From positions 1 to 52,035 of the IMG/VR virus record IMGVR_UViG_3300015371_000054: DNA of 52,035 bases, one strand, 5' to 3'. The notes beneath the pieces were generated by a model that was given only the letters and a program-made list of their open reading frames with translations, had not been told where the DNA came from and ran no database searches. The translations under genes and the position numbers were made by a program. The first letter of the stretch is position 1; each line of letters begins with the position of its first letter. This stretch comes from a virus. Shown here one piece after another: positions 1 through 52,035 of this stretch.

Positions 1-71
1 GGACTCAGCAAGTTCGCCCGAGTCGTGCGTCAGATGGCAAAGGGACTCTGGAACCAGGAGAACCTGACGAC
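1..71. repeat. Left copy of 71-bp terminal identity (circular contig overlap)
   Basis: These 71 bases are identical to the last 71 bases of the window (51965-52035). The repeat lies inside folE and the reading frame continues through it from the right end to the left end. A circular or circularly permuted molecule whose assembly overlap was left untrimmed explains this best. A real 71-bp terminal repeat in the middle of a gene would be unusual. Confidence 0.95.
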
Positions 72-264
72 GGCGATCGCTGTCAACCTCGAAGAGCACT
101 TGCACCCACTCGGTGTCGCAGTCGTGCTCAGCGCGGAGCATCTGTGCATGACCATCCGTGGTGTGCAGGCGCCGGGCACAACGACGACCACGAGCAAGAT
201 GACCGGGTGCTTCGCCGACCACTCGAAGATGGCCCGATCCGAGTTCCTGGGGCTGATTCGATGA
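1..264 (+). CDS. folE: GTP cyclohydrolase I, C-terminal part (continues from 51674)
   Basis: This is the C-terminal part of a 184-residue protein that starts at 51674 and crosses the circle junction. FolE converts GTP to dihydroneopterin triphosphate, the first step toward 7-deazaguanines. This half holds the GLSKFARVV segment and the HLCMTIRGV motif, whose Cys (about residue 146 of the joined protein) is the third zinc ligand after C75 and H78 in the N-terminal half. The stop overlaps the next start (ATGA). It sits between queE and the mazG and dpdA genes, which points to DNA-base modification rather than folate synthesis. Confidence 0.93.
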   Translation, partial: GLSKFARVVRQMAKGLWNQENLTTAIAVNLEEHLHPLGVAVVLSAEHLCMTIRGVQAPGTTTTTSKMTGCFADHSKMARSEFLGLIR

Positions 265-644
265 CGCTCGACGAGATCATCGACCAGTGCTGGGAGGACA
301 GCGGGAAGTGGTTCCCGTTCAACACGGGGACGCCTGCGGGTGAAGACGCCCACATCACCTTCCTGCTTCTAGCACTGGCAGGTGAAGTAGGCGAAGCGTG
401 TAACGAGTGGAAGAAGTTCCTGCGCGGTAGCGGATCATGGGCAGAGGCCCTAGAGAAGACGGACGAAGAGTTGATCGACGTCTTCATCTACCTCTGCAAC
501 CTGTTCTATGCGCGGGGCATCAACGTGGAGGCTGCATATGCCCGAAAGCGAGCGTTCAACCAACAACGATTTGACCGCAACACTTCTGCAGGTGTGGATG
601 TCGTTGCGGATCATGGAAAGGGAAGTGAGGCGAGTTCTCAATGA
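261..644 (+). CDS. MazG-like nucleotide pyrophosphohydrolase
   Basis: A 127-residue protein of the all-alpha NTP pyrophosphohydrolase type. The helix with AGEVGEACNEWKK (E42, E45, E49) is followed by E70 and D73 in EELIDV, the usual metal-binding pattern. A C-terminal basic stretch ending in NQQRF is also typical. The family hydrolyses nucleoside triphosphates to monophosphates. The start at 261 overlaps the folE stop by four bases, so the two are probably translationally coupled. In this operon it may trim nucleotide pools around the 7-deazaguanine pathway; that role is inference. Confidence 0.85.
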   Translation: MTLDEIIDQCWEDSGKWFPFNTGTPAGEDAHITFLLLALAGEVGEACNEWKKFLRGSGSWAEALEKTDEELIDVFIYLCNLFYARGINVEAAYARKRAFNQQRFDRNTSAGVDVVADHGKGSEASSQ

Positions 645-1387
645 GGCTGGCATTGATACCTCCGGATTCCTTGGCGGAGATGATGAGGTGGACGGATCTT
701 CATCTGCTGCTTCCGGAACAGCTGGACCGACTCCCAGCACGTTTCGTCCACTCTCTGAAGGGGTACCGAATCCTGGATAACGGCGTCGCCGAAGGCGTAC
801 ACGTTCCGATGAACGCCCTGCTCAACTACGTTGACGCGTACGAGATCAACGAGTTGGTGCTACCGGACGAGTTGGAGGAGTGCGATCAGACGATCGCCAA
901 CGCACGGTCGTACGTGCACCTCAAGAACCAGCGACCGCACATCAAGCTGATGGGCGTCGCGCAAGGCCGAACGATCTCGGAGGTCCTCAAGTGCATTAGG
1001 GCACTCTCGTACATGGACCACGTCGACGTGATCGGGTTGCCGCGTGTGTGGCTGTCGACGTTCGACTCCGAGATGCGGATCCGGATGGCGAGACTGATCG
1101 ATCAGGGTGTGGAGTGCACACGCAAGCCGGTGCACTGTCTCGGGGCGAATCCAGTCTTCCCCCAAGAGCCGATGTTCCTGGTACACATCCCGGTCGTGCG
1201 TTCGATGGACACGTCGCTTCCGTTCGTGTACGGCATGAAGCGCACGCATCTTCCATCGGACAAGGACCTCTGGCGGCCGGCGGGCTACTTCGAGGCGGAC
1301 GTCATCTCCGACTATCAGAGGGGGGTGATCGAGGACAATGTCCGACTCTACATCAGGTGGACGCAAGCACCCGCTGGCGCACTGTGA
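641..1387 (+). CDS. dpdA: DpdA-like 7-deazaguanine DNA transglycosylase (TGT-related)
   Basis: A 248-residue protein related to tRNA-guanine transglycosylase in the short phage form. The opening MRLALIPPDS, the ILDNGVAEG motif with D46 (equivalent of the first TGT aspartate) and SMDTSLPFVYG with D190 (equivalent of the nucleophilic aspartate) are visible. VDVIGLPR and PVHCLGA between them match the TGT barrel. The zinc site and C-terminal part of tRNA enzymes are absent, fitting a DNA substrate. It should swap guanine in phage DNA for preQ0 or a derivative. The start overlaps the mazG stop (ATGA). The substrate call rests on family knowledge plus the full preQ0 gene set next door. Confidence 0.85.
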   Translation: MRLALIPPDSLAEMMRWTDLHLLLPEQLDRLPARFVHSLKGYRILDNGVAEGVHVPMNALLNYVDAYEINELVLPDELEECDQTIANARSYVHLKNQRPHIKLMGVAQGRTISEVLKCIRALSYMDHVDVIGLPRVWLSTFDSEMRIRMARLIDQGVECTRKPVHCLGANPVFPQEPMFLVHIPVVRSMDTSLPFVYGMKRTHLPSDKDLWRPAGYFEADVISDYQRGVIEDNVRLYIRWTQAPAGAL

Positions 1388-3674
1388 GGAGTGTGGTCTG
1401 AATGGACCAAAGAATGCCTTCGTTCCAACTGCATCTCCGGCCAATGGAGGAAGTCCTAGGGCGATATTCGTGGGCGAGGGTCCGGGCTATCAGGAAGGTC
1501 GTACGGGAGTTCCATTCACTGGCCCCAGTGGTCAGCTCCTGGATTCAGTTCTCAGCCATCATGGAATCGACCGAGGGGACTGCGTACTCACCAATGCGGT
1601 CCTATGTCGGCCTCCTGACAATCGCACACCTACCGCGTCGGAGCTTACGGCGTGTCGGCCGCGTCTCCTTTCTGAACTGGCGGGATATCCCGATGCCCCA
1701 GTTGTCACGCTCGGGAACTCTGCTACTCAATCAGTTACAGGGACCCGTGAGGGCATCACAGCAGTACGCGTTGGGCCACCCAGAGGACGACCTGTTGATG
1801 GTGCCGAGCGCTTGGTCATACCAACCTTCCATCCTGCAGCATGTCTTCGGAGCGGGGACTCTTTCCCTTCGCTGGTTCGAGACATCGGGAAGTTGGTACA
1901 GCCAGTCGGTATCGGTTGGGAACCTCCTAGATGGGTGCTTGTAGATGACGAAGTCAGAGCACTGGCTGCGATCGCTGATCTCCACCGTCGGGCCGATCAG
2001 CCTATGGTCATCGACATTGAAGTTGGGATCGACAAGGATAACGAGTTCGGTCATCCGGAGCGCTACCAGTTCCTCTGCGTTGGTATCGGTTACGCGCCCG
2101 GGCGAGTCGTTGTCATTGGCGAACGCGCAATGCAGCACGAGTCGGTCAAGAGAGAACTCGGTCGTCTGCTACCGCGAGTCAAGTGGATCTGTCAGAACGG
2201 GAAGTTCGATATGGCAGGTCTCCGTATCCTGGCTGTCGGGCACCTCTGGTTCGACACTATGCTCGCGTCATATGCGATGGACGAACGACGAGGGATTCAC
2301 TCTCTGGGGGTACTGGCGCAAGAACACTTGGGGGCTCCAAGCTGGAAGGATGCGCTTGAACCCTACGTCCACCGAACTGTCAACAAGAAGAGGGTAACGA
2401 ACTACGCCTGGGCGCCAAGAGACATCCTGTATCAGTACAACGCGTACGACGTCGCTTGCACCTACGGTCTGTGGGAGAAGTTCGAACGGGAGATGACATC
2501 CGAAGAGCGTGCGCTGCACGACTGGATGATCGAGACGTCCAACACTCTGATGCAGTCAGAGATGGAAGGTATCAAGATCGACTTGGAGTACCTGGCCCAC
2601 CTGGAAGACCACTTCCTTGACACCTTGGCAGACTTCGAAGAGAAGCTGCAACCCTGGGTCCGCAACCCGCGCTCACCGAAGCAGGTCAAGGAAGCACTGC
2701 ACTTGCTCGGGTTCAAGGTTCCAGACACAAGGGAAGAGACACTCACGTTACTGGCAGAGCAGGTTGATCCAGTCAGTGAGGCAGCACAGTTCATCGACCT
2801 ACTGTTGGGTGCACGAGGAGACCAGAAGCTGTATGGAACTTACGTCAAAGGTATCAGGACTCGCCTCTACGATGGAAGGATCCATCCATCTTTCCTCCTC
2901 CATGGAACTACCACGGGTCGCCAGGCGTGCCGCAATCCGAACCTATTCAACGTCCCCCGAGGACCTCGACTGCGCCGTCTATTCATCCCGGAGGAAGGTA
3001 ACTCGTTTGTTCAGGTGGACTATCGTACGGCTGAGCTCCGGGTCATTGCAACCGAGGCTCGGGACGAGTACCTCCGAGGCGTATTCATGGATGAGTCTCG
3101 CGACATCCACGGGGAAGTCGCGACGCAGCTTTACGGCACTGGTTGGACTTCGGAGCAAAGGGTTCGAGCTAAGGCGTACGTATTCGGTCTCAGTTATGGA
3201 CGCGAGGAGTACTCCATCGCGCGTGAGTACCGGATCACGGTCAAGGAGGCGCTCCGGGGCATTCGGTCCTTCTTTAGGATGATCCCACAGGTAGAGGCTT
3301 GGCGCGCCGAGATGACAGACAGGATCTTGCACAGTGGCGAGGACCTGGTCAACCACTTCGGGAGGCACCGACGCTTCTGGCTCATCACCAGAGAGAACCG
3401 GAAGTCTGTCGTCAAGGAAGGTCTGGCCTTCATTCCGCAGTCGACAGCTTCGGACATCTGTGCGCGTGCGTACAACATCTTGCGGAACGAGTACAAGCTG
3501 CCGTTGAGGGTCTCGGTCTACGACAGCATCATGACGGAGGTACCTGATGAAGACGCAGTCGAAGTCGGGCACCTGATGGCGGATGTAATGCAGCGCACAG
3601 CGTTGGAGACGTACACCGACTACGTGCCCTTCACGACCGAAGTCAAGATCGGAAAGGATTGGGGGTCAGTATGA
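1338..3674 (+). CDS. Fusion of family-4 uracil-DNA glycosylase and DNA polymerase A
   Basis: A 778-residue two-part protein. Residues about 1-190 are a uracil-DNA glycosylase of the Fe-S family: C16 and C19, C90 and C106 (15 residues apart, within CRPP...TAC), the GEGPG motif at 46-50 and a C-terminal HPAACLR. Residues about 195-380 are a 3'-5' exonuclease with D226/E228, D291 in NGKFD and Y367/D371. The rest is a family A polymerase: motif A VDYRTAELR with D561, motif B K612 to Y620 G621, and motif C VYDS with D729, where the usual His is Tyr. It is the likely replicative polymerase. Its start lies 50 bases inside dpdA. SPO1-type phages offer a precedent for UDG-polymerase fusions. Confidence 0.92.
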   Translation: MSDSTSGGRKHPLAHCEECGLNGPKNAFVPTASPANGGSPRAIFVGEGPGYQEGRTGVPFTGPSGQLLDSVLSHHGIDRGDCVLTNAVLCRPPDNRTPTASELTACRPRLLSELAGYPDAPVVTLGNSATQSVTGTREGITAVRVGPPRGRPVDGAERLVIPTFHPAACLRSGDSFPSLVRDIGKLVQPVGIGWEPPRWVLVDDEVRALAAIADLHRRADQPMVIDIEVGIDKDNEFGHPERYQFLCVGIGYAPGRVVVIGERAMQHESVKRELGRLLPRVKWICQNGKFDMAGLRILAVGHLWFDTMLASYAMDERRGIHSLGVLAQEHLGAPSWKDALEPYVHRTVNKKRVTNYAWAPRDILYQYNAYDVACTYGLWEKFEREMTSEERALHDWMIETSNTLMQSEMEGIKIDLEYLAHLEDHFLDTLADFEEKLQPWVRNPRSPKQVKEALHLLGFKVPDTREETLTLLAEQVDPVSEAAQFIDLLLGARGDQKLYGTYVKGIRTRLYDGRIHPSFLLHGTTTGRQACRNPNLFNVPRGPRLRRLFIPEEGNSFVQVDYRTAELRVIATEARDEYLRGVFMDESRDIHGEVATQLYGTGWTSEQRVRAKAYVFGLSYGREEYSIAREYRITVKEALRGIRSFFRMIPQVEAWRAEMTDRILHSGEDLVNHFGRHRRFWLITRENRKSVVKEGLAFIPQSTASDICARAYNILRNEYKLPLRVSVYDSIMTEVPDEDAVEVGHLMADVMQRTALETYTDYVPFTTEVKIGKDWGSV

Positions 3675-3928
3675 TCATCGTGCTGGCAGGCAACTATCAG
3701 CAGTACATGCGGTACCGCAAGGACAACGACCTCGGACCGACAGACTCGATCTACGTGGTGGACTGGCGAGTCCTTCACGGACGCGTCATCCGCGAGGATG
3801 ATCAGATCATCGAAGTGGGAACGTTCTACGAACGCCCTGACGCAGTAGAGATCCGGGCCCTTCTAGAAACGGCCAAGAGCAAAGGGAGGCATCCAAGCAA
3901 TGCGCGGAAGAGCAGCGAGCCCGGGTGA
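3671..3928 (+). CDS. Hypothetical protein
   Basis: An 85-residue protein starting at the ATG that overlaps the polymerase stop (ATGA); a longer in-frame start at 3659 is possible. The pattern of alternating hydrophobic segments (MIIVLAGNY, SIYVVDWR) suggests a small alpha/beta fold. No catalytic motif is recognised. Tight coupling to the polymerase suggests a replication-linked role, which is inference. Confidence 0.7.
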   Translation: MIIVLAGNYQQYMRYRKDNDLGPTDSIYVVDWRVLHGRVIREDDQIIEVGTFYERPDAVEIRALLETAKSKGRHPSNARKSSEPG

Positions 3929-4241
3929 CACCAACGTCTCCGCGAACGGGTATCACTACACCCGTACGGAGGTGCGTTGGCGTCTCACCCATCACCTGAT
4001 TGCCGAAGACAAGCTGGGCCGGGAGCTCACGAAGGCGGAGCAGGTCTTCTTCGTCGACGGTGATCGTACGAACCTTGATCCGGAGAACATCGGAGTCAGG
4101 GCAAAGCAGACCAACGACACCAAGCGCAAGGGTCAGCTCTATAGCCGGATCGAACAGTTGCTGGTGGAGTACTTCGAAGTCGTCGGACCCTTGGCAGAAG
4201 CCGAGCTCGTCGAACTAGTCCAGGAGACAGCCAAACTGTGA
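3900..4241 (+). CDS. HNH-like protein with degenerate active site
   Basis: A 113-residue protein with the layout of phage HNH endonucleases. A YHYTR entry and HHLIAED helix are followed by LGRELTKAEQVFFVDGDRTN and NLDPENIGV. In active members the middle reads V-H-H-x-D; here both histidines are phenylalanines, so the metal/catalytic site is probably dead or altered. The N and D of the second half are kept. It overlaps the preceding gene by 29 bases. It may be a DNA-binding remnant of a homing-type nuclease. Confidence 0.7.
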   Translation: MRGRAASPGDTNVSANGYHYTRTEVRWRLTHHLIAEDKLGRELTKAEQVFFVDGDRTNLDPENIGVRAKQTNDTKRKGQLYSRIEQLLVEYFEVVGPLAEAELVELVQETAKL

Positions 4242-4393
4242 CCACGATCGTACATCTGCAGGACAGTGCTGATCGAACCAAGACTGCGTGTGGTCTTCCT
4301 TGGCCGGTAGAGATCCACGATGCGGAGCTCACCCTGTGCGAAGCTTGCCGGACCTCGAGTTTGACCCACGATTTCCTCGAGAGCGAACAATGA
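4238..4393 (+). CDS. Small zinc-ribbon-like protein (TxCG...CxxC type)
   Basis: A 51-residue protein with a GTG start overlapping the previous stop (GTGA). It carries TACGL near the middle and CEAC near the C-terminus, giving four positions able to hold a zinc ion. The same layout appears in the protein starting at 37012 (TKCG...CPDC). Such short proteins are common in actinophages; the function is unknown. Confidence 0.6.
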   Translation: MTTIVHLQDSADRTKTACGLPWPVEIHDAELTLCEACRTSSLTHDFLESEQ

Positions 4394-4504
4394 GAGAACT
4401 CGAGTTAGACCAGGTTACTACTGAGTCTAATGAGGGCGCCCTCGCACAGCAATAGGGTTATACGGGGTAACTGTAGACCCTAGTTAGATCGATACGGGAG
4501 CAAC
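4394..4504 (+). promoter_or_regulatory. Intergenic segment with palindrome and possible promoter
   Basis: This 111-bp gap separates the HNH/zinc-ribbon genes from the RuvC-like gene. It holds a perfect 12-bp palindrome, GAGGGCGCCCTC, at 4432-4443 and an AT-rich TTATAC that could be a -10 element. The phage-type TATAATA promoter seen elsewhere is not present. The palindrome could be an operator. Support is weak. Confidence 0.3.
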
Positions 4505-4933
4505 ATGAAGATCAGAGCGTTCGACCCAGGTGGCAGCACAGGGGTTTGTGAACTCGATACAGAGACGATGGAGTTCGGATTCTGGACGTACGGCCCAGAG
4601 GATCACCACCAGGCTGTGTACGACGACATCTACGTCTTGCCGCCGGACCTCGTCATCTGTGAACGGTTCCTGAACCGCGGGAACGTAGCCGCCAAGCTGA
4701 TCAGTGGCGAGTACGTGGGCATCATCCGTTTGGTCTGCCTGCAGATGGACATCCCTGTGGAGCTTCATGTACCGGACCAGAAGACGTGGTGGAACGATTC
4801 GAAACTGAAGCGGATAGGCTTGTGGCACGGTGGCACGGTGCATCGACACGAACGCGATGCCTTGCGACACGTCCTCTACTACATGACGTTCAAGGTGGGA
4901 GACGACACATGGGTGAGACGTTTGAGTGGATGA
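4505..4933 (+). CDS. RuvC-like Holliday-junction resolvase
   Basis: A 142-residue RNase H-fold protein. IRAFDPGGSTG gives the first acidic residue (D7), DLVICERF the second (E53), and HERDAL the C-terminal His and Asp (H115, D118). This order matches RuvC-type resolvases, which cut branched DNA formed in replication and recombination. A spaced GGGAG ribosome site precedes the ATG. It lies at the end of the replication operon and overlaps the WhiB gene by 25 bases. Confidence 0.85.
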   Translation: MKIRAFDPGGSTGVCELDTETMEFGFWTYGPEDHHQAVYDDIYVLPPDLVICERFLNRGNVAAKLISGEYVGIIRLVCLQMDIPVELHVPDQKTWWNDSKLKRIGLWHGGTVHRHERDALRHVLYYMTFKVGDDTWVRRLSG

Positions 4934-5208
4934 GACGGGGGAACTGCCAGCACGTGAACCCGGAGGTCATGTTCCCTCCTAGAGGCTCCAACGCACTTCA
5001 AGAACGAGCCCGGAACGTCTGCAAAGGGTGCCCTGTCATCGATCAGTGCCTCGAGTACGCCCTCAATCACCATCCGTACCCATCAGGAGTTTGGGGAGGC
5101 ACAAGCGAACTCGAACGGCGGAGGATCAGAAGGCGACGGAAACAACGAGAGCGGGCCGTCGACACCCCATGCGACGACCCGCCCTCGACCGAGGATCAAC
5201 CCAGCTGA
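4909..5208 (+). CDS. WhiB-family transcriptional regulator
   Basis: A 99-residue protein with the four cluster cysteines C13, C38, C41 and C47 (CxxC plus flanking Cys), then the turn GVWGG and a run of arginines (ERRRIRRRRKQ) for DNA contact. These are the defining features of WhiB-like Fe-S regulators, found only in Actinobacteria and their phages. The start at 4909 was chosen for its GGTGGGAG ribosome site. Phage WhiB proteins are known to interfere with host WhiB control. Its 3' end overlaps the convergent tail gene by 13 bases. Confidence 0.93.
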   Translation: MGETFEWMRRGNCQHVNPEVMFPPRGSNALQERARNVCKGCPVIDQCLEYALNHHPYPSGVWGGTSELERRRIRRRRKQRERAVDTPCDDPPSTEDQPS

Positions 5209-5552
5209 GGGCTGATCACGATGTAGATCTTGTCCGGGCCGCTTGGGAAGGTCGCCGAGATCGAGCCGGCGTAGTTCACCTGGAACTCCCCCAAGAAGAT
5301 CCCAGCCGTGTCGAGGTCGATCGCTGCCCACGGATACTCGACGACACCCTTGTCGACGATGTTCGGATCTGTTCCCGTCTGCACGATAGTGCAAGTGCCT
5401 AGCGACACCTTCGCAGCGCCACCATCGATCGGGATCATGTTGAACTTCACACCGACCACGCCTGTGAGGTCGATCGGGCCTGTTGCGTCGAACAGCGTCT
5501 TCCGGAGGAAGGGCGCACGATCGCCGACCGTCACGAACACCTTGTCCATCAT
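5196..5552 (-). CDS. BppU-N-like tail/baseplate accessory protein
   Basis: A 118-residue protein resembling the N-terminal domain of phage baseplate upper proteins. It reads VGDRAPFLRKTL, then DLTGVVGVKF, then EYPWAAIDLDTAGIFLGEF and a TFPSGPDK segment near the end. It is the last gene of the late block and starts in ATGA overlap with the large fibre gene, so a role in fibre attachment is likely. Its 3' end overlaps the WhiB gene on the other strand. Confidence 0.7.
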   Translation of the reverse strand: MMDKVFVTVGDRAPFLRKTLFDATGPIDLTGVVGVKFNMIPIDGGAAKVSLGTCTIVQTGTDPNIVDKGVVEYPWAAIDLDTAGIFLGEFQVNYAGSISATFPSGPDKIYIVISPQLG

Positions 5553-8500
5553 CTCGTTGCGCTCCTGTTAGTGCCTCGTGTTCCGACATTCCCGGGCCCT
5601 GTGGTCTGATCTTGAATGATGCCGACTGTCCACGATCGAACGACTAGACCCGTTCCCGTTCGAATGACCGGCAAGTGAGAAGGCGGCTCCTCGTGCATTA
5701 GGGTGATCGCTACAACGGTCAGCCCGACAACGTTCCGCAAGGAACTGACTGGCGCGTGTGGTTCGATCCCAAGCGGTACGAAGCCCTGCACTGTACGTGA
5801 CGTGCTAACTGTGCTCGCCACAAAGAGGCCGCTAGGTACCATCCCCACAACTACAGCCTCGTGCGACACCGTAGCGCGGGCACCAAGACCGACGGGAACA
5901 ACTTCGCTGACCGGGATGTCGTGGCTGATCTGTGAGTAGGGCAGGACTCCACCGAACATCTTCCCTGCCACCGAGGTGTCATGCGAAACCGTTGAATACG
6001 GCAACACCGCCCCTGCCATATGACCTACCACAGAGGAGTCGCGGCTGACAGGGGCAAACGGAATGATGCCCAGGAAGAGAATGCCTGGGACGTTCTTATC
6101 GGTGCTGGGGTCGGAGCTGTAGGTAGCCACCGCGATGGGCACGATCGAGCTGACCAAAGCATCGTGACTGATCGTTGCGTATGGAGTAACGGCTACTGGA
6201 ACTTGTCCCGTTACTGTAGCATCGTGCGTTACAGTACTGAACGGGACGACACCTGGGTAGACAGCAGTTGCACTGTTGACATTGTGGATGATCGGCCCGT
6301 AGGGCACAACACCAACCGGAACAACTTCTGTCAACGGGATGTCGTGTGAGATCGGTGCGTACGCAACAATCGCGACAGGCACGACCTCAGCGATCGAGAT
6401 GTCATGCGAGATGGTTGCATACGGTGTCACGCCAACAGGTTCGTGTCCAACAACGATCGCGTCATGGGACACTGTTGCATAGGGCAGAACACCGACAGGC
6501 ACGTGTCCAGCAACAACTGCATCGTGGGAGATCGTTGCGAAGGGAAGCACACCTGGGAAAGCGATCCCCACCACGTTGACATCATTGACCGTTGTCACAA
6601 CACCATACGGAGTCACAGCCACTGGTGTATGGCCTGCAACACTTACATCGTGGGAGAAGGTACCAAAGGGCAATACACCTACTGGCATGTTGCCTGCGAT
6701 GGAGGTATCGTGACTGACAGCAGAGCGAGCGAAGACGGCAACTGGCTCGTGGCCTACAACCGGTGTGCGATCACCTGTCACAGTCGACCTAGCGCTCACT
6801 GCCTGCGGCTCGTGACCTACGACAGTTGCGTCGTGGGTTGTCGTGCTGAAGGGAGGAGCTGCAAGCGCCAGGTGTCCGGTGACGTTGACATCGTTACCGC
6901 CACCTCCTGCTGGAGCAGGCGACTCGAGGTACTGCGGCGCGATGATACCGCCAGGCCAGTACGGCGGGAAGAGCGGAGGCTCAGGGCTTGGCTTGACCTG
7001 GCGCAAGCGAATGAACAGGACAGCGCCGCAAGCACTTGGTCCGCCAGAGAGCGTGAGCGTGGGCGCAACTGTACCAGAGCCAGACACAACGATGGCATCG
7101 TAGTGCATACCACCGGTATCGTTGCCAGTCGTGACACCGCCAGCTCCAAGACGCTGATTGGTCGTTCCGAACGTGATGCCCGAGGCCGTTAGCGCTGGTG
7201 AGGTGTACGCCGTGTTGGTGTCCGTATCCGACGAGCAGATGGCAATGAGCATGTCGCCAGGCAGGAAGTCGATCGCACTACCCGTAGCCGATCGACCTGT
7301 ACCGTGCGTGTTGTCGTCTCCCGATGTCGCGATGTACCGCCACTCATAGCTCGGGTCCTTCGAATAGAGGGCGATCCAGCCGTTGACTGAGTTCGGTGAG
7401 TTGCCCTGATCGAAGGTGACGGAACCGGACTCGGTACCCAGCAACTCTCTGACGTCACAGTGCGCACGAGTCAAACCGACATCGATACCAGTCGTACCAG
7501 TACCGCCCGTGCGATCAGCTAGTGGCATCCAGCCAGGCTCGTCCAAGCAGGTGGCGGTCTCAGGCTTCTCTGACCGACCTGCAACAGCGAGCACCTCGGC
7601 AGCAACGCCTGACGGGTAAGACGGTGCCACTGTGGTTGTGCCGCCAGCGGACCGGGCCCCGATTGCCACGAACTGGATTGGAGCATCCGGAACAGCCGCA
7701 ATGCCTGCAGCTCTGATCTCGAATGCAACACCCTGCCAGCGAGAGGACGTAGCCCAAGATGCGGCGGGGGAAGTGTCGAACGCGTCACTACGCCACTGGG
7801 TTTCGTGTCCTCGCGAAGGCGTGGTATCGTTGTCGTCAGCGAGCTCGGTCCAACTCGTTGCAGGAGTCGTGACCTCTTGGGCTCGGTGCATCCAGAACGA
7901 GAGTGCACGGTTGTTGGCTCCACCAGCCGCAGCTAGCCCGATCGACGCATTGGTGACTGCCGAGATATCACCTGGACCGCCACCCACGACAGCCTGGACG
8001 ATAGGCGCCGCGACATCGTGGCCCTTGATCTGGACGATCGACCTTGCACACCCTAGGGCGGCCGCATCGACGTTGATCGTGATAGTAGCCGGGCTAGGTG
8101 TTCCAGACAGCTGGCACTTGAACGTGAACATCGCTGTCACGCCATCGACCTGTGACGTCTGCGCTACCCACGTACCGATTCCAACTGGCGTTGGGTTAGG
8201 CGCCGTAGTCGTGCCGTAGGTCCAGATTGCCATCTCCAGCAGGGCATCAGGCTGCGTGACCGTTACGGTGCCTGTCGTATAGCTGGAGGCCTGATCGGTG
8301 TTATCGTACCCGTGCTCTATCTCCACCATGTCCATGGCGGGAGCAGGGAGAACTTCCAGACCAGCAATGAACCAGAGGTCACCGTTCGACGCCCATGAAC
8401 ACGTGACCGAGCTACCATTGCCTGTTGCGTACTGCGCTGCACCGTTACCGATACCGGAGCTGCCATTCAGGTTCTGGATTGTTGCGCTAGTCTGGTTCGG

Positions 8501-8944
8501 ACCAGAGATGGTGTTGCCGGACTCATCGAACGCCAGGATGAGCGAGTCCGACTGACTTGACGTGATCGCCAGAGAGTGCGTTGTACCGCTACCGCTACCC
8601 GTCGTCAGGTTCTGGTATGGCGTTCCTGTCTGGAGTGTGTTGTTCGTGACGACAGCGCAGACGATGATGTCGCCCGCCGAGCTGCCGTTGATAGCAAGCG
8701 TGTTCGACCCGGATGCTGGACCCTGAAGGAACCAGAGCCCATCTTGGTTGCTGTTGTACGTACGGTCGATAGCGGTAAGCGACACACCGTTGTAGGTGAC
8801 CGTCGCACTGGATGTCCCGAAAGAGCCGACCCAGACCCAGAGGCAGCGAGAAGGACCCGTACCAGCGTCAAACGAGAACGAGACGTTGCCGTCTGCGTCG
8901 CCGGCAAAGGTTGAGCCGTTCGCTATCTCAAAGCCGACGGCCAT
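5549..8944 (-). CDS. Large tail fibre protein with tandem 20-residue repeats
   Basis: A 1131-residue virion protein. The first ~680 residues look like several related beta-rich domains, each Gly/Ser/Thr-rich with a conserved closing such as WFIAGLEVLPAP or WQGVAFEIRAAG, probably adhesin or carbohydrate-binding modules. After a Pro-rich linker (about 655-680) comes an array of about 20 copies of a 20-residue motif (residues ~684-1083). A 48-residue tail follows. It sits among tail and lysis genes. A host-surface binding role is inferred from layout. Confidence 0.75.
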   Translation of the reverse strand: MAVGFEIANGSTFAGDADGNVSFSFDAGTGPSRCLWVWVGSFGTSSATVTYNGVSLTAIDRTYNSNQDGLWFLQGPASGSNTLAINGSSAGDIIVCAVVTNNTLQTGTPYQNLTTGSGSGTTHSLAITSSQSDSLILAFDESGNTISGPNQTSATIQNLNGSSGIGNGAAQYATGNGSSVTCSWASNGDLWFIAGLEVLPAPAMDMVEIEHGYDNTDQASSYTTGTVTVTQPDALLEMAIWTYGTTTAPNPTPVGIGTWVAQTSQVDGVTAMFTFKCQLSGTPSPATITINVDAAALGCARSIVQIKGHDVAAPIVQAVVGGGPGDISAVTNASIGLAAAGGANNRALSFWMHRAQEVTTPATSWTELADDNDTTPSRGHETQWRSDAFDTSPAASWATSSRWQGVAFEIRAAGIAAVPDAPIQFVAIGARSAGGTTTVAPSYPSGVAAEVLAVAGRSEKPETATCLDEPGWMPLADRTGGTGTTGIDVGLTRAHCDVRELLGTESGSVTFDQGNSPNSVNGWIALYSKDPSYEWRYIATSGDDNTHGTGRSATGSAIDFLPGDMLIAICSSDTDTNTAYTSPALTASGITFGTTNQRLGAGGVTTGNDTGGMHYDAIVVSGSGTVAPTLTLSGGPSACGAVLFIRLRQVKPSPEPPLFPPYWPGGIIAPQYLESPAPAGGGGNDVNVTGHLALAAPPFSTTTHDATVVGHEPQAVSARSTVTGDRTPVVGHEPVAVFARSAVSHDTSIAGNMPVGVLPFGTFSHDVSVAGHTPVAVTPYGVVTTVNDVNVVGIAFPGVLPFATISHDAVVAGHVPVGVLPYATVSHDAIVVGHEPVGVTPYATISHDISIAEVVPVAIVAYAPISHDIPLTEVVPVGVVPYGPIIHNVNSATAVYPGVVPFSTVTHDATVTGQVPVAVTPYATISHDALVSSIVPIAVATYSSDPSTDKNVPGILFLGIIPFAPVSRDSSVVGHMAGAVLPYSTVSHDTSVAGKMFGGVLPYSQISHDIPVSEVVPVGLGARATVSHEAVVVGMVPSGLFVASTVSTSRTVQGFVPLGIEPHAPVSSLRNVVGLTVVAITLMHEEPPSHLPVIRTGTGLVVRSWTVGIIQDQTTGPGNVGTRGTNRSATR
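5696..6895 (-). repeat. Degenerate ~60-bp coding tandem repeat (about 20 units)
   Basis: Within the large fibre gene a ~60-bp unit repeats about 20 times. The protein unit approximates HD-x2-V-x-G-x2-PV-x-V-x-PY-x-x-S, for example SHDAVVAGHVPVGVLPYATV. Copies differ at most positions, so the array is old or under diversifying selection, not a recent slippage product. Regular spacing suggests a stacked beta-solenoid or fibre shaft. Confidence 0.85.
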
Positions 8945-8948
8945 GAGA

Positions 8949-9476
8949 CTAGTTCAGGCGCTCTGCCATGAAGTCCCAGCACGTGATTGTGTTCGACGCG
9001 CTAGCGGCCGACCACGTTGCTGCGATGATGGCGTCCTTCGCTGTCGTGTTGTCGACGGTTACTGTCGCCAGCGCTGTAGCCGGAACGGGCAACGAGGTCC
9101 AGGCAGACACGGACGTACCGAGCCACCAGAACCCTTGCGATGCCGCTGTGCCCGAAGAGCCGATGGTGTAGAACACGGTGTTCAGCTCGATGCGCCATGG
9201 CACGTTCGAGACACCCGAACCCGTTGCGGTGGCTGCTGTCGCTGCGAGCACCGTTGCCGTCGTACCGTAGCAGATCGACAACGTGATGTTCGGCGTGCCT
9301 GTCGTTGACAGCAGACCCCACGCAGTGAAGCGCCACCGCTGACCCTTGTTCTTGACGGCCGGGATGCTGGGGTTGACACCCATCCCGATGTCCGTGATGG
9401 ACGTGAAGTTGTTCTTCGCCGATGCTGCCGCATCGTAGTATGGCGGCAGCAGATCGACGAACGGTTGGGTAGCCAT
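8949..9476 (-). CDS. Putative minor tail / virion protein
   Basis: A 175-residue protein, Thr/Ala/Gly/Ser-rich with a beta-sandwich look (RWRFTAWGLLSTTGTPNITLS, then FWWLGTSVSAW). Proteins of this type form head or tail decoration or fibre knobs in actinophages. It is packed between the fibre gene and a small hypothetical gene, overlapping the latter by one base. No enzyme motif is seen. Confidence 0.55.
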   Translation of the reverse strand: MATQPFVDLLPPYYDAAASAKNNFTSITDIGMGVNPSIPAVKNKGQRWRFTAWGLLSTTGTPNITLSICYGTTATVLAATAATATGSGVSNVPWRIELNTVFYTIGSSGTAASQGFWWLGTSVSAWTSLPVPATALATVTVDNTTAKDAIIAATWSAASASNTITCWDFMAERLN

Positions 9477-9721
9477 CAGGCCTCAGTGAACTTGGTCTTG
9501 CACGTGGCCCCCTTGTACTTGGACTCCACGAAGTCGGCCGCCTCCTTCTCGGTCCGGAAGACGGAGTCGTTGACGCGCGTCTCCACGCCGTCGACGAGTT
9601 CGACCTTCCCGTCCCGACTCCAGTAGTCGACCAGGTCGTCGTTGTCATCCCAGACGTGCCAGACGAAACGTCCGGACGTCTGCTCATGGACCTCGTACTT
9701 GTACTTCTCGCTCTTGGCCAT
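9476..9721 (-). CDS. Small hypothetical protein
   Basis: An 81-residue, charged protein rich in Lys, Glu and aromatic residues (KYKYEVHEQ, FVWHVWDDNDD). It has no signal peptide and no membrane segment. It lies within the tail-fibre cluster; the function is unknown. Confidence 0.6.
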   Translation of the reverse strand: MAKSEKYKYEVHEQTSGRFVWHVWDDNDDLVDYWSRDGKVELVDGVETRVNDSVFRTEKEAADFVESKYKGATCKTKFTEA

Positions 9722-9729
9722 CGTTCCTC

Positions 9730-10326
9730 TCAGACGAAGTTGGCGTCAACGTCCAGCGCGCCGGTCGAGAAGACCAGGTTGCCTGCGGACGCGAACGTGT
9801 TGGGGACGGTCTTGAAGAAGGCGACTTCGCCGAGGGCCGTGATGTCCACGGCTGCGCCGCCCTGGGAGGTCGACACCTTGAAGGCGTCGGTCGTGAGGCC
9901 GGACGAGATGACCCAGTAGAGGGTCGTCGCACTCAGGCCGGTCGGCAGGGACTCACCTGCGACGGTCGTGAAGAAGACCCTGTCGTCCGCGATCAGTCCG
10001 TGACCGTCCGACTGGATCAGATCCGTCGCTATGGCATCGACCGAGCCGACACCTCGGAGGGTGGACCCGATCTGGAGCGTCGCCTCCTCGTTGCCTGACG
10101 TCGACGCCGAGCGGATGGAACCGACCACGGCGGTCCCTGCTGCGGGGATGGGAACGGACAGCTGTGCGTTGTTGTCACGGACACCCGCCGAAGCGGAGGT
10201 CCACGTCACGGCGACTCGCGACGTGGCCACCTCCGTTCCGGACAAGTCGCTGTTCGCCGTGACATGCGTGAAGTTCGTCAGACCGTTGGTCAGGACGTCG
10301 TTCTTGCCTGTCGTCGTGAGCGGCAT
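9730..10326 (-). CDS. Putative tail fibre / minor tail protein
   Basis: A 198-residue protein of mostly beta character, rich in Thr, Ser and Val. The segment LSATTLYWVIS...DAFKVSTSQGG resembles a repeated module of phage fibre proteins that follow a GLSATTTYYV pattern. It overlaps the holin candidate by one base (TGATG). It is likely a structural or receptor-binding part. Confidence 0.55.
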   Translation of the reverse strand: MPLTTTGKNDVLTNGLTNFTHVTANSDLSGTEVATSRVAVTWTSASAGVRDNNAQLSVPIPAAGTAVVGSIRSASTSGNEEATLQIGSTLRGVGSVDAIATDLIQSDGHGLIADDRVFFTTVAGESLPTGLSATTLYWVISSGLTTDAFKVSTSQGGAAVDITALGEVAFFKTVPNTFASAGNLVFSTGALDVDANFV

Positions 10327-10520
10327 CAGGCCCCCTTGGGCGTGTTGCGGGCCTTGTAGACCCCGTAGACGGTGATGACGGCCGACACGATGGCCGTGAT
10401 GATCAGGTTGCGCTCGTCGCCGGTGATCTCACCGTCCGAGTTCGCGGTCTGGATGACGGTGAGTACGGCAGCCACGCCGGTGACGATGGCTGCGACGACC
10501 GCCTTCAGGTACTGGCTCAT
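10326..10520 (-). CDS. Putative holin (two membrane segments)
   Basis: A 64-residue protein starting at MSQYLK. Two hydrophobic helices (about 5-22 and 37-55) are separated by a short acidic turn NSDGEITGDE, and the C-terminus is basic (YKARNTPKG). This matches small actinophage holins. It lies downstream of two endolysin genes and two other membrane proteins. Holins make holes in the cytoplasmic membrane to time lysis. An in-frame upstream start is ignored because this ATG has a GGAGCACC ribosome site. Confidence 0.7.
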   Translation of the reverse strand: MSQYLKAVVAAIVTGVAAVLTVIQTANSDGEITGDERNLIITAIVSAVITVYGVYKARNTPKGA

Positions 10521-10534
10521 GGTGCTCCTTGTTG

Positions 10535-10915
10535 TCAGGGGGACGAGCACTTGCGCTCGTCCAGTTGCTCGGCTGCGATGTTCTTGAGTAAGGCCACCGC
10601 ATCCAAGACGCCTTGGGCTCGACCGTTAGCCGAGTAGCGGGTCTCTAGGAAGTCGTATGTTTGATCGAAGGTTCTGACCGTGCTGTGAATCACGTCCTTG
10701 CAAACCTTGATACGTTCGTGGACGATTCGGTCCGCCTGGATCTTGAAGCCGGATACGACGATGATGATGCCCACCACGATGATGCCGAAGAACACCCAAA
10801 GGGTCCTTCGCATACGGCGCAGAGCCGCTATAAGCTCTGCAGCAGCCTCACTGCTACTACCGTCGTGATCACCGCTAAGGTGTATGTTGTCGCTACTGGG
10901 TACCGTCGGATCCAT
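10535..10915 (-). CDS. Membrane protein in lysis cluster
   Basis: A 126-residue protein with a basic stretch (ALRRMRRTLW) followed by one strong membrane segment at about 40-56 (WVFFGIIVVGIIIVVSGF). A helical tail of about 65 residues carries two cysteines. This N-in, C-out or C-in layout could be a second holin or a spanin-like lysis helper. It overlaps the upstream membrane protein gene by 23 bases. Confidence 0.6.
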   Translation of the reverse strand: MDPTVPSSDNIHLSGDHDGSSSEAAAELIAALRRMRRTLWVFFGIIVVGIIIVVSGFKIQADRIVHERIKVCKDVIHSTVRTFDQTYDFLETRYSANGRAQGVLDAVALLKNIAAEQLDERKCSSP

Positions 10916-11159
10916 CTTCCGATCCCTCCTCTTCCTTGACGGCCTCCTTCGCTACTTTGGTTGCTCCGCGTATGATCTTGTCGAGCCTGACCAACGAAGG
11001 CAGACCAAGCATCAAGAGGTACGCGCCCACTGCTTCGACTCGTATCTGGCCGTTGCCTCCATTGCGCAGTGCTTCGTACGCTAGGAGGCAACCACCAAGC
11101 AGCGTGATGAAGACGTCTCGGATCAGAGCCCATACTCGCCTCGCCGTCTCCACACTCAT
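10893..11159 (-). CDS. Small membrane protein, holin candidate
   Basis: An 88-residue protein with two hydrophobic helices (about 8-27 and 42-57) and an acidic C-terminus (KEEEGSEDGSDG). It lies directly after the GH25 endolysin gene, the usual place for holins. The three adjacent membrane proteins may act as holin, antiholin and helper; which is which cannot be told from sequence. Confidence 0.6.
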   Translation of the reverse strand: MSVETARRVWALIRDVFITLLGGCLLAYEALRNGGNGQIRVEAVGAYLLMLGLPSLVRLDKIIRGATKVAKEAVKEEEGSEDGSDGTQ

Positions 11160-11175
11160 CCATATGCCCTGTCCG

Positions 11176-12087
11176 CTAACGCGGTCGAGGTCCGGCTAGG
11201 AAGTCGATGACTCTCCACGTCGCCGCGTCGACCACTCCTGTTATGAGCAACCCGAAGAACCTCTGGATCATCTGACAAGCCTGGACCGCGTAGATCTCGT
11301 ACACGAACCAGGGCGAGCCGTAGGTGTTCTGGCCAGCCTCGATGACAGCGACCAGCTTGAAGTACTCGATGAACGGACGATCAGCCTGATCAACCGCGTA
11401 GCCGTCACCGAACTTGAGCTCCGGCTTGTTCGGCGTCTTGGGGTAGTCGCCGTACTGGTGCTGCAGAGGAGCCCAGTTCGAGGGGGGCGGAGGAGGCGGA
11501 GGGTTGACCGCGCACACCTGATCGAACTTCCCTGGGTTGTCCACACGATCCAGATCGACACTGCCGTGGATACCCGGAAGAAGTCCACTCGAGGTGAACT
11601 GCCACGCATCCCAGGGGATGCCTGCAGCGTGGGTGTTCCTCGCCTTCTCCTCCGTGGAGTACGCGGCGAAGATACGTGCACGCGATGGAGTGTTCAGCAA
11701 CGGATCCCGCCACATCTTTCCACCGTCAACGTAGCCCCCTGTATAGATCGCCACAGGCCGCTGTGTCTTCTGCTCGACGTGGTCACACCAGGCCTTCGCA
11801 TCGGGAACGGTGAGGCCGCCCTCAGCGTCGAGCATGCAGCCCTCACCTGGTGCGAGGGTGCCGACGATGTTCAGGAAACGATCAGCTTGCGCGACAGGGT
11901 TGCCCGGATCGAGGTAGTGGTAGAACAGACGGTGGCGTGCCCACGAGAACCCGATCCGGTTCGCATCGAAGTACACGTCCTTGCTTTGGTGGAGCACCCG
12001 CATGCCCACCCACGTGACACCGGCCCCTTGGACCTGGCCGAAGTTGATTGCTCCCTGGTAGGAGCTGACGTCGATTCCGGAAGTCAT
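11176..12087 (-). CDS. Endolysin: GH25 muramidase with C-terminal domain
   Basis: A 303-residue peptidoglycan hydrolase. The N-terminal ~190 residues match glycoside hydrolase family 25: GIDVSSYQG with the first Asp (D5), CMLDAEGG with Asp and Glu, and IPWDAWQFTSSG near the end. A Pro-rich linker (PPPPPPS) leads to a ~90-residue C-terminal domain starting YGDYPKTPNKPELKFG, which also ends the neighbouring M15 peptidase. The start at 12087 was chosen because GGGAGGA lies just upstream, inside the end of the previous gene, and the family begins here. Confidence 0.88.
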   Translation of the reverse strand: MTSGIDVSSYQGAINFGQVQGAGVTWVGMRVLHQSKDVYFDANRIGFSWARHRLFYHYLDPGNPVAQADRFLNIVGTLAPGEGCMLDAEGGLTVPDAKAWCDHVEQKTQRPVAIYTGGYVDGGKMWRDPLLNTPSRARIFAAYSTEEKARNTHAAGIPWDAWQFTSSGLLPGIHGSVDLDRVDNPGKFDQVCAVNPPPPPPPSNWAPLQHQYGDYPKTPNKPELKFGDGYAVDQADRPFIEYFKLVAVIEAGQNTYGSPWFVYEIYAVQACQMIQRFFGLLITGVVDAATWRVIDFLAGPRPR

Positions 12088-12088
12088 C

Positions 12089-13045
12089 TCAGTTCCTCCC
12101 GAAGTTGGTCGCGAGACCATCAGTGATGGCCCAGGTGCGCGGACCGACGATTCCTCTGTACGCCTCTGCACCCCAGGCGACGTCCTTGATCTGCGGATCG
12201 AAGAACGCCCTCACGTTGCGCGTGGCGTCGATCGAGGACTGCGTGCACACGATGAACGGGTCGTGCACGATCTGATGCGCCTTGAACACCATGACGTGGT
12301 TCAGGTAGGTGCAGAGCGGCTGCAGCGGCTGGGTCCCCGACGTGTAGCCTGAACCGAGCTGGAGCTCCGACTTGTTCGCGTTGACGGGGAACAGACCCCA
12401 CTTGTCGTGCCACGGATCGTACACGACGCCGGGCTGCGGTGGCAGAACCGGAGGTCCAGGCTCGAAGCCGGTGATCTTGAGCTCGACCGAACGCCCGTCG
12501 CCGAACATCGCCTGGGTCGTCTCGATATGGGTCCAGGTTCCGCCCTGAGAGCCGATCGAAGCCGACACCCAGCCTTGGCCCGGCTTCCACATCCGCTGCA
12601 AGATGTAGTCGTGGATGGTGTTGATGCCGAGCGCGATGTAGTTCCGGATGCAGAAGTCCCAGAACTGCTCGGTGATCGTACGGCTGGGAAGATGGATGTC
12701 GAACGCGGCACCCCAGGCGTGGCTGGACCACGTGCTAGAGCCCGCAACGACACGACGGTTGTAGCAGCCATAGCTCGTCGTTCCGGGGTACGTCCGCTGC
12801 GCGTAGTTGAACAGCGCCTGGAGGTTCGACGAGCAGGAACCCGTCAGAGGTGGGATGCCGAGGCTCGACCAATGGAAGTAGGTCGGCGCTGCGCTGACTG
12901 CCAAGGCCGACAGCGCTCCCTGGACGACGAAGTCCAGAGAGTGGATGGTCTCCATGTCCTCCGCGAAGACGGCCTGGCTGAGCTCGACATCGAGTGGCTC
13001 ACCTGCACATCCTAGATGGAGGTCTTCATCAACCATTGTACTCAT
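12089..13045 (-). CDS. Endolysin: M15-type (D-Ala-D-Ala) peptidase with C-terminal domain
   Basis: A 318-residue protein. The core has STWSSHAWGAAFDIH, the SxHxxGxAxD zinc motif of M15 peptidases, and WTHIE supplying the last histidine. Such enzymes cut peptide stems of peptidoglycan. The C-terminal ~100 residues (KWGLFPVNANKSELQLG to the end) resemble the C-terminal domain of the GH25 lysin. An AAGGAG ribosome site precedes the ATG. The enzyme could act in lysis or, being next to tail genes, in entry. Confidence 0.83.
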   Translation of the reverse strand: MSTMVDEDLHLGCAGEPLDVELSQAVFAEDMETIHSLDFVVQGALSALAVSAAPTYFHWSSLGIPPLTGSCSSNLQALFNYAQRTYPGTTSYGCYNRRVVAGSSTWSSHAWGAAFDIHLPSRTITEQFWDFCIRNYIALGINTIHDYILQRMWKPGQGWVSASIGSQGGTWTHIETTQAMFGDGRSVELKITGFEPGPPVLPPQPGVVYDPWHDKWGLFPVNANKSELQLGSGYTSGTQPLQPLCTYLNHVMVFKAHQIVHDPFIVCTQSSIDATRNVRAFFDPQIKDVAWGAEAYRGIVGPRTWAITDGLATNFGRN

Positions 13046-13057
13046 GGGGTGTACTCC

Positions 13058-13630
13058 TTATTCTGGTAGTGTGCTGAAGATGGTTCCGTCAAGCGAGTAC
13101 CAAGCATTACTGCCCACTACTGGAGTGACGTTGCCGGTGTTATTGATATTGACGTACCCGAAGGCGGAGTTGGAAGCAACGGGCCCGTTGAACCCGTTCC
13201 CGATCACAGGACGGAAACCTACAGGGAGAGTGAACATGGACGCGTTGATGGTACCGTTCTTAGCAACACCACGCAGCTGAACATCACCGTTCACGTAGCC
13301 TCTGTACTGCGGAGGAGGTGCACCTGGGTCAAATCGAACCCAGCTGTTCGTCAGAGTTGGAGTGATCCAAGGAGTGACTGGACTACCCCAAGCGACCATT
13401 GTGTTGCCGAGGCGATAGACCCAAACCTCTTCTCCGACTCGTGCAGCACACCCTGCACCCTGACGAATGCGCGCCAACTGTGCAGCGCTTCCGTGCAAGG
13501 CGATGGTCAGGGTGAACGGTGTCGTAGTCTCAACTGCAGTGACGTAGCCCCTGCGCCAGTGAGGTACGTCATTCTGATCATCAGGCGCGATCATGCCAGC
13601 AAGTTCGTTGATGATGGTGATGTCTTGCAT
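13058..13630 (-). CDS. Minor tail protein (baseplate / spike type)
   Basis: A 190-residue protein. The first half has an OB-like pattern (RRGYVTAVETTTPFTLTI, EEVWVYRLGNTMVAWG) typical of small tail-hub or spike proteins. The second half (SWVRFDPGAPPPQYRGYVNGDVQLRG...SLDGTIFSTLP) resembles short trimeric fibre or receptor-binding C-termini of actinophages. It follows the hub-like gene with a one-base overlap. Confidence 0.65.
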   Translation of the reverse strand: MQDITIINELAGMIAPDDQNDVPHWRRGYVTAVETTTPFTLTIALHGSAAQLARIRQGAGCAARVGEEVWVYRLGNTMVAWGSPVTPWITPTLTNSWVRFDPGAPPPQYRGYVNGDVQLRGVAKNGTINASMFTLPVGFRPVIGNGFNGPVASNSAFGYVNINNTGNVTPVVGSNAWYSLDGTIFSTLPE

Positions 13631-14733
13631 TAGGTCTGCACCCTTCGGCGCCGGCTCGAGATGTTCATCGATCGATCGTGCACCAACGGAATACTGATTC
13701 TGTCAACAACGTACTTGGCGTTGATCTTGGAGTTGGCTCTCTCCACGATGATGACGTCACCAATCTCGAAGCACGGATGCGACGTAGCCTGGATGTTGAC
13801 GAACTCGGCCAGACCGGTGTTCTTCCGCAAGTACGATTCCGCCAACAGATTGGCCTGCTCGGTCGAAGTCAGACTGCTTTCAGTTATGACATACGGGCGA
13901 TCCGACACCGTGACAGATACGGGGTACGACGCTTCGTAGTCGATGGCTTCCCCTCGAATGGCTGCATCACCGTTCGGGCCGGTCGAGAGCACGATCACGT
14001 GATTGAACGTCGCCTGCCTATTGACACGCTTCTGTGCCGAGTACATTGTGCAGTCGACACCCTCACGGAAGGTCCAACAGGGAGTGACTGAGTCGAACTG
14101 CGGTACCGTCTGCACGACAACGGCACCTTCCGGATTGAAGAACATCTCCATCCCGACAGCTTCGAGCATGTTGGCCGCCTTGCCCCAAGGATCGTCTCCG
14201 GCCTGGAAGTGTGCTGTCGTTGTCGTCGTCGTAGAGATGCTACGCACGTCGGTCTGGAACCCTACGGTCGACGACTGCAGAAGGTACATGGCGATGTCAA
14301 AGTGACTGAAGCCGTCGAACGCCAAGTCATTGGCCAGAACGTGCTCTGAGATCAACTGCGCCTGATCACGCAACGTCAAGGCGATCGTCACGTTTGGACC
14401 CGAGTCCGTCATGATGTTGTCATAGATGATGAACGTACCCAGCGTGATGAGTTCCTCCGTACCATCTGGGTACACAATCCCCTGCTTGATCCGTACACGC
14501 GTATCGGCGCGATTCAAGATGTCGAATGCCGTGTCCGGAACAAGTTCACCCGTTTCATCGATCACTGTCAAGGTCGCTTGCCGACGAACATCCACGTCAT
14601 CGATCGTGAGCTCGCCCTCAGTTGGCGTAAGTGTGTGCGTCACATTGCCTCGACTGTTGAGCAGCTCACAAACAGTCCGCTGGACATGACTCTGCGGGAT
14701 GGCTGCGTCGAACCTAGGTGACCGAGGGTACAT
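13630..14733 (-). CDS. Tail-associated hub protein, DUF5047-like
   Basis: A 367-residue protein starting MYPRSPRFDAAIPQSH, the usual opening of DUF5047 actinophage tail proteins. GELTIDDVDVRRQATLTV and the ending with a long beta-rich segment fit a baseplate hub. Start 14733 was preferred to 14763 for this reason; it overlaps the upstream tail gene by 20 bases. It lies directly after the distal tail-like protein, where hub proteins normally lie. Confidence 0.7.
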   Translation of the reverse strand: MYPRSPRFDAAIPQSHVQRTVCELLNSRGNVTHTLTPTEGELTIDDVDVRRQATLTVIDETGELVPDTAFDILNRADTRVRIKQGIVYPDGTEELITLGTFIIYDNIMTDSGPNVTIALTLRDQAQLISEHVLANDLAFDGFSHFDIAMYLLQSSTVGFQTDVRSISTTTTTTAHFQAGDDPWGKAANMLEAVGMEMFFNPEGAVVVQTVPQFDSVTPCWTFREGVDCTMYSAQKRVNRQATFNHVIVLSTGPNGDAAIRGEAIDYEASYPVSVTVSDRPYVITESSLTSTEQANLLAESYLRKNTGLAEFVNIQATSHPCFEIGDVIIVERANSKINAKYVVDRISIPLVHDRSMNISSRRRRVQT

Positions 14734-17500
14734 CGACTTCTCGCAGTTCGAACTCAATGACATACCGAATCGGGGTTGTGCTCTGCTCTATGACCTGCAC
14801 CTTCGCCGTGATGCGAACCCACCACTGTTCTCCGGTCCAAGGACGCTGCAACAACAGTGTGCGCTGTGAGTTGGCGAGAACCAAGAACTTGGCGTACTCG
14901 GTCGAGTCCACGATATCAACCGTACACGTGATTGTACGAGAGCGAACGACGTCTGCCAGAACGATCGGGGTAGCACGACCGAAGGGTTCGAAGACTGCCA
15001 TGTCTTCGACTCGATCCCACTCGAAGCCCCGGTCGGAGATCAAGTCGATGTCGAGGTTGCGCGACGCGTCAAGCGGGTCCTTCAGCTTCCAGCGACCACC
15101 AACAGCCGCGAGCGCAGGACTGACTGTCACAACTGGTGACCAGTCACCGTACTTCACACGAGCCGACCCCGAAGGCACAACGGTCCGAGCGCGATAGTCG
15201 ACTGTAGCACCATACGGGCAGGTGTAGTCGAGCAGGCTGGTGATCGACTGCTTGTAGTCGTACTGCGTTGTCAACCAACCTAGATCCTGCCAATCGCCAC
15301 CATTGATGCGCCTCTGCACCTGGGCGAAGCTGAGGAACGCATCCGGATTCAGCTGGTCCATGACACCGAACGACTCCATCCGAATGGTGCCGGTGTTACC
15401 TGCCATGAGTACTGGATCGTCGAACACGAACACTTCAGATGCAGCGCCATCATCGATTGCTACACGCATCCCGCAGAAGGCCGCCTCAGCGGGTCCTGTA
15501 CCGGTCGCAGTGAGCTGAACGTACGCCGAAGTCGTAACGTTGACCGTAGCGCCCCAGGCGATATACATGACGTTGCCCATAGCATCGAACCAGACGATGC
15601 CAAGACGCATGTCGCGCGTTGCAGTGACTGCTCGAGCCCACCAGGATCCACTCAACGTGGTTCGGGCGAACTGTCCAAGCTGCCAGGGGTACTGTCTCCA
15701 GAGTTCCTGCGTGGAGAAGGACGTCCGTGTGTTGAACGGAGGGAACTGGAACCAACATGCTCGCTGTGTCGTAGTATCACGCGTGAACTTGTCAGCGAGC
15801 GAGCCTGTGTGTGCCGTAGCACTGCCTGCCGTATCGAACGACCCATTGATGGCATCCAGGTAGATTGCAGACGTAGTTGCGACAGTGGCATCGCCGCTCG
15901 TACCATCCCTGCCAACCTTGTTGCCAGTAGCGCACCCACCGGTCGAAGGAATGTTCGAGTCCGTATTGTCGTACGGACGGAAGGTGTGTCCATCCGTGTA
16001 GACTGTCTCCGTCGTCAAGACGCTGGCGATCTTCACGTTGTACCGAGCATAAGCCGAGTTCGCGGGCGCCGTAACCGTAGCCGTCGCCAGAACTGGAGTT
16101 GTCGTCGGACTTGCCGGGACAGCAGTCGTCCCTGTGGAAGTTGTCGACAGGAACGTGCCGGAAGAGTTGTACCAGTCGATATCCCACGACAGGTTTCGCG
16201 ATGCGCCAGTATTCATGAACGCCCAGCAACACAGTGCGTACGTCCGACCAGCAGTCACAGGGATACCCGTCGTACCGGTCCCTGGCGTTGACAAGCCACA
16301 GGTACCGGTGGAGCCCGTGCGGGTCACCTTGAACCAGCGGAAGCTTGCCATGTTGTCCTTGCCAAGACCGCTCACACCGACGGTATAGTTGGTGTTAGCG
16401 TTCAGTGCAACGAACGCAACGCTGTTGCCTGCGAAGTTACCCGACTGGTGCGACGTTGACAGCAGACTGTCCTGCCCAGCGATGTCGATCGAGACACGAC
16501 TGGAAGCCACCATCTGGTTGGTCAACGTAACCTTGGGTGCTCGCGGGCTGCCGAAGGAGTTGCCGAACGGGATTGCGTCGTACTGCGTCCACGGACCCCA
16601 ACGTTCCGGAGCTGAAGGCACTCCAGCTCGACGGCTAGCACGTGCGAACGCTTGCAGCTTTCCGACAGGCAGAGTCGGCGCGTCTGGATACAACCAGACG
16701 GTTTCAGCCGTCTCGTTCGACTGGACGAGAACTTCGCCCGAGTCCCAAAGCGCTGTCGAATCATCTGGACTGAATGTCTCATCGGCGACATCCGCTGCAG
16801 CAAAGACCTTGGCCTGTACCGACTGCATCGGGAACGCGACACCCGTACGAACAGCCTGGATCGTCGGAGCGGTCTCCCAGGTCACACTGGTCGAGTCACC
16901 CGAGATAGCCGGAGTGACTTGCGGGATGCCTGTCCAGTACGCCTGCACGTTGCAATCGAACACACGGAACGACGCATAACTTGCAGAACCCGGAATGCTC
17001 AAGTCGGCCGTTATGCGGTACGCTAGCTGATCCATCGTTGTCGGAAGTGGCATACCTAACGCCGACGGCTGACTGATGTCCTGCAGGTAGTAGATCCAAT
17101 CCGTCGCCACGAAGTACACTGAAGGGCCAGGCAACGCCAGCGACAGCGTTTGCACCGACCGATAGTTCGTGGGAACGCGCCCGCCTGTATCCACCTGCAT
17201 GTCGAGGAGGAACATCTCGATCGTGCACTTGACCGTCTGGTTGACACCAGTCTGGCAGTTCATCGCGAAGCGGATCTTCTGAATCTCCGTACCCGCAGGA
17301 GGAGAGGTTCCAAGTCCAGCTCCACCGAGGAAGTGGGTCACACGCCAGTCGGTCGACGTCCCAGCAGTAGTCTGTTCGATGTAGGTGGCGTTGTTCGCAT
17401 CGGTGACGGCTGCCACGCTATCTGCGGCGCCTCCACCAATGGCTACGCGAACGTCTGGTGCCAGCAGCCCAACTGCATTGTTGACATTGATGAACGGCAT
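14714..17500 (-). CDS. Large minor tail protein (distal tail-like, multi-domain)
   Basis: A 928-residue protein encoded right after the tape measure. The N-terminal half is Thr/Ser/Ala-rich with several beta-sandwich stretches, including a fibronectin-like segment and a carbohydrate-binding-like segment (ARYNVKIAS...VYTDGHTFRPY). The last ~130 residues (WKLKDPLDASRNLDIDL to the end) look like the distal tail protein that links tube and baseplate. It would help build the tail tip. Domain limits are uncertain. Confidence 0.7.
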   Translation of the reverse strand: MPFINVNNAVGLLAPDVRVAIGGGAADSVAAVTDANNATYIEQTTAGTSTDWRVTHFLGGAGLGTSPPAGTEIQKIRFAMNCQTGVNQTVKCTIEMFLLDMQVDTGGRVPTNYRSVQTLSLALPGPSVYFVATDWIYYLQDISQPSALGMPLPTTMDQLAYRITADLSIPGSASYASFRVFDCNVQAYWTGIPQVTPAISGDSTSVTWETAPTIQAVRTGVAFPMQSVQAKVFAAADVADETFSPDDSTALWDSGEVLVQSNETAETVWLYPDAPTLPVGKLQAFARASRRAGVPSAPERWGPWTQYDAIPFGNSFGSPRAPKVTLTNQMVASSRVSIDIAGQDSLLSTSHQSGNFAGNSVAFVALNANTNYTVGVSGLGKDNMASFRWFKVTRTGSTGTCGLSTPGTGTTGIPVTAGRTYALCCWAFMNTGASRNLSWDIDWYNSSGTFLSTTSTGTTAVPASPTTTPVLATATVTAPANSAYARYNVKIASVLTTETVYTDGHTFRPYDNTDSNIPSTGGCATGNKVGRDGTSGDATVATTSAIYLDAINGSFDTAGSATAHTGSLADKFTRDTTTQRACWFQFPPFNTRTSFSTQELWRQYPWQLGQFARTTLSGSWWARAVTATRDMRLGIVWFDAMGNVMYIAWGATVNVTTSAYVQLTATGTGPAEAAFCGMRVAIDDGAASEVFVFDDPVLMAGNTGTIRMESFGVMDQLNPDAFLSFAQVQRRINGGDWQDLGWLTTQYDYKQSITSLLDYTCPYGATVDYRARTVVPSGSARVKYGDWSPVVTVSPALAAVGGRWKLKDPLDASRNLDIDLISDRGFEWDRVEDMAVFEPFGRATPIVLADVVRSRTITCTVDIVDSTEYAKFLVLANSQRTLLLQRPWTGEQWWVRITAKVQVIEQSTTPIRYVIEFELREVDVPSVT

Positions 17501-20469
17501 TACTGCCCCCTCGCCACTGTCACGAGATCCCTCAGTCGGCGATCGACCGCCTCTTCCACTTCACTGGCACGCGTTGGACCGTAGAAGTTCATCTGCACGC
17601 TTACGCCACCACCGCCACTCGGAGGTAGTTCAGCCATCGCTGTCGCCATGCCCGTCACCTGCTTGAACACGTTATGGGGGAACACATACCCGTTCGACCC
17701 AGGAACGAAGAGCTCCGGACCCTTCTCACCGACAACGTGCAGGACGTCCTTCAACACCGGTCCACCGTTGGCAACGAATGGCACACCTGGGATGTTGAGA
17801 CCGCCAGGAAGGATAGATCCGGACGCTGCCTGCTTGATCCGTGCAATGGCTCCAGCTGCCCTGTCTGCGGCGCTCACGACAGAGCTCACCATACCTGCAA
17901 CACCACTGACGATGCCGCTGATTGCACCAGCGATCGACGACGCAAGGCCAGTTATGATACCGGCAGCTGTACGAACCGGGCTGGGCAGCGAGTTCCAGAA
18001 TCCGTCCCAGATGCCCCGCACGGTACTGATCGCGCTGGAGATGGCACTCGAGATCGCCGACATTGCACTCGTCACAGCGGACTTGATCGCGTTGAACACC
18101 GTCGATGCGATCGACAACATGATATTCCACGTCGACGCCCAGAGCGACGCCCAGAGGGCCAACTGCGACGTGATCGCTCCACCAATATTGGACAGCACAC
18201 TGGAAATGGTCGCCTTGATCGCGTTCATGACTACGCCGGTGATGTTAGCCATCAACTGGAACTGTGCCTGCCAGCTGGTGTAGATCAGACCAGCGGTCAC
18301 CTGTACGATACCGAGGATGAGCTGGAGGGCTGTCGAGATGACGGTCTGGATGGCATTCCACCACGTGCTTGCGATCAGGTGCAGACCCTCGTGCACCTTC
18401 TCCCAGTTCAGAGTCAGGATACCGGCAATGATGTCCAGGTACCCTCTGATCAGGTCTAGGTCCCCCGTGATGACCTGCACGATGAGTGGCCAGAACGTGT
18501 CGACGATCGTCTTGAGCCCTGTGTGGATGTTCGTCCAGATCGCCGACCAGAGCGTCCACGCCAACGCGAGCGCCAGACCGATTGCCTGCACTGCGCGTGT
18601 GACGATGATGACGATGTCATCCCAGATCGGTCCAGCATCCTTCTGGATGGTCTCCCAGATCTGCTGGATGCCTGGACCAAAGTAGTTCAGCAGCCAATCC
18701 CAGAACCCCTGCAGCTTCTGCCAGAACGTCTGTACCGCGGCGTACGAGTCATCCCATGCCGTCTTCGTCTTAGTCTTGATGTCGTCCCAGATCTGCGGGA
18801 CGTTGGCTTGCATCCACTCGACCGAAGTCTGCACGGCATCCTTGGACGCGGTGAACGCTGTGACGATGGCATCACGCACAGTGGGCCAGACGTCTTCAGC
18901 CTTCGTCTTGATAGCATCCCAAATCGGCGGCACGTTGTCACGCAGCCAGTTCATCGCAGTCTCTGCCGCACTCTTGATCGCGTCCCAGACCGGCGGACCG
19001 TGCTCTACCAACCACTTCCAAACAGTCTCCGCAGCACTCTTGATGGCTGGCCAGAGAGTGTTGACCCACCAGTTCTTGATGGTGTCCCAGTTCCGGTAGA
19101 TCAGGTACCCTGCAGCTGCTATGGCTGCAATCCAGAACCCTAGTGTTGCCAGGATACCAATAACGGCACCCAGACCACCAATGAGCTCGATAGCACCCCA
19201 GAGCAGAGCGAACACCCCGATGGCAGTGATGATGATGCCGACAATAGTGAGGATGGCGAATCCGAGAGCAGCCCACTTCGCAATCGACTTCAACGTCGCA
19301 TCACCGAGACCGTTCAGCCAGTCGGTGATCTTGATGCCGATGTCGTACATCTTCTCCAGAACCGGAATGAGGGCATCGCCGATCTTGATCCTGAAGACGT
19401 CCCAGTTGTTCTTGAGCTGCTGCGCCTTCGTGGCAGGCGTATCGAACATGATGTCGTACGCACTCTGCAGTGCCCCAGACGAGTTCACCATTTCGTCCAC
19501 GCGCTGGTTGAGCTCGTCAAAGTTGTTGATCGCCAAGTCCCAGAACCGTCTGGACTGGATCGTGCCTCCCGCACCTTGGAAGAGGTCTGCTAGTGCCTTC
19601 GCCTTCTGCTTGTCTGTCAACCCAGACAGAGTCTTCCCCAGATCCGTTGCAACATCGTTCAGGGGACGGAAGTTGCCCGTAGCATCGAACACCGAGATGC
19701 CGATGTCGTTCATATGCTTGGCGAAGACTGGGTTCGCCAATGTGTCCATGGCACGCGCAGCAGTCGTCGACGCCATAGCGGTGCTCAAGCCATTCCGGGT
19801 AAGGAAGGCGAGCGTTCCAGCCAAGGTCTGATACGTCTGGTGAGCGCGCTGGGCTGACGGGATCGATCGACCGATTGTGGACGCGAACTCCTTGTACGTT
19901 CCAACGCCCTTACGGACCAACTGGAACGTCACGTCCTGGATCATGCCCAGGTCCTGCACCGACAGCCCGAAGCCGTTCATCACAGCGATCGACTGCCGGC
20001 TCGCCTCCTGTACCGTCACCTGGCCCGCAACAGCAGACTTGGCAAAGCTTGTCAGAAGGACTTCCGCCTGAGGAACACTGACATCCAACGAAGAGAAGAT
20101 GTCGTACAAGGCGGGCTGGAGCTCCTTGAGGGGAGCTGCGACAGAACTCGCCACGCGAAGACCGATGTCAGCGATGTCTTGCACGGACACACCCAGCTGA
20201 TCGACCTGTGTCAAGGTCAACGCCGCCGTCTGGTTGTAATCCTGTGCTGCCTTGGTCCAGTCATACAGGACCGAAAGCCCCTTGGCGCCGACGGCAGTCA
20301 AGCCGACGCCGACGCCAACGAGAGCTGCACCCGTTCGAATCGTATGCAGGGCCGCTTGCTCAGCGCTCTTCCCGACATTATCGAACGCCAGACCGACGTC
20401 ACGGATCACACGCGACGCCTGGTCCTTCGCCCTAATGACGAGGAGAATGTCCCTGGTTCCGACGGGCAC
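17500..20469 (-). CDS. Tape measure protein
   Basis: A 989-residue protein, the second-largest in the window, with a GTG start inside the end of the chaperone extension gene. It has a helical N-terminus, a hydrophobic middle (about 400-460) and a long series of Trp-rich units of the form PIWDAIKTKAEDVW and WPAIKSAAETVWKWL, typical of actinophage tape measures. It sets tail length and helps DNA entry. At about 1.5 Å per residue it would give a tail near 150 nm, a siphovirus size. Confidence 0.93.
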   Translation of the reverse strand: MPVGTRDILLVIRAKDQASRVIRDVGLAFDNVGKSAEQAALHTIRTGAALVGVGVGLTAVGAKGLSVLYDWTKAAQDYNQTAALTLTQVDQLGVSVQDIADIGLRVASSVAAPLKELQPALYDIFSSLDVSVPQAEVLLTSFAKSAVAGQVTVQEASRQSIAVMNGFGLSVQDLGMIQDVTFQLVRKGVGTYKEFASTIGRSIPSAQRAHQTYQTLAGTLAFLTRNGLSTAMASTTAARAMDTLANPVFAKHMNDIGISVFDATGNFRPLNDVATDLGKTLSGLTDKQKAKALADLFQGAGGTIQSRRFWDLAINNFDELNQRVDEMVNSSGALQSAYDIMFDTPATKAQQLKNNWDVFRIKIGDALIPVLEKMYDIGIKITDWLNGLGDATLKSIAKWAALGFAILTIVGIIITAIGVFALLWGAIELIGGLGAVIGILATLGFWIAAIAAAGYLIYRNWDTIKNWWVNTLWPAIKSAAETVWKWLVEHGPPVWDAIKSAAETAMNWLRDNVPPIWDAIKTKAEDVWPTVRDAIVTAFTASKDAVQTSVEWMQANVPQIWDDIKTKTKTAWDDSYAAVQTFWQKLQGFWDWLLNYFGPGIQQIWETIQKDAGPIWDDIVIIVTRAVQAIGLALALAWTLWSAIWTNIHTGLKTIVDTFWPLIVQVITGDLDLIRGYLDIIAGILTLNWEKVHEGLHLIASTWWNAIQTVISTALQLILGIVQVTAGLIYTSWQAQFQLMANITGVVMNAIKATISSVLSNIGGAITSQLALWASLWASTWNIMLSIASTVFNAIKSAVTSAMSAISSAISSAISTVRGIWDGFWNSLPSPVRTAAGIITGLASSIAGAISGIVSGVAGMVSSVVSAADRAAGAIARIKQAASGSILPGGLNIPGVPFVANGGPVLKDVLHVVGEKGPELFVPGSNGYVFPHNVFKQVTGMATAMAELPPSGGGGVSVQMNFYGPTRASEVEEAVDRRLRDLVTVARGQ

Positions 20470-20707
20470 TTTCTTTCCGCTCCCTCCGCTTCTCGTCCAG
20501 TTCTTGCCTCTCGGCCTGGAATCTGAACACGTTCTGGCACATCAACCAGGTGAAGGAATCCTGTTCGAAGATCCCACCTGGTCCGGGAAGACTGTGGGTG
20601 AGCTGGACGACGTTGGCCAACCCCACCCAGAACAGGATGTCCTCGTTGTCGGGGTCGTCTTTCTTCCCCTTGTCGTAGACAACGAAGTCCCGGACCCGGT
20701 TGGTCAG
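20432..20707 (-). CDS. Tail assembly chaperone, frameshift extension (GT fusion part)
   Basis: This reading frame has no good start of its own. It joins the preceding 130-residue chaperone by a -1 shift at GGGAAAC, adding 91 residues (LTNRVRDFVVYDKG... to ...NQGHSPRH) for a 221-residue product. Phage lambda G/GT is the model: the short and long forms bind the tape measure and tail tube subunits. The frame ends inside the tape measure start. Confidence 0.88.
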   Translation of the reverse strand: MTNRVRDFVVYDKGKKDDPDNEDILFWVGLANVVQLTHSLPGPGGIFEQDSFTWLMCQNVFRFQAERQELDEKRRERKESARRNQGHSPRH

Positions 20708-21096
20708 TTTCCCAGGTCACCCTCGAACTGGTTCAGCTTGTTGATGGCCTCACCGATCTCCTGCCCGACGCGCGGGTCGAGCATCTCGATGGTGAACGCG
20801 GCCGAGAAGTCGAGCGCGTTGCCCTGATCGTCCTCCAGGTTGTGAGCTGCGATGCAGTGCTTGAACTCGAAGCGAGCCACGTCGAGACCTGCGATGGCCA
20901 CGTCGGCCACCATCTCGCCTCGGCGGGAAGGCTGTCCGCTCTCGCCGTTGGCTGCACGCATCGACAGGTTCATGGCGATCTCTTGCCGCTTGAGCCACTG
21001 CCCGTAGGTCATACGGCGTAGCTCCACGAACCCGCCTGCGCACGTCGTCAGGTCGACGTGTTCCGTGTCCAAGATGTTGTTGGTTGCGCGGGGCAT
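20704..21096 (-). CDS. Tail assembly chaperone (G-type)
   Basis: A 130-residue protein between the tail tube and tape measure genes, the fixed position of the G chaperone. It is helical with a mixed-charge C-terminus ending in EGDLGN followed by TGA. The slippery heptamer occupies the last codons, so most ribosomes stop here and a minority make the longer GT protein. Confidence 0.88.
   Translation of the reverse strand: MPRATNNILDTEHVDLTTCAGGFVELRRMTYGQWLKRQEIAMNLSMRAANGESGQPSRRGEMVADVAIAGLDVARFEFKHCIAAHNLEDDQGNALDFSAAFTIEMLDPRVGQEIGEAINKLNQFEGDLGN
20707..20713 (-). other. Programmed -1 ribosomal frameshift site GGGAAAC
   Basis: Read on the minus strand, the last sense codons of the G frame are CTG GGA AAC before TGA. 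This contains GGGAAAC, a textbook X-XXY-YYZ slippery heptamer. Slipping one base back opens a frame of 91 further codons in the exact place expected for the T extension. Confidence 0.9.
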
Positions 21097-21115
21097 TTGG
21101 GGTGTTGCCTCCTGG

Positions 21116-22057
21116 TCAGGTGATGGACTCTTGGCACTTCACGATGATCTCGTACGACTTCGACGATGTCGTGTCGTAGAGACCTTGCCACCCAATCTGT
21201 GCCATGTGCAGGGTGCCCTGGTCGGCCAGGCCGTCCAGTTCGTAGGTGTCCCGCTTCGCGTTCGCCAGCTTGATCGCCACGCTGTTGTTGACGCCCTTGG
21301 TGCAGACGATGTTGACGGACGAAGCGGTCAGGTTCTTCCAGGCGTCGTACTCGGTACGGCTGGAGAAGTCACGGGTGATCGACGCCGTGACCTCACGCTG
21401 ACCGAATCGCACGAACTGTGCCTGTGTCGTGCCGTTGATCCGGTTCTCCGCCACGGCGTTGTCGTTGATCGTGACGGTGAAGTCGCTACAGTCGAAGACC
21501 TGCGACGCGGTCGGGATCTCGATGGTGTACTTGTCGGCGCCGTACACCGTGTCGGTGGCGGTTGCCGTGTAGGTCGGGAGCGACTGCGACGCCTCACCCA
21601 GACCCTGGATGGAGAACTTCACGTGCGGGATCCCGTCCTGCAGGGAGAACTCCATCTGCGACACGATACAGCCGACGTAGCCGAACGTGACGCCAGCGCG
21701 AGTGACCGTGATCGACAGACCAGGCTTGGTCGTGCTGATGGCTGCGTGCGTCGGCGTGCAGGTGTAGGTGAAGTCGGTTGAGCCCGACTTGACGATGGTG
21801 TTGCGCGAGACGTAGAGGAAGTACGGCAGGACCGACTCCATCAGCTCCATCTCGATGTCGCCCTCGACGTGGCTGTAGCCGGCGAGGATGTCGAGGTTGT
21901 CCGCCAAGCCTCGAATGACGCGGCGGTCGACGTGGTCACGGTTGTCCGTGAGCGTCTCGTTCACGATGGGGAAGAAGCGCGTGGGCGGGACGTACGTGCC
22001 GGCGGTCGTCTCGAAGGCGATGCCGATGAAGCCCTGCGCATGGATTCCGACGGCCAC
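21116..22057 (-). CDS. Major tail tube protein
   Basis: A 313-residue beta-rich protein starting MAVGIHAQGFIGIAFETTAGTY, a form shared by many siphovirus tail tube proteins. Its repeated beta-strands (KPGLSITVTRAG, HVKFSIQGLGEA) and position just before the chaperone pair support the call. It should be one of the most abundant virion proteins. Confidence 0.85.
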   Translation of the reverse strand: MAVGIHAQGFIGIAFETTAGTYVPPTRFFPIVNETLTDNRDHVDRRVIRGLADNLDILAGYSHVEGDIEMELMESVLPYFLYVSRNTIVKSGSTDFTYTCTPTHAAISTTKPGLSITVTRAGVTFGYVGCIVSQMEFSLQDGIPHVKFSIQGLGEASQSLPTYTATATDTVYGADKYTIEIPTASQVFDCSDFTVTINDNAVAENRINGTTQAQFVRFGQREVTASITRDFSSRTEYDAWKNLTASSVNIVCTKGVNNSVAIKLANAKRDTYELDGLADQGTLHMAQIGWQGLYDTTSSKSYEIIVKCQESIT

Positions 22058-22059
22058 TG

Positions 22060-22347
22060 TTAGCCCTCCTTCTTCGCGGCCCCTGTGGCCTTCTTGTCCA
22101 CAGGGGTGTCCTCATCTTGTCCGGTCGCCTCTGCGGCTCCGGGGATGATGACCGTCTCCGACACGGTTGTGTCCGGAACCTTGAGGGTGCCGCCCTTCGG
22201 CCAATCCTGGCCCGTCTGCGCACACCAGTTCGCCTTCTGCTCGTCCGTCACGTCGGAGGTCGCACCGTTGGGGAAGAGCCCCAGGTGCATGACTTCGATC
22301 TCGTCACCCTTCGGTCGCGACGGCAGGTGGACTTCTACCTTGCTCAT
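22060..22347 (-). CDS. Hypothetical protein in tail module
   Basis: A 95-residue, acidic to mixed-charge protein between the tail terminator and tail tube genes. It has a disordered-looking C-terminus (EATGQDEDTPVDKKATGAAKKEG). The start overlaps the terminator gene stop (ATGA). No known motif is seen. Confidence 0.65.
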   Translation of the reverse strand: MSKVEVHLPSRPKGDEIEVMHLGLFPNGATSDVTDEQKANWCAQTGQDWPKGGTLKVPDTTVSETVIIPGAAEATGQDEDTPVDKKATGAAKKEG

Positions 22348-22787
22348 GCTGCCTCCGACATGATTGTCTTCGTGAGTCCGGTCCAAGTCACTCGACTGGA
22401 ACGGTACCACGATCTGGCTTTGTTGCTGTAACCCGGTTCGATCGTCCGCACGTAGCCGTGGATGACGGTACCACCGAGTGACAGATCTTGGTGGAGGAGG
22501 CTCATGACCGCCTCCGAGACCTGGATTGCCTCCATCTCCGTAACCTCTTGGTTCTGCAGGATGGAGTGGTAGATCATGACGTATGCGGTCATGTTGTTGT
22601 CTGTCCGGTTTGGCATTCCGGTCAGCTCGCGAGTGAGGGGACCAGGCACGACACACGCCGCTGGCGTGTGAGGGAGGAGTGCCTGATCCCCGAGCCAGAC
22701 ATCTTCGATGCCTAGGGCGACTGAGTTGGCGATCAACAGGTCGTAGATCGCCTGACACACGACGGAGACGCGGTCGGTCTGAGCCAT
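22344..22787 (-). CDS. Tail terminator-like protein
   Basis: A 147-residue protein beginning MAQTDRVSVVCQAIYDLL. The CVVPGPLTRELTGM...YVMIYHSIL segment has the alpha/beta layout of tail terminators (gpU-like). It lies between the gpG-like completion protein and the tail tube gene, as expected. Its start overlaps the upstream stop by one base (TGATG). Confidence 0.65.
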   Translation of the reverse strand: MAQTDRVSVVCQAIYDLLIANSVALGIEDVWLGDQALLPHTPAACVVPGPLTRELTGMPNRTDNNMTAYVMIYHSILQNQEVTEMEAIQVSEAVMSLLHQDLSLGGTVIHGYVRTIEPGYSNKARSWYRSSRVTWTGLTKTIMSEAA

Positions 22788-23227
22788 CACCAGCTCCCCA
22801 ACGCGGAGTCGATCCACTTGCCGAAGACCTCTTCGATCGCCGCCTCATCTTCGGGCTGGAACAACGCCCAGACTCGGGCAGGCCCGAAAGCCCACCCGGT
22901 CTGGTGAATCCCGCCGTACGAAGGCCCACCTTGAGCTGTCGCGTCGGTTGCCGTGACGCTCCAAAGGCTAGGCGAACTTGCTGCACCCTGAAGTTCGCCA
23001 GTGGCGATCAGAACGCTGCCGAGGTCAGAGTGCTGCGCCTCTGTGGATGCTGCGTGCGCTGCCCACGTAGGACGCCCACCGCTTGCGAAGTTCTCCGCCA
23101 ACGAAGGAACCATCACTTCGCTGACTGCCTGCTGCAGAGGCTTGCGTAGGTCCTCGAACTCATGTCCGAGTACCGCGAACGCAGCAGCCATCACCGCTGC
23201 AGGCGGGAACATGGTGACCTCGAGCAT
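22787..23227 (-). CDS. Virion morphogenesis protein (Mu gpG / tail completion type)
   Basis: A 146-residue protein matching the phage virion morphogenesis family. ENFASGGRPTW, then LIATGELQGAA, then GGIHQTG and a closing helix IEEVFGKWIDS follow the family order. These proteins close the head-tail junction or start the tail. Its presence agrees with the other Mu-like head genes upstream. Confidence 0.75.
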   Translation of the reverse strand: MLEVTMFPPAAVMAAAFAVLGHEFEDLRKPLQQAVSEVMVPSLAENFASGGRPTWAAHAASTEAQHSDLGSVLIATGELQGAASSPSLWSVTATDATAQGGPSYGGIHQTGWAFGPARVWALFQPEDEAAIEEVFGKWIDSALGSW

Positions 23228-23682
23228 CAGAACTGCTGCCCGACTTGGAACATGAGCGGCGACGCCATCTCGTTCGTGGGATCGGTCTCCGCTAGTTGAG
23301 TTGACGCATCGTTGGGCCAGAAGACAGGCGTCCCAGCTGCCGAAGTCGATATGCCGGGGATGTCCATCTCTCCAGACAAGAGCTGGTCCAGGATCATGTC
23401 CCAGGTCTTGTCAAGGTAGACGGAGTAGTTGTTGTCCTCTTCCAGGCTCTCCGAGTACTGGCGCCGATAGTACATCGACGCGTACTTCATGGCCATCATC
23501 TGGAGGACGTAGCTCGGGGTGGTCCCCGAGCCCGTCCAGCCAGACGTGTCGAAGCGAGCAACCAGACGACCGAACGTCATGTTCTTGACCAAGTCCTCGA
23601 GGTTGCTGTCGATCGACTGGATCGTCAGCTTCGTCCCTTCGAGGAAGGTCTGCACAAGGTTGGTCGTCAGGAAGCTCGCCAC
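23227..23682 (-). CDS. Head-tail connector protein
   Basis: A 151-residue, mainly helical protein (MTFGRLVARF, LQMMAMKYASMYYRRQYSE) placed after the capsid genes. Length and position fit head-tail adaptors that sit under the portal. The assignment rests chiefly on gene order. Confidence 0.6.
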   Translation of the reverse strand: MASFLTTNLVQTFLEGTKLTIQSIDSNLEDLVKNMTFGRLVARFDTSGWTGSGTTPSYVLQMMAMKYASMYYRRQYSESLEEDNNYSVYLDKTWDMILDQLLSGEMDIPGISTSAAGTPVFWPNDASTQLAETDPTNEMASPLMFQVGQQF

Positions 23683-23687
23683 GACGC

Positions 23688-24143
23688 CTACTTCTTGGTG
23701 GCGGCCTTCGCCGCCGTCACGGACTCGGGGGCACCGGGCGTCGTGGTCTTGGCCTCGACGTCGGGGGTCTCCTCGCCCTTGTCGGCCAGGTTCTCGAGGG
23801 CGCCGAGCTGCTCCTTGAGGGCGCCGATCTTCTCGTCCTCCGTGGGCTCGTCCGGCTCCTCGGGCGCCTCCGGCTCGGGGGCGTCTCGGGCCTCCTCCAG
23901 CGCCGCGATGTGGGCGCGCAGTGCCTCGATCTCCGCGTCCTTCGACGCGACGATGAGGCCGAGGTCCGCTTCGGTTCCGGTCGGCACGCTGCTGATGGCG
24001 CCGGCAGCGCGCAGCTGCTCGACGACATCGTCCGGGAACGTGCCGGCCTTGACGGTCTCGCCCTCCTCGACCTCGACGATCTTGCCGTCGCTGCCGGGAT
24101 CGGGGTCTGACCAGCGGATGCGGGTGACTGCGTAGTCGGGCAT
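23688..24143 (-). CDS. Hypothetical head protein with coiled coil
   Basis: A 151-residue protein starting MPDYAVTRIRW. Residues about 70-87 form a heptad-like helix (KDAEIEALRAHIAALEEA) and the rest is Pro/Glu-rich and probably disordered. Its GC content is higher than its neighbours. It follows the major capsid gene, so a head or connector role is likely but unproven. Confidence 0.6.
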   Translation of the reverse strand: MPDYAVTRIRWSDPDPGSDGKIVEVEEGETVKAGTFPDDVVEQLRAAGAISSVPTGTEADLGLIVASKDAEIEALRAHIAALEEARDAPEPEAPEEPDEPTEDEKIGALKEQLGALENLADKGEETPDVEAKTTTPGAPESVTAAKAATKK

Positions 24144-24154
24144 GTCTCCTCCTC

Positions 24155-25132
24155 TCAGGCCACCGCGGCCTTGATGACGTAGCCCGCCATTGCCTTCGAC
24201 GTGGCGCCGAGGGCGACGAACTTGAGGTCGTAGCGCCGACACATCTGGATGAGGTCCGACTTGCGGTCCTGCACCCACCAACGCTCGACGGTCTGCGACA
24301 GCCCCTGGTAGGGCCACACGAACTCGTAGGCGAACGCCGGCGTCTTGATGCCTGCGGCTGCGGGGACGTAGGCGAGGACGACGTCCTTGCCCCAGAGGTA
24401 GGTGAGCGACGCGGTCTGACCCGGGTTCGCCGAGTTGTACCCGACGCCCGGCACGATCAGGTTCGGGATGGTGAACAGGGCGCCCACCAGCTCCGACGTG
24501 ACGATGCCGCGCTGCGAGTACTTGATCCGCTCGATGAAGTCCGGGTGGTCCTCCAGCTGTGTCATCACCTGGTACGGGAGCACCGCGGTGTTGACGAAGG
24601 TGAAGAGTCCGGCGTGGACCGCCCTGATCCCGGTCTTGATGTCCGAGATCGGGTTGGAGTTCACGTAGTCCGACCACTGCTGGCCACCGGCGAGCGTGAC
24701 CGAGAGGCCCGACTCGTAGTTGGCTGTGGTCGTGACCATGGTCTTCATCGCCAGCTCGCGGACCAACAGCACCTTCTGGGTCACCAGCATGGTGCCGTCG
24801 CTCAGCGGGTCGAGCGGGTTGTCGGCGTTCTCGCGCTCCTCCATCGTGACCGGGATCCGCAGCGAGTGATCGCGGCAGAAGTACGAGTCCGTCGACACGA
24901 GCATGCCGGCGATCTCGTTGGCCGGGGTGCCGGGCGCTCGGAGGTCTCCTCCGGGCTCGACGGCCCACGACTCACGGCCGAAGATGTAGTACTTGTTGGT
25001 CTGCTTCGCGACGCTGACCTGCGGGAACAGGAGGTTCCCGACGAAGTCACCCTGTGGGAAGGCGACGCTGATGTTGCTGAGGACGACGTCGACGTGGACG
25101 TTTCCGCCACCTCGGGGATCGTATACGGCCAT
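24155..25132 (-). CDS. Major capsid protein
   Basis: A 325-residue protein located after protease and cement genes. Sequence such as VLSNISVAFPQGDFVGNLLFP near the start and AMAGYVIKAAVA at the end resemble DUF-type HK97-fold capsid proteins found with Mu-like portals. It has no long N-terminal scaffold segment, which fits scaffold function being carried by the protease gene. Confidence 0.85.
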   Translation of the reverse strand: MAVYDPRGGGNVHVDVVLSNISVAFPQGDFVGNLLFPQVSVAKQTNKYYIFGRESWAVEPGGDLRAPGTPANEIAGMLVSTDSYFCRDHSLRIPVTMEERENADNPLDPLSDGTMLVTQKVLLVRELAMKTMVTTTANYESGLSVTLAGGQQWSDYVNSNPISDIKTGIRAVHAGLFTFVNTAVLPYQVMTQLEDHPDFIERIKYSQRGIVTSELVGALFTIPNLIVPGVGYNSANPGQTASLTYLWGKDVVLAYVPAAAGIKTPAFAYEFVWPYQGLSQTVERWWVQDRKSDLIQMCRRYDLKFVALGATSKAMAGYVIKAAVA

Positions 25133-25147
25133 CTGTCACACCTCCGA

Positions 25148-25540
25148 TCAGGGAACGTCCCGGTACTCGCCCGGGGTCAGTAGGACGTTGAACTGGTCGC
25201 CTGACACGGCCGCCTCTTGGGCGATGCCGACCTGGCGCTGGTTCACGGTTGCGGCCGCGAGCGTCACCATCTTGCCGGTGGCGTCGGTCCGGAGGCTGTC
25301 GCCACGAGCGACAGTGCCACCCGCGATGCATCGGGCGATGCCCTGCACGCGGACGGCGATCTGGCGATTGGCGGTGGCGTCCGCTGCGGACACCTCCTCC
25401 ATCGCGATGCCCTCGACCGTCGCCTGGCCGAGCGAGGTCGCCTGCGCCACCCCCGTTGCGGTGTACACCACCGCGCGGAAGATGTTGACAGCGCCATCCG
25501 GCTCTTCCGTGACGTCGAGGACGTACTGCATGCCTGCCAT
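25148..25540 (-). CDS. Capsid cement / decoration protein (DUF2190-like)
   Basis: A 130-residue protein rich in Ala, Val and Gly. The pattern CIAGGTVARGDSLRTDATGKMVTL and VGIAQEAAVSGDQFNVLLTPG is that of small trimeric cement proteins which read like 'potentially renewed value' repeats. It lies between protease and capsid genes, the normal place. Confidence 0.72.
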   Translation of the reverse strand: MAGMQYVLDVTEEPDGAVNIFRAVVYTATGVAQATSLGQATVEGIAMEEVSAADATANRQIAVRVQGIARCIAGGTVARGDSLRTDATGKMVTLAAATVNQRQVGIAQEAAVSGDQFNVLLTPGEYRDVP

Positions 25541-25542
25541 GG

Positions 25543-26694
25543 TCAGCCCTCCTCACGCGCGCCGGCGAGGACTGCACCCTCGTACGCCGCGTACATCTCG
25601 GGCTCCGACGCGGCGACGGCCTTGGACGCGTCCACGTACGAGAGCTTGGAGTCGCCCTTCATGGCCTCTGCGACCTTGTCGCTGAACGCCTTGACGGGAT
25701 CCGTCTCGTGGCCCTCGCCGCGTCCCGCACCAGCGGGCGCATTGAGCGGCACGAGGCCGGACTTGGTCAGCTGGGAGATGGCGTCGATGGCGTCCTCCGA
25801 CAGCTTGCGGTTGATCTGGACGAGGATGGGACGGATCGCGTCGACGAACGCCGGCGGCAGCATCCACTTCTCGGTCTTGGTCTCACCGAGCTTGAGGGAG
25901 ACTTCCGACAGCCGGTGCGCAGCCTCGAGGGCACGCAGCGCCTTGCGGTCGTCCTCCCGCTCCTGGAGGAGCCTGGCGAGTGCCGGCGACTTCTCGGCGA
26001 GCTGCTTGAGCTCGTCGTCGCCATCACCATCGCCGTCACCATCGCCGTCGGGCTCGGGTCCGTGGACCTTCGTCTCCTTCAGCTTCGTGACTCCTGCCAG
26101 GAGCGTCTCCTCGGCACCTTGGGCTTCGGGGTCGAAGTCCGTCAGGCCGACGAGCTCGGCAAGCCTCTTGAGCACTTCACTCATGCTTGCGTCTCCTTGG
26201 TCTGCCTCGCCGAGCTGGAGCTCGGACAGTTGGATCGGCATGATGCCCTTCAGGAACGGCCGATTGGTGATCGCCCCTCCGAACAACACGTCGTGGTACT
26301 GCACTTGGGTCTTGGGATGCGTCCACTCGTCGGCGAACTCCGGTGAGAAGTACCGGTACTCGCCCTCCTTCAAGGCGGTGTAGGCGCTGGGCGTCCACTC
26401 CACCTGGATCCAGAGACCGCCGGCGGGACCGAACCCGCGGTTCTCTGCCGCTACGACCCACCCGGCTGCCCGTCCATCGGTTGCCTTGTGGTCGTAGTCG
26501 ATGTCGAGGTCCTGTCCCCTGACCCTCTCGGACCAATGGCGGACCATGTTGTCGATCTTCTTGGCGGTGACCTTGATCGTCCCGTACAAGGGGTGCTCGT
26601 ACGTTCCGATCGGCAAGGCCTGCAGCCAGGTCATCCGAGTCGAGTCGTCGAACGTATACCCCTGGAGGTCGACTTCGGCCAGAAGTGAGGTCAT
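25543..26694 (-). CDS. Mu gpI-like capsid protease / scaffold
   Basis: A 383-residue protein. The N-terminal ~150 residues carry LDIDYDHKATDGRAAGWV, then LWIQVEWTP, then EGEYRYFSPEF and GGAITNRPFLKG, the conserved string of the Mu prophage I protein family. A long acidic middle (DGDGDGDGDGDD at about 225-237) and helical C-terminus would act as scaffold. The protease should cleave the scaffold during head maturation. Confidence 0.82.
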   Translation of the reverse strand: MTSLLAEVDLQGYTFDDSTRMTWLQALPIGTYEHPLYGTIKVTAKKIDNMVRHWSERVRGQDLDIDYDHKATDGRAAGWVVAAENRGFGPAGGLWIQVEWTPSAYTALKEGEYRYFSPEFADEWTHPKTQVQYHDVLFGGAITNRPFLKGIMPIQLSELQLGEADQGDASMSEVLKRLAELVGLTDFDPEAQGAEETLLAGVTKLKETKVHGPEPDGDGDGDGDGDDELKQLAEKSPALARLLQEREDDRKALRALEAAHRLSEVSLKLGETKTEKWMLPPAFVDAIRPILVQINRKLSEDAIDAISQLTKSGLVPLNAPAGAGRGEGHETDPVKAFSDKVAEAMKGDSKLSYVDASKAVAASEPEMYAAYEGAVLAGAREEG

Positions 26695-28211
26695 CGTCCT
26701 CTCACGTCCTTCCCTTGAGTGCCTCGGTTCCTCACGTCCTTGGGTGTCGGAGCGGTCTGTCGCGTCTCTGGCTTCGCCTTGGGCAAACCCTTCGCGACAA
26801 CGCCCGCTCCACCGTTCTGCCTCGCAGCCGCCGTCTCTTCCCCACCGGCACCCGGGAACACGTCAGCTCCGCCTCCCACAGGGGCATTGGGATCGAGGGG
26901 CTCCTCCGACCACGGGACAACGAAGCGTGACGTGCTCTCGTCAGCCATCGGCAGGTCCATCTCGTCGCGGATCCAGCCTTCCATGGCGTCATCTGGCGTG
27001 AGAGCGCCCGCACCGATGAAGTTCCGGATGGCGAAGCTCATCGTCCGCCAATCCTGGGTGTCGCCGATGCGCCTCACCCGAAGTTCCGGATAGGCATCGA
27101 CACCCGCGAAGTTGAAGTCGACCAGTTCTGGGATCGCCCACTTGTTGAACACATCCCTGATGATGTCGGCGACGTACCTCGTGGCCTTCTGGAAGAGCAG
27201 CACCTGATCGGCCGCACTGGCGTTACCGCCGCTGGCATTCGAGTTGATGAACTGCCCCAACACGTTCCTGGCGATCATGAGGTCGTGATGCTCGGCCGAC
27301 TCAAGGGCGTTGGTGAGGTTCCCTTCCAGCTTCAACATCTCGATCTTCCAGTTGAACGGCAGCACAACGTGCGCCTTCTCGTTCGTCCGGAGGTTCCGCC
27401 CGATCTCGTCCGCCAACGTCTTGTCCGCATCGCTGAATCCGGGCGGCAGGTAGATCAGCGGGATGCCGATTCCGTGCCGTTCCTTCTGGATGGCGTCGAC
27501 CTTGTACAGGTTCTGCTTGTAGTACCAGTTCTGGTAGGCGGTCCGTAGCACACTGGTGCCCTCGAAGTCGCCACCCTCCTTGTCGAACGTGAACACGAGG
27601 GTGCGTTCGATCGGGATCTCGATCAGCCCGTACTTCGCGTTGGGGTCGGACATGGTGAAGTAGTCCGGCTCGCCCTGGTCGGTGTAGAAGAAGTTCTGCA
27701 CCAGAAGTGGATGCCTCGGGCTGAGCTGCTTCCAGACGACCCTGGTCTGCCCCCGCGAGATGCGCTTCTCGGTCCACTGCTTGACGAAAGCACTGAACCC
27801 GAAGTCCATCATGATCAGGATGTCGTTCATCAGCTGAGGCCAGGTGACCTCCTGCCACGTGAACAAGCAGTTGCTGACGAACTCGGCGATCTTCTTGTCC
27901 TTGCGTGCCTGCGACGCGGGGTTGACGTACCACCGCGCAGACAGGACAGGCGTCTTCACGAGCCGGAGCGTCGCGCGAACCTGCGAATCGGACTTCCGCA
28001 TCTTCTCGAACTTCTGCCGCCCGATGCTCCCGCGCAACTCCGGGTTGTAGTCCTCCCGGTAGATGTTGCCGTACCGCGACATCCCGGACGTCCCAGGCCC
28101 CGCCTGCATGGGCGGCTTCTCCCTGAGGAGCATCGTCCCCGAAGGTGTCACCTCCAGCAACTCGACCGTAGACCAGTCGACACTGCCCACCACGGGGATC
28201 AAATCAGTCAC
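26691..28211 (-). CDS. Portal protein (Mu-like, DUF935 type)
   Basis: A 506-residue protein with a GTG start overlapping the terminase stop. Segments IYREDYNPELRGSIGRQKF, ILIMMDFGFSAFVKQW and FVGTSVLR-like FEGTSVLRTAYQNWYYKQNL are typical of DUF935 portals. A Gly/Pro-rich tail of ~70 residues follows. It forms the ring through which DNA enters the head. Confidence 0.85.
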   Translation of the reverse strand: MTDLIPVVGSVDWSTVELLEVTPSGTMLLREKPPMQAGPGTSGMSRYGNIYREDYNPELRGSIGRQKFEKMRKSDSQVRATLRLVKTPVLSARWYVNPASQARKDKKIAEFVSNCLFTWQEVTWPQLMNDILIMMDFGFSAFVKQWTEKRISRGQTRVVWKQLSPRHPLLVQNFFYTDQGEPDYFTMSDPNAKYGLIEIPIERTLVFTFDKEGGDFEGTSVLRTAYQNWYYKQNLYKVDAIQKERHGIGIPLIYLPPGFSDADKTLADEIGRNLRTNEKAHVVLPFNWKIEMLKLEGNLTNALESAEHHDLMIARNVLGQFINSNASGGNASAADQVLLFQKATRYVADIIRDVFNKWAIPELVDFNFAGVDAYPELRVRRIGDTQDWRTMSFAIRNFIGAGALTPDDAMEGWIRDEMDLPMADESTSRFVVPWSEEPLDPNAPVGGGADVFPGAGGEETAAARQNGGAGVVAKGLPKAKPETRQTAPTPKDVRNRGTQGKDVRGR

Positions 28212-29662
28212 AGCTGCATCCCCTCTGTGAACATCGTCCCACCATCAGACGTGAAGTGCCCCTCGAACCCACCAGAGGTGAAGGACGAAGAGGCAGCCGC
28301 CGCATTCGAGCTCGGAACCTGCGCGTCGGCCAAGTGCTGCCGGCAACCCAACAGGAAGCAGTGGACCAGCCCGTACCGCAGGGCATCCATCGCGTGGTCC
28401 TTCTGCTTCGGGTTGATCGCCTTGGCCTGGGAGCTCTCCCGCGTTGTGGCCTTGACCTCTTCTGGCGCCCGATAGCTGTTGAACTCCGAGATCGTGAAGG
28501 GACACGCCGGGTCTACCGTCAACCACGGCACCGCGTCAGCCGGGGTCCCGAACTCGTCCACCTCCCGCCCGGTATCGCGCGTCCGCAAGAACGTCTTCAC
28601 CAGGTCCACGCCCTCGCGCCAGTTCTCCTTAGCCTCAGGCATCCCGATCGTCTGGGTGAAGTGCTCGCACAAGTACATGATCGCAGCCGGGTCAGCTGCA
28701 TCACCAAAGGCCAGATCGATCCGCCACCCCTCAGGGTTCGGCCGCTGCTTCAAGTAGGCGACGTGCTGCTCCAACGTCCAGTACGACTTGTAGTGCTCGC
28801 GCCAAACGTAGACCCTGTCCCAGGGGTCGATCTGGAACTCGATGGCGGCCAGCTCGCTCACGAACCCGAAGTCGAAGGCGATGTAGTTGGGCCAGGCCGG
28901 ATTGTACGTATGCGCCTTGACGTGTGTCGTCGGATTGAACTCCGAATATATACGCCCCACGAACGAGGTGAAGTCCGCCGCGATCTCCTGTGCGAACCAC
29001 TCCGGGCTGGTGGTCTGCTCGATGAGCAAGATCTCCGGATCCTCGCGCCCACCCGGGTAGATGATATCGTTCATCCACGACGGGAAGTTCCAGGCCGCGT
29101 ACTGATCCGTCAGCTCGGTCCGCAAACTCAACATCCAGAGGTCGTACAGCCAGTTGTTCCCCTCCGGCGTTGTCGGGAAGTCACAAGGCCCCCGCCGGTC
29201 AGACAAGCTCGGCCGAATGAACCGCTCCCACGTCTCGGCATCCTGCTTGGCAGCCTCACTCATGATGGCCCAGTCGAGCGCCTCCCCGACCAAGTGCTCC
29301 GGGTGCTGCGCACTGCGCACCTCAACGCGACTCTGCCAGGGCATCTCGATGAACATCTCACCCGTGCGCCGGTTGTACGCCTTCTTCACCCGCTTGTCGC
29401 GCCCGAGCCGCTGCCCGATGATCAGATCGTCCCACATGACGCGGAACTCCTTCTCACCCAGATCATAGGTCGGTCCGACAATCCACCCACGCGTACTCGG
29501 CTGGAAGAGCATCGGCTCCCGATCGCGCGCCGCCATCGTGCTCTTGCCGAACCGCCGCCCGCAACAGGCAACCCGGAAGCGCTGCTCGGCAGCATGGTAG
29601 AGCCGCTGACACTGGTGCGGCTCATACCCAATCTGTTCGAACAGCGCCCCACGGTCGATCAC
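28208..29662 (-). CDS. Terminase large subunit
   Basis: A 484-residue packaging motor. The ATPase half has Walker A CCGRRFGKST (about 33-42) and a Walker B-like GEALDWAIMSEAAK. The nuclease half has IAFDFGFVSELAAIEF, supplying the first acidic residue, and KDHAMDALRYGL near the end. It is followed at once by the portal gene in GTGA overlap. Confidence 0.92.
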   Translation of the reverse strand: MIDRGALFEQIGYEPHQCQRLYHAAEQRFRVACCGRRFGKSTMAARDREPMLFQPSTRGWIVGPTYDLGEKEFRVMWDDLIIGQRLGRDKRVKKAYNRRTGEMFIEMPWQSRVEVRSAQHPEHLVGEALDWAIMSEAAKQDAETWERFIRPSLSDRRGPCDFPTTPEGNNWLYDLWMLSLRTELTDQYAAWNFPSWMNDIIYPGGREDPEILLIEQTTSPEWFAQEIAADFTSFVGRIYSEFNPTTHVKAHTYNPAWPNYIAFDFGFVSELAAIEFQIDPWDRVYVWREHYKSYWTLEQHVAYLKQRPNPEGWRIDLAFGDAADPAAIMYLCEHFTQTIGMPEAKENWREGVDLVKTFLRTRDTGREVDEFGTPADAVPWLTVDPACPFTISEFNSYRAPEEVKATTRESSQAKAINPKQKDHAMDALRYGLVHCFLLGCRQHLADAQVPSSNAAAASSSFTSGGFEGHFTSDGGTMFTEGMQL

Positions 29663-29668
29663 GTCAGG

Positions 29669-30016
29669 TCACAGCCCGCCCGTGCCGAAGCCCTGTCGGA
29701 GCGGCCACCCCGTTGCCGGGTTGCTGCATCCGGTGTCGTCGTTCGGCTCCGCGTACCACTCCCGGCTCGGCCCGACGTACGCCGTGGCGCACAGCCCGCC
29801 GACCGCCCCGAAGTTCACCTCAGCCACGTACGCGTTGTTGCTGCCCTGGACGCGCTGCCCATCGTTGCGGATCCACCGCTTGCACGCGCCGTACGCGGCA
29901 TCGTTGCGACACTGGTTCGTCCCGCCCGTGTCGGACAGGTTCACGACCGGCTGCCCATTGCTCGCGGTACAGGCCACCACGATCGCAGCCCCACCGATCA
30001 ACGCACCAATCCTCAT
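29669..30016 (-). CDS. Putative lipoprotein between terminase genes
   Basis: A 115-residue protein with the signal MRIGALIGGAAIVVACTASN, ending in a VVAC lipobox (Cys16). The mature part has four more Cys and no enzyme motif. It lies inside the packaging gene group, an odd place for an exported protein. Its start overlaps the upstream stop by one base. It belongs to a set of at least seven exported proteins in this genome. Confidence 0.6.
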   Translation of the reverse strand: MRIGALIGGAAIVVACTASNGQPVVNLSDTGGTNQCRNDAAYGACKRWIRNDGQRVQGSNNAYVAEVNFGAVGGLCATAYVGPSREWYAEPNDDTGCSNPATGWPLRQGFGTGGL

Positions 30017-30222
30017 CAGAAGGGCCTCTTCCCTCTCGCTGCCACCAGCGGCCGCGCCCTCGGGCACGTATCCATGACGACACTTGTGAACGCTGCTCCA
30101 CTCGACAAGACCTTGATGTTCAGCGGGGAGGCCTGGGTCACGCGTGCAGCGACCGCTCGAGTGCGGCCCGCAGGGGTGTACAGCACCAGGTGCCCCACCT
30201 TGGGTGTGAACGTTCGCGCCAC
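30016..30222 (-). CDS. Small hypothetical protein
   Basis: A 68-residue basic protein with a GTG start, two bases after the preceding small membrane gene. HLVLYTPAGRTRAVAARVTQ suggests a small beta-barrel (SH3-like) fold. The function is unknown. Confidence 0.55.
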   Translation of the reverse strand: MARTFTPKVGHLVLYTPAGRTRAVAARVTQASPLNIKVLSSGAAFTSVVMDTCPRARPLVAARGKRPF

Positions 30223-30224
30223 TA

Positions 30225-30404
30225 CTACTGGACGAAGAACGCCGCGGCCATGAAGGCCAGCCCCAGAGGTACCAACACACCCTCACCGCGGACCGACCGA
30301 TCATCGATCGTGGTCAACGCGGCAAGGCCGAAGAGGATCATGGCGACCAGGAAGAACACGTCGGCGAGGTCGGTATGCCCTGACGCGAGTGCGGCGAACA
30401 TCAT
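30225..30404 (-). CDS. Small two-helix membrane protein
   Basis: A 59-residue protein. It begins MMFAALASGHTDLADVFFLV and has two hydrophobic helices separated by a charged turn (DDRSVRGEG). Its start overlaps the stop of the upstream gene (ATGA) and it ends two bases before the next start, so it is clearly part of the late operon. The function is unknown; a membrane role in assembly or lysis is possible. Confidence 0.6.
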   Translation of the reverse strand: MMFAALASGHTDLADVFFLVAMILFGLAALTTIDDRSVRGEGVLVPLGLAFMAAAFFVQ

Positions 30405-30643
30405 GGCAACCTCGTCATGTAGACGTTGGTCTGCGTCAGCGCCGTGGCCTTCGCGACGTTGTCGAAGACACCGTTGTTCTTCTCCGGCACGCGGAGCTTG
30501 GCGCCGGAGCTCGAGCCCGGCCCCATCACTACCGCGTCGAACCGACGGCCAGCGGCGTCGCGATAGGTGACGGTCCGACGACCGGACCCGAGCGCCAGCT
30601 TCACCCCGACCGAGGCGGGGATCCTTGCGGTCACGAGAGCCAT
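30401..30643 (-). CDS. Small hypothetical protein
   Basis: An 80-residue basic protein with a beta-rich pattern (VGVKLALGSGRRTVTYRDAAG). It lies just after the putative small terminase gene with one-base overlap. No motif is recognised. Confidence 0.6.
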   Translation of the reverse strand: MALVTARIPASVGVKLALGSGRRTVTYRDAAGRRFDAVVMGPGSSSGAKLRVPEKNNGVFDNVAKATALTQTNVYMTRLP

Positions 30644-30942
30644 CAGGCTGCCGCTCCTTCCCTCATGATGCGGTTGACCAGATCGTCGATCGGGTCCTTG
30701 CCGTCTGGCGACGTCTCACCCATCCGACCGATCGCGCGCTCCACGACGTACTTGGCTGCGTCCAACCGGATCCGGTCGTTCGCACCGTGCATCGCGATCT
30801 GCGTGATGGCCAACGCTGCCTCGTACGAGTGCTCCCGGAAGAGCTGCACGATCACTGCTGGATCGGTGAGGTCCCGATCCAGGGCCGTACGCTCCATCTC
30901 CAGGGCCTCGCGGGCCGCGCTCAGGTCGAGCTCGTCGCTCAT
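30643..30942 (-). CDS. Putative terminase small subunit
   Basis: A 99-residue helical protein, first gene of the late block. The helix LDLSAAREALEMERTALDRD and the segment RIRLDAAKYVVERAIGRMGE resemble small proteins annotated as small terminase subunits next to DUF935-type head genes. There is no ribosome site before the ATG and a -10 box lies only six bases upstream, so the mRNA is probably leaderless. The call rests on position as much as on sequence. Confidence 0.6.
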   Translation of the reverse strand: MSDELDLSAAREALEMERTALDRDLTDPAVIVQLFREHSYEAALAITQIAMHGANDRIRLDAAKYVVERAIGRMGETSPDGKDPIDDLVNRIMREGAAA

Positions 30943-30948
30943 GCCGTT

Positions 30949-30978
30949 ATTATATAGTGTGCACTCGAGGGGTCACAA
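30949..30978 (-). promoter_or_regulatory. Late-operon promoter (leaderless)
   Basis: On the minus strand TATAAT occupies 30954-30949, six bases before the ATG at 30942. TTGTGA at 30978-30973 is an 18-base-spaced -35 candidate. The box is part of CTATATAATAACGG, close to other promoters of this genome (TATAATAAAGG). Transcription would start at or next to the ATG. It would drive about 25 kb of structural genes. Confidence 0.65.
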
Positions 30979-31260
30979 CGAGAAAAGGTACCTACTGAGA
31001 TTTCGTGCCTGTGTGGGTAAACGCCGTACCGGGGGCAACCCGCAGGTCGTCGGCGACCAATATAGTTCGTCCACCACCTGTTACGGGTGCTTACCATTTC
31101 ACGGTAACCTATATATACCCCGGGTAGTATATGCCCGCGCCGCCGCGCGGTCGGGGGGATTGCTATATGCTGGTAGGCTTGCTTACTATCTATGTGTCTG
31201 TAGGTGGTATACGACGTACTGTGCTAAACGCCACCTACATGTACGCGTGCTTACCTAACG
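30961..31260. promoter_or_regulatory. Divergent control region
   Basis: About 300 non-coding bases between the late block (minus) and accessory genes (plus), much richer in A+T than the flanks. TGCTTAC occurs three times (31088, 31180, 31248), the last acting as a -35 candidate of the promoter at 31271. TGTAGGTGG (31199-31207) and CCACCTACA (31231-31239) form a perfect 9-bp inverted repeat. TATATA at 31112 lies 18 bases after the first TGCTTA. This looks like a switch region bound by phage or host regulators. Confidence 0.6.
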
Positions 31261-31283
31261 GGGTCTGATATATAATAAAGGTA
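31243..31283 (+). promoter_or_regulatory. Promoter of HTH module 1
   Basis: The -10 TATAAT is at 31271-31276 and a TGCTTA -35 candidate lies 17 bases upstream at 31248-31253. The surrounding blocks ACGCGTG, TAACG and GGGTCTG...TATATAATAAAGG recur with the same overall spacing before the gene at 32806, and the core recurs before 37255. Confidence 0.7.
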
Positions 31284-31301
31284 GCATCAAAGTGATGCTA
31301 C
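31281..31301 (+). promoter_or_regulatory. Perfect 9-bp inverted repeat in leader (operator or hairpin)
   Basis: GTAGCATCA and TGATGCTAC are separated by three bases, starting five bases after the -10 box, where transcription begins. It could be an operator for an autoregulator or an mRNA hairpin in the leader of the gene at 31318. The other two promoter copies lack this repeat. Confidence 0.6.
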
Positions 31302-31317
31302 GGAAAGGAGTTCCACT

Positions 31318-31620
31318 ATGTCCACGCCCACCCCCGAGACCCAGGCCCCCGTGGCCACCGGTCTCGTCGACGAGGTCCGCGCGGCCCTCGGGTCCTTCAC
31401 GACCCGTACGCCCGGTCCCGTCTCGATGTACGGTCTCGCGACCGTCGCGAACGTCGTCCTCACGGCCCATGGTAAGAAGACCATCCGTGAGCAGATGCTG
31501 TACAACTACCGCGCCAAGGTCAAGTCCGTGGCCGAGCGGTGTGACGCGAACGGACGGATGACCGAGAAGGTCGCCATCGAGTTCCTGGTCGGGTTCCTGA
31601 CCAAGCGGGTCGAGGGTTGA
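31318..31620 (+). CDS. Putative HTH DNA-binding protein (paralogue 1)
   Basis: A 100-residue protein. A predicted helical region (VSMYGLATVANVVLTAHG) is followed by TIREQMLYNYRAKV, matching REQMLYNYKTK in the protein at 32806 and VRPQIVYGYVKN in that at 37255. A final helix (AIEFLVGFLTKR) is also shared in pattern. This resembles compact helix-turn-helix proteins of actinophages in which RPQxxYNYI is the recognition part. An AAAGGAG ribosome site precedes the ATG. Confidence 0.65.
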   Translation: MSTPTPETQAPVATGLVDEVRAALGSFTTRTPGPVSMYGLATVANVVLTAHGKKTIREQMLYNYRAKVKSVAERCDANGRMTEKVAIEFLVGFLTKRVEG

Positions 31621-31994
31621 GTCACGGTCAGGGGGTGGCGCTCCTCACGGGGGGCGCCACCCTCACCATCTGTGTGGCGGTAGGTGCGTGTACCACGCCG
31701 CAGCCGGTCGAGTTGCCGAAGTGCAGTGACTCGCCCACCTACCACGTGGTCATTCCCGAAGGCGGGGAAGTGACGGGAACGGACGGGATGCCGTGTCGGA
31801 TGGTTCGTCCGCAACGGCTCGACGTGCGGTTCGACCTGCTCGGGAGCGGGTGGATGGGACCCACGGGTACCGAAGTGTCGTGGGCGGACGCACTGCATGC
31901 CGTCACCGAGGAGTGCAACCGGCTGGGAGGGGTCCTCGTGGGACCGGTCCCGGCGGGAACGTACAGCGTGACCTGTCGCACGGTCGACTTCTGA
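31617..31994 (+). CDS. Putative lipoprotein (paralogue of the one at 34551)
   Basis: A 125-residue protein with a hydrophobic N-terminus ending in the lipobox AVGAC (Cys25). Its C-terminus ADALHAVTEECNRLGGVLVG...VTCRTVDF aligns with NVTEATKACNATGGTIQG...VLCRTEAF of the lipoprotein at 34551. A TTG start at 31617 overlaps the previous stop; GTG at 31635 is an alternative. The signal lacks a clear basic n-region. It would be anchored on the outer face of the host membrane. Confidence 0.6.
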   Translation: MSHGQGVALLTGGATLTICVAVGACTTPQPVELPKCSDSPTYHVVIPEGGEVTGTDGMPCRMVRPQRLDVRFDLLGSGWMGPTGTEVSWADALHAVTEECNRLGGVLVGPVPAGTYSVTCRTVDF

Positions 31995-32012
31995 CCGTCA
32001 GGTCGAGGGTTA

Positions 32013-32040
32013 GGCCCGGCTTCGGCCGGGCCTTCCCTTT
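32013..32040 (+). terminator. Rho-independent terminator
   Basis: GGCCCGGC and GCCGGGCC form a perfect 8-bp stem with a TTCG tetraloop at 32013-32032, followed by TTCCCTTT. It ends the two-gene unit 31318-31994. Confidence 0.85.
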
Positions 32041-32738
32041 GCCCCGCGCCCGGACCACGCCCCGCGCGCCCCTGGGTCGGAGAGGCCCCGTCCCGGGGGC
32101 CGAACGGCCAAGGCTCTAACGTTCGAACGAACCCTTCCTCCGCCCGCGCGCGCCCGCGGCTAGGGTAGTGCGCGCCCGCACCTAGCGTACCGGCACCCGC
32201 GCGCCCTCGGCTAGAGTACCCACAGGGAGGTCAGCGCTTGTCCAGCCCTGGAGGGGTCCGAACGGCCCAGGGTATTGGGACTAAACCGAACAAGTTATCA
32301 CACGGTACCTAGGTACACGAATCCTCAAATAGTCAAACTGGGGGCCCCAACAAGGCTTATCACGGTACCTTAGCAGAGTTTAACCTTTGCTAAACGAGGC
32401 CTAACTACCGTTGTGTAACTTCGTGTAGGTTCAACGCCCATATGGGGGTACATCGATCTACCTCGGGTTATTACATCTCCATTACTATATTACTACTATG
32501 TAACTACTCCTACTATTCCTAAAGGAACCAAGTGACGTGGCGGCAGAAAGTTTGTGTGGACCCCAGTGTCCGCTCTTAGGTACCTTCGGTATAGGCATCC
32601 TCAAGTACATGTCTTACGGACATTGCGGACAATGTCACCAATAGGTATATTACGGCAAGTATCACAAAGGGACATTGATGACACGATAGACACACTGCCG
32701 TCTCTGCCACTCAGCAAGGGACCCAGCCAACAAAGATC
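32041..32738. other. ~700-bp non-coding region with repeats
   Basis: No convincing gene is seen on either strand. The first ~200 bases are GC-rich and carry CTAG-N-GTA three times (32160, 32182, 32211). The rest is AT-rich. Two imperfect copies of AACAAG-TTATCAC-GGTACCT lie at about 32289 and 32349, and runs of TACTA occur around 32480-32515. GACATTG-CGGA-CAATGTC at 32619-32636 is a 7-bp inverted repeat, with a further GACATTG at 32671. A GTG with AAAGGA upstream at 32532 opens a 15-codon frame, possibly a leader peptide. It may be a replication origin or control region; neither is proven. Confidence 0.5.
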
Positions 32739-32779
32739 ACGCGTGACTAACGCGATGGGTCTGCTATATAATAAAGGCA
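32739..32779 (+). promoter_or_regulatory. Promoter of HTH module 2
   Basis: TATAAT at 32767-32772 lies in GGTCTGCTATATAATAAAGG. ACGCGTG begins 28 bases before the box, exactly as at 31243. CGCGT-gacta-ACGCG (32740-32754) forms a short inverted repeat over the -35 region. Confidence 0.7.
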
Positions 32780-32805
32780 TCACCACAAGCAAAGGAGGGC
32801 CTGCA

Positions 32806-33075
32806 ATGGCCACCAGCACCACCACCCAGTCCACGGAGACCAAGGTCTCCACGGAGACGATCACCATGTACCGCATGGCCGTCCTCCTCAACCAGGCCTT
32901 CGAGGCCGCGGGATCCGCCAAGCGGGTCCGGGAGCAGATGCTCTACAACTACAAGACCAAGGGCCTGATCAAGGGCGTCGGGACCGACAGCCGGATCGCT
33001 CGGGACCTCGCCGAGCCGTGGATCGCCGCGTGGGTCGCCAAGCACACCAGCGAGGCGCAGGCCGAGCAGGCCTGA
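32806..33075 (+). CDS. Putative HTH DNA-binding protein (paralogue 2)
   Basis: An 89-residue protein. ITMYRMAVLLNQAFEAAG followed by RVREQMLYNYKTKGLI matches the proteins at 31318 and 37255, and the C-terminal helix PWIAAWVAKHTS corresponds to theirs. The start at 32806 was chosen for its AAAGGAGGG site and because the frame upstream runs through the promoter. It stands alone between its promoter and a strong terminator, like an autoregulated control gene. Confidence 0.65.
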   Translation: MATSTTTQSTETKVSTETITMYRMAVLLNQAFEAAGSAKRVREQMLYNYKTKGLIKGVGTDSRIARDLAEPWIAAWVAKHTSEAQAEQA

Positions 33076-33092
33076 CCACGAGACCAGGAAGT

Positions 33093-33120
33093 CAGGGCCC
33101 CTTCGGGGGCCCTGTCTTCT
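33093..33120 (+). terminator. Rho-independent terminator
   Basis: CAGGGCCCC and GGGGCCCTG form a perfect 9-bp stem with a TTCG loop (33093-33114), followed by TCTTCT. It closes the single-gene unit 32806-33075. Confidence 0.85.
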
Positions 33121-33144
33121 GGGGTATGATGGGTCGTATGCGCC

Positions 33145-33190
33145 CGGACACCTCTTGTGTCCGCCTCGGCCCGTGGTCGAAAAGTCGACC
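33145..33190. other. Two short hairpins between terminator and next promoter
   Basis: CGGACAC-CTCTT-GTGTCCG (33145-33163) is a 7-bp stem and GGTCGA-AAAG-TCGACC (33175-33190) a 6-bp stem. They could reinforce termination or bind a regulator just upstream of the promoter at 33218. Confidence 0.45.
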
Positions 33191-33192
33191 TC

Positions 33193-33223
33193 TTGCGTCG
33201 TCCATAGTACCCTGAGGTATAAT
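33193..33223 (+). promoter_or_regulatory. Phage-type promoter
   Basis: TATAAT at 33218-33223 continues as TATAATATAAGTA, close to the other promoters. TTGCGT at 33193 is a weak -35 candidate with a long 19-base gap. It would serve the small-gene run from 33263 onward. Confidence 0.6.
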
Positions 33224-33262
33224 ATAAGTACAAGCCGCGAGAGTGTCGGAGGAGGACACACA

Positions 33263-33640
33263 ATGAGAACCAAGCCCAAGATAGTCGTGTTCGAAGACGA
33301 GGTGGAGTGTGACTTCTGTGAGGGAGTTGCGCACTGGGACGGCAAGACCGTGATCGGTCCGTGGGCCAAGATGTGCGACTCGCACCACGAGGAGCATGGC
33401 TACCCCGAGTCGATCGAGCTAAACTTCCGGATCCAGTACCTCTGGGAGGGTGTGGCGCTGATCGAGCTCCTGACGGGAGAGGAGCTCCACGTCACCGAGT
33501 GCGAGCAGTGCTGCAAGTTCCGGGACATCCTCGAGTGGGGCCAGAGCCCCGGATTCGCCGGACCGATCAGCTGGTGGACCATGGAGTGCGGGCACACCGG
33601 CGTCGACACGTCCGGTGACAACCTGGAGGCCGCGCGATGA
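33263..33640 (+). CDS. Zinc-ribbon-like hypothetical protein
   Basis: A 125-residue acidic protein. CDFCEG and MCDSHHEEHG near the start, and CEQCC and MECGHTG later, give two potential metal sites. A GGAGGAGG ribosome site precedes the ATG. It is the first gene of a long run of small coupled genes. The function is unknown. Confidence 0.65.
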   Translation: MRTKPKIVVFEDEVECDFCEGVAHWDGKTVIGPWAKMCDSHHEEHGYPESIELNFRIQYLWEGVALIELLTGEELHVTECEQCCKFRDILEWGQSPGFAGPISWWTMECGHTGVDTSGDNLEAAR

Positions 33641-33801
33641 CCTGGCAGTACATGAGCGAGGCGGAGTTCAACCACCTGAGGGCCAACAGCCACGGGTGGT
33701 CGAACGACACCTTCAGGACGACCCTCGTGGCCGTCCACAAGTCGCAGTTCTCGGACCTCCTGCTGGTGGTCCATGACATCAAGGTCCAGGAGGGGAAATG
33801 A
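33637..33801 (+). CDS. Small hypothetical protein
   Basis: A 54-residue protein starting MTWQYMSEAEFNHL, in ATGA overlap with the preceding gene and followed by another such overlap. It contains HGWSNDTFRTTLVAVH. The two-sided coupling argues that it is real. The function is unknown. Confidence 0.55.
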   Translation: MTWQYMSEAEFNHLRANSHGWSNDTFRTTLVAVHKSQFSDLLLVVHDIKVQEGK

Positions 33802-34076
33802 CACCGATCGAGGAGTTCGAGGCACAGGGTGTCCTGCAGCCGGGAGAGGCCGGCTGGTGGAAGGTCTGGGGTGCCAGCGTGCAGGATGTCCGCGCGGGTG
33901 ACATCGTGATCACTCGGACGGGGACCTTCCACGTGGAGGCGTTGTTCGAGGCCAAGAGCGTGGCGCGGCAGGGCATCGTCGTGAACGGACAGCCGCAGAC
34001 CATCGGCCGCATGTTCGGACCGATCGTCGTGGTGCGCAAGGGAACGCACAACACGCTGGCAGGGAGCGTGCGATGA
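33798..34076 (+). CDS. Hypothetical protein (small beta fold)
   Basis: A 92-residue protein. GWWKVWGASVQDVRAGDIVI and GTFHVEALFEAK suggest a small beta-barrel. The overlap with neighbours at both ends supports expression. The function is unknown. Confidence 0.6.
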   Translation: MTPIEEFEAQGVLQPGEAGWWKVWGASVQDVRAGDIVITRTGTFHVEALFEAKSVARQGIVVNGQPQTIGRMFGPIVVVRKGTHNTLAGSVR

Positions 34077-34267
34077 AGACCAGGTGTCCAGTTCGCGGGC
34101 ATGACCACGAGCTCCTGACGGTGCGAGAGGTTGTGCAGACAGGGACGGGTGTGAAGGGTTGGGTGCTGGAGTGCCCGACCAAGCCGCACCGTTGGTTCGT
34201 CGTCGAAGGGCGACAGCCAGGACCGTACAACAAGCTGATGAGGCCCCGTTGGGGCTGGAAGGACTAG
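34073..34267 (+). CDS. Small hypothetical protein
   Basis: A 64-residue basic protein with two Cys and several His (TRCPVRGHDHELL, LECPTKPHRWF), which could bind zinc. It is coupled to the previous gene by ATGA. The function is unknown. Confidence 0.55.
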   Translation: MKTRCPVRGHDHELLTVREVVQTGTGVKGWVLECPTKPHRWFVVEGRQPGPYNKLMRPRWGWKD

Positions 34268-34271
34268 GGAG

Positions 34272-34481
34272 ATGAGACTGGAAGTGCAGTGCGGGGTGGA
34301 GCAGGAGTCCCAGGTGTACGCGATCTTGCGGACGCACCTCGGGGACCACACCTGGGATAGCGGGGCGAACAAGGTCCTGACCATCTTCATAGTGTTCGAT
34401 GCGGAGTGCGAGTCCGAAATGATGGACGCCGCCAACGTCATCGAGCGGCAACTGGATGCGGAGGTGCGAATCGTGCGTTGA
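34272..34481 (+). CDS. Small hypothetical protein
   Basis: A 69-residue protein with a ferredoxin-like beta/alpha pattern (MRLEVQCGVEQESQVYAIL, VLTIFIVFDAECESEMMDAANVIER). A TAGGGAGATG ribosome site overlaps the start. The function is unknown. Confidence 0.55.
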   Translation: MRLEVQCGVEQESQVYAILRTHLGDHTWDSGANKVLTIFIVFDAECESEMMDAANVIERQLDAEVRIVR

Positions 34482-34490
34482 CGTGCCGAA

Positions 34491-34536
34491 ACAGGGTGGC
34501 TATACACCCTGTATGCCGGACACGAAAGATCCGGCA
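34491..34536 (+). promoter_or_regulatory. Tandem hairpins before lipoprotein gene
   Basis: ACAGGGTG-GCTATA-CACCCTGT (34491-34512) is a perfect 8-bp stem and TGCCGGA-cacgaaaga-TCCGGCA (34514-34536) a perfect 7-bp stem. No U-run follows, so an RNA-level control or processing site in front of the gene at 34551 is as likely as a terminator. Confidence 0.55.
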
Positions 34537-34550
34537 CTGAGGAGGCCAAC

Positions 34551-34946
34551 ATGAACACAGGGAGAAGGGCCATCGTGGCCGGAACGATCGTCTTGGCAGT
34601 CGCGGGCTGCGGGACCCACCGCCAGGTGCGACCCGGAGCGTACGGATGCAGGGAGGTCGCGAGCCAGGGTCTCGTGGCATCCGGTTGGACGCCCGGCGGA
34701 CACACGACGGGAGTGACCCTCTTGGGCAGTGGTGCCGCATACGTCGTGGTGCTGCGGAACGGCGAGATCCCGTGCGTCCTCGACGCGACGTCACCCAGTG
34801 ACCGTTTGGACGAGTGGTTCCCGCTCGTGGAGTTCGGTGGCAACGTGACCGAGGCGACGAAGGCGTGCAACGCGACCGGCGGGACCATCCAGGGACCGGT
34901 CGGCGACGACGACACCGAGGTGCTCTGCCGGACGGAGGCCTTCTGA
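34551..34946 (+). CDS. Lipoprotein (paralogue of the one at 31617)
   Basis: A 131-residue protein with a clean type II signal: MNTGRRAIVAGTIVLAVAGC, basic n-region, hydrophobic core and AGC lipobox (Cys20). The mature part keeps three further Cys and ends ACNATGGTIQGPVG...VLCRTEAF, matching the lipoprotein at 31617. GAGGAGG precedes the ATG. It should be displayed on the host cell surface; superinfection exclusion is a possible role but is inference. Confidence 0.75.
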   Translation: MNTGRRAIVAGTIVLAVAGCGTHRQVRPGAYGCREVASQGLVASGWTPGGHTTGVTLLGSGAAYVVVLRNGEIPCVLDATSPSDRLDEWFPLVEFGGNVTEATKACNATGGTIQGPVGDDDTEVLCRTEAF

Positions 34947-35167
34947 TGGCCGACACCGTCAAGATGCGGACGCCGCCGTGCATCGTGTGCAAGGAGTCGA
35001 CTGTCGTCGTCCTCGACAAGGACAAGTTCGACCTCTGGCAGAGCGGGGTGCTCGTGCAGAACGCGTTCCCGCACATGACCCCCAGCGAGCGGGAGCTGCT
35101 CATCACGGGCACGCACCCGGAGTGCTGGGAGAAGATGTTCGAGGGTGGTGAGGACGATGACAGCTGA
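34946..35167 (+). CDS. Conserved actinophage small protein
   Basis: A 73-residue protein. CIVCKE near the start, then FDLWQSGVLVQNAFPHMTPSE and LITGTHPECWEKMF follow a pattern I associate with many Streptomyces-type phage proteins of unknown function. Two CxxC/Cys positions could bind metal. It overlaps the lipoprotein stop by one base. Confidence 0.65.
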   Translation: MADTVKMRTPPCIVCKESTVVVLDKDKFDLWQSGVLVQNAFPHMTPSERELLITGTHPECWEKMFEGGEDDDS

Positions 35168-35399
35168 CCTCGAGCAGGCGCTCGCTGACGCGACAACCAG
35201 GGAACGTGAACCGTTGCCCAGGGAGGTCGCCAAGGCCCGACAGCAGGAGCAATCCCACAGGGGCGCTCTTGCACAGTCGCGGGCACTACGTGCGTTGAGG
35301 GCGCTCCACGAAGAGGAGTACAAGACCCTCTACGAGCGGGCGAAGGCACAGATCAACGCCACACGCGGTGCGCTGCCAGGTGATCCCGATGAGGGTTAG
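35157..35399 (+). CDS. Small helical hypothetical protein
   Basis: An 80-residue, Arg/Glu/Ala-rich protein predicted to be a long helix or coiled coil (REPLPREVAKARQQEQ, ALRALRALHEEEYKTLYER). The start at 35157 lies within the end of the previous gene. The function is unknown. Confidence 0.55.
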   Translation: MTADLEQALADATTREREPLPREVAKARQQEQSHRGALAQSRALRALRALHEEEYKTLYERAKAQINATRGALPGDPDEG

Positions 35400-35553
35400 G
35401 GAGATGATCGACGCCCTCAACCTGATGGTCGCCCAGGGCCAGCTCGCGGACGACACCGAAATGCTGGTGTACGTCAGCTTCGAGGACCCTGTGCCGATCG
35501 AACTCATCTCGATCGCGGGCAGGAACAACGTCGCGTACCTGGTGACGAAATGA
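35389..35553 (+). CDS. Small hypothetical protein
   Basis: A 54-residue protein (MRVREMIDALNLMVAQGQLADD then MLVYVSFEDPVPIEL). The form resembles short phage proteins with an 'x-E-L-I-x-x-L' helix followed by a beta-hairpin. A longer start at 35368 is possible. The function is unknown. Confidence 0.55.
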   Translation: MRVREMIDALNLMVAQGQLADDTEMLVYVSFEDPVPIELISIAGRNNVAYLVTK

Positions 35554-36128
35554 GAGCCCGTAGGGTGATCGCTCTAGCGGCCATCCTCGGAGCCTGTGCG
35601 CCGCACCAGGGCACCTCGACCATCCAGAAGCCTGCCCCGAAGCAGGACCCCGCGGAGGCGTTCCAACAGTACTTCGCGTCCGTGAACATCGTGCACGTGT
35701 CGAGGGACTTCCTTCAGGGAGGCTGCGGGTGGGCACCACCGGTAGCGCCCTACGACACAGTGTACGTGGCCGACGAGTGTGCGCCGCTCTACGAAGCGGG
35801 TGGTATCTCGTGGCAGTACGTCCAAGAGCATGAGGTCGCACACACGTGGGCCTACAAGCACGGGCTGTTCTTCCCTAGGGAGGGTGAGGTGTGCACGGTG
35901 CTTCCAGTGAACTGCGCGGGAGCCGAACGTGCCGCCGAGAGTGTCCTGCAAGCAGCTGGGATCTCTCCGCCCGACCCATCAACAGGGTGGGGAGACAACG
36001 GAGGCGGCTACGGCGCGCAATCGTCAGCCGACATCATGGCAGCCCAGCGTACCCTGTGGGGATTGGCCTCGACAGGGACCGCAAGTGACGACGTCGACGA
36101 GCCGGGTGATGTAGATGATCGGACGTAA
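35550..36128 (+). CDS. Lipoprotein with zinc-metallopeptidase motif
   Basis: A 192-residue protein. The signal MRARRVIALAAILGAC ends in an LGAC lipobox (Cys16). The mature part has EHEVAHTW, an HExxH motif (H94, E95, H98), and a downstream E126 in AERAAES that could be the third zinc ligand. This layout resembles compact bacterial metallopeptidases. An exported, membrane-anchored peptidase would act on the cell surface. It starts in ATGA overlap with the previous gene. Confidence 0.72.
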   Translation: MRARRVIALAAILGACAPHQGTSTIQKPAPKQDPAEAFQQYFASVNIVHVSRDFLQGGCGWAPPVAPYDTVYVADECAPLYEAGGISWQYVQEHEVAHTWAYKHGLFFPREGEVCTVLPVNCAGAERAAESVLQAAGISPPDPSTGWGDNGGGYGAQSSADIMAAQRTLWGLASTGTASDDVDEPGDVDDRT

Positions 36129-36522
36129 GGCACTCATCGCTGGGTGCATCGGACTTGCTGGGTGCGGTTGCGGCGGCCCTTCGTGGACGCCAGGGACCAT
36201 CCAGCCACAGCCGATCGCGTACCCCATGCCAGTCCGCCTCTTCGTGGACCCGCATTGCACGCTCAACGGAGCGTTCATGGACTGGTACATCGTGTTGCCG
36301 ACGGACGGTAGGGTGCCCGACACGGCGCTGTACGGCGTCGAGAACTGGTATCCGAACGGCACTATCGCGGCGACCATCGAAGCTCCGAAGGGCTACTCGA
36401 TGCAGGTCAAGCGTACGGCACCCGAAGCAGGGTGGCGTCTCGACATCTTCGGTCCGGATGGGAACTGGCATCCGATCACGGACTGGACAACCGAAGCACC
36501 ACCAGCGTGCTTCCTGGCATAG
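36115..36522 (+). CDS. Lipoprotein
   Basis: A 135-residue protein with signal MIGRKALIAGCIGLAGCGCG. The LAGC lipobox places the lipidated Cys at 17. The mature part is Trp/Pro-rich with a beta-sandwich pattern (FMDWYIVLPTDGRVPD, GWRLDIFGPDGNWHP). It directly follows the metallopeptidase lipoprotein, overlapping it by 14 bases, so the two may work together. Confidence 0.72.
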   Translation: MIGRKALIAGCIGLAGCGCGGPSWTPGTIQPQPIAYPMPVRLFVDPHCTLNGAFMDWYIVLPTDGRVPDTALYGVENWYPNGTIAATIEAPKGYSMQVKRTAPEAGWRLDIFGPDGNWHPITDWTTEAPPACFLA

Positions 36523-36532
36523 GGAGGTGAAC

Positions 36533-36613
36533 ATGCACAAGCACATCAACGCCAGCAACCTGTTCATGGTGCTGGGAACGATCATCGTGACGATCATCGC
36601 GGTGCTGTCGTGA
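36533..36613 (+). CDS. 26-residue single-pass membrane microprotein
   Basis: An ideal ribosome site (AGGGAGGTGA) precedes an ATG opening a 26-codon frame, MHKHINASNLFMVLG then a hydrophobic TIIVTIIAVLS. The stop overlaps the next GTG start. Almost the whole product is one membrane helix. The perfect Shine-Dalgarno and overlap argue that it is made. Confidence 0.6.
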   Translation: MHKHINASNLFMVLGTIIVTIIAVLS

Positions 36614-36858
36614 ACGACCAACAGCGAGAGCGACTGGAGCGGACGCTCGTCGTGCTTGAGGGTCAGACCCGTTGTATTCGGGAGGAGATCATCAACGCGT
36701 ACGAGTTCTTCGCGGAGCCGGACACGACGCCTAGGGACCCGGCCCACCGGATCCTGTTCGCAGAGTTCCAGGACGTCTTGGACGCGTGCAACCTACTGCA
36801 TGAGGCGTGGCATGAGTTCGGCGAGTCGATCCAGACCGAACGCGCCAAGAGGAACTAG
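36610..36858 (+). CDS. Small helical hypothetical protein
   Basis: An 82-residue charged protein, GTG start overlapping the previous stop (GTGA). It is almost all helix (QQRERLERTLVVLEGQTRC, LFAEFQDVLDACNLLHEAWHEF). The function is unknown. Confidence 0.6.
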   Translation: MNDQQRERLERTLVVLEGQTRCIREEIINAYEFFAEPDTTPRDPAHRILFAEFQDVLDACNLLHEAWHEFGESIQTERAKRN

Positions 36859-36859
36859 G

Positions 36860-37024
36860 GTGGCGCAGAACATTGGCGACGCTGTCGTCTACCACGTCTG
36901 CTCCCATCCCGGGCACTCCATCTCGATCAAGCTCGTACCCACGACGGGCGTCCTCGAAGCTGTTTGTCACGACTGCGACTTCGAGATAGCGTCCCCTACA
37001 GTGGTGGAACCATGCACGTCATAG
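36860..37024 (+). CDS. Small Cys/His-rich protein
   Basis: A 54-residue protein with GTG start after AGAGGAACTA. VCSHPGHS and VCHDCDFE offer a zinc site of the C-x-H...CxxC type. It overlaps the next start by 13 bases. The function is unknown. Confidence 0.55.
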   Translation: MAQNIGDAVVYHVCSHPGHSISIKLVPTTGVLEAVCHDCDFEIASPTVVEPCTS

Positions 37025-37608
37025 CGACGATGGTGAAGGGTACCGTCACCACGAAGTGCGGAGTGGAGCTTCCTCCGAGGCGGAAGGGGGAAGCAACGCT
37101 CTGGTGGTCCGATGTCGATTGTCCGGACTGCTTAGCCACTTCAAGTAAACCTTCGTCGGACCCCTTGAATCGACCATCAGGTCTGCTATATAATATAGGT
37201 ACAAGCAAGAGAGAAGGCGAACCGCCTCTCCACAACCAAGGGAGCAACACCCAAATGGCCACCAAGACCGAGGACAAGACCACCGAGACCACCGACGCCG
37301 AGCAGCCCGCCGAGGCCGCGAAGCCCAAGCAGCCCAAGCGTCCGGCCGCGCCGGATGGGTACGTCACCCCCGTCAACTTCGCGAAGGCCCTCAGCGAGAA
37401 GACCGGCACCGACGTCCGGCCGCAGATCGTCTACGGGTACGTGAAGAACGGCAAGGACTTCCCCGTCGACATGCAGCCGCTCCCCGGCGGCGGCAGCCGC
37501 CCGATCGTCCACCTCGAGCGCGGCCTCGCCTGGTTCGACGCCCTGCAGGCCCGGAAGAGCGAGCGCGCCGCCAAGAAGGCCGCCGCGGAGACCCCGGCCG
37601 AGAGCTGA
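37012..37608 (+). CDS. Zinc-ribbon reading frame continuous with HTH paralogue 3
   Basis: From the ATG at 37012 one frame of 198 codons runs without a stop. The first ~45 residues form a TKCGVELPP...VDCPDC zinc ribbon like that at 4238. The next ~37 are translated promoter and leader sequence (SGLLYNIGTSKREGE). Then comes the complete HTH protein that can also start at 37255. Either a stop codon was lost, making a fusion, or the long product is real and the internal promoter makes the short one. Confidence 0.5.
   Translation: MHVIATMVKGTVTTKCGVELPPRRKGEATLWWSDVDCPDCLATSSKPSSDPLNRPSGLLYNIGTSKREGEPPLHNQGSNTQMATKTEDKTTETTDAEQPAEAAKPKQPKRPAAPDGYVTPVNFAKALSEKTGTDVRPQIVYGYVKNGKDFPVDMQPLPGGGSRPIVHLERGLAWFDALQARKSERAAKKAAAETPAES
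37165..37201 (+). promoter_or_regulatory. Promoter of HTH module 3 (inside an open frame)
   Basis: TTGAAT at 37165-37170 and TATAAT at 37189-37194 are 18 bases apart. The box is in GGTCTGCTATATAATATAGG, differing at one position from the promoter at 32767. Unlike the other copies it lies inside the open frame that starts at 37012. Confidence 0.72.
37255..37608 (+). CDS. Putative HTH DNA-binding protein (paralogue 3)
   Basis: A 117-residue protein. The N-terminal ~35 residues are Lys/Pro/Glu/Thr-rich and probably disordered. VNFAKALSEKTGTDVRPQIVYGYVKNG corresponds to the REQMLYNY region of the other two proteins, and LERGLAWFDALQARKSE to their last helix. This copy has a longer tail. The short form starting here would come from the promoter at 37189. 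Confidence 0.65.
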   Translation: MATKTEDKTTETTDAEQPAEAAKPKQPKRPAAPDGYVTPVNFAKALSEKTGTDVRPQIVYGYVKNGKDFPVDMQPLPGGGSRPIVHLERGLAWFDALQARKSERAAKKAAAETPAES

Positions 37609-37617
37609 CGCAGACCG

Positions 37618-37704
37618 GTCGGCGAGGTGCCCAGTCGCGCAAGCATGGGAGCTCGGGTCATCGGATCCGCGCCTCCGGTAGCCGAGCTGCACCACCTCGC
37701 CGGC
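37618..37704 (+). ncRNA. Candidate structured RNA
   Basis: The 12-base arms 37618-37629 and 37693-37704 pair fully with one T-G (core CGGCGAGGTG / CACCTCGCCG). Inside, CCCA/TGGG (37630-37633 and 37646-37649) forms a small arm and AGCTCGG/CCGAGCT (37650-37656 and 37682-37688) a 7-bp arm. This gives a three-way junction of about 87 bases, with a strong terminator 22 bases downstream. No tRNA T-arm is seen. It follows HTH paralogue 3 in a gap with no gene. Confidence 0.45.
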
Positions 37705-37725
37705 ACAACCTGAACACCCCGATGA

Positions 37726-37755
37726 AGAGCCCTGGCGAACCCAGGGCTCTTTGTC
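37726..37755 (+). terminator. Rho-independent terminator
   Basis: AGAGCCCTGG and CCAGGGCTCT form a perfect 10-bp stem with loop CGAAC (37726-37750), followed by TTGTC. It ends HTH module 3 and the candidate RNA. Confidence 0.85.
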
Positions 37756-37778
37756 TGTCCCAAAGGTCAAAGGTACCG

Positions 37779-37961
37779 ATGAGTACAGAGTGTGAAGGCA
37801 AGACCACAACAAAGAAGCCCTGCCCGTGGAAGCCGGTGTTTAGGGTCACGACGAAGCTTCCGGGACCGAAGACTGAGGACCACTACTACTGCGAAGTGCA
37901 CGTCGACGCCGCTCTTAGGGCAGGCGGACGTGTGTTCAACCTAAGGACTCCACGGCGATGA
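37779..37961 (+). CDS. Small zinc-ribbon-like protein
   Basis: A 60-residue basic protein. ECEGKTTTKKPCPWKPVFR and HYYCEVHVDAALRAGGRVF fit a C...C...C-x-x-H metal site. It begins 24 bases after the terminator, with AAAGG upstream. The function is unknown. Confidence 0.6.
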   Translation: MSTECEGKTTTKKPCPWKPVFRVTTKLPGPKTEDHYYCEVHVDAALRAGGRVFNLRTPRR

Positions 37962-38251
37962 CCGACAAGGGACCGAAGTGCATGTTCTGTGGGAGGCGCG
38001 ATAAGACGCCAACTATAGGGAACCCGATCACGCAGACAACGTTCGGACCGTTCCACATCAAGTGCTGGCAGATGTCGGTCGTGCTCACCGCAGCCAAGCG
38101 GTGGTACGCGGCACAGCGAGAGGTCCAGGAACATCACCACGCGCGTGCAGACACAGGAGAAGAGTGGCAGTACGTGCCCGAACGACTCAACACGAACGTA
38201 GGCCAAGCAACCAGAGACCTGATCGAAGCGGTCAGGAATCTCGAACACTAG
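37958..38251 (+). CDS. Zinc-finger-like hypothetical protein
   Basis: A 97-residue protein with CMFCGRRD near the start and HIKCWQMS after it, a typical CxxC...HxxC site. A helical C-terminal half follows. It overlaps the previous gene (ATGA). The function is unknown. Confidence 0.62.
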   Translation: MTDKGPKCMFCGRRDKTPTIGNPITQTTFGPFHIKCWQMSVVLTAAKRWYAAQREVQEHHHARADTGEEWQYVPERLNTNVGQATRDLIEAVRNLEH

Positions 38252-38260
38252 GGAGGAACC

Positions 38261-38605
38261 ATGTCAATCACCAATCGGAAGAAGGCCCTGAACGCGGAGA
38301 TCGCTCAGCTTCAGAACCGTCTCGAGCGTCTGGTCGACGAGGCCATCAAGCTCGACGAACTCGTCGAGCGCCTACCGGATCTGGACCAGTACCCGGAGGG
38401 TGCCGTCATCTACTGGGAGCACGTCTTCTCGACGTCGACCAGGGTGTACACGTACTGTGCCATCAAGTGCAGCGGTGCTTGGTACACCAGCGGACCCAAG
38501 GCGCCGGGACCGTACACCGGCGAGCACCTGGCCGTGTTCATCGCCGATGGGAACCCGGGCAACTGCTACTGGGAGATCGACAGCATGACGCGGGTCGAAC
38601 TCTGA
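38261..38605 (+). CDS. Hypothetical protein with coiled coil
   Basis: A 114-residue protein. The first ~45 residues are a coiled coil (LNAEIAQLQNRLERLVDEAIKLDELVERL). The rest is a small beta domain (YTYCAIKCSGAWYTSG). A GGGAGG ribosome site precedes the ATG. The function is unknown. Confidence 0.62.
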   Translation: MSITNRKKALNAEIAQLQNRLERLVDEAIKLDELVERLPDLDQYPEGAVIYWEHVFSTSTRVYTYCAIKCSGAWYTSGPKAPGPYTGEHLAVFIADGNPGNCYWEIDSMTRVEL

Positions 38606-38787
38606 TGCAGGGTCACTTCAGCCTGACCAACTTCACCATTCGGATCTGCGTCCCCTACGAGCAGGAGGACGAGGTCAACGCGATGGACGACAGCGCGGTC
38701 AGCGACATCATCGACGAGGTCGAGCACAAGCTCAAGACGCTCAACCTCGACCTGCCTGAAGGGTGGAAGGTGGAGGTGCAAGGCTGA
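38605..38787 (+). CDS. Small acidic hypothetical protein
   Basis: A 60-residue protein (FTIRICVPYEQEDEVNAMDDS, then IIDEVEHKLKTLNL) with a beta-alpha-beta look, in one-base overlap with the previous stop. The function is unknown. Confidence 0.58.
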   Translation: MQGHFSLTNFTIRICVPYEQEDEVNAMDDSAVSDIIDEVEHKLKTLNLDLPEGWKVEVQG

Positions 38788-39092
38788 TGGCGCGAAGCGA
38801 CTACGCGCACTGGAACGAAGACCAAGACGCCATGTGGTGGCTGGAGGAGGGCCGATTCGGGAGCGAAGGCCCTCCCTACTGCGACGTGTGCGGCATCAAC
38901 CACGTCGGGGATTGCCCCGACGACATCGACGACGAGGAGGAAGACGATGAGGAAGAGGACGATGATCCTGAGTGTACTTCTGGTGACTGCAAGCTCATGT
39001 TCCCACACAGACGGTCCCGACATCAGTCCGACGGTGACTACGAGGGTCCCGGCTACGACGGCATCGGTCCCTTCAACGACAGTGACGCCTGA
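38787..39092 (+). CDS. Acidic Cys-containing hypothetical protein
   Basis: A 101-residue protein with a CDVCGINHVGDCPDD segment (possible zinc site) and a very acidic stretch (DDEEEDDEEEDDD). The last 146 bases overlap the next gene in another frame, so part of its C-terminus may be shaped by that gene's signal sequence. Confidence 0.55.
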   Translation: MARSDYAHWNEDQDAMWWLEEGRFGSEGPPYCDVCGINHVGDCPDDIDDEEEDDEEEDDDPECTSGDCKLMFPHRRSRHQSDGDYEGPGYDGIGPFNDSDA

Positions 39093-39234
39093 GCTCGTGC
39101 CACCTGTGCTGTCAGCGCCGGACACCATCGTGATCACGTCGGATCCAGACATCGCCGACACAGAAGTCGACGAACTCTGTGTCGAGGGTAGCCCCGTCGA
39201 CGAGGATGGCGATCCGTGTGAGGTGGGCATATGA
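38947..39234 (+). CDS. Lipoprotein, nested start in upstream gene
   Basis: A 95-residue protein with the signal MRKRTMILSVLLVTASSC. SSC is an acceptable lipobox (Cys18). The mature part is Thr/Pro/Val-rich, like a wall-spanning stalk, then acidic with two Cys. The ATG lies 146 bases inside the preceding gene in a different frame, a layout like Rz/Rz1 spanin genes, though the outer gene here has no membrane helix. Confidence 0.6.
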   Translation: MRKRTMILSVLLVTASSCSHTDGPDISPTVTTRVPATTASVPSTTVTPELVPPVLSAPDTIVITSDPDIADTEVDELCVEGSPVDEDGDPCEVGI

Positions 39235-39497
39235 AGACGGAACGTAGACCAGCGGAGGTCATGTACCTCTTCTACGTCAACGAGCACCGTCTGGTTCTCG
39301 GACGTGCGGGGCCTCACAGCAGGATGAGGGAGGACGCCATCCGTACTTGGAACGCCGGCAAGCGACGCATGCGACAGGAGAACATCTACGGAGTGCCCAA
39401 GCTGGAGGTCGTGATGATCCAGACGGCATCGAAGGTTGGGTTCCTCGACTACTACGGGACGTTCAAGTCCCTGAGCCAGATCAAGTGGGGGTTGTGA
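39231..39497 (+). CDS. Hypothetical protein
   Basis: An 88-residue basic protein (VMYLFYVNEHRLVLGRAG, IRTWNAGKRRMRQ), in ATGA overlap on both sides, preceding the ligase. The function is unknown. Confidence 0.6.
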   Translation: MKTERRPAEVMYLFYVNEHRLVLGRAGPHSRMREDAIRTWNAGKRRMRQENIYGVPKLEVVMIQTASKVGFLDYYGTFKSLSQIKWGL

Positions 39498-40381
39498 TGA
39501 AACCAATGCTGAGCCAGTCACTCGAGATCGGCAAGCCCAAGGACGCCAACCAGTGGGCTAGGGTCCAAGAGGACTTCTACTACATGGAGCCGAAGCTCGA
39601 TGGTTGGCGGATCCTGTTGGACTTCACCGGCCCCACGTTCCACGCCTGGACTCGAAGCGGTAGGGACATCGCCGAGAGTCTTGCAGGCTGGGTGACCACC
39701 TTCGACCCCGACCCCTATGCGGGCCTGATGTTGGACGCAGAACTGGGCTACCCAACGTGTTGGTTCCAGATCGACTACAACATGACGGCACGGGTGCTAG
39801 GGTCAGGTCCAGACGTCGCCATCGCGAAGTGGGAAGCGCACATGGAGCGACGCATGAACCTTGCGGCGTTCGTCTTCGACGTTCCGACCTACATCGAGCT
39901 GACCCAGTCAGCCCGTAATCGGATGCTGGCGACCATCATCGGCAACAAGGACCCACTTGCCGAACCCATCTGCAGGGTGACCGAGCTCGGGCCGTGGAAC
40001 GAGACAAAGTACGAAGAGCTCGTCGACCGCGGAGCCGAAGGTGTCATGCTCAAGAACGCCCAAGCGTGGTACCATTACGATGCTCGACCCACACAGACGT
40101 GGTACAAGGTCAAGAAGTACGAGACCGAAGATGCGGTCATCGTCAACTTCGAACCAGGTCAAGGGAAGTACGAAGGCCAGATCGGCAACGTCGTCTTCCA
40201 ACTCGAGGACGGACGGGTAGGCAAGTGCAGCGGGATGGACGATGCGACCCGTCGGGACATGAGCGACAACCGCGACGACTGGTTGGGCAGATGGATCGAG
40301 GTCCGCTTCTACGGAGGCGTCGGCCGTGACAAGCAGGGCATGCGACACCCGCAGTTCAAGAGGGTGCGAGACGACAAGTGA
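39497..40381 (+). CDS. ATP-dependent DNA ligase
   Basis: A 294-residue protein. MEPKLDGWR is motif I with the adenylated lysine (K33); LMLDAELGY, EGVMLKNA and TWYKVKKYETEDAVI are motifs III, IV and V. A C-terminal OB-fold follows (IEVRFYGGVGRD). The size matches small phage ligases that seal nicks in replication and recombination. It is coupled to both neighbours. Confidence 0.9.
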   Translation: MKPMLSQSLEIGKPKDANQWARVQEDFYYMEPKLDGWRILLDFTGPTFHAWTRSGRDIAESLAGWVTTFDPDPYAGLMLDAELGYPTCWFQIDYNMTARVLGSGPDVAIAKWEAHMERRMNLAAFVFDVPTYIELTQSARNRMLATIIGNKDPLAEPICRVTELGPWNETKYEELVDRGAEGVMLKNAQAWYHYDARPTQTWYKVKKYETEDAVIVNFEPGQGKYEGQIGNVVFQLEDGRVGKCSGMDDATRRDMSDNRDDWLGRWIEVRFYGGVGRDKQGMRHPQFKRVRDDK

Positions 40382-40551
40382 TCGGGTTCACGGTAGAGAT
40401 CGACACCAGCTGGTCCGGTGCTCCCTGGTACACCGTCAAGCTTGGCCCTCACGCAGTCTGGAGCGGTTTCGCTTCCAGCGAGGAGTCAGCTCTAGAGCAC
40501 GTAGCCAGTGCACTCAACCAACTCTGTAACCCTCCCGAAGAGGATTACTAG
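40378..40551 (+). CDS. Small hypothetical protein
   Basis: A 57-residue protein with GTG start overlapping the ligase stop. VEIDTSWSGAPWYTVKL and ASSEESALEHVASALNQL give a beta-alpha pattern. The function is unknown. Confidence 0.58.
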   Translation: MIGFTVEIDTSWSGAPWYTVKLGPHAVWSGFASSEESALEHVASALNQLCNPPEEDY

Positions 40552-40568
40552 TCATCTGATTTGACGTC

Positions 40569-40603
40569 TTGAGCTCGACATGTACTTCATATTATAATAA
40601 GTA
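40569..40603 (+). promoter_or_regulatory. Phage-type promoter
   Basis: TTGAGC at 40569-40574 and TATAAT at 40593-40598 are 18 bases apart; the box reads on as TATAATAAGTACA. It lies in the 75-bp gap before 40627 and probably drives the next unit, including the SNF2 helicase. Confidence 0.7.
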
Positions 40604-40626
40604 CACAAAGCGATAAGCGAGGCCGC

Positions 40627-40845
40627 ATGGAACCCGTGCTCACGTTCGAGGGCACACGAACCGAACTGACGTACCTCAAGGACATCCTGTCGATGTGGAT
40701 CGCGGGGTGCGAGGGGGAACTCCGGAACGTCTCCTCAGAAGTTCCGGACGAAGAGGTGCATTGGGCAGCATCTGGCATGCGCGAGATGATGACCAGCGCC
40801 ATGGAGATGCAAGTGCGACTGGAGGTGACACTCGCGAATGTCTGA
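40627..40845 (+). CDS. Small helical hypothetical protein
   Basis: A 72-residue acidic protein, mostly helical (LTYLKDILSMWIAGCEGEL, MTSAMEMQVRLEVTL). GAGG precedes the ATG. It is the first gene after the promoter at 40593. The function is unknown. Confidence 0.6.
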   Translation: MEPVLTFEGTRTELTYLKDILSMWIAGCEGELRNVSSEVPDEEVHWAASGMREMMTSAMEMQVRLEVTLANV

Positions 40846-41242
40846 CATCCCGGCGATGTTCCAGCACTGCTGTGATGTGTACGGCAAGATGTTGGAACAC
40901 GCTACCCGCGACCCGGAGACCGGTCACCAGCTGTACGAGGGTGCCTTGACCAAGCTGGTGACTGGCGAGATGGGTCTGTCGATGCCCTACTACAGCACGA
41001 CGACTCGGTTCCTGCGAGAGATGGACTGCATCAGGCAGCTTCGTCGGGGCGGAGGGGGGACGCCGTCAAGGTGGCTCCTGATCCAGACTCCCACAGAGGA
41101 GTTGTTCCGCTTCGCCATGTCCAAGATCAACGTTCAGGGAGGCTCCAACGAGGGCGCCCAAGCGTTGCGGGACATGAACGTGCGTCTGTCGGAACTCGAG
41201 CAGAGGATCGACGTGGTCGAAGCGACGCTGGAGGCGGGATGA
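40838..41242 (+). CDS. Putative winged-helix DNA-binding protein
   Basis: A 134-residue protein. MPYYSTTTRFLREMDCIRQLRRGGGGTPSRW has the order helix, recognition helix, then a Gly-rich wing and strand, typical of winged-helix proteins and like actinophage proteins I know with 'LxxMDCIRQxRRGG'. The C-terminal ~40 residues form a coiled coil (LSELEQRIDVVEATLEAG), probably for dimerisation. Confidence 0.6.
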   Translation: MSDIPAMFQHCCDVYGKMLEHATRDPETGHQLYEGALTKLVTGEMGLSMPYYSTTTRFLREMDCIRQLRRGGGGTPSRWLLIQTPTEELFRFAMSKINVQGGSNEGAQALRDMNVRLSELEQRIDVVEATLEAG

Positions 41243-41460
41243 GCGACAGCAACGGAGTCGACTTCCCCTTCCAGCCCACGCAGGTGGACATCAAGGTGAT
41301 CGGCCCGACCCCAGATGGCGGCTTCGTCATGGTGTGCCAGACCGCGTACGGCACCAACGCGTACTTCCTGACGCCTAGCGACTGGGAGAACTTCAAGGCG
41401 GCTGGCGACCAGATCGCTGGGAAGCGTCACATCCTCATCGCACGGGAGGTGCCTACATGA
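41239..41460 (+). CDS. Hypothetical protein
   Basis: A 73-residue protein (IKVIGPTPDGGFVMVCQTAYG, LTPSDWENFKAAG), probably a small beta fold; ATGA overlap with both neighbours. The function is unknown. Confidence 0.6.
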   Translation: MSDSNGVDFPFQPTQVDIKVIGPTPDGGFVMVCQTAYGTNAYFLTPSDWENFKAAGDQIAGKRHILIAREVPT

Positions 41461-41792
41461 GCGACACGACACTCGAGGAGGCCAAGCGCTGCCCTCGGTG
41501 CAAGCAGCCAGGGGTGCAAGCGCGGGCCATACCGGCAGAGGATCGTGATGGCATCGTGTACGTGTACACGTGTCTCAACGAACGGTGCCCAAGGTGGGAC
41601 GTGTTCGACGGGCATGGCATGACCTGGCTGGTCCAGATCCGCAACGACGGAACGATCCCCAACAGGGAGGTCGACAAGCCCGGCAAGGAGTTCCCGGCGA
41701 TGAGCCCCTCAATGCTCGCGACGGGACAACGGCTCGTGGAGGACGCCGTCCAACAAGACCTCCGAATCCAACAGGAAAGAGAGACCGGATGA
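41457..41792 (+). CDS. Zinc-ribbon hypothetical protein
   Basis: A 111-residue protein with CPRCKQPG and YTCLNERCPRW, a clear two-knuckle zinc ribbon. A helical C-terminus follows. The function is unknown, but such ribbons often bind nucleic acid or protein partners. Confidence 0.65.
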   Translation: MSDTTLEEAKRCPRCKQPGVQARAIPAEDRDGIVYVYTCLNERCPRWDVFDGHGMTWLVQIRNDGTIPNREVDKPGKEFPAMSPSMLATGQRLVEDAVQQDLRIQQERETG

Positions 41793-42394
41793 AGCGGGCC
41801 CCAACCGTAGCGGCGGCATTGGCGGGACTGGCGGCGGCTTCGGCCGTGGCGTTGATCTCGTCCGGTGCTTCCGCCCAAGCTTGCGGAGGGAACAACACCT
41901 CCGTGAACGCCCCAATCACGTGCAACGCATCCAAAGCCGGCATCGACGGCAGCGTGAGCGTGACCGCAGACGGACACATCACCGTGACCTTCAGTTCCCA
42001 AATCCCGTCGAAGCCGGGAGACTGGGTGCAGGTCATCGCGCACTCGGGACTGAGCGGTGGAGGCGGCCCCGAGCACGCTGTCGCTGATCCCGTCGCACCA
42101 GGGTCCACCACCAAGACGGTGACGCTGCTGGCCTCCGAGTGTGGCGGCCAGGTCGACGTGAAGTACGTGCGAGGCGGAACGCCGACCACGGACCACATCA
42201 GCGACGTGTGGCGCATCATGGGTCCGGTGATCTACCTCCCCAACTGCAACACGGAGGAGACGACAACCACCAATGGCACAACGACCTCGACCCAAGCCAC
42301 GACCCCGTCCACGTCCACGCCCGGGCTACTGACGAGCACGACGACGAGCACAACGACTCCGGGCCCTTCAGGGACCCTTCCCGGGACGCTGTGA
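41789..42394 (+). CDS. Secreted protein with Thr/Ser/Pro-rich tail
   Basis: A 201-residue protein. The N-terminus MKRAPTVAAALAGLAAASAV...SSGASAQA is a type I signal with an ASA cleavage site. The mature domain (about 30-150) has four Cys and an Ig-like beta pattern (GHITVTFSSQIPSKPGDWVQV). The last ~50 residues are a Thr/Ser/Pro stalk, typical of wall-spanning or glycosylated regions. It lies directly before the helicase gene. Confidence 0.7.
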   Translation: MKRAPTVAAALAGLAAASAVALISSGASAQACGGNNTSVNAPITCNASKAGIDGSVSVTADGHITVTFSSQIPSKPGDWVQVIAHSGLSGGGGPEHAVADPVAPGSTTKTVTLLASECGGQVDVKYVRGGTPTTDHISDVWRIMGPVIYLPNCNTEETTTTNGTTTSTQATTPSTSTPGLLTSTTTSTTTPGPSGTLPGTL

Positions 42395-42395
42395 C

Positions 42396-43823
42396 ATGAC
42401 CGGTCTTGCCGATCTCTGGCCGTTCCAACTGCACGCCGTGGAGAAGGGACGGAACTCCCTCTTCTTCCTGTGCTGCGACGACATGGGGTCTGGCAAGACC
42501 TACATCGGGTGCGGGATGGATCTCGTGCGACGTGAACAATCGCCCGGTCTGTCCCGCACCCTCGTGCTCGCCCCCATCTCAACACACCAAGGTTCCGACA
42601 GCTCGTGGAAGGAAACGTACGAGCGTGTCACCGGTCTGCCTGCATTTGTGATAGACCCGAAATCGAGGGCGTGGAGCTGGAGGCAGTTCGAGGAGTACAC
42701 TGAACCGTGCGCCTTCATCATGCACTACGAAGCGGTCCGCTTGATGCCGGAGCTCCACCGCTTCACCTGGCTGCACGTCATTCTGGATGAGTGCCACCGG
42801 ATTCAGAACCGGAAGGCCATTCAGACGCAACAGGTCAAGAAGTTGAAGACCGCCTACAAGCTGGGTCTGTCAGGGACCCCAGCCACCACCAACCCTGACA
42901 AGTTCTGGTCCGTGCTCAACTGGCTGGATCGGAAAGAGTGGAGTTCGTACTGGAAGTTCAGGGCACTCTACATTGTGGATGAGCCCGTCTACGGTGCGGA
43001 CGGAGAGATCGCTGGCGGAGGTCAAGCGCGGCAGATCATCGGTGTGCAGAACGTGGAACAGCTCCACCGCCGGATCGAGCCGTATTACATTCGCCGAACG
43101 AAGAAGCAGGTCTTGCCTGACCTACCGGACAAGCTGCCGACCTCGAAGAGGTTCGTAGAGCTAGGGCCGGAACAGAGGGCTGCGTACAAGTCAATGAAGC
43201 AGGACATGATCGCCTGGGTCAAGCGTATGCAGGCGGAGACCGGTAGTGACGAGATGACTCCGATCATGGCGCAGAATGCGGCCGTCAAGGCGTTGCGTCT
43301 TGTCCAGTTCGCCGACGCGTACGCCGTGTGGGATGAGGAGACCGGGAAGGTCAAGCTGAGCGAACCAAGCTCCAAGCTGGACGAGGTCATGATGATCCTG
43401 AAAGAGAACCCCGACCAACAGTTCGCCATCTGGTCAGCCTTCCGGCAGATGATCGACCTCGTCGAGGTACGGTTGAAGAAAGCAGGGATCGGGTACTCCA
43501 TTGTCACTGGTGCGATCCCTTCAGCCGAACGTGGTGCACAGATCCAGGCCTTCCAAGAGGGACGCAACCGGATCTTCATCGGCACCATCGCAGCGGGCGG
43601 AGTCGGCATCACGCTCACGGCAACCAATATGCCGATCTTCATCGACCGAGATCGTTCGCCAGCTCTGAACCGTCAGGCAGAGGATCGCCATCACAGGGCG
43701 GGGCAGAAGCGCGAAGTGCAACCCATCGACATCATGGCACGTGGCACCATCGACCAGACCAGGCTGGAGCAGATGGAAGCGAAGTGGTCCTGGATCCTCA
43801 CACTGTTGGGAGACAACCTATGA
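42396..43823 (+). CDS. SNF2-type helicase / translocase
   Basis: A 475-residue superfamily 2 ATPase. Visible motifs: DDMGSGKT (I, K34), LDECHRI (II), GLSGTPA (III), GTIAAGGVGITLT (V) and AEDRHHRAGQ (VI), in the usual two RecA-like domains. These enzymes move along duplex DNA; phage members often aid replication start or recombination. It heads toward the nuclease and recombinase genes downstream. Confidence 0.9.
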   Translation: MTGLADLWPFQLHAVEKGRNSLFFLCCDDMGSGKTYIGCGMDLVRREQSPGLSRTLVLAPISTHQGSDSSWKETYERVTGLPAFVIDPKSRAWSWRQFEEYTEPCAFIMHYEAVRLMPELHRFTWLHVILDECHRIQNRKAIQTQQVKKLKTAYKLGLSGTPATTNPDKFWSVLNWLDRKEWSSYWKFRALYIVDEPVYGADGEIAGGGQARQIIGVQNVEQLHRRIEPYYIRRTKKQVLPDLPDKLPTSKRFVELGPEQRAAYKSMKQDMIAWVKRMQAETGSDEMTPIMAQNAAVKALRLVQFADAYAVWDEETGKVKLSEPSSKLDEVMMILKENPDQQFAIWSAFRQMIDLVEVRLKKAGIGYSIVTGAIPSAERGAQIQAFQEGRNRIFIGTIAAGGVGITLTATNMPIFIDRDRSPALNRQAEDRHHRAGQKREVQPIDIMARGTIDQTRLEQMEAKWSWILTLLGDNL

Positions 43824-44134
43824 ACGGTCAATCACCCCCCGACTCGACGAGCGTCGGGGGTAGCGACAATGGCGAGCGTGGTGACTCGTCGCTGGCGCCG
43901 GCTTCCCCCGGGACTCCTCCCGGTCCTGGGGGTAAGCTGTCACAAGAGGAGGCACTGGAGCGGCTCGAACGGTACTGGGAAGGTCTCCATTGCATCCTGT
44001 GGTTCGACTGGGACCTGGGCCGGCCTGACTGCAAGCAGCGGGCACGCGAAGGTGCCCTGAAGTTCCTCATTGGCATGGACCTGGTAGAGAGCGAGTCATC
44101 TGAGATGACGACTAGCTTTGGTCATGTAGGATAA
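43820..44134 (+). CDS. Hypothetical protein
   Basis: A 104-residue protein starting in ATGA overlap with the helicase. The first ~45 residues are Gly/Ser/Pro-rich and probably disordered. The rest is helical (LERLERYWEGLHCILWFDWDLG). The function is unknown. Confidence 0.58.
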   Translation: MNGQSPPDSTSVGGSDNGERGDSSLAPASPGTPPGPGGKLSQEEALERLERYWEGLHCILWFDWDLGRPDCKQRAREGALKFLIGMDLVESESSEMTTSFGHVG

Positions 44135-44136
44135 GG

Positions 44137-44150
44137 TATAATAAGGTATC
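44137..44150 (+). promoter_or_regulatory. Replication-operon promoter (leaderless)
   Basis: TATAAT at 44137-44142 continues as TATAATAAGGTAT. The GTG start of the next gene is at 44151, only eight bases later, and no ribosome site fits. The mRNA should begin at or near the start codon. It would drive the operon that runs through the circle junction to WhiB. No good -35 is visible. Confidence 0.6.
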
Positions 44151-45224
44151 GTGATAACGCAAGACGGGTTGCCAGCGATCCATACGTCGGACCGGATGTC
44201 CTTCAAGGGGTGCCGAGACCGGTGGGACTGGATGTCAGATCTCCGCCAGGGGTACAAGCCGATCCAGACACCCAAGCCGCTGTACTTCGGTACGGCAGTG
44301 CATGCGGGACTGGAGACGTACTACCACCCGGTAACGTGGGGCTGGTTGCAAGATGATCGGCGTCCTCTTGTGCACGCAGCATCGCTTCAGGCGTTCCTTG
44401 ATTCTTTGGCGGATACCAAGAAGCGGTACCTGAAGATGACCGGACGTGAGGCTCTGGACCCAGATCAGAAGGAAGAGTACGAAGCAGAGCGTGAGCTCGG
44501 CAAGGGGATGCTTCGGAACTACTTCGAGTGGGCTCCGACAGTAGACCACTTCACACCGATCGCTGTCGAAGTCAAGTTCAGAGTGCCGATCATGCATGAG
44601 GGTGTGCAGATCGCGTGGTACCAAGGCCGAGTAGACCTCCTCGTCCAAGATGATGCGGGGTTCTACTGGATCTTCGACCACAAGACAACCAGCCGTTGGC
44701 AGGACACGTCAGAGTTCCTTGAGCTGGACGAACAGATGGGATCGTACATCTGGGCGCTACGTTCGGAACTGAAGCTGAACATCATCGGTGCTACGTACAA
44801 TGAGTTGTACAAGGCCTTCCCTGAGCCGCCGAAAGAGAATCTGACGTGCAGACAGGGTCGCTGGTTCAGTGTCAACAAGCAGCAGGCCACGTCGTACGAA
44901 GTGTACAAGGCGACCGTGATGGAGCAGGACCCCAAGGCATACGCTGAGGGCCTGTACAACGACTTCCTCCAGTACCTGAAGGCTGAAGGGCCGAAGTACT
45001 TCAAGCGTACGACAGTCCATCGCTCGGTGTCGGAGATGAGAGATCAGGGCAACCGCATCGTCCTAGAGACACTGGACATGCTAGGGAACCCACGCATCTA
45101 CCCGAACCCGACAAGGTTCCGGTGCGACCACTGTCCAATGCGTGGACCGTGCCTTCTGCGTCGCTCGGGTGGAGATGAGCAGTGGATGTTGGATGAGTAC
45201 TTCGTAAGGGAGCACCGGACATGA
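44151..45224 (+). CDS. Cas4/RecB-like nuclease (PD-(D/E)XK, likely Fe-S)
   Basis: A 357-residue protein. YFGTAVHAGLE (H51) opens the fold; QGRVDLLVQ and FDHKTT give the Asp and the D-x-K of the catalytic core. One Cys near the start (C21) and three near the end (C325, C328, C334) match the Fe-S layout of AddB/Cas4 nucleases. It probably resects DNA ends for the recombinase encoded next. GTG start. Confidence 0.87.
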   Translation: MITQDGLPAIHTSDRMSFKGCRDRWDWMSDLRQGYKPIQTPKPLYFGTAVHAGLETYYHPVTWGWLQDDRRPLVHAASLQAFLDSLADTKKRYLKMTGREALDPDQKEEYEAERELGKGMLRNYFEWAPTVDHFTPIAVEVKFRVPIMHEGVQIAWYQGRVDLLVQDDAGFYWIFDHKTTSRWQDTSEFLELDEQMGSYIWALRSELKLNIIGATYNELYKAFPEPPKENLTCRQGRWFSVNKQQATSYEVYKATVMEQDPKAYAEGLYNDFLQYLKAEGPKYFKRTTVHRSVSEMRDQGNRIVLETLDMLGNPRIYPNPTRFRCDHCPMRGPCLLRRSGGDEQWMLDEYFVREHRT

Positions 45225-46000
45225 CATCGTTGACCGACCTAGCAACCGACATGCCACCTGAGGTGCTGACCGCAGAGACCCTAGGAGGACTCGAAGTGGT
45301 GACCGTCCAAGCGGCGGTGCAGTACGTCAACATGCTTCTGTACGGCGAGCCAGGTGTCGGTAAGACCGTACTGGCAGCAAGCGCAGCAGCCGTACCAGAG
45401 ATGAGTCCGGTACTGTTCCTTGACATCGAAGGCGGAACGCTGTCAGCCGCCAAGATGGGGTTCGACTGCAGAGTCGTCCGCATCAAGAAGTGGGCAGACA
45501 TGCAGAAGGCCTACGAGGCACTGCTTCGTGGGACCAAGTACAAGACAGTCATCCTGGACTCGTTGACCGAGATCCAGAAGTTCTCGATGGCCGAGATCAT
45601 GCGTCAGGTCGTCGAGGAAGATGGCGACCGCGATCCAGAAGTCCCCTCCGTCCGAGAGTGGGGCAAGAACGGAGAGCAGACTCGTCGGTGTGTCCGTGGG
45701 TTCCGTGACCTGCCGATGAACGTCATCTTCACGTGCCTGTCAGACTCTGACAGGGACAAGAGCGGTAACGTCGTCAAGACGCGACCGTCATTGACCGGTA
45801 AGCTCAAGCAGGAAGTCGCAGGGCACGTCGACATCGTCTCCTACATGTACAAGAAGACGGTACAGAACGACACCCAGCGGCTGTTGTTGACCAGCGGTAC
45901 AGACAAGTACGTAGCGAAGGACCGCACCAACAGCTTGCCGGCAATCCTGCAGAACCCGACCATGCAGGACATCTTCGCTGCGGTTCACACCAACAACTGA
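45221..46000 (+). CDS. Sak4-like RecA-type recombination ATPase
   Basis: A 259-residue protein. GEPGVGKT at 42-49 is Walker A, VLFLDIEGG and TVILDSLTEI follow as RecA-core motifs. Size and position after a Cas4-like nuclease and before a DUF669 protein match Sak4-type phage single-strand annealing/recombination proteins. It overlaps the nuclease gene (ATGA). Confidence 0.85.
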   Translation: MTSLTDLATDMPPEVLTAETLGGLEVVTVQAAVQYVNMLLYGEPGVGKTVLAASAAAVPEMSPVLFLDIEGGTLSAAKMGFDCRVVRIKKWADMQKAYEALLRGTKYKTVILDSLTEIQKFSMAEIMRQVVEEDGDRDPEVPSVREWGKNGEQTRRCVRGFRDLPMNVIFTCLSDSDRDKSGNVVKTRPSLTGKLKQEVAGHVDIVSYMYKKTVQNDTQRLLLTSGTDKYVAKDRTNSLPAILQNPTMQDIFAAVHTNN

Positions 46001-46017
46001 CAACTGGAGTTGACATC

Positions 46018-46515
46018 ATGGGATTCCGAGTGAACATGGACGACGTCGGAAGCGGCTTCGAGCCGCTTCCGAACGGCACCTACATCGTCGAGATCGTCGG
46101 CGGTGAGGCACGGGAGGCTGGCGATTCCGCCAAGAACCCCGGCGCCTGGTACGGTGCCCTGGAGATGGACGTCAAGAGCCCGGCCGACTTCGAAGGCCGG
46201 AAGCTCTTCACGAACTTCAACATCGTCCCCACGAGCCTGTTCACGCTCAAGCAGCTGGCCGTCGCGTCGGGCATCGACACCGACGCGATCAGTGACTCGC
46301 TGGGGGATGACTTCCCGGACGAGCCGGACCTGCTGCCCCACCAGACCGAGGCCGCCAAGGCGTTCGTCGAGGCCGTCATCGAGGCCGTGCAGGGCTCGAT
46401 GGTGAAGGTGCTGAACAAGCAGAAGCCGTACGATGGCGAGATGCGGAACAACGTCAAGAAGATCATGGCCGTCAGCGACGAGGACGCCGAGTCCCTGTCG
46501 CTCCTGCCGGACTGA
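46018..46515 (+). CDS. DUF669-like single-stranded DNA-binding protein
   Basis: A 165-residue acidic protein. GSGFEPLPNGTYIVEIVGGEAR and GALEMDVKSPADFEGRKLFTNF, then LKQLAVASGID, follow the DUF669 pattern seen next to Sak4-type genes. It likely covers ssDNA in place of an SSB. GC content is higher than its neighbours. A CTGGAG ribosome site precedes the ATG. Confidence 0.8.
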   Translation: MGFRVNMDDVGSGFEPLPNGTYIVEIVGGEAREAGDSAKNPGAWYGALEMDVKSPADFEGRKLFTNFNIVPTSLFTLKQLAVASGIDTDAISDSLGDDFPDEPDLLPHQTEAAKAFVEAVIEAVQGSMVKVLNKQKPYDGEMRNNVKKIMAVSDEDAESLSLLPD

Positions 46516-46708
46516 TCTTCGGGTCGTCGAGCCCTCCAAGGCCTCCCAACTTCCCTGCGGCGGTTGCTACACCAACGTCGTATCAGGAAGACACCCACGG
46601 GAGAGTACAGGGGGCTCGACACAGGAGCCGGGATGACACCCGGTGCCCCGGAGCTCCGGCGAGCAACGCGCCCTGTCGCGTAACAGGATCGACACCTGTC
46701 CGGGGTCG
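46516..46708 (+). other. Structured gap before primase (inverted repeats)
   Basis: No clear gene. GTCGAGCCC (46526-46534) and GGGCTCGAC (46612-46620) are perfect inverted repeats that close a 95-base structure, extendable by two pairs. Inside, CTTCC/GGAAG and GTTG/CAAC can pair. A perfect 12-bp palindrome CCGGAGCTCCGG lies at 46648-46659, and ACAGG...CCTGT at 46683-46699. An ATG at 46633 opens a 16-codon frame. It may be a leader RNA of the primase gene or an origin-like site. Confidence 0.45.
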
Positions 46709-48916
46709 ATGATCACCACAAGCGAGGAAGCCACCAAGAGGCGCTCCGTCTTCTTTGAAGCGGTCTTTGGTGACCTCCAAGGTTACGTGTGCGTTGCCAC
46801 ACGGCGCGGAGGAACCAAGGCGTTCAAGGAAGAGTTCTTTGAGTGGCCCGGGCAGAAGGAACAACTGCTCCGGCACATACTCGGACGGGCTGTCTCCGAC
46901 GACGTCTGGTACTGCCCTACTCTGCTTACAGGCAGTAAGAGAGTCAAAGAGAACGTTGGGAGGAGCACAGTTGTCTGGGCTGACCTAGACTCGTGCGCCC
47001 CAGAGAACTGTCGTCTCAAGCCGACATTCGTTATCGAGACCTCACCCAATCGGTTCCAGGCGCTTTGGCGTATGACTGAACCGGTTGTTGGCTGGGATGC
47101 CGAAGACATGTCGAAGCGCATTGCGTACGCTCATCATGATCAGGGTGCTGACATCTCTGGTTGGGACCTGACACAGTTGCTCAGAGTGCCGTTCACGACC
47201 AACTTCAAGTACGGGTCGAACATCACCGAAGGGCCGATGGTCAAGGTCATCAAGGTGGAAGATGCCACGTACACGCTCGAGTCCATGATCGAGCAGTACC
47301 CACAGGTCGAGGGACAGAGCGATGCGGTCGCTGTGCCGATGCCGGACGTTGGTGACCTGCCTGGTAAGTCCGGCGAAGAGATCATGGCGGAGCACAAGTT
47401 CAACCTGCAACCGCTAGCGTTCCATTTGTTCGTGGAGCAGCCCGAAGAGCGGAAGTGGTCGCAGGCACTCTGGCAACTGGAACTGTTCTGCTTCGAAGCG
47501 GGCATGAGTCCAGAGGAAGTGTTCGTCGTCGCACGAGATAGCGCCTGCAACAAGTTTGCACGCGACGGTGTGTCGATGAACCAACTCTGGAAGGATGTCA
47601 TTCGAGCGGGCAACAAGTTCCGGTCGCAGCAGGTAGCCATCACAGGGTTCGTCAAAGAGTTCAAGCCACTACTGACAGCGGAAGAACGTACGGCGGCAAA
47701 GGACCAAGTCACCTTCGTTGAAGACTACATCTCGTGGGCTCGAACCATCGGTGATGCTGCACCCCAGTATCACGAAGCGGGCGCCTTCACAATCCTGTCA
47801 GCGTTGATGGCAGGCGCAGTGAAGTTGCCGACCTCGTTCGGGACTCTCGTTCCCAACCTGTGGTTCATGATCTTGGCAGACACGACGTTGACCCGGAAGT
47901 CGACGGCTATGGACCTTGCTATGGACCTGCTTGTCGAAGTTGACCCTGACTGTATCATAGCGACTGACGGTTCAGTTGAGGGTCTGTTCACTTCGTTGAG
48001 CTTCCGTCCAAGTCGTCCGTCAGTGTTCCTGCGAGACGAGTTCAGCGGGCTGGTGGAAGCGATGACCCGAAAGGACTACTATGCCGGCATGGCGGAGACG
48101 TTCACCAAGTTGTACGACGGCAAGTACCAGAAGCGGCAGCTCCGGAAGGAAACCATCGAGGTCAAGGATCCGGTCCTCATACTCTTTGCCGGTGGTATTA
48201 GGGACCGAGTACTATCGCTTCTTACGTACGAGCATGTTGGTTCTGGCTTCTTGCCTCGGTTCGTGTTCATCACGGCTGAGTCGGATATCTCACGCGTGCG
48301 CCCGTTGGGTCCGCCGACAGATCGAAGCCTGGGACGAAGATCAGAGCTTCTGAAGGTAATGCAACGCACGTTCGACTACTACCACTCAGTAGAGTCGATC
48401 AAGATCGGTGACCGTACAGTGTCATCGCCAAAGCGTTGGGAGTGCTCACTGACTCCTGATGCGTGGTTGCGTTACAACGAGTTCGAGACGGACATGATGG
48501 AAGCGGCACTTGAGAGTCGGAATCCGGACCTCATGACGCCGATGTTCGACCGCCTCGCAAAGTCCGTACTCAAGTGTGCAGTGCTACTGGCGGCACTGAG
48601 GTGTGAGGACAGTGTGCAGGTCACCAAGCTAGACCTGCTCAAAGGTATTTCGTACGCGGAGGTGTGGCGGGAGTTCACTGTCGACATCCTTCACAACATA
48701 GGTCGTACGACCAGTGAGAGACTGGTCGCTACGGTGCTCAAGTACATCGAACGGAAGGACGGTGTACTGCGTTCGGAGATCATGCAGGTCTACCACCTGG
48801 ACTCTCGGACAGCTGAGCATATTCTGTCAACGCTTGACCAACGGGGGCAGATCACCAGAATCAAGTCCGGTCGATCCGAGCGACTGCATGCAGTCCAAAT
48901 CAGAGGAGTGTCATGA
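46709..48916 (+). CDS. Primase-helicase (AEP-like primase plus DUF3987-like ATPase)
   Basis: A 735-residue replication protein. VVWADLDSC carries the D-x-D (about D92, D94) of archaeo-eukaryotic primases. The C-terminal half is a helicase-like ATPase of DUF3987 type: LADTTLTRKSTAMD aligns with a Walker A but lacks its glycines, and SVFLRDEFSGLVEAM is Walker B-like. A winged-helix may close the protein (GVLRSEIMQVYHLDSRTAEHIL). The start at 46709 was chosen because EEATKRRSVFFE is the usual opening; GTG at 46643 is in frame. Confidence 0.8.
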   Translation: MITTSEEATKRRSVFFEAVFGDLQGYVCVATRRGGTKAFKEEFFEWPGQKEQLLRHILGRAVSDDVWYCPTLLTGSKRVKENVGRSTVVWADLDSCAPENCRLKPTFVIETSPNRFQALWRMTEPVVGWDAEDMSKRIAYAHHDQGADISGWDLTQLLRVPFTTNFKYGSNITEGPMVKVIKVEDATYTLESMIEQYPQVEGQSDAVAVPMPDVGDLPGKSGEEIMAEHKFNLQPLAFHLFVEQPEERKWSQALWQLELFCFEAGMSPEEVFVVARDSACNKFARDGVSMNQLWKDVIRAGNKFRSQQVAITGFVKEFKPLLTAEERTAAKDQVTFVEDYISWARTIGDAAPQYHEAGAFTILSALMAGAVKLPTSFGTLVPNLWFMILADTTLTRKSTAMDLAMDLLVEVDPDCIIATDGSVEGLFTSLSFRPSRPSVFLRDEFSGLVEAMTRKDYYAGMAETFTKLYDGKYQKRQLRKETIEVKDPVLILFAGGIRDRVLSLLTYEHVGSGFLPRFVFITAESDISRVRPLGPPTDRSLGRRSELLKVMQRTFDYYHSVESIKIGDRTVSSPKRWECSLTPDAWLRYNEFETDMMEAALESRNPDLMTPMFDRLAKSVLKCAVLLAALRCEDSVQVTKLDLLKGISYAEVWREFTVDILHNIGRTTSERLVATVLKYIERKDGVLRSEIMQVYHLDSRTAEHILSTLDQRGQITRIKSGRSERLHAVQIRGVS

Positions 48917-49629
48917 ACGACGCTGTCGTCATCATCAGCGGAGGCATGGACAGCACCGTGCTCGCCGCATACGTCAAGGACCTGTTGCCCCCGGATGGGC
49001 TGGTGCACGGCCTGTCCTTCAACTACGGGCAGCGCCACTTCAAGGAGTTGGGGTACGCTCGGCGCAACGAGACCCTCAGTTCGTGGACCGAGGTCAACCT
49101 ACAGAACCTCAACCCGCTGCTCCAGGGCAGCTCGCTGACCTCGCCGGACATCGAGGTGCCGGACGGGCACTACGCCGCCGAGACGATGAAGCAGACCGTC
49201 GTGCCGAACCGCAACATGATCATGCTGTCGATCGCTGTCGGGTACGCCGTCAGCAAGCAGTCGTCGTTCGGCGTCTGGACGGGTGTGCACGCAGGTGACC
49301 ACTTCATCTACCCCGACTGTCGACCCGAGTTCATCAAGGCGGCGTCCAAGGCGGCTTCCGTCGGCAACGAGGGGTTCTGGGACACCGTCGGGAAGCTCCA
49401 GGCCATCAACGCACCGTTCAGCGAGATGACCAAGGCCCAGATCGTCGAGCTCGGCACCCAGCTGGAGGTCAACTTCGCCCAGACGTGGTCCTGCTACAAG
49501 GGTGGCATGATCCACTGCGGACGTTGCGGTACCTGTGTCGAGCGCAAGGAGGCGTTCGCCATCGCCGGCGTGCCCGACCCCACGCCGTACGAGGACCCGA
49601 TCTTCGAAGTCGCAGCGTTCCACGGATGA
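48913..49629 (+). CDS. queC: 7-cyano-7-deazaguanine (preQ0) synthase
   Basis: A 238-residue protein. IISGGMDST (residues 7-15) is the PP-loop for ATP; SFNYGQRH and NRNMIMLSIA follow the QueC order. C-terminal Cys residues in SCYKGG and HCGRCGTC form the zinc site. It converts carboxy-deazaguanine to preQ0. No extra amidotransferase domain is present. It overlaps the primase stop (ATGA), so modification and replication are co-expressed. Confidence 0.93.
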   Translation: MNDAVVIISGGMDSTVLAAYVKDLLPPDGLVHGLSFNYGQRHFKELGYARRNETLSSWTEVNLQNLNPLLQGSSLTSPDIEVPDGHYAAETMKQTVVPNRNMIMLSIAVGYAVSKQSSFGVWTGVHAGDHFIYPDCRPEFIKAASKAASVGNEGFWDTVGKLQAINAPFSEMTKAQIVELGTQLEVNFAQTWSCYKGGMIHCGRCGTCVERKEAFAIAGVPDPTPYEDPIFEVAAFHG

Positions 49630-49952
49630 CCGCGCACTGGCCGACTCCGGCGCCCGTCGTTGAAGGCGGGCGCCATGCCAAGTGGGACGTGCAGGTTCGT
49701 CCCAGCGTGCGACCGACAGCGTCCAAGGATCATCAGGCACTCAATGCGCAAGCCGGTCGAGGTCGTGAACAGCATCGCGAGGCAATGCACAGAGAGCGTC
49801 ACTCGCGGTGGGTCAACTTCCTGCTCGGGGTCGACGAACAGGGGAAGGAAGTGTGGAGCGAGCCGAAGAAGATCCACACGACCGGAATCCTGCCCTGGAC
49901 CAAGCGACGCAAGAACCGTCAGAAGCGAAAGGCGGCACGACGTGACCGTTAG
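49626..49952 (+). CDS. Basic hypothetical protein in queC-queD operon
   Basis: A 108-residue, strongly basic protein (WTKRRKNRQKRKAARRDR at the end) with a conserved-looking middle (HSRWVNFLLGVDEQGKEVWSEPKKIH). It is in ATGA overlap with queC. It may bind nucleic acid. The function is unknown. Confidence 0.6.
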   Translation: MTAHWPTPAPVVEGGRHAKWDVQVRPSVRPTASKDHQALNAQAGRGREQHREAMHRERHSRWVNFLLGVDEQGKEVWSEPKKIHTTGILPWTKRRKNRQKRKAARRDR

Positions 49953-50271
49953 CCTCAACCCAGATGACGAGTTCGAGGCCACTCTGATCGAGATGGTCAG
50001 AGTGCACCGGTTCAAGAAGTCGGTATACGGTTCGAACGAGGACCCCTTCGCCAACTTCTACGACGCAGCGCACCACCTAGCGATGACGCCTCTCGAGGCG
50101 GCCATCGCGTTCCACGGCAAGCACGACGCCAAGATGACCAAGTGGCTCCGGGACGGACAACCGACCGATGCGCCTGGCATGGAGGACATGTTCATCGATC
50201 GGGCTGTGTACTCGGTCATCGAGCTCGCCCTCTGGAACAGGCGGACAGCCAACGGGCGGTGGGGCGAGTGA
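49942..50271 (+). CDS. Hypothetical protein, possibly nucleotide-modification associated (DUF1599/DUF6378-like)
   Basis: A 109-residue protein with GTG start. HRFKKSVYGSNEDPFANFYDAAHHL, a later KHDAKMTKWLRDG and DRAVYSVIELAL follow the order of small all-alpha proteins often found with modified-base phage genes. The resemblance is by eye and moderate. Its place between queC and queD supports a pathway link. Confidence 0.5.
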   Translation: MTVSLNPDDEFEATLIEMVRVHRFKKSVYGSNEDPFANFYDAAHHLAMTPLEAAIAFHGKHDAKMTKWLRDGQPTDAPGMEDMFIDRAVYSVIELALWNRRTANGRWGE

Positions 50272-50741
50272 GCGGGGAACTCTTCACCGTAACCAAGGAC
50301 GTCGAGTTCGACATGGGGCATCGAGTTCCGAACCATAAGTCGAAGTGCCGGAACCCTCACGGTCATCGCTACAAGGTTGCTGTCACCATCGAAGGCACCC
50401 TACAGCGAGAGGGTTCCAGCGAGGGCATGGTGGAGGACTTCGGTGACCTCAAGCAGGTCATGATGGAGAAGATCCACGACCCACTCGATCACGGCTTCAT
50501 GGTGTACCGAGACGACTTCCAACTGGTCGCCGCGTTCATACACGACGAGACCGAGGAAGGCGACGAGGAGTCACAGCTGTACCCCAAGCACGACTGGAAG
50601 GTCATCGTCGTCGACTTCGTACCAACGGCCGAGAACCTGGCGCGATGGTGCTACGACCGCCTTCGCGAGCACTACCCACTCACGATCCGGTTCGTCGAGG
50701 TCTGGGAGACGCCAACGAGCAAGGCGACGTACCCGACATGA
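50268..50741 (+). CDS. queD: 6-carboxytetrahydropterin synthase
   Basis: A 157-residue PTPS-family protein with GTG start (GTGA overlap). FDMGHRVP (H18) and CRNPHGHRY (C27, H31, H33) supply the zinc histidines and catalytic Cys; DFGDLK, PLDHGFM and VPTAENLA complete the family pattern, ending VWETPTS. It turns dihydroneopterin triphosphate into carboxytetrahydropterin, step two of the preQ0 pathway. Confidence 0.92.
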   Translation: MSGELFTVTKDVEFDMGHRVPNHKSKCRNPHGHRYKVAVTIEGTLQREGSSEGMVEDFGDLKQVMMEKIHDPLDHGFMVYRDDFQLVAAFIHDETEEGDEESQLYPKHDWKVIVVDFVPTAENLARWCYDRLREHYPLTIRFVEVWETPTSKATYPT

Positions 50742-51022
50742 ACTGGACCGACGACATCCCGCCCGAAGACAAAGACCGGATGCTCACGATGACCGAACGC
50801 GTTCGCGTGTTCCAGGTGTATGCAGAGACGGCGCGAATGCTGTCGGCGAAGCTGCAGTGGATCGAAGCGAAGGGGTTCGAGACGAAGTTGACCATGGGCA
50901 TGTTCGGGCCTCTGGGGGACTTCAACTTCTGGATCATCTGCCGAGAGAAGCCCGACCGAGAAAGGATCGACAGTGACACGCTTGCTGCGTTTGAACGAGC
51001 TCTATCCAAGCACCCAAGGTGA
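50738..51022 (+). CDS. Hypothetical protein in queD-queE operon
   Basis: A 94-residue protein with helical N-terminal half (RMLTMTERVRVFQVYAETARML) and FGPLGDFNFWIICREKPDRE in the second half. It overlaps queD by four bases and queE by 50. The function is unknown; its place suggests a link to the modification pathway. Confidence 0.58.
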   Translation: MNWTDDIPPEDKDRMLTMTERVRVFQVYAETARMLSAKLQWIEAKGFETKLTMGMFGPLGDFNFWIICREKPDRERIDSDTLAAFERALSKHPR

Positions 51023-51677
51023 GGGGCCGCGGACAGGAGAACGAACACTCTTCGTCCGCTTCTCAGGGTGCAACCTCCGTTGCCCGGGATGGCCGTGTGA
51101 TACGCCGCACGCGATCTTCCCGGATCAGTGGAAGGACGATCCGGTCTACACGGGAGAAGGGTTGGGTCTTCTAGTCGTCAACACCATGCTCGACCAGAAC
51201 ATCCACAATCTGTGCATCACGGGAGGTGAACCGTTCATGCAGCCGCCGACCGAGCTGGAGGCGTTCGTGCGCTACGTCAACAGGCTGACGCACACAACGA
51301 TCGACGTGTTCACCAACGGAACGTTCCTCTTCCCCGCCTGGTGCGCAGCATCCAACGTCGCCGTCGTGATGGACTGGAAGCTCACAGGGTCAGGCGACTC
51401 GAAGAAGAACCAGGACGAGCGTCTCATGAACGCGACGCATCGTCTGGGGCACAAGGACAACATCAAGTTCGTGGTCAAGGACATCCATGACCTCGACGAA
51501 GCTCGATACGCCTACGAGATGCTCCACACGTTCCAGGGCACCTTCTGGGTGGGTCGCGTTTGGGGTGAACTCTCAGATGCGGACCTCGTCGAATACATGA
51601 CCGAGTGGCGCCTCCCCTGGCGCCTCAATGTCCAGACGCACAAGCTGATCTGGCCCGGAGTGGAGAGAGGAATATGA
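50973..51677 (+). CDS. queE: 7-carboxy-7-deazaguanine synthase (radical SAM)
   Basis: A 234-residue protein with GTG start. STQGEGPRTGERTLFVRF leads to the cluster cysteines C33, C37 and C42, spaced CX3CX4C rather than the common CX3CX2C. ITGGEPFMQP, TNGTFLFP and DWKLTGSGD are further QueE landmarks. It makes carboxy-deazaguanine from carboxytetrahydropterin. The stop overlaps the folE start (ATGA). Confidence 0.9.
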   Translation: MTRLLRLNELYPSTQGEGPRTGERTLFVRFSGCNLRCPGWPCDTPHAIFPDQWKDDPVYTGEGLGLLVVNTMLDQNIHNLCITGGEPFMQPPTELEAFVRYVNRLTHTTIDVFTNGTFLFPAWCAASNVAVVMDWKLTGSGDSKKNQDERLMNATHRLGHKDNIKFVVKDIHDLDEARYAYEMLHTFQGTFWVGRVWGELSDADLVEYMTEWRLPWRLNVQTHKLIWPGVERGI

Positions 51678-52035
51678 ACGGTTACGACGATGACCTCATT
51701 GCTGGTGAGGTCAAGCAGGTCCTGCAGAAGCTGTTCCCACAGGAGGACTTCAGGGACGCGGAGCTCCAGGAGACGCCACTCCGGTTCGCACGGATGCTGG
51801 TCGAGCTCACAACACATGAGCCGTTCAAGTTCACGACCTTCGAGTCGGACGCAGACGAGATGGTGGTCATCCGCGACATCTCGTTCGTCTCGTTGTGTGC
51901 CCACCATATCGTTCCGTTCGTCGGCGTGGCGCATATCGGGTACGTACCAAACGGGAAGGTTGGTGGACTCAGCAAGTTCGCCCGAGTCGTGCGTCAGATG
52001 GCAAAGGGACTCTGGAACCAGGAGAACCTGACGAC
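51674..52035 (+). CDS. folE: GTP cyclohydrolase I, N-terminal part (continues at 1)
   Basis: The first 120 codons of folE are in this window end; the last 71 bases repeat the window start, so the true protein joins at 51964/1 and is 184 residues long. VSLCAHHIVPFVG gives zinc ligands C75 and H78, and HIGYVPNGKVGGLSKFAR the substrate region. A GAGAGGA ribosome site precedes the ATG. Confidence 0.93.
   Translation, partial: MNGYDDDLIAGEVKQVLQKLFPQEDFRDAELQETPLRFARMLVELTTHEPFKFTTFESDADEMVVIRDISFVSLCAHHIVPFVGVAHIGYVPNGKVGGLSKFARVVRQMAKGLWNQENLT
51965..52035. repeat. Right copy of 71-bp terminal identity
   Basis: Identical to bases 1-71. Trimming it gives a circle of 51,964 bp with folE intact. 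Confidence 0.95.

Follow-up and report, generated by a model that had tools for sequence, protein, structure and literature searches.

We report that the genome of the uncultivated phage studied here, a stretch of 52,035 nucleotides (the window), carries all genes for a predicted route of its own to preQ0 and that the phage probably uses a compact DNA-guanine transglycosylase (DpdA) to swap this base in at essentially every guanine of its DNA; sites containing guanine would thereby be masked from restriction enzymes, and the guanine-free sites AATT and TTAA would stay vulnerable. The genes, the modelled fold, the conserved catalytic-type residues, a gene cassette shared with relatives and a footprint in the word composition of the genomes are results of computation and are presented in turn. 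The DNA modification pathway itself is already known; its embedding in a replication cassette, the breadth of that cassette and the A/T-only footprint appear to be new.

Positions 1-71 of the window recur exactly at its other end (51965-52035) as a 71-bp direct repeat, and hence the genome is circular or circularly permuted with a length of 51,964 bp. On this circle queC, queD, queE, folE, mazG and dpdA follow one another on the plus strand, as do their flanking genes for a DUF3987 primase and a DNA polymerase A fused to a uracil-DNA glycosylase (UDG). The DUF3987/RepB-type primase (46643-48916; Pfam DUF3987 2e-19, RepB_primase 3e-6; PHROG DNA primase 1e-97) is the first gene of the cassette. 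The polymerase (1338-3674; Pfam UDG 1e-27, DNA_pol_A 5e-54, exo 2e-7), with an N-terminal family-4-like UDG domain and a 3'-5' exonuclease according to Pfam, is the last. As an earlier note on this DNA had claimed, the preQ0 genes are joined to the replication operon by overlapping start and stop codons: 4-bp overlaps (ATGA or GTGA) are present at primase/queC, queC/orfA, orfB/queD, queD/orfC, queE/folE, folE/mazG and mazG/dpdA, and 50-nt overlaps at orfC/queE and dpdA/UDG-polA. Three small additional ORFs within the operon (orfA, orfB and orfC) were absent from that note. The window also carries HNH and PD-(D/E)XK genes, and tRNA and Rfam scans of it gave no matches.

QueC, the preQ0 (7-cyano-7-deazaguanine) synthase (48913-49629; Pfam QueC 1e-54; TIGR00364 above cut-off), lacks an amidotransferase domain, carries the motif SGGMDST and a CX2CX2C-type zinc site (HCGRCGTC), and has its closest phage relative in Arthrobacter phage Sonali (51%). 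It is followed by orfA (49626-49952), a small basic protein without a Pfam, PHROG or NCBIfam match and with homologues in the same position in some relatives (profile matches in 14/96 loci), and by orfB (49942-50271; phrog_6802 4e-4), a small all-alpha protein conserved in 24/96 related loci, without a Pfam match in the window or the relatives, and similar by eye only to MazG/DUF1599-like proteins. The 6-carboxytetrahydropterin synthase QueD (50268-50741; Pfam PTPS 4e-33; NCBIfam QueD above cut-off) has the motif GH...C...HGH. The next frame, orfC (50738-51022), has no family match and no counterpart in the relatives. The radical SAM protein at 50973-51677 is predicted to be the 7-carboxy-7-deazaguanine synthase QueE (PHROG QueE 7e-32; NCBIfam QueE_Clost 2e-32; PDB QueE 6nhl 4e-5), with the motifs GCNLRCPGWPC and GGEP. 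Its cluster loop is CX3CX4C instead of the usual radical SAM CX3CX2C, which the earlier note did not mention; this loop is kept across the whole clade of relatives and, judged by its sequence, the protein remains QueE. GTP cyclohydrolase I (FolE) spans the junction (51674-52035, then 72-264 past the repeat; its second part is listed as 1-264 since 1-71 repeats 51965-52035), and the joined, uninterrupted protein of 184 aa (Pfam GTP_cyclohydroI 2e-52) has the motifs CAHH and EHLC. Next comes a MazG/dUTPase_2-like all-alpha nucleotide pyrophosphohydrolase (261-644; Pfam dUTPase_2 7e-5; PHROG pyrophosphatase 1e-7) with the motif EXXE...EXXD, the counterparts of which in relatives belong to the MazG family, and then dpdA (641-1387). 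Thus, the earlier reading that all four preQ0 genes are present with their key residues, that mazG and dpdA follow after the junction, and that the phage is self-sufficient from GTP as far as preQ0 holds up by profile search and motifs, the four genes being intact and located within the replication operon.

Neither QueF nor a GATase_6 amidotransferase was found in the search and the predicted base is therefore preQ0 or ADG, where preQ0 is the most likely and ADG is possible. The gene set FolE, QueD, QueE and QueC plus DpdA without QueF or amidotransferase fits group 2 of PMC6884629; the preQ0 phages described there share this set, with preQ0 as the predicted base, they carry dPreQ0, and restriction comes back upon dpdA deletion (PMC6884629). 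The four synthesis genes are also those of the queuosine pathway and could merely raise queuosine precursors for host tRNA without any DNA modification. We regard this as very improbable, given that a DNA-type transglycosylase is co-transcribed and conserved with them, that they lie between primase and polymerase, and that QueF and a TGT-family gene are both missing (no match to Pfam TGT, PF01702, anywhere in the genome).

The 248-aa protein encoded by dpdA is assigned as a short DpdA of the phiST/Campylobacter type on the basis of homology, profile, fold and the residues D46, D76 and D190. The profile of its family has a single structure match, the bacterial DNA-guanine transglycosylase 7ui4 (E 1.7e-4); the motifs H-x-LG and S-x-D-S/T align between the two, although the 7ui4 chain is longer (436 aa). 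In its AlphaFold (AF2) model (pLDDT 90.8) the protein has the TGT (beta/alpha)8 barrel fold: in Foldseek searches tRNA-guanine transglycosylases lead among PDB entries (E 2e-7, TM 0.65) and phiST gp042 is best among viral models (TM 0.85). D46, D76, H165 and D190 are shared by 99% or more of the relatives in the alignment, and D46, D76 and D190 are in register with DSGAF, LDVIGD and STDSS of DpdA1 in an hhalign alignment, the probability of which is itself low; these three are predicted to be catalytic-type Asp residues at the TGT general base, recognition and nucleophile positions. A tRNA-guanine transglycosylase (Tgt) proper was rejected in the absence of a PF01702 match and of a CxCxxC zinc site, the protein being a minimal barrel of ~250 aa with few cysteines and none in that pattern. 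The DpdA1 type of Rosebush, CAjan and 9g was rejected as well, with no DpdA1 phage among the tblastn matches and an hhalign probability of 0.5%. Instead, the homologues are proteins of Cellulophaga phage phiST and of Campylobacter and Flavobacterium phages; the identity to any annotated DpdA is only about 25%, which, like the missing PF01702 match, weighs against the DNA modification reading. Hence, membership in the TGT/DpdA family passed the profile search that the earlier note had proposed, and its DNA-guanine transglycosylase stands, however not as the type of the previously studied preQ0 mycobacteriophages.

The homologous short DpdAs phiST gp042 and CPt10_0541 (Campylobacter phage) are 24-26% identical to that of the window and come from other phage families; phiST has no queC beside dpdA, and CATG is depleted in CPt10. 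We take these two proteins to represent the DpdA3 subfamily, which reportedly gives complete G replacement, and the DpdA of the window is homologous to them.

Single-sequence searches of IMG/VR gave no close relatives of the window DpdA or polymerase. Among 79 IMG/VR contigs selected by QueE, 69 have this DpdA and the remaining 10 are incomplete contigs. The polymerase gene adjoins dpdA in 55/69 loci (52/61 clusters at 50% identity) and MazG is immediately upstream of dpdA in 34/69. The cassette is thus conserved in the relatives, and the pattern used for the search revealed no bacterial or prophage copies. The same order, primase-queC-orf-queD-(orf)-queE-folE-orfs-dpdA-UDG/polA, is found in Bacillus phages BSP7/BSTP and Weizmannia phage Youna2, where dpdA is unannotated or mis-annotated; these phages differ in having an additional kinase-like gene before dpdA, a degenerate UDG motif, polA split into two ORFs, a DpdA with 24-27% identity to that of the window, and no A/T-only footprint. 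Unlike the window, actinophages of the preQ0 type have the order dpdA-queC-queD-queE-folE beside the terminase.

This layout raises the alternative that insertion is replicative and takes place at the nucleotide level, where MazG would produce dGMP, DpdA would swap the base, a kinase would restore the triphosphate and polymerase A would incorporate it. The minimal barrel without a TGT zinc site, the positions of MazG and polA relative to dpdA, and small P-loop kinases next to dpdA in phiST, CPt10, BSP7 and Youna2 are in keeping with such a route. However, in the published view guanine exchange by DpdA is post-replicative, and MazG beside a UDG-polymerase is equally compatible with uracil sanitation. 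Moreover, no nucleotide kinase was detected in the window, where the sole Walker A motif in a plausible ATPase is that of an AAA_24 protein, and a kinase was therefore dropped as a component of the system in this phage. Adjacency of dpdA and polA was rejected as proof of nucleotide-level insertion because the DpdA1-type E. coli phage KurtStettler also has polymerase genes near dpdA. Taken together, we consider this route unlikely.

The window (1-51964) has no AATT versus a Markov expectation of 11.3 (P about 1e-5) and one TTAA versus 5.8 (P about 0.02), with guanine-containing palindromes at expected counts; taken alone, this footprint is modest. Across the cassette phages, purging of any 4-bp palindrome with a G in it is confined to 1/68 loci, versus 49/139 controls (pooled p 3e-9), the latter comprising DpdA1 loci (22/58) and two sets of random contigs (14/42 and 13/39), the second of which was added because purges in the first were mostly of CTAG; CTAG purging is a common bacterial bias. 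AATT and/or TTAA is purged in 9 of the 60 testable cassette loci versus 1/105 controls (p 5e-4); the first random set has a GC content of 0.63, and with GC-matched control sets, which are small, the A/T-only difference does not reach significance by itself. Among whole cassette contigs, AATT is 0 observed versus 63 expected in one 51-kb genome, AATT 0/31 together with TTAA 0/27 in another, and TTAA 0/36 in a third. Contigs that share a metagenome differ in footprint (L080 versus L058 and L104; L037 versus L045), and a sequencing-library artefact behind the zero counts was rejected on this ground. Purged 5- or 6-mers were not found in 16 cassette genomes; several DpdA1 controls have such words. 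Keeping the G-containing sites and losing the guanine-free ones is what masking of essentially all guanines against restriction enzymes would predict, and it lends genome-composition support to the role in restriction evasion, which the earlier note had drawn by analogy with known 7-deazaguanine phages. Counter-examples to guanine always being hidden are the relative L076 (GATC 8/51) and Campylobacter phage CPt10 with its homologous DpdA (CATG 4/88).

The loss of AATT and TTAA could also be unrelated to guanine modification and stem from a phage-encoded nuclease with these words as its targets in host DNA, or from general avoidance of A/T-rich words. A synonymous-codon shuffle of the window showed other A/T-only words to be low too, so that the depletion is not palindrome-specific, AAAA is depleted in a few relatives, and HNH and PD-(D/E)XK nuclease genes are at hand. 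Against this, purging never extends to ATAT and TATA, whose base composition is identical, relatives variously purge AATT alone, TTAA alone or both, and the sparing of G-containing sites is left unexplained; we hold this explanation to be improbable. Partial modification, with DpdA replacing a fraction of the guanines such that restriction is lowered without all sites being hidden, has a somewhat better but still limited chance. Every measured FolE-QueD-QueE-QueC-DpdA phage in PMC6884629 is partly modified, with 28% (Rosebush) and 32% (CAjan) of guanines replaced (PMC6884629). These phages are, however, of the DpdA1 type, whereas the window has a short DpdA between folE/mazG and polA, and G-containing palindromes are purged in 16/43 DpdA1-type loci with queC/queE versus the single cassette locus.

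We therefore favour essentially complete replacement, inferring the enzymatic activities and its completeness from the data above. FolE, QueD, QueE and QueC would convert GTP to preQ0 within the phage's own pathway, and the compact DpdA, most likely acting on DNA that has been or is being replicated, would exchange guanine there for the 7-deazaguanine, reaching essentially every guanine. With the pathway placed between primase and polymerase, the base would be made while the DNA is copied; MazG, acting on the nucleotide pool, and the polymerase-fused uracil glycosylase would be accessory. G-containing sites would no longer be cut and the phage would be free to keep them, and AATT and TTAA would be purged where the host has an enzyme that recognises them.

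At the level of the group, we give even odds to the proposal that a large group of hitherto uncultivated phages of ~51-54 kb uses a short-DpdA cassette within the replication genes to replace essentially every guanine with a 7-deazaguanine and that bacteria have answered with A/T-only restriction enzymes, driving AATT or TTAA sites to zero as G-containing sites stay. The analysis also names cultured phages with an overlooked dpdA, i.e., BSP7, BSTP8, Youna2 and StAshley (Brevundimonas). Finally, the word footprint would provide a readout, from sequence only, of the completeness of base modification in a phage and of the restriction enzymes present in its hosts, and these phages would be a natural example of the expected limit of guanine camouflage, the guanine-free sites.

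The window, a virus entry in IMG/VR, has an exact terminal repeat of 71 bp and thus forms a circle of 51,964 bp with 60.6% GC. The earlier note had placed queC, queD, queE and folE at its end, with mazG and dpdA following after the junction in a replication operon joined by overlapping start and stop codons, and our data bear this out. Family searches identified QueC (1e-54), QueD (4e-33) and FolE (2e-52), QueE was matched by PHROG/NCBIfam at about 1e-32, and FolE read across the junction is a single uninterrupted protein of 184 aa (51674 to 264). A DUF3987 primase gene opens the operon, which continues through mazG and the 641-1387 gene into a UDG-exonuclease-DNA polymerase A fusion; seven gene boundaries overlap by 4 bp and three small ORFs within it have no assigned function. 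QueF, GATase_6 and a canonical TGT were not found in the window genome, and the gene set therefore ends at preQ0. Elsewhere, several small predicted proteins in 31617-36522 have lipobox-like N termini (VGACTT, VAGCGTH, ILGACAP, LAGCGCGG) and are clustered putative lipoproteins of the phage.

No Pfam or NCBIfam model matched the 641-1387 protein, and its tblastn matches, at 24-27% identity, were confined to phages of Cellulophaga, Flavobacterium, Chryseobacterium, Bacillus and Campylobacter, of which one group bears the annotation DNA guanine transglycosylase and none is a mycobacteriophage. Full-length alignments show that D46 (LDNG), D76 (LPD), H165-x-LG and D190 (S-x-DTS) are kept, and the sole solved-structure match of a 14-sequence family profile was the DNA-guanine transglycosylase 7ui4 (E 1.7e-4). 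For the AlphaFold2 model (pLDDT 90.8) the top Foldseek matches in the PDB were tRNA-guanine transglycosylases and the top viral match was phiST gp042 (TM 0.85). Together these data identify the protein, called dpdA in the earlier note, as a short DpdA of the TGT superfamily, about 250 aa long and lacking the zinc site. In an alignment with actinophage DpdA1 (the Rosebush/CAjan type) the motifs are in register, but at negligible probability.

Related IMG/VR loci (16 from a profile search and another 79 found through the unusual QueE loop) predominantly have the order primase-queC-(orfA/orfB)-queD-queE-folE-(mazG)-dpdA-polA, and the gene arrangement in DpdA1 actinophages differs from this cassette. 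Among the 79 loci picked by QueE alone, short DpdA is present in 69, the remaining 10 ending at most 4.5 kb from queE; dpdA adjoins polA in 55 and mazG lies directly upstream of dpdA in 34. At 50% identity the DpdA sequences fall into 73 clusters; of the 61 that were testable, 52 have polA beside dpdA. Cultured phages share it too: Bacillus phages BSP7/BSTP8 and Weizmannia phage Youna2 have this gene order, with dpdA left as hypothetical or given a wrong name, and Brevundimonas phage StAshley has part of it. Such overlooked dpdA genes in Bacillus, Weizmannia and Brevundimonas phages (L003 3480-4268, L010 7211-7981, L011 6975-7775, L013 7773-8561) are labelled hypothetical, and in sister phages NADR, integrase or polynucleotide kinase.

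QueE of the window (50973-51677) and its clade (L035-L113) has the radical-SAM loop CX3CX4C (GCNLRCPGWPCD), a marker of a large phage clade; in phiST-like QueE the loop is longer still (GCTHRCFFGEGGWCD). At the N terminus of the DNA polymerase A (1338-3674) lies a family-4-like uracil-DNA glycosylase domain with four cysteines; of 65 relatives' polymerases, 51 have its motifs intact. In the Bacillus/Weizmannia phages these motifs are degenerate and polA is interrupted, intron-like, at the KAVNFG motif, giving two ORFs. The orfB family (49942-50271 and relatives; 24 related loci, DPFxNFxDxAxxL...LDRAVYSVIAL) has no Pfam match and looks MazG/DUF1599-like by eye.

If every guanine is masked, the A/T-only AATT, TTAA, ATAT and TATA are the sole 4-bp palindromes that enzymes can still see. 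AATT is the MluCI/Tsp509I site and TTAA the MseI site; ATAT and TATA are not known to be sites of any common enzyme. In the window AATT is absent against a Markov expectation of 11.3 and TTAA occurs once (5.8 expected), while guanine-containing palindromes are at the expected level. The pattern is sharper in relatives' whole contigs, where observed/expected AATT was 0/63 in G001 (TTAA 56/56), 21/95 in G002, 0/20 in G003 (TTAA 0/9), 0/31 in G004 (TTAA 0/27) and 0/13 in the first 20 kb of G005; TTAA was 1/30 in G006, 0/36 in the first 60 kb of G007 and 0/15 in G008. Seven further contigs had no AATT/TTAA depletion. In the 16 contigs we found no depleted guanine-containing 4-mer, nor any depleted 5-mer, 6-mer or two-base interrupted palindrome. 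A few cassette phages also show a strong deficit of the guanine-free word AAAA/TTTT (G004, L319-L321, 1 observed vs 33 expected; L047, L062, L082). A library artefact was excluded, as contigs of one metagenome differ in footprint.

For comparison with controls we used non-redundant loci 9 kb or longer and called a word purged at O/E at most 0.25 and P below 2e-3; these thresholds were our choice, and the contrast was spotted during the analysis, not planned beforehand. A guanine-containing palindrome was purged in 1/68 cassette loci vs 22/58 DpdA1 loci (16/43 of those having queC and queE) and 14/42 and 13/39 in two sets of randomly sampled viral contigs (pooled Fisher, p = 3e-9). Conversely, AATT or TTAA was purged in 9/60 testable cassette loci vs 1/41 DpdA1 loci and 0/27 and 0/37 random contigs (likewise pooled, p = 5e-4). 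With GC limited to 0.44-0.60 the guanine-palindrome contrast stands (p 0.0002-0.014 including CTAG), and that for AATT/TTAA has the same direction and is not significant because controls are few. Exceptions are L076, a relative whose gene order differs (GATC 8/51), and Campylobacter phage CPt10 (L477, 1-50000), in which CATG, a guanine-containing site still under selection, has 4 observed vs 88 expected despite a homologous DpdA.

The best supported mechanism is that FolE-QueD-QueE-QueC would convert GTP to preQ0, which DpdA would then exchange into DNA at nearly all guanines, with timing set by the replication operon, such that guanine-containing restriction sites would be protected. We infer the completeness of replacement from the footprint and from the phiST/Campylobacter DpdA subfamily (DpdA3), which reportedly gives full replacement. 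Replicative insertion by way of modified dGTP is less likely: the window yielded no kinase, and a DpdA1-type phage likewise has polymerase genes close to dpdA. A small P-loop kinase-like gene adjoins short dpdA in phiST, CPt10, Youna2 and BSP7 (L002 7502-7999, L004 6798-7340, L010 6663-7214, L013 7213-7776); no such gene was found in the window.

In the open literature searched, the coverage of which is incomplete, we found no report of the cassette, the unannotated dpdA, the QueE loop or the A/T-only footprint. The pathway and its role are already known, and the window represents a new form of them in an uncultivated phage group; what appears to be new is foremost the A/T-only restriction footprint, and besides it the primase-to-polymerase cassette and its breadth, the QueE loop and the unannotated dpdA of cultured relatives.
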